From a virus, in the IMG/VR virus record IMGVR_UViG_3300047546_002686, positions 1-28,647 of that record: DNA of 28,647 nucleotides; one strand, 5' to 3'. The translations under genes and the position numbers were made by a program. The notes under the pieces are model-generated. The model saw only the letters and a list, made by a program, of their open reading frames with translations. It did not search any database and had not been told where the DNA came from. Each line of letters opens with the position of its first letter. Position 1 is the first letter of the stretch. This document shows, in pieces, positions 1 to 28,647 of this stretch.

Positions 1-127
1 AAATATCAATATGAAGCTTTTTCTTCCTATTTTGTGTAAAAAATTTATCTAAAACAAAATCTGCAAGGCTTTTCAACTTGTCAAGATCTTTTTTCAATAC
101 TAGCTTACTATTTTTGAACTTAATCAT
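1..127 (-). CDS. Hypothetical protein, N-terminal fragment (cut by window edge)
   Basis: The reverse strand opens with ATG at 127, preceded by the ribosome binding site AAGGGA at good spacing. The frame stays open to base 1, giving 42 residues that begin MIKFKNSKLVLKKDLDKL. The fragment is lysine-rich and probably helical. It lies just downstream of thyX in the same direction, so it is probably co-transcribed. No family can be named from this fragment. Confidence 0.7.
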   Translation of the reverse strand, partial: MIKFKNSKLVLKKDLDKLKSLADFVLDKFFTQNRKKKLHIDI

Positions 128-176
128 TGTATTCCCTTTGAGATTATATTAGTATAGTTTGCTGACAAAGTCAACA

Positions 177-833
177 TCATTTATCTATTAGATTTAGTTC
201 TTTTAGGCTAGGAAACAATTCCATTATCTTATACCAACAATCTATAGCAATCTCACGATGTTCTTTCTGTGTACCATTGGCACATCTTAGTTGGCAATAA
301 TGAATCCAAGAACGAAGAGAGCCAGACATATACATGCGAGAAACAGTAAGACCTTCTGGAAGGACTGCTCGAGCTTGTTCCTTGGCAATTCCTTTTTCAA
401 TTGCCCATTTATAGATCTCTCGAGAGTAGTTGATTGAGTTTTGTTGGAGAAGCTCCCATGTTCCTTGGAGTTCTTCATCATTGAATTCAATTGAGTTTTG
501 TCTATTCTTTGTATCTTGGAGACGCGCTTCACGAGTGGTGAACCCGAGATCTTTGGTTGGATCTGCATAACGTTGACTAAACTCCTGAAATGTGAAACTA
601 CGATGACGAAGAATCTGTCTAGCAATGTCACGAGTTGTTTCAATTTCCATAACAACATGAACAAGTTCAAAAGGAGACCAATGTTTATTATTAACAAGGT
701 ATTTAATTAAACGACCAGATGTCTCAGTATTGTTTTGATTAGAAGGATTTGATACTCTTGCAACATATGCAATGAAGTCGTCAATTCCAAGACCACTGGT
801 TGGTCTTGTTACAGCTACTATGTTTGCACTCAT
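177..833 (-). CDS. thyX: FAD-dependent thymidylate synthase ThyX
   Basis: Makes dTMP from dUMP using methylene-tetrahydrofolate, FAD and NADPH, supplying thymidine for phage DNA synthesis in the cytoplasm. The 218-residue protein has the family signature RHRX7S: R76-H77-R78 followed by S86 within RHRSFTFQEFSQRY. The length is normal for ThyX (about 210-250). The start at 833 has GAGGG six bases upstream, and that site overlaps the end of the preceding 92-aa gene, so the two are probably translationally coupled. ThyX is common in large phages. The assignment rests on the motif and on overall similarity to the family. Confidence 0.96.
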   Translation of the reverse strand: MSANIVAVTRPTSGLGIDDFIAYVARVSNPSNQNNTETSGRLIKYLVNNKHWSPFELVHVVMEIETTRDIARQILRHRSFTFQEFSQRYADPTKDLGFTTREARLQDTKNRQNSIEFNDEELQGTWELLQQNSINYSREIYKWAIEKGIAKEQARAVLPEGLTVSRMYMSGSLRSWIHYCQLRCANGTQKEHREIAIDCWYKIMELFPSLKELNLIDK

Positions 834-834
834 A

Positions 835-1113
835 TCAATCCCTCAAGAACTCATATGATTTAATCATTATTGATTCTTTTACAGGGTAATAGTCATTACC
901 ATTTACACCCTGCATTATATAATCACCATAATGAGCTTTCATTGCACCTTCGAGTGTTAAAATCATAACACAAGGTTCATCATCGCGATCTAGTTGTGTG
1001 ATAAACGCATGATCATCTGACCAACGACGAAGTTCTTCGTCTGTAAGTTCTTTAGTAAATTGAATTGCTTTTTGAATAAAGGGTTTTTTCTTTACAACAT
1101 ATTCATGAATCAT
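835..1113 (-). CDS. Conserved phage hypothetical, PGDYG-like C-terminus
   Basis: A 92-residue protein. The C-terminal part (GDYIMQGVNGNDYYPVKES) resembles the small phage domain in which 'GD-I-x-GV-G-x-YP-K' precedes a terminal 'YE'; its function is unknown. I chose ATG at 1113, with GAGAG upstream, over the TTG two codons earlier. The start overlaps the 3' end of the upstream 72-aa gene by about 11 bases, and the stop is one base before thyX, so all three are likely one transcription unit. Confidence 0.75.
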   Translation of the reverse strand: MIHEYVVKKKPFIQKAIQFTKELTDEELRRWSDDHAFITQLDRDDEPCVMILTLEGAMKAHYGDYIMQGVNGNDYYPVKESIMIKSYEFLRD

Positions 1114-1321
1114 AAACAATACTCTCTAATTTATTAATAACATCTTTAGGAGACTCTTCAACTTCCCACTGAACTCCTGTATGACCACCAAATACAAATG
1201 TTTTGAACCCTCCAGGAGGATTAGCAACTTCATATACTGCAGTGACGTGGTCCACATTAATATAGATTGGATTACCTTTATGTGCTTCAGTATCGTTAGT
1301 TAGTTTAATAAATTTTGCCAT
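1103..1321 (-). CDS. Hypothetical protein, 72 aa
   Basis: A short protein beginning MAKFIKLTNDTEAHKG, with a predicted beta-rich character ('PIYINVDHVTAVYEV', 'GGHTGVQWEVEESP'). It looks like a small bacterial or phage domain of the 'I-V-YI-N-I-I' type, but I do not recognise a named family. The start ATG at 1321 has AAAGA upstream. It follows tRNA-Leu by about 17 bases and overlaps the next gene, which supports a real coding role. Confidence 0.7.
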   Translation of the reverse strand: MAKFIKLTNDTEAHKGNPIYINVDHVTAVYEVANPPGGFKTFVFGGHTGVQWEVEESPKDVINKLESIVYDS

Positions 1322-1338
1322 AATGTATCTTTCTAAAA

Positions 1339-1415
1339 TGGTGCCCTCGATCAGATTCGAACTGATACTACGGAGATTTTAAGTCTCCTGACTCTGCCTG
1401 TTGGTCTACGAGGGC
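1339..1415 (-). tRNA. tRNA-Leu(UAA), short variable arm
   Basis: Acceptor GCCCTCG pairs perfectly with CGAGGGC, followed by A73 and encoded CCA. The anticodon stem is GGAGA/TCTCC with loop CTTAAAA, giving anticodon UAA (codon UUA). The T arm is ATCAG-TTCGAAT-CTGAT. Leu tRNAs normally have a long variable arm; here only GTAGT (5 nt) separates the anticodon and T stems. The D stem is only three pairs (GAC/GTC). Confidence 0.9.
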
Positions 1416-1419
1416 ATAT

Positions 1420-1496
1420 TGGCGATCGCTAGAGGATTCGAACCTCTGACCTGCGGATTAGAAATCCGTTGCTCTGTCCAGCTGAGCTAAGCGACC
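1420..1496 (-). tRNA. tRNA-Arg(UCU)
   Basis: Acceptor GGTCGCT pairs with AGCGATC (one G-U), with G73 and encoded CCA. The anticodon loop TTTCTAA gives UCU, reading AGA/AGG. D arm GCTC/GAGC and T arm AGAGG-TTCGAAT-CCTCT are canonical. It lies four bases from tRNA-Leu(UAA) and starts three bases after the stop of the next CDS. AGA codons are common in AT-rich phage genes. Confidence 0.95.
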
Positions 1497-1499
1497 ATC

Positions 1500-1793
1500 T
1501 CAATAAAGGTTTACGTTTAATTTCTCACGAAAATATTTTTTAAGTTCTTTTTCAAAGAACTCTGGTGATGTAGTCATATAAGTTGTATATAGTTTTGTAA
1601 TATCATCATCTTTATGATGAAGTTTACCATAAACAGTATAGCCACGATCTTGAATGGTATGAATGAGTTCATCATCTCCATCACCAGGTTCATATACTGT
1701 GAACCCTCGGCTTCTCACTTCTTCTACAAGATCATAGTCATCAATATCATCTAAGTCAAAATCAACATCAACTGTTTGTGTAATAGTTGGCAT
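1500..1793 (-). CDS. Acidic hypothetical protein, 97 aa
   Basis: A very acidic N-terminal half (FDLDDIDDYDLVEEVRSRG) contains two similar short segments, 'RGFTVYEPGDGDDELIHTI' and 'RGYTVYGKL'. A basic/aromatic C-terminus (FFEKELKKYFREKLNVNLY) follows. The pattern 'L--EVRSRGF-V' is seen in small phage proteins annotated only as hypothetical. The start has AAGG ten bases upstream, inside the end of the previous gene, so coupling is likely. The function is unknown. Confidence 0.7.
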   Translation of the reverse strand: MPTITQTVDVDFDLDDIDDYDLVEEVRSRGFTVYEPGDGDDELIHTIQDRGYTVYGKLHHKDDDITKLYTTYMTTSPEFFEKELKKYFREKLNVNLY

Positions 1794-1794
1794 G

Positions 1795-2013
1795 TCACTT
1801 GTACCTTTTGTTTATCTCATCAATCCTAATACTAAGATACTCTATAATGAAATCTTTTGCAACAGAATTCTCAAAGTATATCTTGGCATAGTTTAGTTCA
1901 TCAACAAATGCTGCCTTTTTCATTTGATCTACTGAATAATTATAAGGTAGTTCAGTCCCAGAGTGCCTCAAAGTATTTGCCGAAAAGTCTGAAACCGTTT
2001 GATTTTCTTGCAT
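1795..2013 (-). CDS. Hypothetical protein, about 72 aa (start uncertain)
   Basis: Small charged protein with helical C-terminal sequence (KDFIIEYLSIRIDEINKRY). Three start codons are possible. ATG at 2013 is preferred because GGGAG lies seven bases upstream; it overlaps the preceding gene by about 60 bases. ATG at 1923 would avoid the overlap but has no ribosome site and would give 42 residues. The longest form (2040) would overlap even more. No family was recognised. Confidence 0.55.
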   Translation of the reverse strand: MQENQTVSDFSANTLRHSGTELPYNYSVDQMKKAAFVDELNYAKIYFENSVAKDFIIEYLSIRIDEINKRYK

Positions 2014-2524
2014 TCCATTTCTCCCAGCCTTCTTTATCAAATTTATGAGTATGATTTGGACCTTCTATCATTTCCCAAAAAGTATTATCATCTTTTTTTG
2101 CTGTAAAAGGTTCTTCACCTGACTTATAAAGTGTATCATTGACTACATTACCATCGATGTCAACTTGTCTCCAAAGTATATCTGTTTCACCAGAATGAAA
2201 CTGATCATCTGCATTATCATCAATCTTTTGTGCAAATGTCCAGATCATTTCATCCAGAACCCAATCCCAACGTTTGTGAAAATTATCATCAGTATCATGT
2301 TCGTGTTTCAATGGTGGTGCAGATGTTGAACGAAGTTCTTCTGGAACATCCTCATCATCAACTAGAGGTGCACCGTGCTTTGTAGCCTGTAACTGTACAA
2401 GCAAAGGATGAATGATAAGAGAAAGAGTATGATCCATTGACCAGGTATCCCACTTGTCAATCTGAATCTTTATTTTACGTTCAGTATTAAACTTTCTAGG
2501 GTATTTTCCAAGTGATACTTTCAT
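1952..2524 (-). CDS. Conserved phage hypothetical, 190 aa
   Basis: The start MKVSLGKYPRKF at 2524 forms an ATGA overlap with the stop of the upstream glycosyltransferase, which decides it over an ATG five codons earlier. Visible features are 'IDKWDTWSMDHTLSLIIHP', 'LQATKHGAPLVDDEDVPEEL' and a Trp- and Asp-rich C-terminal half. From memory, the pattern of a fixed WDTWSMDHTL segment followed by VDDEDVP recurs in hypothetical proteins of marine T4-like phages. No enzyme motif is visible and I assign no function. Confidence 0.8.
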   Translation of the reverse strand: MKVSLGKYPRKFNTERKIKIQIDKWDTWSMDHTLSLIIHPLLVQLQATKHGAPLVDDEDVPEELRSTSAPPLKHEHDTDDNFHKRWDWVLDEMIWTFAQKIDDNADDQFHSGETDILWRQVDIDGNVVNDTLYKSGEEPFTAKKDDNTFWEMIEGPNHTHKFDKEGWEKWNARKSNGFRLFGKYFEALWD

Positions 2525-3330
2525 GATATCATCAACCATCCATTCTTTTCATCAATTTGATATTTGTCAATTGCAGACTCTTTAATACCTCTTAAGAATC
2601 CATCTGGAGGAATCATATTATATCTAGCTGACTTTTCTTCAGGCTGTGTATGAGATTTTTTGTTTTCCAAAGGAACAATTACTGGAGCAGGATCTACTAC
2701 CATAAGTGGAAATTGAAATCCATTTTGAATTCCCATCATATGATCGATTGAAACTCCAAGTGGAAGATAACCTCTGTTTCCATCCCATCTATCTAAAGCT
2801 GAAAGACAATGAGCTGCTGTGTTTGGAGTAATAGCATAAGCATGTGTTCCTTCAAACTTATTGACTGGAACCTTTACAAATGGTTCATCAATACATTCAT
2901 AATCATCTCTATGATCAACTCTGAAACCTAAAAACGTCCATTGATCATCTTCTACATCAATATCCAAAAAGTTTCTTTTAACTAAAGCATCATGTTCAAA
3001 CACAGCAACAGCACCTTTGTGTTCGTTATATACTTTTTTCCATATCGCAAGATGACCAGTTAAACACAATTGTTCTTTAAACCAAATATTAAAAACAGTG
3101 TGTTCTTTGAGATTAGGATGATTAGGATTGATTACAGCATGTTCATCAACTCTAGGATCGACTCTAAATCCCCACTTATTGTATATTTCTTGAGTTGATG
3201 TAGGAAGCTTCATACCAAGAAATGGTGTTACAGGAATACCATGTTGTTCACACGAAGCTTTACATTCTTCCATATACTTAATAGCATCTGGAGTATCAAT
3301 GTATAAAATATATGCATGCTCAATTTTCAT
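2521..3330 (-). CDS. Glycosyltransferase family 25-like protein
   Basis: A 269-aa protein resembling LPS-biosynthesis glycosyltransferases of the GT25 type. It has an N-terminal 'AYILYIDTPDAI' strand, a helix with 'CLTGHLAIWKKVYN' (about 88-101), an acidic site FEHDALV (111-117) and 'GTHAYAITPNTAAHCL' (161-175), followed by SIDHMM (194-199). It would transfer a sugar from a nucleotide-sugar donor to a glycan or protein. AGGTG lies just upstream of the ATG. It is separated from the 5.6-17 kb sugar block by the initiator tRNA and lysis genes. The substrate cannot be read from sequence. Confidence 0.7.
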   Translation of the reverse strand: MKIEHAYILYIDTPDAIKYMEECKASCEQHGIPVTPFLGMKLPTSTQEIYNKWGFRVDPRVDEHAVINPNHPNLKEHTVFNIWFKEQLCLTGHLAIWKKVYNEHKGAVAVFEHDALVKRNFLDIDVEDDQWTFLGFRVDHRDDYECIDEPFVKVPVNKFEGTHAYAITPNTAAHCLSALDRWDGNRGYLPLGVSIDHMMGIQNGFQFPLMVVDPAPVIVPLENKKSHTQPEEKSARYNMIPPDGFLRGIKESAIDKYQIDEKNGWLMIS

Positions 3331-3348
3331 AGGTCACCTATAATATAA

Positions 3349-3423
3349 TGGTTGCGGGGGATGGATTCGCACCATCGACCTTCGGATTATGAGTCCGACG
3401 CTCTTCTTCTGCGCTACCCCGCG
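3349..3423 (-). tRNA. Initiator-type tRNA-fMet(CAU)
   Basis: The 5' end CGCGGGG and 3' end CCCCGCA-A-CCA leave C1 opposite A72, the unpaired end that marks bacterial initiator tRNAs. The anticodon loop is CTCATAA (CAU) in stem TCGGA/TCCGA, closely matching E. coli tRNA-fMet around GTCGGxCTCATAA. Differences are a GGA/TCC rather than GGG/CCC lower anticodon stem, an elongator-like C11-G24 pair, and T-loop TGCGAAT with G in place of U55. Confidence 0.88.
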
Positions 3424-3430
3424 TCAATTA

Positions 3431-3793
3431 TTATGCATCACGAGAGATGTAATGCATACGAACTTTTTCTGGTTTAAAATACTTATCAACAGTTTCAATT
3501 ACTGTGTCATTATTAAATGGCTTACATGAGAACACATCGATATAGAAGTTGCCATTTGACTCAACAAAGTGTCCTGTAATATTTGATGTCTCAATCATTT
3601 GACAAAAAGAAATACCTGACTTAGAAAGATCATGAGTAGCAAATCTTTCTATCCATGGTTCACCAAATGCAACCATATCAATAGCTACAACAAGCTCTTT
3701 AATAAACTTGTAAACATTTTCTTTTGAACTAATAAGTTGTACATCACCACTTGTGCAATCAAGCAAAAGATGATAGCCCCATGTATCTTTCAT
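3431..3793 (-). CDS. speD: S-adenosylmethionine decarboxylase-like protein (class 1B)
   Basis: Decarboxylates AdoMet to give the aminopropyl donor for spermidine, using a pyruvoyl group made by self-cleavage. The 120-aa protein begins MKDTWGYHLLLDC. The processing site ETSNITGHF aligns with ESHxxxHT of the family: Ser70 would become the pyruvoyl group, His75 follows at +5 and Cys90 (DVFSC) at +20, matching the S63/H68/C83 spacing of bacterial enzymes. The usual Glu before the Ser is Thr and the usual His after it is Asn, so activity is likely but not certain. ATG at 3793 has AAGGA seven bases upstream and is preferred over the longer frame from 3826. Confidence 0.85.
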   Translation of the reverse strand: MKDTWGYHLLLDCTSGDVQLISSKENVYKFIKELVVAIDMVAFGEPWIERFATHDLSKSGISFCQMIETSNITGHFVESNGNFYIDVFSCKPFNNDTVIETVDKYFKPEKVRMHYISRDA

Positions 3794-3826
3794 TCTTGTT
3801 TCCTTTTCAGGGTAAATGTAAAACAT

Positions 3827-3834
3827 TATTTATT
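3827..3834 (-). promoter_or_regulatory. Possible late-promoter variant AATAAATA before speD
   Basis: AATAAATA matches seven of eight bases of the T4-type late octamer and lies about 34 bases upstream of the speD start. It also contains the stop codon region of the preceding gene (TAATAAATAATG), so it may simply reflect AT-rich coding sequence. Confidence 0.3.
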
Positions 3835-4345
3835 ATCCAAATTTCTTAATAGGTCTTCTGATGTCAACGACAAGTTCTTCCGGATAGGCAGTAATGTTAA
3901 CTGATTTGTCTTGATTACCACCCAACAACTGAATATACCTTACTCCATTTTCATTATGATATCCATAAAAAAATGCAACATGCCTTCCACTACCACCAGA
4001 TCTTTTTAACAGAACTATATCACCAGGCTGTGGTTCTTTGACTCTCATACCATAGTTATGATAACTAGCGGCTGATAGGTTGTTGGTAGTATAATAACCA
4101 GCTTTGTCTAAAACATAATTAATAAACCCAGCACACCAAGGTGTTTGTACTGGGTCTACGTCTAAAATTTCTTTTAGCTCTTTTCTATTCTTACTAGCAT
4201 TATAACCATTGAAGTCCATGGCTACCTTAATGATGTCTGGCTGCTTAGCAAACATTCCATTGAAATCGACGGATAATGTCAATTCAAAAGCTAACACCTT
4301 GACAGGCAACAGACATATAATAAGAGCTGCTAATAATTTTTTCAT
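3833..4345 (-). CDS. Exported NlpC/CHAP-like peptidoglycan hydrolase (TIGR02594-type)
   Basis: A 170-aa protein with a signal peptide (MKKLLAALIICLLPVKVLA) and a papain-like fold pattern: catalytic Cys71 in TPWCAGF, His122 in GRHVAFF, and the family's 'LGGNQ' motif near 141-145 (N144). PQPGDIVLLKR (106-115) is typical. It probably cleaves peptide bonds or amide links in the periplasmic cell wall. Its ATG overlaps the stop of the transglycosylase gene (ATGA), so the two wall enzymes are made together. It is likely part of the lysis cassette, although no holin is obvious next to it. Confidence 0.85.
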   Translation of the reverse strand: MKKLLAALIICLLPVKVLAFELTLSVDFNGMFAKQPDIIKVAMDFNGYNASKNRKELKEILDVDPVQTPWCAGFINYVLDKAGYYTTNNLSAASYHNYGMRVKEPQPGDIVLLKRSGGSGRHVAFFYGYHNENGVRYIQLLGGNQDKSVNITAYPEELVVDIRRPIKKFG

Positions 4346-4791
4346 TGTAGATGGGTAAGCATTTTTCTGCAGTATGCGGTCTTGTTTGATCTTGGGATCT
4401 GACCACTGCTATAAAACGATGCTGCTTTGCAGATATCGTTGTTCGTTCTATCCAAAGCATAACGAAGATATGCCATGCTATACTCTAAGTTTACTTCAGG
4501 TTTGTAAAGTTCAGTACACTTACCCTTGAACCCTTCTGACTTAGCTGTACCACAGCGAATCTGGCCAAGGCCAATTTCACCTAGTTTGCCTGTGACAGTG
4601 GGATCATAATTAGATTCCAAGCTGACGATCGCATGCGCAAGGTCGTTTGGAACTTTATGTCTTTCTGCGATTATATCTACTAGTAACTTTATATCTTGTT
4701 TGTCGTACGATGTATTTTTCGGCTTATCAACGGCGTATGATGCAGAAGACATACTAACCCCTATTACGAGGGCTAATAGTACTTTCTTCAT
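4342..4791 (-). CDS. Exported SLT-type lytic transglycosylase
   Basis: A 149-aa protein. Signal peptide MKKVLLALVIGVSMSSASYA is followed by an SLT/lysozyme-like domain: catalytic Glu59 in IVSLESNYDP, GEIGLGQI (71-78, the GxxGLMQ block), and a C-terminal 'NLEYSMAYLRYAL' helix. It would cut glycan strands between MurNAc and GlcNAc in the periplasm. The start at 4791 is chosen for AAGGA about seven bases upstream and because it places the signal sequence at the N-terminus; an ATG seven codons earlier lacks such a site. Paired with the downstream peptidase-like gene by a 4-bp overlap. Confidence 0.88.
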   Translation of the reverse strand: MKKVLLALVIGVSMSSASYAVDKPKNTSYDKQDIKLLVDIIAERHKVPNDLAHAIVSLESNYDPTVTGKLGEIGLGQIRCGTAKSEGFKGKCTELYKPEVNLEYSMAYLRYALDRTNNDICKAASFYSSGQIPRSNKTAYCRKMLTHLQ

Positions 4792-4850
4792 TTTTCTTCC
4801 TTTGGTTGACATTAGGATTCTCTCCCAATGCTTCTCGTGCCAGAAGGGAC

Positions 4851-4870
4851 ACGATAGAATATTTATTCTA
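4851..4870 (-). promoter_or_regulatory. Palindrome containing a late-promoter-like octamer upstream of the wall-hydrolase pair
   Basis: GATAGAATA and TATTCTATC form a 9-bp inverted repeat separated by two bases. On the minus strand its centre reads AATAAATA (4867 to 4860), seven of eight bases of the T4-type late promoter. It lies about 70 bases upstream of the transglycosylase start, in the only gap of the lysis block, and a second weak inverted repeat (TCGTG/CACGA, about 4834-4853) adjoins it. It is not followed by a U tract, so I do not call it a terminator. Confidence 0.4.
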
Positions 4871-4875
4871 TCTAA

Positions 4876-5643
4876 TTATTGTAAATTAGTCCACTGTTTT
4901 TTATCAGGATCGGTGTTTTCCAGGATTTTAAGATCACCTGGAATCATTGGACTAAAATCAATCTTTGTTTCCTGCTCGATTTTCTGCACTGAAACCACAT
5001 ACTTAGGAAGGTCTTTTACTTCCAACTTTTCGTTGGGAAATATAAACCCAATCATCTTTTTATTAGTTGGATCTATAACTATTTTAAATAGTCTTGTTGG
5101 CACTGCCACTTTGTTTGGACCAATTGTTTTGTAGCCATTGTCATAAATTGACCCTTGGATAACATAAAGATCTTCACCTTTGACAACCCAGTCTCTGACA
5201 AAAACTTCTAACTGTTTCCAGATACCCCTGTTGTTGCCAGGATTCTGTGGAACCATATTGGAGAGAAGAAATGACTCTGACATAGCTTGTTTGTTAGAAC
5301 CATTGTTAGCTGCTGGACTCATATGGCCACGATCATATCCAGCACCATTGTAATCTTGTAGAGTTGATTGAAACTCTGGTTTAATTTCCGGGTCAGGTCT
5401 AAAGTCTTCTGTACGAGGTTCTTCACCAATACGAGTTTTAGAGACGTGTTCAGCAACATAAAGAGGATTCTTGTAAGTTGTACTATAGGCTACAGCATAA
5501 CCAGTACGACAAAGATACTGAATGTTTTCCTTTACTACTGGTACTGGTGCACCCCACTTAACGTGTTGTGGACACTTATCATCGATAGGGTTAGCAAATG
5601 CTAGTGTTGGAAAAAATAGTAAAGCTAATAATAACTTTTTCAT
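4876..5643 (-). CDS. Exported DNA/RNA non-specific endonuclease (DRGH, beta-beta-alpha metal)
   Basis: A 255-aa protein with signal peptide MKKLLLALLFFPTLAFA and the Serratia-nuclease/NucA signature YDRGHMSPAA (D104-R105-G106-H107; His107 is the expected general base). It is followed by SNMVPQNPGNNRGIW (128-142), which supplies metal-binding Asn residues. The product should act outside the cytoplasm on DNA or RNA. It lies directly upstream of the two wall hydrolases in the same direction and has AAGGA before ATG. A role in degrading released or incoming DNA is inference from its location and export signal. Confidence 0.9.
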   Translation of the reverse strand: MKKLLLALLFFPTLAFANPIDDKCPQHVKWGAPVPVVKENIQYLCRTGYAVAYSTTYKNPLYVAEHVSKTRIGEEPRTEDFRPDPEIKPEFQSTLQDYNGAGYDRGHMSPAANNGSNKQAMSESFLLSNMVPQNPGNNRGIWKQLEVFVRDWVVKGEDLYVIQGSIYDNGYKTIGPNKVAVPTRLFKIVIDPTNKKMIGFIFPNEKLEVKDLPKYVVSVQKIEQETKIDFSPMIPGDLKILENTDPDKKQWTNLQ

Positions 5644-5653
5644 TCTGTATTCC

Positions 5654-6688
5654 TTATGTAATAAGCCAATCAGGTCGACTTAGTGTCCAATCAACAACTT
5701 GTTTAATTCTTTCAGTCAATTCAATTTTTGGTTCCCAACCCATTGCCTTCATTCTTTCACCACTAAGAGCATATCTCAGATCATGACCAGGACGAGAAGA
5801 ATGGAAGTCTACTAGTTCATACTTCAATTCTTTACCCTGGCTATCAGCAATAATTTGAGCCAACTGTAGATTATTTATTTCTTGCTTACCAACAATATTA
5901 AACTTAGGACACTTTACACCACTAGTAGTTGTGTCGTTAGGATCGTTGTTTGTTTCTGCATTATTAATCAGAAACATAATTGCATCAGCAACATCTATAG
6001 CATGAATATAATGTCTACTTCCTGGTATAGTCTTTGATGCATCAGAATGTACTGTGATTGTTTCACCATCTCTAATCTTCTTAATACATTTAGGAATATA
6101 CTTTTCTGGATGCTGTCTTTCACCAAATACATTCATTGTATGAGTAACAATGATAGGAAGTTTGTATGTATTGTGGTAAGCTACTGCTAACTCTTCACCA
6201 CCAGCTTTTGTTGCTGAGTATGGATTAGTAGAATTGTAACGATCATATTCATCGTAGTTAACACCATGTGGTGCAGGACCAAATACTTCATCAGTTGAGA
6301 AGTAGATAAACTTTTCTAATGATCCATTGCATCCTCTAGCATATTCTAGAATATTACATGTTGCCACAACATTATCAAGAACAAACTCCATGGGATAATC
6401 AATAGACCTATCGACATGACTACCAGCGGCCAGATGAACAATAATATCAACTGGACCAATACGGGAAGCAGTGAGAGGAGTAATAGCTGCTTTGAGGTCA
6501 TGATATACTATCTTTACTCTATGCTTGTTAGGGTTGTCTTTTACTAAATCATGAAGACGATTTAAGTTACCAGAAAAATCTAAACGATCTAATGTAATTA
6601 TATTCCAATCAGTATTAGTTAAAAAATAATCTACAACGTGGTGAGCAACAAACCCTGCACCACCAGTAATTAAAACATTCTTACTCAT
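5654..6688 (-). CDS. rfbB: dTDP-glucose 4,6-dehydratase-like NAD-dependent epimerase/dehydratase
   Basis: A 344-aa extended short-chain dehydrogenase. The N-terminal Rossmann motif TGGAGFVAHH lies at 8-17, the dehydratase triad Thr132-Asp133-Glu134 in YFSTDEVFGP, and catalytic Tyr157 and Lys161 in NPYSATKAG. Length and the TDE triad fit dTDP-D-glucose 4,6-dehydratase, which makes dTDP-4-keto-6-deoxyglucose for deoxysugar synthesis. A GDP- or UDP-sugar dehydratase remains possible. The start at 6688 forms ATGA with the upstream methyltransferase gene, which settles it over a longer frame. It is the last gene of the coupled sugar/methyltransferase block. Confidence 0.85.
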   Translation of the reverse strand: MSKNVLITGGAGFVAHHVVDYFLTNTDWNIITLDRLDFSGNLNRLHDLVKDNPNKHRVKIVYHDLKAAITPLTASRIGPVDIIVHLAAGSHVDRSIDYPMEFVLDNVVATCNILEYARGCNGSLEKFIYFSTDEVFGPAPHGVNYDEYDRYNSTNPYSATKAGGEELAVAYHNTYKLPIIVTHTMNVFGERQHPEKYIPKCIKKIRDGETITVHSDASKTIPGSRHYIHAIDVADAIMFLINNAETNNDPNDTTTSGVKCPKFNIVGKQEINNLQLAQIIADSQGKELKYELVDFHSSRPGHDLRYALSGERMKAMGWEPKIELTERIKQVVDWTLSRPDWLIT

Positions 6689-7272
6689 TCTGTAACCCCA
6701 TATAACCAACTTGACCAACCACCATTATAGTACGCATTAATGTTTTCTCTCCCAAATATTTCATTAACAGCTAAGTATACGCCATGATCGGGATTATCTG
6801 GATTGCTGTCATAATCATGACCTCCAATGAATCCTCCTATTTTAATTTTTGGTAACCAAGCTAGAATATCAGCTTTAACATTTTCATACTTATGAGATGC
6901 ATCTATAAAAACAAAGTCTATACTTCTATCAACAAATCTATTTGCTGCAGAAATACTATCATAAGGTATTGTAGTAATATAATTCATTATAGGCTTAATA
7001 TTTCTTAAATATTCTTGATATAGTGTCTTATTAACTACTGAGGGATGATACTCTAGAACAGGCTCTCCTGGAGAACCTTTAAATGTATCTACTGAGTAAA
7101 AATTAATATTTTTGTTTTTGTTAATTGACTCAACAACTGCATAACTAATAGATTTACCCTTCCAGACACCCACTTCTACAAATTTAGAATTATCTGGTAT
7201 TAAATCTAGAATATCGTTGTATAAATTCTCGTAGTTACAAAAACCTTGTATATTTTGATAAAAATGTTCCAT
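6685..7272 (-). CDS. Class I SAM-dependent methyltransferase (Methyltransf_24-like)
   Basis: A 195-aa protein with the SAM-binding motif KFVEVGVWKGKSISYAV (about 30-46), acidic motif NFYSVDTFKG, and the post-motif 'IDFVFIDASHKYENVKADI' typical of Methyltransf_24 proteins found in sugar and surface-polysaccharide clusters. The GGFIGGHDYD segment is also characteristic. Its ATG shares bases with the stop of the gene before it (TAATG) and its own stop overlaps the dehydratase start, so translation of the three is coupled. The acceptor is probably a sugar or glycan, by context only. Confidence 0.82.
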   Translation of the reverse strand: MEHFYQNIQGFCNYENLYNDILDLIPDNSKFVEVGVWKGKSISYAVVESINKNKNINFYSVDTFKGSPGEPVLEYHPSVVNKTLYQEYLRNIKPIMNYITTIPYDSISAANRFVDRSIDFVFIDASHKYENVKADILAWLPKIKIGGFIGGHDYDSNPDNPDHGVYLAVNEIFGRENINAYYNGGWSSWLYGVTE

Positions 7273-7883
7273 TATTCCGCAACAATAAATGCATTGCCAA
7301 AAGGATGAGTCTTTGTCCAGTTACCTTTAAGATGACCCATCTGATAATCAAAGAACTTAATCTTAAACCCAGCATCACCTAAAGCCTTTAACCAGAACTC
7401 TTCAGGTTCTCTGATAACATGAGTAATATCCATTTCGTATTGACGGATACGAAACTTCTTGTTGTCACCCAATGGTACAGCAACTAGAATGTTTCTACAA
7501 CGAATACGGAATGCTTTTAAGATACTTGGAAGTACATCATAAGGTACATGCTCAAGAACATCTTTTGCCATAATAAGATCATAGTTACCTTTGATATCAT
7601 CAACGCCATTAATAACACTGAGATATTCTTTTACCTCTGGCATTCCTGCTTTAACAGCATAATCAGAAATATCAACACCATAAGCGTCTTTACCAAGAAG
7701 TCTCATAGCATATACCATGAACCCCTTTGCACAACCAAAGTCTAGTACAGTTTCAAAGTTAATCTTCTCGATAATAGATGTTGCTTCACGAATTGTACGC
7801 TCAGGCATCCAGCGATAGTTTTCATAACCACTAATATGATTATTGATACCATCTTCATAATATTTTTCATCAAATAGATTCAT
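7272..7883 (-). CDS. Class I SAM-dependent methyltransferase
   Basis: A 203-aa protein: motif I VLDFGCAKGFMVYAM, motif II GVDISDYAV, motif IV 'YDLIMAKDVLEHVPYD', a C-terminal segment 'WLKALGDAGFKIKFFDYQMG'. These match the Methyltransf_11/23 group acting on small molecules or sugars. The N-terminal 'FDEKYYEDGINNHISGYENYRWM' pattern resembles methyltransferases in LPS clusters. It lies 11 bases downstream of the radical SAM gene. Confidence 0.82.
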   Translation of the reverse strand: MNLFDEKYYEDGINNHISGYENYRWMPERTIREATSIIEKINFETVLDFGCAKGFMVYAMRLLGKDAYGVDISDYAVKAGMPEVKEYLSVINGVDDIKGNYDLIMAKDVLEHVPYDVLPSILKAFRIRCRNILVAVPLGDNKKFRIRQYEMDITHVIREPEEFWLKALGDAGFKIKFFDYQMGHLKGNWTKTHPFGNAFIVAE

Positions 7884-7894
7884 AATAAAAATCC

Positions 7895-8983
7895 TTAAGC
7901 AAATTCGTTGTGTCTTGTTTCTGTTACGATGTCATCAATAAGTTCGTTTTGAAGAGCATACTTACAGAATGAGCAAGCATGATGTCTACGCTTTGTACTA
8001 ATATCACCATCAATTGAGTTATAGTAATCTAAGATACCATCAATGTCTGCAATCTTAAACTCAGCATTAACGTGGTAACCATTCTCAGGTGCAAGTTCTG
8101 CTGATGGGCAAACATAAACATTACCATCAGTAAACACGCAAGGCTTAACCATATGCATGTAGCAGTTATCGTTACGACGAGTACCTTTAAAGTTAAAGTC
8201 TGAAAGGAATGCAAACTTTAATGGACCATTCTCTGCTTCGAAGTTGTTAAGAATGCCACGAATCTTTTCAATGTCCTTAGCAGTTTCCTTTGGATCCTTG
8301 ATAGCATTAAATGCAATGCGGCAAGGTATCTTCTTCTCTTCTACCCACTTAAGCATACGAATAAAGTTTTCTTCCTTATAGGTATTCTTTGCAAGAATCT
8401 TCTTACCTGCAAGTTCGCTATTTGATTCTGTCCATTGTCCAGTAATGTTAGGATTGGTAGACGTCTCTAATGCACCATCCCACACATATGCAGCTGAGAT
8501 TTCAATGTTAGTAAGACCTTCAAACACAGAAAGATCATAATCATAGCCTTCATCAAATCCGTACATACCAAGACGTACCCATGATACCTTATCCCAGTTC
8601 TTAATCTTCTTTAGACGAGAACCGTTGGTAACAATACCAATCTTAATTCCTTTAGCATGAATGTAATCAATCATAAAGTTAAGATCAGGGTGAAGTGTAG
8701 GCTCACCACCACCTGTGAATTCCATACCAAGAACACCAAGTTCTGCAAACTGATCAACAGCTTTGATCATTTGTTCCTTAGTAAGCATTTCCTTCAAGTT
8801 GCGATTTGCAAAGCAGCAGAAAGAGCAAGTCAAGTTGCAAGGATTGCAAGGTGACATATGAAACATTACTGGCTTTGGTCGTCCCCCTTTTTGGATAATA
8901 GAAAGCCTATCCATATGCTTGAGAAGCTTAACATGATTACTTGTATAGCTTCTACCTTGAACTTTGGTTTCCATCTCGTGCAT
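7895..8983 (-). CDS. Radical SAM protein with SPASM-like C-terminal cysteines
   Basis: A 362-aa protein. CNLTCSFC (Cys49-x3-Cys53-x2-Cys56) is the 4Fe-4S radical SAM motif, followed by MEFTGGGEPTLHPDL (the GGEP motif) and IGIVTNGSRL. The C-terminal part has CYMHMVKPCVFTDGNVYVC and HHACSFCKYAL, giving extra cysteines as in SPASM/twitch domains that hold auxiliary clusters. Such enzymes modify peptides, sugars or cofactors by radical chemistry. The start at 8983 has AAGGGG six bases upstream, just after the preceding stop; the longer frame from 9037 would run into that gene. It sits among methyltransferases and sugar genes, so a sugar or surface substrate is plausible but unproven. Confidence 0.88.
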   Translation of the reverse strand: MHEMETKVQGRSYTSNHVKLLKHMDRLSIIQKGGRPKPVMFHMSPCNPCNLTCSFCCFANRNLKEMLTKEQMIKAVDQFAELGVLGMEFTGGGEPTLHPDLNFMIDYIHAKGIKIGIVTNGSRLKKIKNWDKVSWVRLGMYGFDEGYDYDLSVFEGLTNIEISAAYVWDGALETSTNPNITGQWTESNSELAGKKILAKNTYKEENFIRMLKWVEEKKIPCRIAFNAIKDPKETAKDIEKIRGILNNFEAENGPLKFAFLSDFNFKGTRRNDNCYMHMVKPCVFTDGNVYVCPSAELAPENGYHVNAEFKIADIDGILDYYNSIDGDISTKRRHHACSFCKYALQNELIDDIVTETRHNEFA

Positions 8984-8993
8984 GTTGTTCCCC

Positions 8994-9635
8994 TTAAACC
9001 TTTCCACCACGTCTGACAAACTCAGAAATGCTTCCATGAATAATATTATCTATGTTCTCTATTTCAAATGGTTTTTTATATTCTATATTTTTATGTGGTT
9101 CGTTGTTAATAAAAAACATCATATTCTTTTTCATGAAGTCTTTATTTTTACTTATTTCAATAATTTCTTCAACAGTATTTTGATCGTATGAAAAATTATA
9201 CGCATCGAATTTCTCAATCCAATAATCTCTATATTGTTCATTTACATGATGATATCCACCCTGTCCTGGTGTTGCACATGAAACAAAAACATAATTAGCT
9301 TTTTGGAACAAAGGCATGTAATTAGGCATATATTGTTCGTAGACGTGTTCTAAAAATTCTATTGAATATACAAGATCAAACTTCTCATCCAACTCCAATT
9401 GACCTTCATTAAAGTCATGATATTTTACATATGGTTTTTGACCAAGAGTGCTATCACCATCAACACCAATGCTGTAGATATCGATATAGTTTGCAAACTC
9501 AACCATACCACCAAGACCACAACCTATATCTAACATACTCTTGATATTATATTTGTTCTTAATGAAATCCAATTCATCTAAAAACATGGATGTAAAGTTA
9601 TAGTGTCCTCCAAGATGAGATGTATCTTTAGTCAT
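8994..9635 (-). CDS. Class I SAM-dependent methyltransferase
   Basis: A 213-aa protein with motif I SMLDIGCGLGGMVEFA (about 34-49), motif II SIGVDGD, and 'FDLVYSIEFLEHVYEQYMP' as in Methyltransf_23/31-like enzymes. The C-terminal part is lysine- and asparagine-rich ('KNKDFMKKNMMFFINNEPHK'). AGGA lies seven bases before ATG, and the start overlaps the end of the previous gene by eight bases. The substrate is unknown; the cluster context suggests a sugar or glycan. Confidence 0.8.
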   Translation of the reverse strand: MTKDTSHLGGHYNFTSMFLDELDFIKNKYNIKSMLDIGCGLGGMVEFANYIDIYSIGVDGDSTLGQKPYVKYHDFNEGQLELDEKFDLVYSIEFLEHVYEQYMPNYMPLFQKANYVFVSCATPGQGGYHHVNEQYRDYWIEKFDAYNFSYDQNTVEEIIEISKNKDFMKKNMMFFINNEPHKNIEYKKPFEIENIDNIIHGSISEFVRRGGKV

Positions 9636-10395
9636 TTGTAATCCTTTTCACTTCTTCGTAAACTGAGTAGTCTATTCCAAACAATGGCAAAACATATTCA
9701 TTATATTGTTTCATCATAAAGTCAGGATAAACATTTTGAAATATATGATGCATCTCTCTGTTAGCTTCATCTACCTTATAGTATGATGGAGTGTAACCTT
9801 TGAAAGAAGCTGGTGGATGGTAAACAGAACTGCTATGAACTACCATAGCCTTTTCTTTTAGAACTTTAGTGAGTATGACATCAAAACCATACCCACTCTT
9901 GAAATCGTGTAGATCCCATAGCTTCAATAAAGTAGGAATACATGAGGTGTGTACAAAGTTACACATACCCTCGATAAAACCAGTAATTGAATATTCTAGA
10001 TCTTCACGTTGATGAAGGATACCATGAGAACTTTCAGACCCTCTATATGTAGACAATTGAAAAAGCTTAACACGTTTATCATAAGCAGTCTTGATAGCTC
10101 TGTTAATATTATTAATATCAGTTATTAAATCATCATCGAAGAAACCAACATATTCATAGTCAGTCCAATCAAACTCTTGCAAGAATTTATAAGCTATTTG
10201 CCATTTAAAGCCTGTATTGTTCCAACTAATATAATCATACGTGTTTGGTTCAACATCTAGATTGTTATATCTGTAGAGAACAGTTTCATATAAACGCTCA
10301 GGCTTAGTGTACCTCCAATGGTTATCAGAATCATATGCTTCTGGATAAAACTCAATAGGTATACCAACAGCACTAAAGATTAAACTTTGTTTCAT
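9628..10395 (-). CDS. Probable glycosyltransferase with DDD motif
   Basis: A 255-aa protein. The sequence YEYVGFFDDDLITDI (81-95) carries an acidic triplet like the metal-binding DxD of GT-A glycosyltransferases and of the DUF707 family. 'SSVYHPPASFKGYTP' and the aromatic C-terminus fit a sugar-handling enzyme. Its start overlaps the upstream gene by ATGA. The assignment rests on the motif, the fold pattern and neighbours; the donor and acceptor are unknown. Confidence 0.65.
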   Translation of the reverse strand: MKQSLIFSAVGIPIEFYPEAYDSDNHWRYTKPERLYETVLYRYNNLDVEPNTYDYISWNNTGFKWQIAYKFLQEFDWTDYEYVGFFDDDLITDINNINRAIKTAYDKRVKLFQLSTYRGSESSHGILHQREDLEYSITGFIEGMCNFVHTSCIPTLLKLWDLHDFKSGYGFDVILTKVLKEKAMVVHSSSVYHPPASFKGYTPSYYKVDEANREMHHIFQNVYPDFMMKQYNEYVLPLFGIDYSVYEEVKRITND

Positions 10396-11216
10396 TTATA
10401 TTTTTCTTCTATAGCACGCTTCCATACAGGATTACGATTATATTGGTGAACAATAAAATAGTCAACACCTGTTGATGTTTTTGCTGTACCATCTACAAAA
10501 GTTGGATTGGGATCTATATTAACTTTACTGTAGTCTTTGTATGGATCTGCTACTGTACCAACTTGACAAGCCCAACCTGAATCATGGCCAATAAAATTAG
10601 TAATATCTATAAATGGTTTTGTAGAAAGTATTAAGTTATAAGCTGCTTGGTCTGACCCACCACCACCTGGAACTTGTTGTGGGAGACCTTCACACATCTT
10701 ACTAGCTAAAAAGTAAAGGTCAACCATATATTTAATTGGTCCAGCCATCACACCAGCATTGTATATTGATCTGTCTTCTACTCTATCATAACCATCATCA
10801 CCAAATGCCGTTCTTACATTATTGGCACCCCACATCTCATCTTTATATTTGATGTTTTCTGATGATGCAATAATATAATGTCCAGAACGATTTAAGAATT
10901 CAAAAGGATCTTTCTGAAAGATAACATCCATGACATCAGTTGCTAAAACAAAATTATATTTGTCTAATCTATCTTTTAGGATTGCATAGTAAACAAAAAA
11001 CCTTACAACACATACGTGCTCATGTTGTTCCAAATATCTTAAGGAAACAACTTCAAAATTATTTTGTTGAAACTTTTGTTCCAGTTCTTGATTATCACCA
11101 AATATGACAATTAACTTATCACCTTTATAACCAGATTGGTTCAACGAGTTAACCCACAGCTTACATTGATCCCAATTTAAATTTGATGTAATAGATCCAA
11201 TAACTAGATTATTCAT
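10392..11216 (-). CDS. GT-A-type glycosyltransferase-like protein
   Basis: A 274-aa protein. N-terminal MNNLVIGSITSNLNW and 'YNFVLATDVMDVIFQKDPF' (88-105) match nucleotide-diphospho-sugar transferases in which TDxxD binds metal and the donor. 'SIYNAGVMAGPIKYMVD' and 'PGGGGSDQAAYN' resemble the galactosyl/xylosyltransferase pattern 'FNAG... DQ..FN'. The start at 11216 forms ATGA with the preceding methyltransferase gene; the in-frame ATG four codons earlier is not needed. Confidence 0.72.
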   Translation of the reverse strand: MNNLVIGSITSNLNWDQCKLWVNSLNQSGYKGDKLIVIFGDNQELEQKFQQNNFEVVSLRYLEQHEHVCVVRFFVYYAILKDRLDKYNFVLATDVMDVIFQKDPFEFLNRSGHYIIASSENIKYKDEMWGANNVRTAFGDDGYDRVEDRSIYNAGVMAGPIKYMVDLYFLASKMCEGLPQQVPGGGGSDQAAYNLILSTKPFIDITNFIGHDSGWACQVGTVADPYKDYSKVNIDPNPTFVDGTAKTSTGVDYFIVHQYNRNPVWKRAIEEKYK

Positions 11217-11947
11217 AGTTGACCCCATGCCTTGAGATAGTCACTTTGTTGGAAGTTTGTAGTGTCAATGTGTTCAATCTTTTTAGCAGCAAATGCAATG
11301 TAGTGGGGGAACTGAGATGTTTGAAATTCTTGGCGATCACCTTTTCTAGGTTCTGAAACCTGATAAGCTTCAAACGACTCATCAGATGTTAACTCATAAA
11401 GATCTAAACTAATAGTTTCAAATCCAGCTTGTCTAGAAAATATTGTTCTGAAAAATTCTGGACTAAATTGATAAAACCCATGTCCAGCAAAATTATTACA
11501 TACAGTGAGGATAGCAATTACACCATCAACTCTTAGTATGTTTTTATAATTATCTATAACTGTCTTAACATCATAAATGTGTTCAATTGTACCAGCATCT
11601 AAAATATAATCAAAGCTGTTATGATACTTAGTATCGATTGGAAGATTTAAATCATGAACAATTGAGCAATTTTCGTAAGGTGAATAGTCAATAGTATCGA
11701 CAGTATCTGCACCCAACATTTTAAATAGCTTTTCAGTATGACCATCACCACCATCTACAGTCTGCTCTGCTGTAAATGTTATACCATGGTCAGATAAAAT
11801 TTTATTACTTATTTGAGCTTTTCTTCCTGATCTATCTGCCCAAGAACCAGCATAATGTAAACCCTGTCTACCAATTTGTAAGGTGTTACCTTTAACAAAT
11901 TGTTTGTGGCCTGCAATAAAATTAAGAACTGAAATATCTACGCCCAT
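11213..11947 (-). CDS. SAM-dependent methyltransferase-like protein
   Basis: A 244-aa protein resembling class I methyltransferases: 'KGNTLQIGRQGLHYAG' at the N-terminus, 'LGADTVDTIDYSPYENCSI' giving the acidic loop, 'FDYILDAGTIEHIYD' and 'VDGVIAILTVCNN'. Motif I is weak, so activity is less certain than for its neighbours. ATG at 11947 has GAGGA close upstream; a GTG one codon earlier is also possible. It is the first gene after the terminator at 11962-11989 and starts the coupled run down to 5654. Confidence 0.7.
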   Translation of the reverse strand: MGVDISVLNFIAGHKQFVKGNTLQIGRQGLHYAGSWADRSGRKAQISNKILSDHGITFTAEQTVDGGDGHTEKLFKMLGADTVDTIDYSPYENCSIVHDLNLPIDTKYHNSFDYILDAGTIEHIYDVKTVIDNYKNILRVDGVIAILTVCNNFAGHGFYQFSPEFFRTIFSRQAGFETISLDLYELTSDESFEAYQVSEPRKGDRQEFQTSQFPHYIAFAAKKIEHIDTTNFQQSDYLKAWGQL

Positions 11948-11961
11948 CACATCCTCATAAT

Positions 11962-11989
11962 AAAAAAAGGGGGTGCAGAAAGCACCCCC
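11962..11989 (-). terminator. Intrinsic terminator after the transporter gene
   Basis: On the minus strand GGGGGTGC-TTTCT-GCACCCCC is followed directly by seven Ts. The 8-bp GC-rich stem and U tract are a textbook Rho-independent terminator, placed 15 bases after the stop of the queuosine-precursor transporter gene. It separates the 12-17 kb operon from the glycan block downstream. Confidence 0.93.
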
Positions 11990-12004
11990 TGCCGGTATTA
12001 TTTA

Positions 12005-12583
12005 TTAGTCTTGTTGAACACGCTTTTGTAAGTAGTTCAAAAGAACACCATAAGTTGGAAGAATGATAGCAAGGCTTACAATGATCTTGAATACTACGTC
12101 AGCATTAGCAACTGCAAGCCAGTTAGCTGCCATGTACTCATTGCTACCATTATGGAAAGCAGTACCAAAGAACACATATGTGTCAACAATGTTAGAGATA
12201 ATGCTTGCAGCAAATGGAGCTGCCCACCATACAGTAAACTTTTCACGTATGCGTTGGAAGATTGTTACGTCAAACAATTGACCTACAAGATAGGCAAATG
12301 CAGAAGCGAAACCAATACGCCATTCAGAAATCAAACCACTAGCAATAACTGCAGGAATGAATGCTAATGCAACAACTGCTCGAGCTTGATGCTTATTAGT
12401 GAGACGTACTGTCAAGTCAGTAGCAACAAGAACGAGTGGGAATGTAAACATTGCCCATGCTGCTTTAATTCCAAAAATTTCTAATGGAAATTGAACAATG
12501 TAATTAGATAGTGCAATAATGAAAACATGGACAAGCATTAATTTCAATGCTAGATTTTTATTTACTTCTGAAAAATTAATCAT
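12005..12583 (-). CDS. yhhQ: Queuosine precursor (preQ0/7-deazaguanine) transporter, YhhQ/VUT family
   Basis: A 192-aa integral membrane protein with about six hydrophobic segments. The family pattern is clear: [21 protein letters not shown] (48-68), '[23 protein letters not shown]' (about 97-119) and '[11 protein letters not shown]'. YhhQ imports queuosine precursors across the inner membrane. Phages carry such genes either to restore tRNA queuosine or to make 7-deazaguanine DNA bases. Start overlaps the GMP reductase stop (ATGA). No preQ0 synthesis or DNA-transglycosylase gene is in this window. Confidence 0.9.
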
Positions 12584-13698
12584 ATAGTATTCCTTTCAAA
12601 TACATTATTATATTGCTGAGTTACTCTAACAAATGTTGTACACTTGCTGAGGTATTTCAACTTTGAGGCTCCTACGTAGGTGCACGCAGACCTCAAACCA
12701 CCTAAAATATCTCGTACTGTATCGGATGCTTTTCCTTTATACGGTACGAGTACCTCTCTTCCTTCTGAAGATCGGTAATCCTTAAGACCACCAAAGTGTT
12801 TGTCATTGGCAGCCTTAGAACTCATTCCATAGAACTTAACAAATTTCTTTTCTTCTGTAATTGGTTTGTAAGTATCCCAATCACGATCATACGACCATTC
12901 ACCGGTGCTTAAGTACTTAGTAACAATATCTCCACCACCTTCATCGTGACCAGCAAGCATACCACCAAGCATTACAAAGTCAGCACCAGCTGCAAATGCT
13001 TTAGCAACATCGCCAGGAGAAGTACAACCACCATCAGCAATGATATGCCCACCAAGTCCATGAGCAGCGTCTGCGCACTCGATAACCGCTGAGAGTTGCG
13101 GATAACCAACACCTGTTTTAATACGGGTAGTGCAAACAGAACCAGGACCAATGCCCACTTTAACGATATCAGCTCCAGCAAGGATCAGCTCCTCTGTTAT
13201 GTCACCTGTTACAACATTACCTGCAATGATTGTAAGTAAAGGATAATTATCACGAATATGTTTGACTACATCTATGAAACGTTCTGTATACCCGTTTGCA
13301 ACATCAACACAAACATACTTTAACTTACTACAGTGATTGTTAACAAACTGAAGCTTTTCTAAATCATCTTCACTGATACCAACACTCATTGCAGTATGAT
13401 CTTGTACTTCTTGATCAATTATAGAAGCATCATGAAAGAACTCAACTAGTTCTTCACCTGCATAATGTTTAACAAGACAAGTAAACATATTGAAGTTAGA
13501 TAACTCGACTGCCATACGACGAGTACCAACACCGTCCATGTTAGCAGCAATAATAGGAACTCCGCAATAGTTACGTTGACTATTGCGGAAAGTATATTCA
13601 CGTTCTAGTGATACTGTTTTTCTAGAAGTAAGTGTACTACGTTTAGGTCTTAACAGAACGTCTTTAAAGTCAAGTTTGATGTCGTTATCGATACGCAT
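12580..13698 (-). CDS. guaC: GMP reductase
   Basis: Converts GMP to IMP with NADPH. The 372-aa protein follows enterobacterial GuaC almost block for block: N-terminal '[15 protein letters not shown]', [12 protein letters not shown], FVCxDVANGY-type VCVDVANGY, and the catalytic loop [11 protein letters not shown] with Cys189 (E. coli Cys186), then '[19 protein letters not shown]' and '[11 protein letters not shown]'. It lacks the CBS pair of IMP dehydrogenase. About 25 residues longer than the E. coli enzyme. It is translationally coupled to the queuosine-precursor transporter, so purine pools and deazaguanine supply may be linked. Confidence 0.95.
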
Positions 13699-13716
13699 TG
13701 TTCTGCTTTATTCTCC

Positions 13717-14007
13717 TTAGAGTGACCAGCGAGTTTTATTTGTAATCTTATCACGCTTGATTGGTTTATCGTATATTTCTATAAATCCCATAATAACTCG
13801 AATTTGATTCTCAATTGCTCCTGACCAGTCACCCCAGTCATAAACAGAATCACCTTCTTTTGTACATTTACGAAGATAATCTAGAAAGTTATTAGTACAG
13901 GCGTCAGCATATTCCAGCTCGTCTGAACCATTACGTACAGATGCTCGGTGGTAGGCACGATATGCCAACCACAGACGTTTAATGTGAATTTCTAATTTGT
14001 TTTCCAT
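13717..14007 (-). CDS. Hypothetical protein, 96 aa
   Basis: A mostly helical small protein rich in Tyr and Trp ('IKRLWLAYRAYHRASVRNG', 'DSVYDWGDWSGAIENQIR'). Strong ribosome binding is not obvious before its ATG. It sits between the GT2 gene and guaC with short gaps, in the same direction. No family was recognised. Confidence 0.65.
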   Translation of the reverse strand: MENKLEIHIKRLWLAYRAYHRASVRNGSDELEYADACTNNFLDYLRKCTKEGDSVYDWGDWSGAIENQIRVIMGFIEIYDKPIKRDKITNKTRWSL

Positions 14008-14029
14008 TTAATTATATTAGCACAAAACA

Positions 14030-14743
14030 TTAATTAAGTCCAGTGCGATAAACATTTTCCACACGAATTTGTTCTAAAATATTTGGCATTTCTCTGTTGT
14101 ACACTTGATGTTCTCGTGACAAAATCTCACCAGAGTTGGCAATCGTTGAGGTCGTCACAGCATATGGTGTATGGTAGAAAGTATTTACAATTTGGTAGTT
14201 TCTATTAAGTTTGTAGTATAACGTATCGTATATGTAGTTGTCACCCCAGTATAAATCTAAACCATCAATAATTGGAATATATTCTGACTTGGGATAAAAC
14301 ATCAATGTACCCATGCCAAAATGTATTCTGGGATTGTATGGCATTGGACTATGAACAAGATCAATCTCACCAGATGTAATTGGAATATGACCAAACTCTT
14401 GTTGAAGCCCAGGACATATTCCACAAACACCAATACCAGGTTGTAAGAATTTATCCATTCTGCTGAATAATTTAAGATCTACAATTACATCATCATTAAG
14501 CAAACAAATGTTTTCATGCTTAGCAAGTCTTGTTCCTATATTCCAAGCTGGATTAACATATATGTTCTTTCCATATGAAATGCAATTAACTTTAGGATGA
14601 GAAAATATTGGATCGTTAGGCATAGCAGCTGAATCATTATCAATAATAATAATTTCACCAATAGAAGATACCTCTGTCATATCTTCAACAAACCTAATGA
14701 ATGGTTTGTATTTCCACATCGTAGGAACAACAACTGTAATCAT
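14030..14743 (-). CDS. Glycosyltransferase family 2-like protein
   Basis: A 237-aa GT-A protein: MITVVVPTMWKYKPF at the N-terminus, 'EIIIIDNDSAAMP' (DND 35-37) and the metal site CLLNDDVIVD (NDD 83-85) as in GT2 enzymes. GAGG lies five bases before ATG at 14743. A longer frame reaching 14818 runs into the tRNA-Ser gene and is not the real start. It probably adds a sugar to a glycan or lipid carrier; the donor is unknown. It lies in the operon with GalE- and TagD-like genes. Confidence 0.82.
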   Translation of the reverse strand: MITVVVPTMWKYKPFIRFVEDMTEVSSIGEIIIIDNDSAAMPNDPIFSHPKVNCISYGKNIYVNPAWNIGTRLAKHENICLLNDDVIVDLKLFSRMDKFLQPGIGVCGICPGLQQEFGHIPITSGEIDLVHSPMPYNPRIHFGMGTLMFYPKSEYIPIIDGLDLYWGDNYIYDTLYYKLNRNYQIVNTFYHTPYAVTTSTIANSGEILSREHQVYNREMPNILEQIRVENVYRTGLN

Positions 14744-14760
14744 AACTACCTCATAATTAA

Positions 14761-14850
14761 TGGCGGAGAGTGTGGGATTCGAACCCACGGAACCGGTTAA
14801 GGTTCGCTCATTTAGCAAACGAGTGCTTTAGGCCACTCAGCCAACTCTCC
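14761..14850 (-). tRNA. tRNA-Ser(GCU)
   Basis: A 90-nt class II tRNA. Acceptor GGAGAGT pairs with ACTCTCC, then G73 and CCA. The anticodon loop TTGCTAA gives GCU (AGC/AGU). A long variable arm (GAACCTTAACCGGTTC region) and T arm GTGGG-TTCGAAT-CCCAC are present. It lies inside the metabolic operon between the DUF3310 gene and the GT2 gene. It shows that long variable arms persist here where they are expected, unlike in the two Leu tRNAs. Confidence 0.95.
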
Positions 14851-14853
14851 TAA

Positions 14854-15249
14854 TTACTTAATACTCTTTTCGTATTCGCTTGCTATCTCTTCTTGCAAAT
14901 ACCACATAGCTTTATGAAGATCCTCTAAACGTTTCAATGGATCTTTCTTACCTGCACGAGAAACATATTTAATAACATTACCTAACGAGAAGCTGAGGTT
15001 CCATGCTCTAATAACCTTAATAGCCTCATAGGGATTATCTTTACCACCATAGTGTTCTGGATGGTTAACCATTTCTTTCCTACGACCAATTTCTCTTTGT
15101 ACAGGTTGTGAAATTGGAGTTTGTCTAGCAGGAGGAGTAGGTGTTACAACGGTAGCAGGTTCAAAACCAGAGTCTTTTGGTTCTTCAGACTTAGGAGGAC
15201 TAGCTTGTTGTATAACTGTTGAATTTGGATTTGTAAATTTCATAGCCAT
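14854..15249 (-). CDS. DUF3310 phage protein
   Basis: A 131-aa protein. Its C-terminal half is a standard DUF3310 domain: MVNHPEHYGG (60-69), 'EAIKVIRAWNLSFSLGNVIKYVSRAGKK' across about 74-101, and 'LEDLHKAMWYLQEEI'. The N-terminal half is a Pro/Thr/Gln-rich linker with no motif. DUF3310 is common in phages, often annotated as a nucleotide kinase-like protein, but its function is unsettled. ATG at 15249 has GTGAG eight bases upstream; a second in-frame ATG lies two codons on. Confidence 0.88.
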   Translation of the reverse strand: MAMKFTNPNSTVIQQASPPKSEEPKDSGFEPATVVTPTPPARQTPISQPVQREIGRRKEMVNHPEHYGGKDNPYEAIKVIRAWNLSFSLGNVIKYVSRAGKKDPLKRLEDLHKAMWYLQEEIASEYEKSIK

Positions 15250-15265
15250 AACAAAATCTCACTTA

Positions 15266-15793
15266 TCATAGAATATCTAAAAATTTATCTATACCCTTGT
15301 TTACATTTTCTTGCCAATGAATTGCTGAGTTCTCGTCTGCAAAGTCTGTCAAGTATTTGTAACATTGAAAAGGTTTATTCATTCTCTTACATATCTTTGC
15401 TATTGCATATGCTTCCATATCAACAGCATCTGTTACTAATTCTGGAATTTGTTTAACAAAATTATCACCAGTACTTAAAGTGAATAAACTATCACTAACA
15501 TATATTGGACCACCATCTTCTTCAAATGGTGTTACTCCAAGCTCCGCTAATGGTCTTGCATCCATATCTCTTTGATAAATTGTACCAACATTAATTAGCT
15601 GTCCAATAATATTTTTATTCAAAGCACCAGCTGTTCCATAATTTATTACTTTAGTACAAAAAGGATCTAGACATGCACCAATAGCATGAATTGTAGCATT
15701 GATCTTTCCTACACCAGTATAAATTACTGAGTATTGATTGGTGTCTAATTTTATTGGAAATTCATTCTCTAATGCTACCAGAATATAAATCAT
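15266..15793 (-). CDS. MTA/SAH nucleosidase-like protein (phosphorylase superfamily)
   Basis: A 175-aa protein, shorter than the usual 230 or so. It keeps the landmarks of the 5'-methylthioadenosine/S-adenosylhomocysteine nucleosidase fold: LENE (8-11, Glu11 aligning with E. coli Glu12), YTGVGKINATIHAI, NYGTAGALN, VDMEAYAIAKIC (Glu127 as the ribose binder) and YLTDFAD (Asp150 as the proton donor). It probably cleaves MTA or SAH to free adenine. With speD and several methyltransferases nearby, removal of MTA and SAH by-products is a reasonable role. Another purine nucleoside substrate is possible. Confidence 0.82.
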   Translation of the reverse strand: MIYILVALENEFPIKLDTNQYSVIYTGVGKINATIHAIGACLDPFCTKVINYGTAGALNKNIIGQLINVGTIYQRDMDARPLAELGVTPFEEDGGPIYVSDSLFTLSTGDNFVKQIPELVTDAVDMEAYAIAKICKRMNKPFQCYKYLTDFADENSAIHWQENVNKGIDKFLDIL

Positions 15794-16659
15794 CTCAGCT
15801 CAATCTTATAAGCACTCAAACACATATCTTCTAAAGTCTTTTCACATTTTATATAATCAGATATCAATCCATTAGGAACTGTAATTGATGGTACATCACC
15901 ATCACGTCTAGGTCCTTCAATTACTTTAAAGTCAATACCTGATACTTTCTTCATAGTATTTATTACTTGTCTTACAGAATAGTTGTTTCCAGTACCAATG
16001 CACTCATATGGTTTATTACTTGGCTTATCTACTGCTTTAACAATACCGTCTACTAGATCACTAACATGAACATAATCTCTTACGCATGTTCCATCTATTG
16101 TATCCCAATCTGTTCCGTTGATTGTAATGTGTGATCTTTTACCTGCAGCAGTCTGAGCAGCTATCCGAACAAGATGAGTAGCATTTCCAATCTGACCAAA
16201 CTCACCATTATTACCAGCTACGTTAAAGAATCTAAAAATTGTAAAGCTGCTTGCCATAGCTTTAACAAGACTTTCAGCCATTAGCTTAGATTGAGCATAT
16301 GGAGATACAGGATCAAATGCTGCAGCAGTAGAAGCAAAAATAAAATTATCACATCCATTAGTGCTATTGAAATGTAACTGCCAATGAGTAACTAATGTAT
16401 TGTTGTTAAAATACATGAATGGTTGTTTGACTGATTCTTCTACAGAAATATAACCTGCTAGATGTACAACAGAATCATATCTATATGCTTTAGTAAAATC
16501 ATTTGCATCACCATGCATATACATATCGAGATATTTTTGAACCTTATTCATTGAATAGGTTCTGTCTATACCATGAACAATATAACCAGCCTCTTTCAAA
16601 GCCTTGACTGTATGAGAACCTATGTACCCATTACAACCGGTTACGAGAATTTTTTTCAT
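15790..16659 (-). CDS. UDP-glucose 4-epimerase-like protein
   Basis: A 289-aa extended SDR. It has GCNGYIG (8-14) for NAD binding, 'VVHLAGYISVEESVKQP' (65-81), Ser110/Thr111 in FASTAAAF and Tyr121-x3-Lys125 in SPYAQSKLMAESL. 'GTCVRDYVHVSDLVDGIV' is a GalE hallmark, and 'YECIGTGNNYSVRQVI' follows. It interconverts a UDP-hexose, probably Glc/Gal. About 45 residues shorter than classic GalE. Start and stop overlap both neighbours by ATGA, so TagD-like protein, epimerase and nucleosidase are made as one coupled set. Confidence 0.85.
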   Translation of the reverse strand: MKKILVTGCNGYIGSHTVKALKEAGYIVHGIDRTYSMNKVQKYLDMYMHGDANDFTKAYRYDSVVHLAGYISVEESVKQPFMYFNNNTLVTHWQLHFNSTNGCDNFIFASTAAAFDPVSPYAQSKLMAESLVKAMASSFTIFRFFNVAGNNGEFGQIGNATHLVRIAAQTAAGKRSHITINGTDWDTIDGTCVRDYVHVSDLVDGIVKAVDKPSNKPYECIGTGNNYSVRQVINTMKKVSGIDFKVIEGPRRDGDVPSITVPNGLISDYIKCEKTLEDMCLSAYKIELR

Positions 16660-17069
16660 TTTGTAATTGCTGCTCTACCACGAAGTTCTGTTGTAGAAAA
16701 TCTATGTTTTCTACTATTATAAATTAATTCTATATTATTATCTAAGCAATAATCTTTACCAGTAAAATCTTTATTACGATATTCTTCACCAACAAATCTC
16801 ATATGAATTGGATATATCGTAAGAATATCCAACAAGTCTTTTTCTGTCTGATAGACTACAACTTCATCAACATACTTAACAGCTGCTAGCTGAATTTGTC
16901 TTTCAACAATAGATTGTGCCGGCTTGTTCTTGGTTTCTGGTCTATCAATTGTAGGATCGGTTTGAAGACCACAAATTAAATAATCACAAAACTGCTTTGC
17001 TTCTTGTAGCATAAGAATGTGGCCAGCATGAAGCAAATCGAACGTAGAAAATGTAATACCAACTTTCAT
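16656..17069 (-). CDS. Glycerol-3-phosphate cytidylyltransferase-like nucleotidyltransferase (TagD/HldE-C type)
   Basis: A 137-aa cytidylyltransferase-fold protein: HAGH (14-17) in TFDLLHAGHILML, and RFSTTELRGR (123-132) aligning with the RxSSTxxR signature. It would activate a phosphorylated polyol or sugar with CTP or ATP for glycan assembly. GCAT-type proteins near 130 aa make CDP-glycerol; ADP-heptose or FAD synthesis are alternatives. AAGG lies seven bases before the ATG. Confidence 0.85.
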   Translation of the reverse strand: MKVGITFSTFDLLHAGHILMLQEAKQFCDYLICGLQTDPTIDRPETKNKPAQSIVERQIQLAAVKYVDEVVVYQTEKDLLDILTIYPIHMRFVGEEYRNKDFTGKDYCLDNNIELIYNSRKHRFSTTELRGRAAITK

Positions 17070-17078
17070 AACAAAACC

Positions 17079-17264
17079 TTAATTATTAGAAATTTCTTTT
17101 TCTAACCACTCAATTTCTTTTTTTACTTGGAGTTTTTTAACTTTAAGATCTTTAATTTTTTCATCAGGATCATAATGATCATATGATTCTTTAATTAGGT
17201 GTTCAAGATCTTGGTGTTTTTGTTTGAGACTTTCAATATGATGTTTGATTTTTTGAACGTTCAT
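17079..17264 (-). CDS. Small coiled-coil protein, YdcH/DUF465-like
   Basis: A 61-aa helical protein whose pattern 'LKQKHQDLEHLIKES....IKDLKVKKLQVKKEIEWLEKE' fits the YdcH/DUF465 family, with 'H..L...I' and 'LK..KL..K..I..L'. The family is of unknown function. ATG at 17264 has GGTGG three bases upstream and is preferred over a longer frame to 17321 that would run into the promoter. It is the first gene of the operon. Confidence 0.75.
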   Translation of the reverse strand: MNVQKIKHHIESLKQKHQDLEHLIKESYDHYDPDEKIKDLKVKKLQVKKEIEWLEKEISNN

Positions 17265-17292
17265 TTTCCACCCATTTTGTACATAATACCTA

Positions 17293-17321
17293 AATATATA
17301 TGCGTTGAGTAAATACGTCAA
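17293..17321 (-). promoter_or_regulatory. Sigma70-type promoter of the 17.3-12.0 kb operon
   Basis: On the minus strand TTGACG (17321-17316) is followed after exactly 17 bases by TATATT (17298-17293): five of six matches at each element. Initiation would fall near 17286, about 22 bases before the ATG of the YdcH-like gene. The type suggests recognition by host RNA polymerase early in infection, unlike the TATAAATA sites elsewhere. Confidence 0.75.
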
Positions 17322-17381
17322 CGACTAATTATGTGCGCCTGAATTATTCTTTTTGCGCAACTTTACCATGTTTATATTATT

Positions 17382-17401
17382 CTGACTGACTGATTGATTG
17401 A
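17382..17401 (+). repeat. Short tandem tetramer tract upstream of the OM protein gene
   Basis: CTGACTGACTGATTGATTGA consists of five four-base units of two related types (CTGA/TTGA). It lies 32 bases upstream of the ATG at 17433, between a weak -35/-10-like region near 17351-17378 and the ribosome site GAGGG. Such a tract can change length by slippage and alter promoter or leader spacing; that is inference only. Confidence 0.45.
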
Positions 17402-17432
17402 ATAATCATGTTCAACCAATGAGGGAATAAAC

Positions 17433-19832
17433 ATGTCTTTTTTACGTAAAATAGCATTAGCTTTTGTAGCAGCTATATCTACACTGTCTGTTGCTAAAGC
17501 AGATATTGCCGACGGGCATTTTAGTACTAATCAAATATTTGACGTTCAATATTATTGGAGTGGAACAACACTAAACGCATCTAGTTTTATTGCACCTTAT
17601 GATATGAACTTTACGCACCCAACTGTAGGTGCAGGACAATACTTTAAATTTTTTAACAGTACAACCAATCCAGGAACATATGGACTAGGTCTTTACAATA
17701 GCGATGGAACATTAGCTCAAACAGTACACAATACTGGTACATTACAAGCTATTGGTCCAGATGCATTATTCTATATTGGATCTGGATTTTTTGGTACTGT
17801 AATTACTACATCTGCTGGTTATAGTTATGGCCAGAGTGCAAGTTTTACTAACATGGATACTTCTGTATCAAGCACAGATACATCAAGCTATACATGGGCA
17901 AGCACTACACCTCTATCAGCTGGACAAACTGCAAGTTCAGGTTCTGGAAGTGGTTCAGGTTCTGGAAGTGGTTCAGGTAGTGGAACTACAATCACGGGTG
18001 CACCTTCTAACCTAAACTTTGGTACAGGTGATCATACTGATTGGACAGTTGGAGGTGGTACTGGAACACAAACTTCTACTTATTCAGGTACTGGTATTGG
18101 TACCGATGTTGTAGTAGAAATGCATGAGTTTAATGCAGGTGGTTCACATTCTTGGACTATCACACCACCTACTGGTGATTATATGGTTAGTATACAACCA
18201 ACAGGTCAATTGCAAAATGGTACTAATGATTTTCAAACAATGGCAACTGCATTAGGTCTAAGTGCAGCAAGTGTTACTGATATACAAAGTGCAATGACTG
18301 CAACTGGCAATGGTCTTCCTACCAATGCAGCATGGATCTATCAAGATATAGTATTATCTAACGGAACAACATTCAACGTAGCATGGCAATATGTTTCATC
18401 AGACTACGAACCATTTAACGATGGTAGCTTGACTTCACTTGTTAATAAAACTGGTACAACTGTTGCAACAGTTAATGGTGAAAATAAGGAATATGCTCTT
18501 CTTGGATTTACTAATGCAGGTACCGGTAACTATTCAGTTGGATCATATGGTGCTACTGGATGGCAGCTTGCAACATATCTTGTAAATGAAAATGGTACAT
18601 ACAGACTAGGTTTTGGTTCATTTAATCTTTCTGATACTGCTCTAAGTCCTATTCTTTTTGTAACTCAATATCAAGGTACTACTCTTGATCATGGTGTTGC
18701 ATTTGGTCCTATTGCTCCTAACCCAGGAAGTAATGCTCCTAATAATTCAGGAGGTGGTTCAGGTGGTGGTACTCCAACTATCGTAAGTACTGCACCGGGT
18801 GCTGATATTGTTACATCAACATCTACTGTTGGTGCAACAGTTGATCAAGATACAGTAAATTATACTGCTGCTACTTCTGGTGATACTAAGACTATCACAC
18901 AGACTACAATAACTGCACATACAACTCCTACAACTACTGTTACTGTTACAACACCAACTACTGTTGATACTTACAGTGATGGTTCAACTGTAACTACTAA
19001 CGGTACACCTGTAACAACTACAACAACTGTAAGTACTGTTACTTTTGATACTGCAAATGTAGAACAAACTGCATTTGTTGGTGGTGGAAACAATGCATAT
19101 AATAATGCAATTGTAAAACCATTCTTTGTTGATCCACTAAGTATTCCAGATGGATCTTGGGCAGACGTTTCATTGTCTTCTGGTAATAATATCGGAAGCA
19201 CAAATGTAAACTTTGGTTATCAAAAAACTGTTGAAAATGTTACTGCAGGTATTGCAGGATCTGCTGGTAAGGTTGCATCTAGCGGTCTTAATAATTCTTC
19301 AGTAACAGGTGATACATATGCTGCAACTGCTTATGTGTTAAACAAGTCTGATATTGTAGATGTAAAAGGTTCGATAGGTTTTGGTATTGGCAATTATGTT
19401 GTTAATAACTCAATTGCAAATTTTGGTCTATCAAACCAAACTAAGTCACAACAAAAGACTGCATATGCTGATCTTGCATTTTATTCTCCAGAAAAGTATG
19501 CAGGATGGACACCATTTGCTGGTGTAACTGTTCTTAACAGTGACATCGGTAATGTTGAGGAAACTGGTTCATCATTACTATCAAGTGGTACAGTAGCATC
19601 TAATAAGACATATACAATGCCTTATGTAGGTGTTAAAAATGAAGTATCACCTGGTGTAGTGGTTGAAGTAAAAGCAACTCAAACAGAACCATATGGTACT
19701 GTTGTGTCAGGTAAAGTAACTGCAAAGAATAAAATTTCAGATAATGTTTCACTAAACGTTTCATTGAGTGCTGACAAAGGTCAAAACTATGATAGTTTAG
19801 CAGTAATGTTAGGTCTTGTAGTTAACTTCTAA
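17433..19832 (+). CDS. Exported outer-membrane/autotransporter-like protein, 799 aa
   Basis: Signal peptide (MSFLRKIALAFVAAISTLSVAKA) is followed by a Gly/Ser/Asn/Thr-rich passenger-like region, a Gly-Ser tract at about 169-185, a beta-rich domain at about 195-435, a Gly-rich linker, a Thr-rich stretch (about 480-545) and a C-terminal region from about 570. The last 230 residues alternate polar and hydrophobic strands ('TAYADLAFYSPEKYAGWTPF', 'YTMPYVGVKNEVSPGVVVEV', 'VSLNVSLSADKGQ') and the chain ends LGLVVNF. A terminal Phe on an amphipathic strand is the signature of barrels inserted by the BAM complex. The closest concept is an autotransporter. GAGGG lies seven bases before ATG. Host surface change, adhesion or superinfection exclusion are guesses. 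Confidence 0.75.
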   Translation: MSFLRKIALAFVAAISTLSVAKADIADGHFSTNQIFDVQYYWSGTTLNASSFIAPYDMNFTHPTVGAGQYFKFFNSTTNPGTYGLGLYNSDGTLAQTVHNTGTLQAIGPDALFYIGSGFFGTVITTSAGYSYGQSASFTNMDTSVSSTDTSSYTWASTTPLSAGQTASSGSGSGSGSGSGSGSGTTITGAPSNLNFGTGDHTDWTVGGGTGTQTSTYSGTGIGTDVVVEMHEFNAGGSHSWTITPPTGDYMVSIQPTGQLQNGTNDFQTMATALGLSAASVTDIQSAMTATGNGLPTNAAWIYQDIVLSNGTTFNVAWQYVSSDYEPFNDGSLTSLVNKTGTTVATVNGENKEYALLGFTNAGTGNYSVGSYGATGWQLATYLVNENGTYRLGFGSFNLSDTALSPILFVTQYQGTTLDHGVAFGPIAPNPGSNAPNNSGGGSGGGTPTIVSTAPGADIVTSTSTVGATVDQDTVNYTAATSGDTKTITQTTITAHTTPTTTVTVTTPTTVDTYSDGSTVTTNGTPVTTTTTVSTVTFDTANVEQTAFVGGGNNAYNNAIVKPFFVDPLSIPDGSWADVSLSSGNNIGSTNVNFGYQKTVENVTAGIAGSAGKVASSGLNNSSVTGDTYAATAYVLNKSDIVDVKGSIGFGIGNYVVNNSIANFGLSNQTKSQQKTAYADLAFYSPEKYAGWTPFAGVTVLNSDIGNVEETGSSLLSSGTVASNKTYTMPYVGVKNEVSPGVVVEVKATQTEPYGTVVSGKVTAKNKISDNVSLNVSLSADKGQNYDSLAVMLGLVVNF
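17937..17987 (+). repeat. In-frame Gly-Ser coding repeat
   Basis: An 18-base unit (GGTTCTGGAAGTGGTTCA) is repeated about two and a half times and encodes the alternating Gly-Ser linker between the N-terminal part and the first beta domain of the outer-membrane-like protein. Unit-number change would keep the frame and alter only linker length. Confidence 0.8.
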
Positions 19833-19841
19833 TAGCTAAAA

Positions 19842-19869
19842 AAAGAGCGGGAATAAAATCCCGCTCTTT
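19842..19869. terminator. Bidirectional intrinsic terminator
   Basis: AAAGAGCGGGA and TCCCGCTCTTT form an 11-bp inverted repeat with a six-base loop. A-rich sequence precedes it and T-rich sequence follows it, so it can end the plus-strand outer-membrane protein mRNA and the minus-strand tRNA transcripts arriving from the right. It sits 10 bases after the plus-strand stop. Confidence 0.9.
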
Positions 19870-19876
19870 CTATGTT

Positions 19877-19953
19877 TGGTGCGCATGGAGGGACTTGAAC
19901 CCCCAAAACCTAGTTTCTAAGACTAGTACGTATACCAATTCCGTCACACGCGC
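19877..19953 (-). tRNA. tRNA-Leu(UAG), short variable arm
   Basis: Acceptor GCGCGTG pairs with CATGCGC (one G-U), A73, CCA encoded. The anticodon stem CTAGT/ACTAG holds loop CTTAGAA, anticodon UAG (codon CUA). The D-loop GGAATTGGTATACG and T arm GGGGG-TTCAAGT-CCCTC are strikingly like bacterial tRNA-Leu. Only GTTTT (5 nt) occupies the variable region, where those tRNAs have a long arm. Confidence 0.9.
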
Positions 19954-19957
19954 TAAT

Positions 19958-20037
19958 TGGTGGAGTTATAGGGATTTGAACCCTACTGAATATCCGCATT
20001 GCAAGTGCGGCGACCACCCCAAGCAGTCCCTAACCCC
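19958..20037 (-). tRNA. tRNA-Ala(UGC)
   Basis: Acceptor GGGGTTA pairs with TAACTCC (one G-U), A73, CCA. Anticodon stem CCGCA/TGCGG with loop CTTGCAA gives UGC. The T arm is TAGGG-TTCAAAT-CCCTA. The variable region is eight bases, slightly long. The acceptor lacks the G3-U70 pair in the standard sense because the wobble is G3-U70 (G3 against T70), so the alanine identity element is in fact present. Its 5' eight bases overlap the end of the HNH gene. Confidence 0.92.
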
Positions 20038-20572
20038 ATTTTGCCTTTAAATAAGAATTAATTTTATCTTCAACCAAATACTTATACTTACTATGAACAT
20101 ATTGATGATGTGTTGGACATAGAGGTACTAAATTTTTAGGATCATTATCTGAATGTATTTCATTTAAATGATGTACTGCTACAATTCTATCTTCTCCGCA
20201 TGCAACACATTTCTTTTCATGGTGTCTCCATGCAACAGTAGTATATGAAGCAATCTCATCGTAATGATATTTTTCTGCTTTAGCTTTACCACCAATAGAG
20301 TTAGCACAACTTCTAGAGCAAAAGTAATATTTTTTCGAAGGAAATGTATTTGCTCTTTCTCTTACTGAATATAGTTTTTCGCATGCTTGACAATTGACAT
20401 TAAATATTTGATATTTGCCAAGTTTGTTATCTATTCTTTTATTAATTATTTCTATGTTTCGAGCATAACTATCGCGTTTTTTAGGATTTAGATCGCAATG
20501 ACGAGAATGATTTGCTTTTTCAGTAGCTCTAGTATAATCGAACCCTTTGTTGCAATGTTTACAATTCCACAT
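20030..20572 (-). CDS. HNH homing-type endonuclease with N-terminal zinc fingers
   Basis: A 180-aa protein. Zinc-binding pairs (MWNCKHCNKGF with NHSRHC; NCQACEKLY with FCSRSC) precede a C-terminal HNH domain, KCVACGEDRIVAVHHLNEIH then DNDPKNLVPLCPTHHQYVH. It should nick or cut DNA, probably as a free-standing homing endonuclease. ATG at 20572 has GGAGG eight bases upstream; the longer frame from 20587 would place this site inside coding sequence. Its stop codon TAG lies inside the 5' end of tRNA-Ala. The leader holds a 14-bp inverted repeat and a late promoter (separate entries). Confidence 0.9.
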   Translation of the reverse strand: MWNCKHCNKGFDYTRATEKANHSRHCDLNPKKRDSYARNIEIINKRIDNKLGKYQIFNVNCQACEKLYSVRERANTFPSKKYYFCSRSCANSIGGKAKAEKYHYDEIASYTTVAWRHHEKKCVACGEDRIVAVHHLNEIHSDNDPKNLVPLCPTHHQYVHSKYKYLVEDKINSYLKAKWG

Positions 20573-20627
20573 ATTTAATACCTCCATATGGAGTATTTAT
20601 ATATTGCAGACTTTTGCAACAAAGGGT
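20542..20627 (-). promoter_or_regulatory. Inverted repeat enclosing the HNH ribosome site
   Basis: ACCCTTTGTTGCAA at 20542-20555 and its exact complement TTGCAACAAAGGGT at 20614-20627 form a 14-bp perfect stem around 58 bases that contain the TATAAATA late promoter, GGAGG and ATG. A second small stem, CTCC/GGAG (20590-20593 with 20582-20585), covers the ribosome site itself. Only RNA started upstream could form either stem. Confidence 0.75.
20594..20601 (-). promoter_or_regulatory. T4-type late promoter TATAAATA for the HNH gene
   Basis: Exact TATAAATA on the minus strand, ending 22 bases before ATG at 20572. Initiation about six bases on (near 20588) would give a leader of about 16 bases that retains GGAGG but not the upstream arms of the two hairpins. 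Confidence 0.75.
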
Positions 20628-20638
20628 CTCTCCGATAA

Positions 20639-20712
20639 TGGAGCGGGTAACCAGACTCGAACTGGTTTCTACAGCTTGGAAGGCTGGGGCACAACCCATA
20701 TACCATACCCGC
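20639..20712 (-). tRNA. tRNA-Gly(UCC)
   Basis: Acceptor GCGGGTA pairs with TACCCGC; U73 and CCA, as expected for glycine. The anticodon loop CTTCCAA gives UCC (GGA/GGG). T arm ACCAG-TTCGAGT-CTGGT. It lies upstream of the HNH leader. The acceptor and 3' half are nearly identical to those of tRNA-Gly(GCC) at 22074, so the two probably arose by duplication. Confidence 0.93.
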
Positions 20713-20719
20713 AATTCTA

Positions 20720-20926
20720 TTATTCAGAACGAATGTTGATTGAATTATCTACTTTTGTTACTTGACCATTACATTCAATATAATATCCACTATCATCTAC
20801 TAATGTCCAACTAGGAACATTAATAGATAAATTTTCGCATGTAGTAGATTCTCCACCCACTTCTTCAACTGTCCATTGTGCAGTTGGATCTGAATCTTTA
20901 TTGTATGATATTCTTAAAACTGCCAT
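20720..20926 (-). CDS. Hypothetical protein, 68 aa
   Basis: A small, beta-rich protein beginning MAVLRISYNKDSDPTAQWTV and ending INIRSE. It has a strong ribosome site (AAGGAG, six bases before ATG at 20926). It lies between tRNA-Gly(UCC) and the YkuK-like gene in the same direction. No family was recognised. Confidence 0.75.
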   Translation of the reverse strand: MAVLRISYNKDSDPTAQWTVEEVGGESTTCENLSINVPSWTLVDDSGYYIECNGQVTKVDNSINIRSE

Positions 20927-20965
20927 CTTATTCTCCTTTATAAGAATAATAATACTTATGCATTT

Positions 20966-21442
20966 TTAAGCAGCCATTAATTCCTTTAAACGGTCTGCTG
21001 CGTACGAAGCTGCAAAAGCATTAGGCTTGACCATAGGTACCACATTACACATACCACGAATGTATCCGGTAGCTTCTGAAATAACACAAGAAGAACCATG
21101 ATGTTCATCAGGATTGATATCAAGGTGTACTTCCACATGGCGATCCTCCAACACGTCAGCCAACTTCATATACAATTCAGCAACCTTATAGACTTCGTTC
21201 ATAAGACGCATACGAGGTTTATCTCGTTGCTGATCAAAGTCACGTTCACGTTGAATTTCACCAAAGATCTTACATCCACGATTACCATCTTTATGAACAA
21301 CAACGGCTAGTGTATAGTCTGCATGCCATTGATTGTTAACGAGGAAACGTTCTGAGTCAGCACCGATATAGATCTTTGTTTCTGGTGTCTGATCTTGGAT
21401 GTATTGTTTCACTTCTTCGATGTTTAATTCTTTACGTAACAT
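20966..21442 (-). CDS. YkuK/DUF458-like RNase H-fold protein
   Basis: A 158-aa protein matching the DUF458 (YkuK) pattern: 'IYIGADSERFLVNNQWHADYTLAVV' near 22-46 (first acidic residue D29), 'REDFDQQRDKPRM'-like block (67-78), 'VEVHLDINPDEHHGSS' (103-118) and 'GMCNVVPMVKPNAFAASYAAD'. The family is predicted to have an RNase H-like fold with no proven role. GAGGAG lies seven bases before ATG. It is co-directional with the 199-aa gene upstream, 11 bases away. Confidence 0.82.
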   Translation of the reverse strand: MLRKELNIEEVKQYIQDQTPETKIYIGADSERFLVNNQWHADYTLAVVVHKDGNRGCKIFGEIQRERDFDQQRDKPRMRLMNEVYKVAELYMKLADVLEDRHVEVHLDINPDEHHGSSCVISEATGYIRGMCNVVPMVKPNAFAASYAADRLKELMAA

Positions 21443-21453
21443 GACCGCTCTCC

Positions 21454-22053
21454 TCAGTCTATATAAAATCCCTTCCTATTATAGTCAGGGGACTCAACAA
21501 ATCTTAGATTATTTGATACTGATATTTGTTCATCTTTCCATACAGGAATGGCAATTGAATTGCCGTGAACAAAATCAGGATTTTTTCTAAGATGTATTTC
21601 TATTGGATTTCCATCAATATATTCTATATTAATATATTCGTATTTTTTAATCAACGGAAAAAATATCGAAGGTAGAGGAATAACATCGTCTACCTTTTCC
21701 CACTTACTGAAACGCCATAGTTCTGTAGAATTTCTATGACCTTCGACTGTAAGTATTTGTTTACCTTCTTTGTAGTCCACACTTATATGTCTGCCCTTGA
21801 ATACTTCACACCAGAAATATCCAAATGGTAAGTGACCAGTATCATCTTTTATGTAGTGAAATTCTGCACCACGACCCATACCAGGAATATTAACACAGGG
21901 TCTTACGATATAAGTATCAGGTTTAGGTACTACCATACCTACAGGGCCGCAGTTGTATCTTAGCTTTCTTGCAACTATTAACTTGTCAAATATCCAAAGG
22001 TCTTCGTCCTTAGCATTCTTCCAAGCAATTGCTTCTACTTCATAATCTTCCAT
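21454..22053 (-). CDS. Conserved phage hypothetical, 199 aa
   Basis: Sequence blocks 'DLWIFDKLIVARKLRYNCGP', 'DTYIVRPCVNIPGMGRGAEF' and 'LPFGYFWCEVFKGRHISVDY' are strongly patterned and, to my recollection, recur in hypothetical proteins of marine T4-like phages. The layout (Lys/Arg near the N-terminus, 'YIVRP', then 'FxGRHxSVDY') is a little like an ATP-grasp fold, but I do not see enough to assign it. The ribosome site is weak (TTGGG). It follows tRNA-Gly(GCC) by 20 bases. Confidence 0.8.
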   Translation of the reverse strand: MEDYEVEAIAWKNAKDEDLWIFDKLIVARKLRYNCGPVGMVVPKPDTYIVRPCVNIPGMGRGAEFHYIKDDTGHLPFGYFWCEVFKGRHISVDYKEGKQILTVEGHRNSTELWRFSKWEKVDDVIPLPSIFFPLIKKYEYINIEYIDGNPIEIHLRKNPDFVHGNSIAIPVWKDEQISVSNNLRFVESPDYNRKGFYID

Positions 22054-22073
22054 AGTATACCCAAATAAAATAA

Positions 22074-22147
22074 TGGAGCGGGTAACCAGAATCGAACTGG
22101 TGAATTCTCCTTGGCAAGGAGACAGGTTACCTCTACATCATACCCGC
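22074..22147 (-). tRNA. tRNA-Gly(GCC)
   Basis: Acceptor GCGGGTA/TACCCGC, U73, CCA. Anticodon stem TCTCC/GGAGA with loop TTGCCAA gives GCC (GGC/GGU). T arm ACCAG-TTCGATT-CTGGT. Its first base is directly adjacent to the last base of the second HNH gene's stop codon. Confidence 0.95.
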
Positions 22148-22537
22148 TTAATGTTTAGGTAAACCCAAAGAACCTCTCCCTCTTCCCTTATTAGCAGCTC
22201 CCAAAAATTGTGTCTGACTATGACAATTAGGACAAATCAATCTAACATTAGAAGGTGAATTGTTACTAGGATCACCATTTACATGATCTACATGAAGTGT
22301 GATTGGTTTATTTTGCCATTCACTTACTCCACAAACTTCACATTTATACCCTCTATCTTCAGAAAGATATCTACGTAAAGTAATTCTTTCTATCCTATGA
22401 AGATTACCATTGTACCATTCATTTTTATGCAAGAGTGATTTGTGAGTACCTTGACAAACACTACTACAATATAATCCCCTTTTTTGACTAGGAGTAAATT
22501 TGAATTCTTTATTGCAATGTAAACAACTTGCTTTCAT
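22148..22537 (-). CDS. HNH endonuclease, 129 aa
   Basis: A compact HNH protein. N-terminal zinc pair ASCLHCNKEF/YCSSVC is followed by the HNH core CEVCGVSEWQ, LHVDHVNGDPSNNSPSNV and RLICPNCHSQT. Likely a free-standing homing endonuclease. ATG at 22537 has GGAGG eight bases upstream. The stop codon abuts the 5' end of tRNA-Gly(GCC), and the leader begins with the remnant of another tRNA, so the gene seems to have been placed in a tRNA cluster. Confidence 0.9.
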   Translation of the reverse strand: MKASCLHCNKEFKFTPSQKRGLYCSSVCQGTHKSLLHKNEWYNGNLHRIERITLRRYLSEDRGYKCEVCGVSEWQNKPITLHVDHVNGDPSNNSPSNVRLICPNCHSQTQFLGAANKGRGRGSLGLPKH

Positions 22538-22570
22538 GTAGAATACCTCCTAGTCTATTTAGCATTCTAC
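22538..22570 (-). promoter_or_regulatory. Inverted repeat around the HNH ribosome site
   Basis: GTAGAAT and ATTCTAC (22538-22544 and 22564-22570) form a 7-bp stem whose loop holds GGAGG, with the start codon immediately outside the stem. A weak late-like sequence (GCTAAATA, minus strand, 22563-22556) lies inside the loop. The arrangement parallels the longer stem in front of the other HNH gene. Confidence 0.5.
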
Positions 22571-22573
22571 GAA

Positions 22574-22597
22574 GCTCTACCACTGAGCTACCTCCGC
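22574..22597 (-). pseudogene. 5' tRNA remnant (acceptor and D arm only)
   Basis: The minus strand reads GCGGAGG, TA, GCTC, AGTGGTA, GAGC: a normal 5' acceptor strand, U8-A9, and a perfect D arm with conserved loop GG. After that the sequence departs from tRNA, and no CCTCCGC acceptor 3' strand or T arm is found within the HNH region. The fragment probably marks a tRNA broken when the HNH gene arrived, or a recombination joint. Confidence 0.7.
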
Positions 22598-22599
22598 AT

Positions 22600-22607
22600 T
22601 ATAAATA
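22600..22607 (+). promoter_or_regulatory. T4-type late promoter TATAAATA (plus strand)
   Basis: Exact TATAAATA ending 21 bases before the ATG of the exported 98-aa protein, with GAGAGGG between. It gives this isolated plus-strand gene its own late promoter in a minus-strand region. Confidence 0.8.
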
Positions 22608-22628
22608 TTTATTTGAGAGGGATACCAT

Positions 22629-22925
22629 ATGAAAAAGTTATTGATTGCAGTCCCGTTTATTTTATTATCTTTTAGTTCTGTTGCCAAAGAACCACCTGGT
22701 CAGGTTGTAAGAAAACCTGTAGTATGTTTTGAATTAGATGAAGGTCTAAATTATCTTAAGTCAGAGTATGGTGAGACTATAAAAAGAAAATTAGGCAGAA
22801 ATCAATATTTCGAAACCGAATTCTCATTATTAGAAAATGAAGAAAAAGGTACTTGGACTGTTCTTGAATACAAAGATAATGTAGGTTGTATTATTGCATC
22901 AGGTACTGGTGATAAAAAAGTTTAA
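22629..22925 (+). CDS. Exported hypothetical protein, 98 aa
   Basis: N-terminal signal peptide MKKLLIAVPFILLSFSSVAK, then a small charged domain (VCFELDEGLNYLKSEYGETI) with two cysteines that could form a disulfide in the periplasm. 'KGTWTVLEYKDNVGCIIASG' resembles the tail of small phage periplasmic proteins, but no family is certain. Late promoter and GAGAGGG site precede it. Its stop ends one base before the 3' end of the opposing tRNA-Val gene. A role in late envelope events is only a guess. Confidence 0.8.
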   Translation: MKKLLIAVPFILLSFSSVAKEPPGQVVRKPVVCFELDEGLNYLKSEYGETIKRKLGRNQYFETEFSLLENEEKGTWTVLEYKDNVGCIIASGTGDKKV

Positions 22926-23002
22926 TGGTGGGTGATGAGAGACTCGAACTCCCGACATTCTGCGTGTAAAGCAGACGCTACTACCAACTGAGCTAATCAC
23001 CC
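22926..23002 (-). tRNA. tRNA-Val(UAC)
   Basis: Acceptor GGGTGAT/ATCACCC, A73, CCA. The anticodon stem TCTGC/GCAGA holds loop TTTACAC, anticodon UAC. D arm GCTC with AGTTGGTA loop; T arm GGGAG-TTCGAGT-CTCTC (one G-U). Confidence 0.93.
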
Positions 23003-23009
23003 TAAATTA

Positions 23010-23771
23010 TTAAAAATGGAATGGACAATTTGATTTTGGTTGTGTCTTGATAAATTTATTAATACCATACGACCCAAAAAAAGATGAAGATACTAAATTG
23101 TCCATACTCTTTATAGTATTTACATCTACTAAATGACACTTATAATCAATATCAAGATCGTCTCTCAAACTTATAAGATGAGCAACAGGCTGACCCAACT
23201 TAACTGAAAATTCATATCTTTCTTTTTTCTTTGGAAAAAATAAATTAATGTTTGTTGAATGAGAAACATTATATTGTTGAATTCCAGGACAAAATGATAA
23301 ATCTAAATTTTCATTGTTCCAAAAAGCACCAATCATCATAAACGGAATACCATGTTTTTCTTTAGCTCTCCAAGGAGATTTAAATTTCATATGGTAATAA
23401 TTACTGAATGAAAAATTATGTTGCTCAGGTGGATGTGATTCTGGAGCTTCTCCATTTGAGTAAACAAAATTAAACATTTCTGTTGTGGGATCTACTTCTA
23501 CATATAAATCACACCAATGTCTAATCATAACTCCTCTTTTAAAGAGTTCTGTAAAACCCCAACATCTTTTCATATTATTACGAAATGGATCCATAGCCTG
23601 TCTTAGTATAGCATCCTGAAAATTTTTAACTTTATAATTTTCAGGAAGTTGTTTCCACCATTCGGGGTAGTTACTAGAGGCTTTGTTGATTGGAACCAGT
23701 TCGTATGTAGGAACATCACAAGTAAAAAAATCTACAGTGACTTTTTTCTTTCTATGAAAAAAACTAAGCAT
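23010..23771 (-). CDS. Conserved phage hypothetical, 253 aa
   Basis: Basic N-terminus MLSFFHRKKKV, then 'YPEWWKQLPENYKV' (35-48), 'MKRCWGFTELFKRGVMIRHWCDLYVEV' pattern, 'SPWRAKEKHGIPFMMIGAFWNNE' and 'LSFCPGIQQYNVSHSTNINLFF'. The order W-W-K, CPG, 'H--N' and a late G-P-x-A-x-L block looks like a widespread viral family of unknown function, often found in marine phages. No catalytic motif can be named. The ribosome site is weak. A 35-codon gene and a sigma70-like promoter lie just upstream. Confidence 0.8.
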   Translation of the reverse strand: MLSFFHRKKKVTVDFFTCDVPTYELVPINKASSNYPEWWKQLPENYKVKNFQDAILRQAMDPFRNNMKRCWGFTELFKRGVMIRHWCDLYVEVDPTTEMFNFVYSNGEAPESHPPEQHNFSFSNYYHMKFKSPWRAKEKHGIPFMMIGAFWNNENLDLSFCPGIQQYNVSHSTNINLFFPKKKERYEFSVKLGQPVAHLISLRDDLDIDYKCHLVDVNTIKSMDNLVSSSFFGSYGINKFIKTQPKSNCPFHF

Positions 23772-23788
23772 AACAACTTTCTAGACAA

Positions 23789-23896
23789 TTACATACACAA
23801 ATCTTCGTACTTAGTAGTGAACTGTCTATGTTTTGATTGATCACCATAATTATTATTGTACCACAATGTGTACAAAAAATCAACTAATTTTCTCAT
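23789..23896 (-). CDS. Possible small protein, 35 aa
   Basis: An open frame MRKLVDFLYTLWYNNNYGDQ to a stop at 23789, with AAGGA seven bases before ATG at 23896. The C-terminal part is charged. It fits the spacing between tRNA-Trp and the 253-aa gene. A sigma70-like promoter overlaps it, so either or both may be real. Confidence 0.5.
   Translation of the reverse strand: MRKLVDFLYTLWYNNNYGDQSKHRQFTTKYEDLCM
23855..23883 (-). promoter_or_regulatory. Sigma70-like promoter overlapping the 35-aa frame
   Basis: Minus strand TTGATT (23883-23878), 17 bases, TACAAT (23860-23855). Four and five of six matches. The region TTGTAC....GTACAA around it is a 6-bp inverted repeat. Initiation near 23848 would serve the 253-aa gene. 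Confidence 0.4.
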
Positions 23897-23912
23897 TTTA
23901 TTTTCCTTTAAA

Positions 23913-23986
23913 TGGCATCGGTGGCAGGAATCGAACCCACACGTGCGGTTTTGGAGACCGCTGTTCTACCATTAAACTACACCGAT
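23913..23986 (-). tRNA. tRNA-Trp(CCA)
   Basis: Acceptor ATCGGTG/CACCGAT, G73, CCA. Anticodon stem GCGGT/ACCGC with loop CTCCAAA gives CCA (UGG). T arm GTGGG-TTCGATT-CCTGC with two wobble pairs. Its first 15 bases are also the last five codons of the overlapping membrane-protein gene. Confidence 0.95.
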
Positions 23987-24214
23987 ATTAATTTTTACAC
24001 CTATGTAAGTACCAACAAAAGCACCAAGTCCTGCAGGAACAAGTAACCAATGATTATCGACAAAACTAATAACAACAATCGCATTGACAACAAAAATAAT
24101 TGTTGCCAACGTAGATGACCACAAAGGATTATCTTTTTGTACTTGCTTAGTGTAGATAGCATACAATATATCTATTATAACTAAACCAAAAAAAACTTGC
24201 AACCATTCAATCAT
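23972..24214 (-). CDS. Small membrane protein, 80 aa, ending inside tRNA-Trp
   Basis: Three hydrophobic stretches: 'WLQVFFGLVIIDILYAIY', 'LATIIFVVNAIVVISFV' and 'WLLVPAGLGAFVGTYIGV'. The final residues INIGVV and the stop TAA use the first 15 bases of tRNA-Trp. It is similar in build to small phage inner-membrane proteins (DUF5698-like patterns exist) but no family is certain. ATG overlaps the preceding stop (ATGA), so it is coupled to the amidotransferase-like gene. Confidence 0.75.
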   Translation of the reverse strand: MIEWLQVFFGLVIIDILYAIYTKQVQKDNPLWSSTLATIIFVVNAIVVISFVDNHWLLVPAGLGAFVGTYIGVKINIGVV

Positions 24215-24858
24215 CTCTTAATCAATTCATTAGTAAAATCTAAAAGCAATTCCCAGTTAGAAGATTTTTCTGGTTGCCATTTCTTTTTCATCCACGAATG
24301 ACAACTATACCAATTCTCATCTGCTTCAGGATGTGAACCTATAAGTCCAACACGCCCTTGATAGCCTGCCATAACATCACCATTAGCATAAGTAGATACA
24401 ATATCCATCCTGCCGTTACCAACAATACTGCAACCGTCATACCAATATATCTTTTCTTCTTTACCTAACCAATCTACTTCTAGATCTTTAGGATGAGGTC
24501 TTTTTGTTTTTGATCCTGGTCGTCCCATATATTGAACACAATCACGACCTTTAACGAGGTCTAAGTATTTGCTTCCTGCCCAATAGGCTCCCATACAAAT
24601 ACCAAGATAATGGCCACCATTATCCACATAATTCCTGATAGTTTGCTTATGATGTTTCATTACTTTATCAAAGGTGTTAACATCACCAACACCACCAGGA
24701 ACAGCAATAACATCTACATCGTCGAAAAAATTATCATAAGGAATCTTGTGACGTGTAAAAATTTTAAATGTATGTTGTGATTGTAATGCATTCATGATGG
24801 CGTTAACACCATCAACCGAGCATCTTGGATGATCTAAGAATAGCGCAATTTTGCCCAT
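24211..24858 (-). CDS. Class I glutamine amidotransferase-like protein (biotin-protein-ligase N-terminal type)
   Basis: A 215-aa protein with the flavodoxin-like fold: MGKIALFLDHPRCSVDGVNA start, 'VDVIAVPGGVGDVNTFDKV' (48-66), and the nucleophile elbow HYLGICMGAYWAGSKY with Cys88. 'GRVGLIGSHPEADENWY' near the C-terminus supplies the His-x-Glu pattern. It resembles the BPL_N family rather than PfpI. A Cys-based hydrolase or amidotransferase of unknown substrate is likely. ATG at 24858 has GAGG five bases upstream; the longer frame up to 24948 covers the tRNA-Asp gene and is rejected. Confidence 0.85.
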   Translation of the reverse strand: MGKIALFLDHPRCSVDGVNAIMNALQSQHTFKIFTRHKIPYDNFFDDVDVIAVPGGVGDVNTFDKVMKHHKQTIRNYVDNGGHYLGICMGAYWAGSKYLDLVKGRDCVQYMGRPGSKTKRPHPKDLEVDWLGKEEKIYWYDGCSIVGNGRMDIVSTYANGDVMAGYQGRVGLIGSHPEADENWYSCHSWMKKKWQPEKSSNWELLLDFTNELIKR

Positions 24859-24880
24859 TACAACCTCACTGCTTCTTAGA

Positions 24881-24888
24881 TATTTATG
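24881..24888 (-). promoter_or_regulatory. Possible late promoter CATAAATA
   Basis: Seven of eight bases of the late octamer, 23 bases before ATG at 24858. It overlaps the CCA end of tRNA-Asp, so it may be chance. Confidence 0.3.
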
Positions 24889-24963
24889 GCGACCTGTAGG
24901 GGTAACGATCCCCTCATCTCTAGCGTGACAGGCTAGCGTCTTCACCATGCCGACTCACAGGCC
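24887..24963 (-). tRNA. tRNA-Asp(GUC)
   Basis: Acceptor GGCCTGT/ACAGGTC (one G-U), G73, CCA. Anticodon stem CTAGC/GCTAG with loop CTGTCAC gives GUC. The T arm is AGGGG-ATCGTTA-CCCCT: position 54 is A and 58 is U, not the canonical U54 and A58. Confidence 0.9.
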
Positions 24964-24969
24964 GTATTA

Positions 24970-25045
24970 TGGTGCTGTCGAAGAGATTCGAACTCCCGAC
25001 CTGATGATTACTAATCAACTGCTCTACCAACTGAGCTACGACAGC
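24970..25045 (-). tRNA. tRNA-Thr(AGU)
   Basis: Acceptor GCTGTCG/CGACAGC, A73, CCA; D arm GCTC-AGTTGGTA-GAGC; T arm GGGAG-TTCGAAT-CTCTT. The anticodon loop TTAGTAA gives AGU in a stem with one T-T mismatch. It is otherwise close to bacterial tRNA-Thr(UGU). An A34 threonine tRNA is unusual in bacteria. Confidence 0.85.
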
Positions 25046-25050
25046 AAAAC

Positions 25051-25112
25051 TGGGCGGGAGAAAAGGATTCGAACCTTTTAGCTGCAGCTGCTGTTTCCAA
25101 ACAGCTCTCCCG
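25051..25112 (-). tRNA. Aberrant tRNA-like element, one arm missing (Pro-like?)
   Basis: Acceptor CGGGAGA pairs perfectly with TCTCCCG, and AAAGG-TTCGAAT-CCTTT is a perfect T arm, followed by C-CCA. Only 27 bases lie between them, instead of about 40. They hold GCTGT-TTGGAA-ACAGC, an anticodon-like arm with UGG (Pro; C1-G72 fits), or alternatively a D arm with loop GG. Then AGCTGCAGCT, a small palindrome. One of the D or anticodon arms is absent. Either a degenerate gene or an unusual tRNA-like RNA. Confidence 0.6.
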
Positions 25113-25115
25113 ATA

Positions 25116-25190
25116 TGGTGCCCAAAGAGAGGATTGAACTCCCGACCTATCGCTTACAAGGCGATTGCACTACCGCTGTGCTATTTGGGC
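25116..25190 (-). tRNA. tRNA-Thr(UGU)
   Basis: Acceptor GCCCAAA/TTTGGGC, A73, CCA. D arm GCAC-AGCGGTA-GTGC. Anticodon stem ATCGC/GCGAT, loop CTTGTAA, anticodon UGU. T arm GGGAG-TTCAATC-CTCTC. It is a different gene family member from tRNA-Thr(AGU), with little acceptor similarity. Confidence 0.95.
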
Positions 25191-25230
25191 AATAAAGATA
25201 TATTAGATTATTACTTTGTAAAAGTCAACA

Positions 25231-26148
25231 TTAAGACCAGGAGAATCTTACACCACCAGATCCACCATCACCACCACTTCCTTGAGAGTTAGATGGTTGA
25301 GATCCTGCACCACCTGTTCCAATTGTATAGGATATTAACATGCCAGGAGTAATTTTTGATCTTGGAACATCAATACGAACATAACCACCAGATCCACCAC
25401 CGCCACCAGCCGATCTGTTTGGATTAGCATTCTTACCAGATTGGAAGTCACTATCGCCACCAGATCCACCACCGCCACCAGGAGCATTACCAGTACCACC
25501 TCTTTGTGCATTAGCAGCACTAGAACCACCTGCACCACCATTTGGAGCGCTACCACCAGCACCACCTCGACCAGCACCAGCATCACCACCAGCACCGCTA
25601 TTACCGTTTAGTGTTGTAACCGTACAACCAGTAGATACACCAGATGTACTTGTAGTACCTCCACCACCTCCACCACCATTTTGATTGCCATAACGATATC
25701 CACTACCACCACCGCCTCCACCATTAGCAGTAGCATCAAACGTACCATCTAACTTAGGAACGGATATAGAAGAACCATTTCCACCAGCACCAGATGGAGG
25801 AGTATAGTCGTGATGGCCAGCACCACCGCCTCCACCAGCTCCCCAAACTTCTACAGATAATGTATTTCTAAAAACAGGTACAGTGAATGTGCTTGAACCA
25901 GGAGTTGTTATTATTGTACTACCAGGAGGTGCTGGATCTGTATTTGATTTATTATAAAAATCATTAAATGATAATTGACCATTTATAGTTGCATTAAATT
26001 TATCTCTTCTAAAAGGATAGAAGGTTTCATAATAAGCTACACCATGATAATCATTTAAGTCATCATCAGGTGTTTGATTGTTTCCATAACCAAATACTGT
26101 TCTAATATCTACAATAGAAATGTTACCAGAGCTTGGAGTCTGTGCCAT
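25231..26148 (-). CDS. Glycine-rich tail-fibre/adhesin-like protein
   Basis: A 305-aa protein. Residues about 1-75 form an ordinary N-terminal domain ('ISIVDIRTVFGYG', 'FRRDKFNATINGQLSFNDFY'). Then 'PGSTIITTPGSSTFTVPVF' and 'VEVWGAGGGGGAG' begin a long region with many GGGGG runs separated by short polar segments to the C-terminus (GGSGGVRFSWS). This matches the phage Gly-rich tail proteins in which 'W-GAGGGGG' precedes polyglycine-type repeats, as in tail-tip adhesins that bind host receptors. No signal peptide. AGGT precedes ATG. The adhesin role is by family resemblance. Confidence 0.8.
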   Translation of the reverse strand: MAQTPSSGNISIVDIRTVFGYGNNQTPDDDLNDYHGVAYYETFYPFRRDKFNATINGQLSFNDFYNKSNTDPAPPGSTIITTPGSSTFTVPVFRNTLSVEVWGAGGGGGAGHHDYTPPSGAGGNGSSISVPKLDGTFDATANGGGGGGSGYRYGNQNGGGGGGGTTSTSGVSTGCTVTTLNGNSGAGGDAGAGRGGAGGSAPNGGAGGSSAANAQRGGTGNAPGGGGGSGGDSDFQSGKNANPNRSAGGGGGSGGYVRIDVPRSKITPGMLISYTIGTGGAGSQPSNSQGSGGDGGSGGVRFSWS

Positions 26149-26152
26149 CTTA

Positions 26153-26719
26153 TTACCTAGTTAAATAGATTGCTTCTGAATCACTAGGTACAACAATATC
26201 TGCTGTTTTACCTTCTAATACTCTAGCATAATTAAATTGTTCGAACTTCTTACCATTAATAGTTATATTGCCCTTAGCACACATAACTATATGTTCTCTA
26301 CCATCACCAGTAATAGTTGTATTTGTGTTACCTCTTATAAGGTCACAATCAAATAGTTTATCAGCAGGAACTGGATTAATGCATAACCAACCTGCACCAT
26401 TATTACCTGATGTAAAGTTAAAAGCTGATCCCTGAAATCCTCTCAAGTCAATAAGAAGTGATGAGTTTCCTCTCTTAACATATTGATCATAGTATTGTTG
26501 ATACTCAGGAACAACGTTGGAAGAACCTGAATTAAATTGACCAACAAAATTATTATTAAGATGTATTGAACCACTTCCCTCAATCATATAAAAAACCTGA
26601 GTGAATCTTGTATCTATATTAGCATCATCTGGAGAATAATTATAAGAGTCGTTAGGTGTAATAAAACCACGACAAAGTGCAAAACCCTTGCACAACACTG
26701 TAGATGCTATAAACTTCAT
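26153..26719 (-). CDS. Hypothetical protein, 188 aa, cupin-like pattern
   Basis: Two related beta-rich segments: 'FYMIEGSGSIHLNNNFVGQF' near 43-62, and 'HIVMCAKGNITINGKKFEQF' near 143-162. The second is followed by 'NYARVLEGKTADIVVPSDSE', which is typical of cupin folds ('G-V-I---G...L--GD-V-IP'). Likely a double beta-helix protein, perhaps structural in the virion next to the Gly-rich adhesin. No metal-binding His pair is clear. Coupled by ATGA with the gene upstream. Confidence 0.7.
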   Translation of the reverse strand: MKFIASTVLCKGFALCRGFITPNDSYNYSPDDANIDTRFTQVFYMIEGSGSIHLNNNFVGQFNSGSSNVVPEYQQYYDQYVKRGNSSLLIDLRGFQGSAFNFTSGNNGAGWLCINPVPADKLFDCDLIRGNTNTTITGDGREHIVMCAKGNITINGKKFEQFNYARVLEGKTADIVVPSDSEAIYLTR

Positions 26720-27069
26720 AATTGGATCTCCAGATTATCTGCAATACCAGTATTAATTGGTTGTACTGGAGGAGGGGTAAGCTCTGAAGAATCAAATGAA
26801 TGAGTTGTACTGTTTAAATTTTTAAGTTGTTCTATAAAATCAGAATCACTTGTAGATTTTTGTTTAGCTGCCTCTTGTTGAAGATAGGCTAATCCAGTTT
26901 GAGCAAGTTTTCTGACCATATCTACTACTGAAGTAGAATCATAATTAGCTGCACTGAATGAATATTTTGGTGTAGTATATTCTACACCATCTTCAATTCC
27001 AGTAAAATGAGCAACTACCGAATGATTTTGCTCATCATAACTATCAACATGAACTTGTACAGATTGCAT
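26716..27069 (-). CDS. Hypothetical protein, 117 aa
   Basis: MQSVQVHVDSYDEQNHSVVA begins a beta-rich N-terminal half ('HFTGIEDGVEYTTPKYSFSA'), then a helix 'TSVVDMVRKLAQTGLAYLQQ' and a Ser/Thr/Pro-rich tail. ATG at 27069 has GAGG nine bases upstream and is preferred over the ATG five codons before it. It is the first gene of the three-gene set that ends with the Gly-rich adhesin, and a TATAAATA late promoter lies just upstream, which supports a virion or tail role. No family recognised. Confidence 0.75.
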   Translation of the reverse strand: MQSVQVHVDSYDEQNHSVVAHFTGIEDGVEYTTPKYSFSAANYDSTSVVDMVRKLAQTGLAYLQQEAAKQKSTSDSDFIEQLKNLNSTTHSFDSSELTPPPVQPINTGIADNLEIQL

Positions 27070-27099
27070 AACATAACACCTCATTTCGTGAATATGCTA

Positions 27100-27107
27100 T
27101 ATTTATA
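27100..27107 (-). promoter_or_regulatory. T4-type late promoter TATAAATA for the adhesin gene set
   Basis: Exact TATAAATA on the minus strand, about 31 bases before ATG at 27069. It would drive the three co-directional genes down to 25231 late in infection. Confidence 0.8.
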
Positions 27108-27156
27108 AGTGTAGGCTAACCGTGGCTCTACGCGGATCTATTGAGCGATCAACCTT

Positions 27157-27164
27157 AATAAATA
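27157..27164 (+). promoter_or_regulatory. Late-promoter-like AATAAATA (plus strand)
   Basis: Seven of eight bases of the late octamer, 37 bases before ATG at 27202. It is part of TAATAAATAATACCGGC, a 17-mer that recurs on the minus strand at 12007-11991. A small inverted repeat (GCTCAA/TTGAGC, 27171-27184) and GGAGG follow. Confidence 0.5.
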
Positions 27165-27201
27165 ATACCGGCTCAATGTTGAGCTGTATGGAGGATCCAA
27201 A

Positions 27202-27435
27202 ATGGATATTCTTAAGATTGTAAAAACTTGGGTAGGTGCTTTGAGTGACCTAGCCGTTTCAGTACTTGCAATGATGTTTGTACTTGGTGTTCTTTTTAAA
27301 GGCACACCAATTCCCTTCCTAGGTGGAATTGACGTAGTGGCAAATGTAACTTCAGTAGTTAAAGGATTAAGCTCAGAAGGTCTTCTCGGACTAGTAGCTA
27401 TTTGGGTCCTTTATGGTATTTGGAAAGCAAAATAA
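27202..27435 (+). CDS. Small membrane protein, 77 aa
   Basis: MDILKIVKTWVGALSDLAVS begins a protein with two hydrophobic segments (about 14-32 and 58-74) split by 'GTPIPFLGGIDVVANVTSVV'. I recall proteins with this 'VKTWV--L-DL--S' to 'G-VGLVA-WVL' plan in marine T4-like phages, annotated as hypothetical. The size and topology would suit a holin or a virion-associated membrane protein, but neither is shown. GGAGG lies seven bases before ATG; a strong terminator follows, so this is a single-gene transcript. Confidence 0.82.
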   Translation: MDILKIVKTWVGALSDLAVSVLAMMFVLGVLFKGTPIPFLGGIDVVANVTSVVKGLSSEGLLGLVAIWVLYGIWKAK

Positions 27436-27458
27436 TATAATAACGATTTGCCTTTGAC

Positions 27459-27490
27459 AAAGCTCCCATCGCAAGGTGGGAGCTTTTTTA
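27459..27490 (+). terminator. Intrinsic terminator of the 77-aa membrane protein gene
   Basis: AAAGCTCCCA and TGGGAGCTTT form a 10-bp stem with an eight-base loop, and the T run at 27484-27489 completes a Rho-independent terminator, 24 bases after the stop codon. Confidence 0.92.
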
Positions 27491-27492
27491 TT

Positions 27493-27569
27493 TGGTGCGG
27501 TGTACGGGATTTGAACCCGTGATCTGCGCCTTGAAAGGGCGTTATCCTAGACCGCTAGACGAACACCGC
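27493..27569 (-). tRNA. tRNA-Glu(UUC)
   Basis: Acceptor GCGGTGT/ACACCGC, A73, CCA. Anticodon loop CTTTCAA in stem ACGCC/GGCGC gives UUC. T arm ACGGG-TTCAAAT-CCCGT. The D-stem sequence CGTCTAG...TAGGA is typical of bacterial tRNA-Glu. Confidence 0.95.
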
Positions 27570-27572
27570 AAA

Positions 27573-27647
27573 TGGCTGGGGGACAGGGACTCGAACCCCG
27601 ATAGACAGATTCAAAGTCTGTAGTCCTACCGATTAGACGATCCCCCA
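27573..27647 (-). tRNA. tRNA-Gln(UUG)
   Basis: Acceptor TGGGGGA/TCCCCCA with U1-A72 as in bacterial tRNA-Gln, G73, CCA. Anticodon stem ACAGA/TCTGT, loop CTTTGAA, anticodon UUG. T arm CGGGG-TTCGAGT-CCCTG. Confidence 0.95.
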
Positions 27648-27653
27648 AGAAAC

Positions 27654-27728
27654 TGGTTGGCGCAGAAGGTAACGATCCTTCCACCTTTCCCTTATCAGGG
27701 GAATGCTCTACCTCTGAGCTATGCGCCA
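27654..27728 (-). tRNA. tRNA-Ile(GAU)
   Basis: Acceptor TGGCGCA/TGCGCCA, A73, CCA. Anticodon stem TTCCC/GGGAA, loop CTGATAA, anticodon GAU. The T arm GAAGG-ATCGTTA-CCTTC has the same non-canonical loop as tRNA-Asp. Confidence 0.93.
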
Positions 27729-27729
27729 G

Positions 27730-27737
27730 TATAAATA
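27730..27737 (+). promoter_or_regulatory. T4-type late promoter TATAAATA (plus strand)
   Basis: Exact TATAAATA two bases from the 5' end of the divergent tRNA-Ile gene and 19 bases before ATG at 27757, with GAGG between. It gives the ParB-like gene its own late promoter. Confidence 0.8.
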
Positions 27738-27756
27738 TTAAAAAATGAGGCAAATG

Positions 27757-28263
27757 ATGAAAACTTTTAATCAATTTATAAACGAAGATTTACAAAAACA
27801 AAAGTTCAGAACAAATTCTGAAGGTAATGTTTTTCCTGTAAAATATAATCAACCTGATTATCAAAAACTGTCTGATAATGAGCACGGTGAAACTACACAC
27901 CAAAGCTCTGAAATAAAATCAGGTAATATGGAAACACCACATCCTGCTATAGAAAAAGCTATTCATAAATTTGCTAGTAATAAACCTGCATTTAAAAAAG
28001 CATTAGAAAATTCTAGCATAGAAAAAGTTAAAAAAGGAACAGAAGTAAACAATTCTGAAATTGGTCAAGGTATAAAGAGTGTAGAAGATAAACAAAAAGT
28101 AAAGCGTGTATCAGAAATGATTAAAAATAATCAACCTATAGATAGACCAATTATTTTGAGACATAAAGATAAAGATGGTAATGTATACCATCACCTATTA
28201 GCAGGAAATACAAGAGCTACCATAGTTGGATATGGTGTGGAAGCTCACCATATAGATGTATAA
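27757..28263 (+). CDS. ParB/Srx-domain-like phage protein, 168 aa
   Basis: MKTFNQFINEDLQKQKFRTN is the N-terminal style of many late, virion-associated proteins in marine T4-like phages. The middle is Lys/Asn-rich. The C-terminal part 'MIKNNQPIDRPIILRHKDKD' and 'HLLAGNTRATIVGYGV' matches the ParB/Srx nucleotide-binding or nuclease domain, in which the 'G(N/H)xR' motif binds phosphates. Such proteins can be nucleases, kinases or DNA binders. Start chosen at 27757 because GAGG lies six bases upstream; two earlier ATGs are poorer. A late promoter precedes it. Confidence 0.8.
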   Translation: MKTFNQFINEDLQKQKFRTNSEGNVFPVKYNQPDYQKLSDNEHGETTHQSSEIKSGNMETPHPAIEKAIHKFASNKPAFKKALENSSIEKVKKGTEVNNSEIGQGIKSVEDKQKVKRVSEMIKNNQPIDRPIILRHKDKDGNVYHHLLAGNTRATIVGYGVEAHHIDV

Positions 28264-28264
28264 T

Positions 28265-28339
28265 TGGTGCAAGTAACTGGAATCGAACCAGTCTAAGACG
28301 CCTTATGAGAGCGTGTCGACACCTTGCCGACCTACTTGC
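28265..28339 (-). tRNA. tRNA-Met(CAU) (elongator, or Ile2)
   Basis: Acceptor GCAAGTA/TACTTGC, A73, CCA. Anticodon stem ACGCT/GGCGT, loop CTCATAA, anticodon CAU. C1-A72 mismatch is absent, so it is not an initiator. With lysidine at C34 it would be tRNA-Ile reading AUA; sequence alone does not decide. Position 8 is G rather than U and the D arm is GTCG/CGAC with a nine-base loop. T arm ACTGG-TTCGATT-CCAGT. Confidence 0.85.
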
Positions 28340-28343
28340 GAAA

Positions 28344-28418
28344 TGGTACCGCCTCCCAGAATTGAACTGGATCCTTCAGTGCCACAAACTGACGTGACTA
28401 CCACTACACTAAGGCGGC
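28344..28418 (-). tRNA. tRNA-His(GUG)
   Basis: Acceptor GCCGCCT pairs with AGGCGGT (G1 against U72), A73, CCA. Anticodon stem TCAGT/ACTGA, loop TTGTGGC, anticodon GUG. Bacterial tRNA-His normally has an extra G-1 opposite C73; here the discriminator is A and no such pair is encoded, so HisRS recognition may differ. Confidence 0.88.
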
Positions 28419-28425
28419 ATAAACT

Positions 28426-28501
28426 TGGTGCTGCCACTCTGTTACGATCAGAGTTCTCTAGTTCTTCAGACTAGCGTGAGGACCACCTTCACCATAGCAG
28501 C
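28426..28501 (-). tRNA. tRNA-Phe(GAA)
   Basis: Acceptor GCTGCTA/TGGCAGC (one U-G), A73, CCA. Anticodon stem CTAGT/ACTAG, loop CTGAAGA, anticodon GAA. T arm CTCTG-ATCGTAA-CAGAG, again with A at position 54. Confidence 0.93.
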
Positions 28502-28502
28502 T

Positions 28503-28579
28503 TGGAGCTCCCAAGAGGACTCAAACCCCTAACCTCCACGTCCGTAGCGTGGCGCTCTATCCAGTTGAGCTATGGAAGC
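28503..28579 (-). tRNA. tRNA-Arg(ACG)
   Basis: Acceptor GCTTCCA/TGGGAGC, U73, CCA. Anticodon stem CCACG/CGTGG, loop CTACGGA, anticodon ACG, which needs host TadA to make inosine for CGU/CGC/CGA. T-loop TTTGAGT replaces the usual C56 by T. Only one base separates it from tRNA-Phe. Confidence 0.92.
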
Positions 28580-28583
28580 AAAT

Positions 28584-28647
28584 TGGTCTGCCTAGTAGGA
28601 CTCGAACCTACGACCCCTTGACTCCAAATCAAGTGCGCTACCAGACT
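28584..28647 (-). tRNA. tRNA-Pro(UGG), cut by window edge
   Basis: The 3' 64 bases are present: D-loop end TGGTAGCGCA, anticodon stem CTTGA/TCAAG with loop TTTGGAG (UGG), T arm GTAGG-TTCGAGT-CCTAC, acceptor TAGGCAG, A73, CCA. The 5' acceptor strand lies beyond the window. Its G72 and A73 fit bacterial proline tRNA. Confidence 0.9.

What the first reader, a model, noticed from the sequence alone, without database searches (positions are those of the whole stretch)
20542..20627. HNH gene with a 14-bp stem enclosing its RBS, bisected by a T4-type late promoter
An exact 14-bp inverted repeat (20542-20555 with 20614-20627) brackets TATAAATA, GGAGG and ATG of the HNH endonuclease. Early read-through RNA from the tRNAs upstream can fold it and hide the ribosome site; RNA started at the internal late promoter (about 20588) lacks the outer arm and also the CTCC half of a second small stem. 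This is the logic known for the T4 homing endonuclease I-TevI: transcribed early, translated late. The sequence shows the repeat and promoter; the regulation is inference.
Basis: partly seen in the sequence, partly recalled or inferred. Interest (0 to 1): 0.75.

Follow-up and report, generated by a model that had tools for sequence, protein, structure and literature searches.

The report
tRNA-splitting homing cassette with late-only switch
A phage DNA-cutting gene keeps its start signal folded away in RNA made early and exposes it only in RNA made late; the gene travels together with a replacement tRNA gene, as a unit that in related phages sits exactly inside the anticodon of the tRNA it broke, and part of its folding leader appears to be the leftover of that tRNA.

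Summary
The 14-bp inverted repeat is the only one of that length in the window, and a T4-type late promoter lies between its arms, upstream of the HNH gene's ribosome site.

In 15 distinct homologous leaders the conserved part is not the outer stem. It is a smaller hairpin in which TATAAATA-CTCC pairs with GGAG...AUG. CTCC follows TATAAATA in 12/15 HNH leaders, against 0/25 other late genes nearby and 0/22 in T4. The outer stem is a lineage-specific addition: four compensatory changes in L002, absent from several homologs. Read-through RNA is predicted to hide the start site and late RNA to expose it, as for T4 e and I-TevII. This is a known device (T4 segB, I-TevI, Aeh1 mobE).

Beyond the finding: the gene is part of a mobile cassette, leader + HNH + complete tRNA-Ala. 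In relatives it sits exactly inside the anticodon loop of a different, resident tRNA-Ala. The window's upstream arm lies where that broken tRNA's 5' half sits, so it is probably its decayed remnant. Endonuclease activity and regulation are untested.

The parts
20030..20572 (-). HNH endonuclease gene, 180 aa (MWNCKHC...KWG*); stop codon ends 8 nt inside the tRNA-Ala gene
   Evidence: PHROG 1271 HNH endonuclease E=1.8e-12; stop inside or beyond the tRNA 5' end in 17/17 homologs with a called downstream tRNA-Ala
20614..20627 (-). 5' (upstream) arm of the outer 14-bp stem
20542..20555 (-). 3' (downstream) arm of the outer stem, within codons 6-11 of the HNH gene
20594..20601 (-). T4-type late promoter TATAAATA; also part of the 5' arm of the conserved inner hairpin
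   Evidence: T4-type Gp23 in 5 of 12 contigs carrying homologs
20590..20593 (-). CTCC, pairs with the Shine-Dalgarno GGAG; follows TATAAATA only at this gene family
   Evidence: 12/15 HNH leaders vs 0/25 nearby late genes, 0/22 T4 late genes; only at this gene in five of six contigs that contain it
20581..20585 (-). Shine-Dalgarno GGAGG
20588..20588 (-). predicted late transcription start (not mapped)
   Evidence: inference from T4 late-promoter spacing; folding
20616..20634 (-). probable decayed relic of a resident tRNA-Ala 5' half (D-arm end to anticodon TGC): CGGAGAGACCCTTTGTTGC
   Evidence: tRNA-Ala 5'-half profile peaks at this same register in 14/15 leaders; window alone p=0.076; clear halves in L004, L144, L146, L152, L153, L155, L156
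19958..20037 (-). tRNA-Ala(TGC) carried by the cassette (unusual conserved D-arm)
   Evidence: 38 bits; compensatory changes in stems; linked to HNH
20639..20712 (-). tRNA-Gly(TCC), upstream co-directional gene supplying read-through RNA (inferred)

Best explanation
This is a free-standing HNH homing cassette of a T4-type phage, made of a leader, the HNH gene and a complete replacement tRNA-Ala(TGC). It is inferred to invade phages by cutting their resident tRNA-Ala gene in the anticodon loop; the resident 5' half is left upstream and becomes part of the cassette's leader, while the cassette supplies a sequence-divergent tRNA-Ala. In RNA read through from the upstream tRNA genes, the late-promoter sequence TATAAATACTCC pairs with the ribosome site and start region, and in this lineage a 14-bp outer stem (its 5' arm probably the decayed tRNA anticodon arm, its 3' arm codons 6-11) clamps the whole structure. 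RNA started late at the internal promoter lacks both 5' arms, so the gene is translated late. Shown by sequence: repeat, promoter, inner-hairpin conservation, lineage covariation of the outer stem, cassette boundaries and empty sites in relatives. Inferred: transcription timing, translational silencing, endonuclease activity and target.
For: Hairpin: CTCC after TATAAATA in 12/15 HNH leaders vs 0/25 neighbours and 0/22 T4 genes. The three departures in CTCC (CTCT in L149 and L153, TTCC in L144) keep G-U pairs with GGAG. Read-through minus late opening cost exceeds 3 kcal/mol in 14/15 HNH genes; positive controls T4 e 13.6 and I-TevII 12.2. Two late genes of the window on the opposite strand give -1.0 and 0.7. 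Inner hairpin p<=0.01 against shuffles in 10 of 16 leaders. Outer stem z=-5.5 (window), -3.9 (L001), -4.7 (L002); L002 keeps 13/14 pairs through four double changes, L001 14/14 with two G-U. Cassette: L155 and L156 are 28% identical left of TTTGC, 93-97% from there through HNH to the tRNA-Ala end, then 26%. Joining L156 flanks at TTTGC|AA gives a perfect tRNA-Ala(TGC) cloverleaf. L152 shares both flanks with empty L216/L246, left homology ending at TTTG of the anticodon loop. Upstream 5' halves are tRNA-Ala above shuffles in L004, L144, L146, L152, L153, L155 and L156.
Against: No transcript 5' ends, no translation assay, no cleavage assay. The outer stem is missing or weak in many homologs. 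With a stricter measure (SD only, upstream shuffled) the window's own leader is not unusual (0.44 of shuffles reach it). The tRNA relic in the window is weak by itself (p=0.076); its identity rests on register shared with homologs. L148 carries the HNH next to an ordinary tRNA-Ala with no upstream half; L209 and L211 carry the unusual tRNA-Ala without this HNH. gp55, gp33 and gp45 were not sought and the window is a fragment.
Confidence: 0.72

Rival explanations
1. The outer inverted repeat is a DNA operator bound by the HNH protein (autorepression, as I-TevI does over its late promoter), not an RNA stem.
For: I-TevI, and probably I-TevII/III, have operators resembling the homing site over their promoters (PMC2988022); a TTGC...TGCRA pair just upstream of the promoter recurs in most leaders.
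Against: Sequence changes between window, L001 and L002 keep RNA pairing through G-U pairs and compensatory changes, which a DNA site would not need. Arms are 58 nt apart and one is in coding sequence. The TTGC...TGCRA pair could still be an operator in addition.
Confidence: 0.15
2. The outer stem is a neutral by-product: the tRNA relic contains TTGCAA and the conserved codons TGY AAY contain its complement, so some pairing is built in and has no role.
For: Complementarity between the TTTGC relic and conserved Cys-Asn codons is partly automatic; many homologs lack a strong outer stem; it adds only about 1-3.4 kcal/mol to start-site opening.
Against: The 14-bp pairing extends beyond TTGCAA and is maintained by four compensatory changes in L002; own-arm pairings rank first for window, L002 and L138 in a swap matrix.
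Confidence: 0.25
3. The insert in tRNA-Ala is an intron (group I type) that is spliced out, with HNH as its intron endonuclease.
For: Position in the anticodon loop is typical of tRNA group I introns (general knowledge); joined flanks form a perfect tRNA.
Against: The insert contains a complete second tRNA-Ala; no Rfam intron match in window, L155, L156, L152, L001 or L002; the resident halves decay in most copies.
Confidence: 0.03
4. The HNH simply sits next to tRNA-Ala by chance recombination in a tRNA cluster; upstream halves are unrelated tRNA debris.
For: tRNA clusters can hold tRNA debris; L209/L211 have the same tRNA-Ala without HNH.
Against: Upstream halves are Ala(TGC) among 20 isotypes and all end in the anticodon loop, in several different resident alleles; precise empty sites.
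Confidence: 0.05

Closest known systems
T4 segB (GIY-YIG homing endonuclease in the T4 tRNA cluster)
   Same: Free-standing homing endonuclease inside a phage tRNA cluster, late promoter within an RBS hairpin (PMC2988022); cuts within tRNA genes (PMC13096335)
   Different: SegB is GIY-YIG, not HNH, with cleavage motif RAWTSGAAC; no report found here of a broken tRNA half serving as its leader or of an anticodon-loop border with a carried replacement tRNA
I-TevI / I-TevII / I-TevIII leaders of T4
   Same: Early/middle read-through RNA hides the RBS; late promoter inside the hairpin frees it (PMC2988022, PMC3014915); I-TevII behaves alike in the same computation
   Different: Those genes lie in group I introns; here free-standing, with a second lineage-specific outer stem reaching into the coding region
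Aeromonas phage Aeh1 mobE
   Same: HNH homing endonuclease with an RNA hairpin over its RBS (described in PMC2988022 and PMC3014915)
   Different: Inserted in nrdA, not in a tRNA; sequence relation not tested
Intronless homing with resistant neighbour allele (SegF/gene 56, SegG/gene 32)
   Same: Endonuclease travels with a version of the neighbouring target gene (general knowledge, not tested here)
   Different: Here the travelling partner is a whole tRNA, the HNH stop codon lies inside it, and the left border is a clean break in the resident tRNA anticodon loop

Membership tests
T4-type late-promoter/RBS-hairpin genes (e, soc, 49, I-TevI, segB, mobE) | RBS paired in upstream-initiated RNA | tested here: met
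   Predicted folds
T4-type late-promoter/RBS-hairpin genes (e, soc, 49, I-TevI, segB, mobE) | T4-type late promoter inside the structure so that late RNA lacks the 5' strand | tested here: met
   TATAAATA 20601-20594 between the arms; conserved in 15 homologous leaders
T4-type late-promoter/RBS-hairpin genes (e, soc, 49, I-TevI, segB, mobE) | Mapped late 5' end and reduced early translation | not testable with these tools
   No transcript or reporter data
Free-standing HNH homing endonuclease | HNH nuclease protein family | tested here: met
   PHROG 1271 E=1.8e-12; Pfam HNH models match below curated cut-off
Free-standing HNH homing endonuclease | Occupied and empty sites in related phages | tested here: met
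   L152 vs L216/L246 and other empty loci; L155 vs L156
Free-standing HNH homing endonuclease | Site-specific DNA cleavage and preferential inheritance | not testable with these tools
   Needs enzyme assay and phage crosses
Group I intron-encoded endonuclease | Group I intron RNA around the ORF | tested here: not met
   No Rfam intron hit; insert contains a whole tRNA
SegB-type | GIY-YIG nuclease | tested here: not met
   Protein matches HNH families and no GIY-YIG family

The most novel reading that the evidence does not exclude
A natural cleave-and-replace element: an HNH endonuclease that destroys the resident tRNA-Ala gene at its anticodon and carries its own recoded, cut-resistant tRNA-Ala fused to the end of its reading frame, while the wreck of the destroyed tRNA is reused as the RNA switch that delays the endonuclease to late infection.
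Probability: 0.4. Interest if true: 0.8.

Novelty: new variant of a known kind. Interest (0 to 1): 0.6.

Why it matters
The late-only switch extends a textbook T4 device to an uncultivated family and shows that it is rebuilt with different stems in different lineages. The cassette offers a directly testable case of a homing element that targets a tRNA anticodon loop and brings a replacement tRNA, a natural counterpart of cleave-and-rescue drives, and gives a concrete mechanism by which phage tRNA clusters turn over.

Tried and rejected
Direct alignment of the window's upstream region with its own downstream tRNA-Ala gave nothing, because the carried tRNA differs from the resident half; comparison with 906 tRNAs and a profile was needed. 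Joining upstream halves to the 3' half of the carried tRNA failed for most loci for the same reason. A group I intron was considered and rejected. The idea that CTCC is merely part of the late promoter was rejected by controls. A search of bacterial genomes found no relatives and GenBank phages only distant ones. An early impression that Rfam rejects the carried tRNA-Ala was a filter effect: it scores 38 bits when searched alone. The SD-only shuffle test was uninformative for the window. ARAGORN gave no tRNA from joined L155 flanks; only L156 gave the perfect re-joined tRNA.

Full report
OBSERVATION. The exact 14-bp inverted repeat at 20542-20555/20614-20627 is present. It is the only perfect one of that length with arms within 100 nt in the window; none appears in 20 shuffles. 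The HNH gene runs on the minus strand; its start is ATG 20572, since homologs conserve MWxCKHC and not the in-frame ATG at 20587. TATAAATA (20601-20594), CTCC (20593-20590) and GGAGG (20585-20581) lie between the arms. All four exact TATAAATA in the window lie 24-38 nt before an ATG with a ribosome site (the HNH one is listed under its copy L017), and five of twelve contigs carrying homologs encode a T4-type Gp23 capsid protein, so a T4-type late promoter is a fair reading. The late start at about 20588 is inferred.

HOMOLOGS. Two IMG/VR scans gave about 25 loci with full-length relatives, 43-88% identical to the query. Sixteen non-identical leaders with a late promoter, the window's included, were compared. 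GenBank phages hold only distant relatives.

THE CONSERVED SWITCH IS THE INNER HAIRPIN. In the HNH leaders TATAAATA is followed by CTCC and, after a short loop, by GGAG. CTCC follows TATAAATA in 12 of 15 HNH leaders with an exact TATAAATA but in none of 25 other late genes in the same loci and in none of 22 T4 late genes. TATAAATACTCC is found only at this gene in five of the six contigs that contain it. The three departures (CTCT twice, TTCC once) keep pairing through G-U. In many homologs the promoter octamer itself pairs with the spacer around AUG, giving hairpins of -11 to -15 kcal/mol. Against dinucleotide shuffles p is 0.01 or less in 10 of 16; the window's hairpin is weaker (-9.5, p=0.033). 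The leaders are related, so these counts are not independent events.

EARLY VERSUS LATE RNA. Opening SD..AUG costs more in read-through than in late RNA by over 3 kcal/mol in 14 of 15 HNH genes (mean 5.6; window 7.0). The known cases T4 e and I-TevII give 13.6 and 12.2, while most T4 structural late genes give under 3. Two late genes of the window that face the other way, and so are not read through from these tRNAs, give -1.0 and 0.7. In the window, opening a 30S footprint costs 18.2 kcal/mol in read-through RNA, 14.8 without the outer arm, 10.8 from the promoter onward and 4.8 in late RNA. One weaker measure, SD alone with the upstream shuffled, is not significant for the window.

THE OUTER STEM. 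It is strong in the window, L001 and L002 (z -5.5, -3.9, -4.7), moderate in L138, L149 and L155/L156, and absent in L005, L140, L151 and L153. Between the window and L002 it keeps 13 of 14 pairs through four compensatory double changes and one G-U; L001 keeps 14 with two G-U. So it looks like selected RNA structure in this lineage, but it is not a family feature. Leaders with a weak inner hairpin tend to have the outer one; this is a trend, not a test.

WHERE THE UPSTREAM ARM COMES FROM. Upstream of many homologs lies a 5' half of a tRNA. Compared with 906 tRNAs, the best isotype is Ala(TGC), above all shuffles, in L004, L144, L146, L152, L153, L155 and L156, always ending in the anticodon loop. 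A profile of tRNA-Ala 5' halves peaks in 14 of 15 leaders at the same register, its TGC 14-15 nt before TATAAATA; in the window this is CGGAGAGACCCTTTGTTGC, overlapping the outer arm. For the window alone the score is weak (p=0.076), so the relic reading rests on shared register.

THE MOBILE UNIT. L155 and L156 are unrelated to the left of TTTGC (28% identity), 93-97% identical from there through HNH to the end of the tRNA-Ala, and unrelated after it (26%). Joining the L156 flanks at TTTGC|AA gives a complete tRNA-Ala(TGC) with all stems paired. L152 has the order Met-[Ala 5' half]-HNH-Ala-Thr-Pro-Asn, while empty relatives L216 and L246 have Met-Ala-Thr-Pro-Asn; homology ends at TTTG in the anticodon loop and resumes in the spacer before tRNA-Thr. 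The carried tRNA-Ala differs from resident ones. Its unusual 5' half occurs in 7 contigs of 2.9 million, five of them with this HNH. It is a real tRNA by covariation and score. In 17 of 17 homologs with a called tRNA-Ala downstream on the same strand, the HNH stop codon lies inside or beyond the tRNA. A distant relative, L161, has a tRNA-Pro(TGG) 5' half upstream instead.

MECHANISM. Shown: the repeat, promoter, hairpin conservation, lineage covariation, cassette borders and empty sites in relatives. Inferred: the HNH protein cuts resident tRNA-Ala in the anticodon loop; repair copies in the cassette with its divergent, perhaps resistant tRNA-Ala; read-through RNA from the tRNA cluster is silent; late RNA is translated.

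COMPARISON. T4 segB, I-TevI/II/III and Aeh1 mobE use the same promoter-in-hairpin device (PMC2988022, PMC3014915), so the regulatory finding is a new member of a known kind. SegB also cuts in tRNA genes (PMC13096335). No paper found describes an HNH cassette bordered by a tRNA anticodon loop with a carried tRNA; the library is partial, and the original segB and mobE papers were not held.

Noticed in passing
window 22148-22537 (-) and 22074-22147 (-): A second small HNH gene whose stop codon abuts the tRNA-Gly(GCC) gene directly: possibly another HNH-plus-tRNA pair.
   Followed up: no
window 20030-20037: The HNH stop codon lies inside tRNA-Ala, as in all 17 homologs with a called downstream tRNA-Ala; RNase P cutting of the tRNA 5' end would leave HNH mRNA without a stop codon.
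   Followed up: partly
L077 6110 onward: 27 matches of TATAAATACTCC...GGAG at about 72-nt spacing in one IMG/VR contig.
   Followed up: no
L158 1783-1814: Late promoter in the loop of a 10-bp stem (ACCTCCGAAA/TTTCGGAGGT) that contains the SD of another gene; other strong cases at L016 and L186: the device recurs in these tRNA-rich regions with unrelated sequences.
   Followed up: partly
L157, L147, L161 leaders: HNH relatives without an exact late promoter have other stems around the SD (10 bp ACGGATTACT/AGTAATCCGT in L157), so start-site pairing may persist without the promoter.
   Followed up: partly
L161 upstream of 3001; L162 2890-3634: Distant HNH relatives linked to tRNA-Pro(TGG): a 5' half ending at the anticodon loop in L161, and two complete tRNA-Pro genes around the HNH in L162.
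   Followed up: partly
window 17433-19832 (+): 799-aa secreted, repeat-rich protein on the strand opposite to the tRNAs, with the look of an outer-membrane autotransporter; unusual for a phage.
   Followed up: no
window 5654-16659 (-): Cluster of sugar-nucleotide epimerase, dehydrogenase, glycosyl transferase and radical SAM genes.
   Followed up: no
L156 1641-1715: tRNA-like gene with a four-base anticodon call (gaac) in ARAGORN that also scores as tRNA in Rfam.
   Followed up: no
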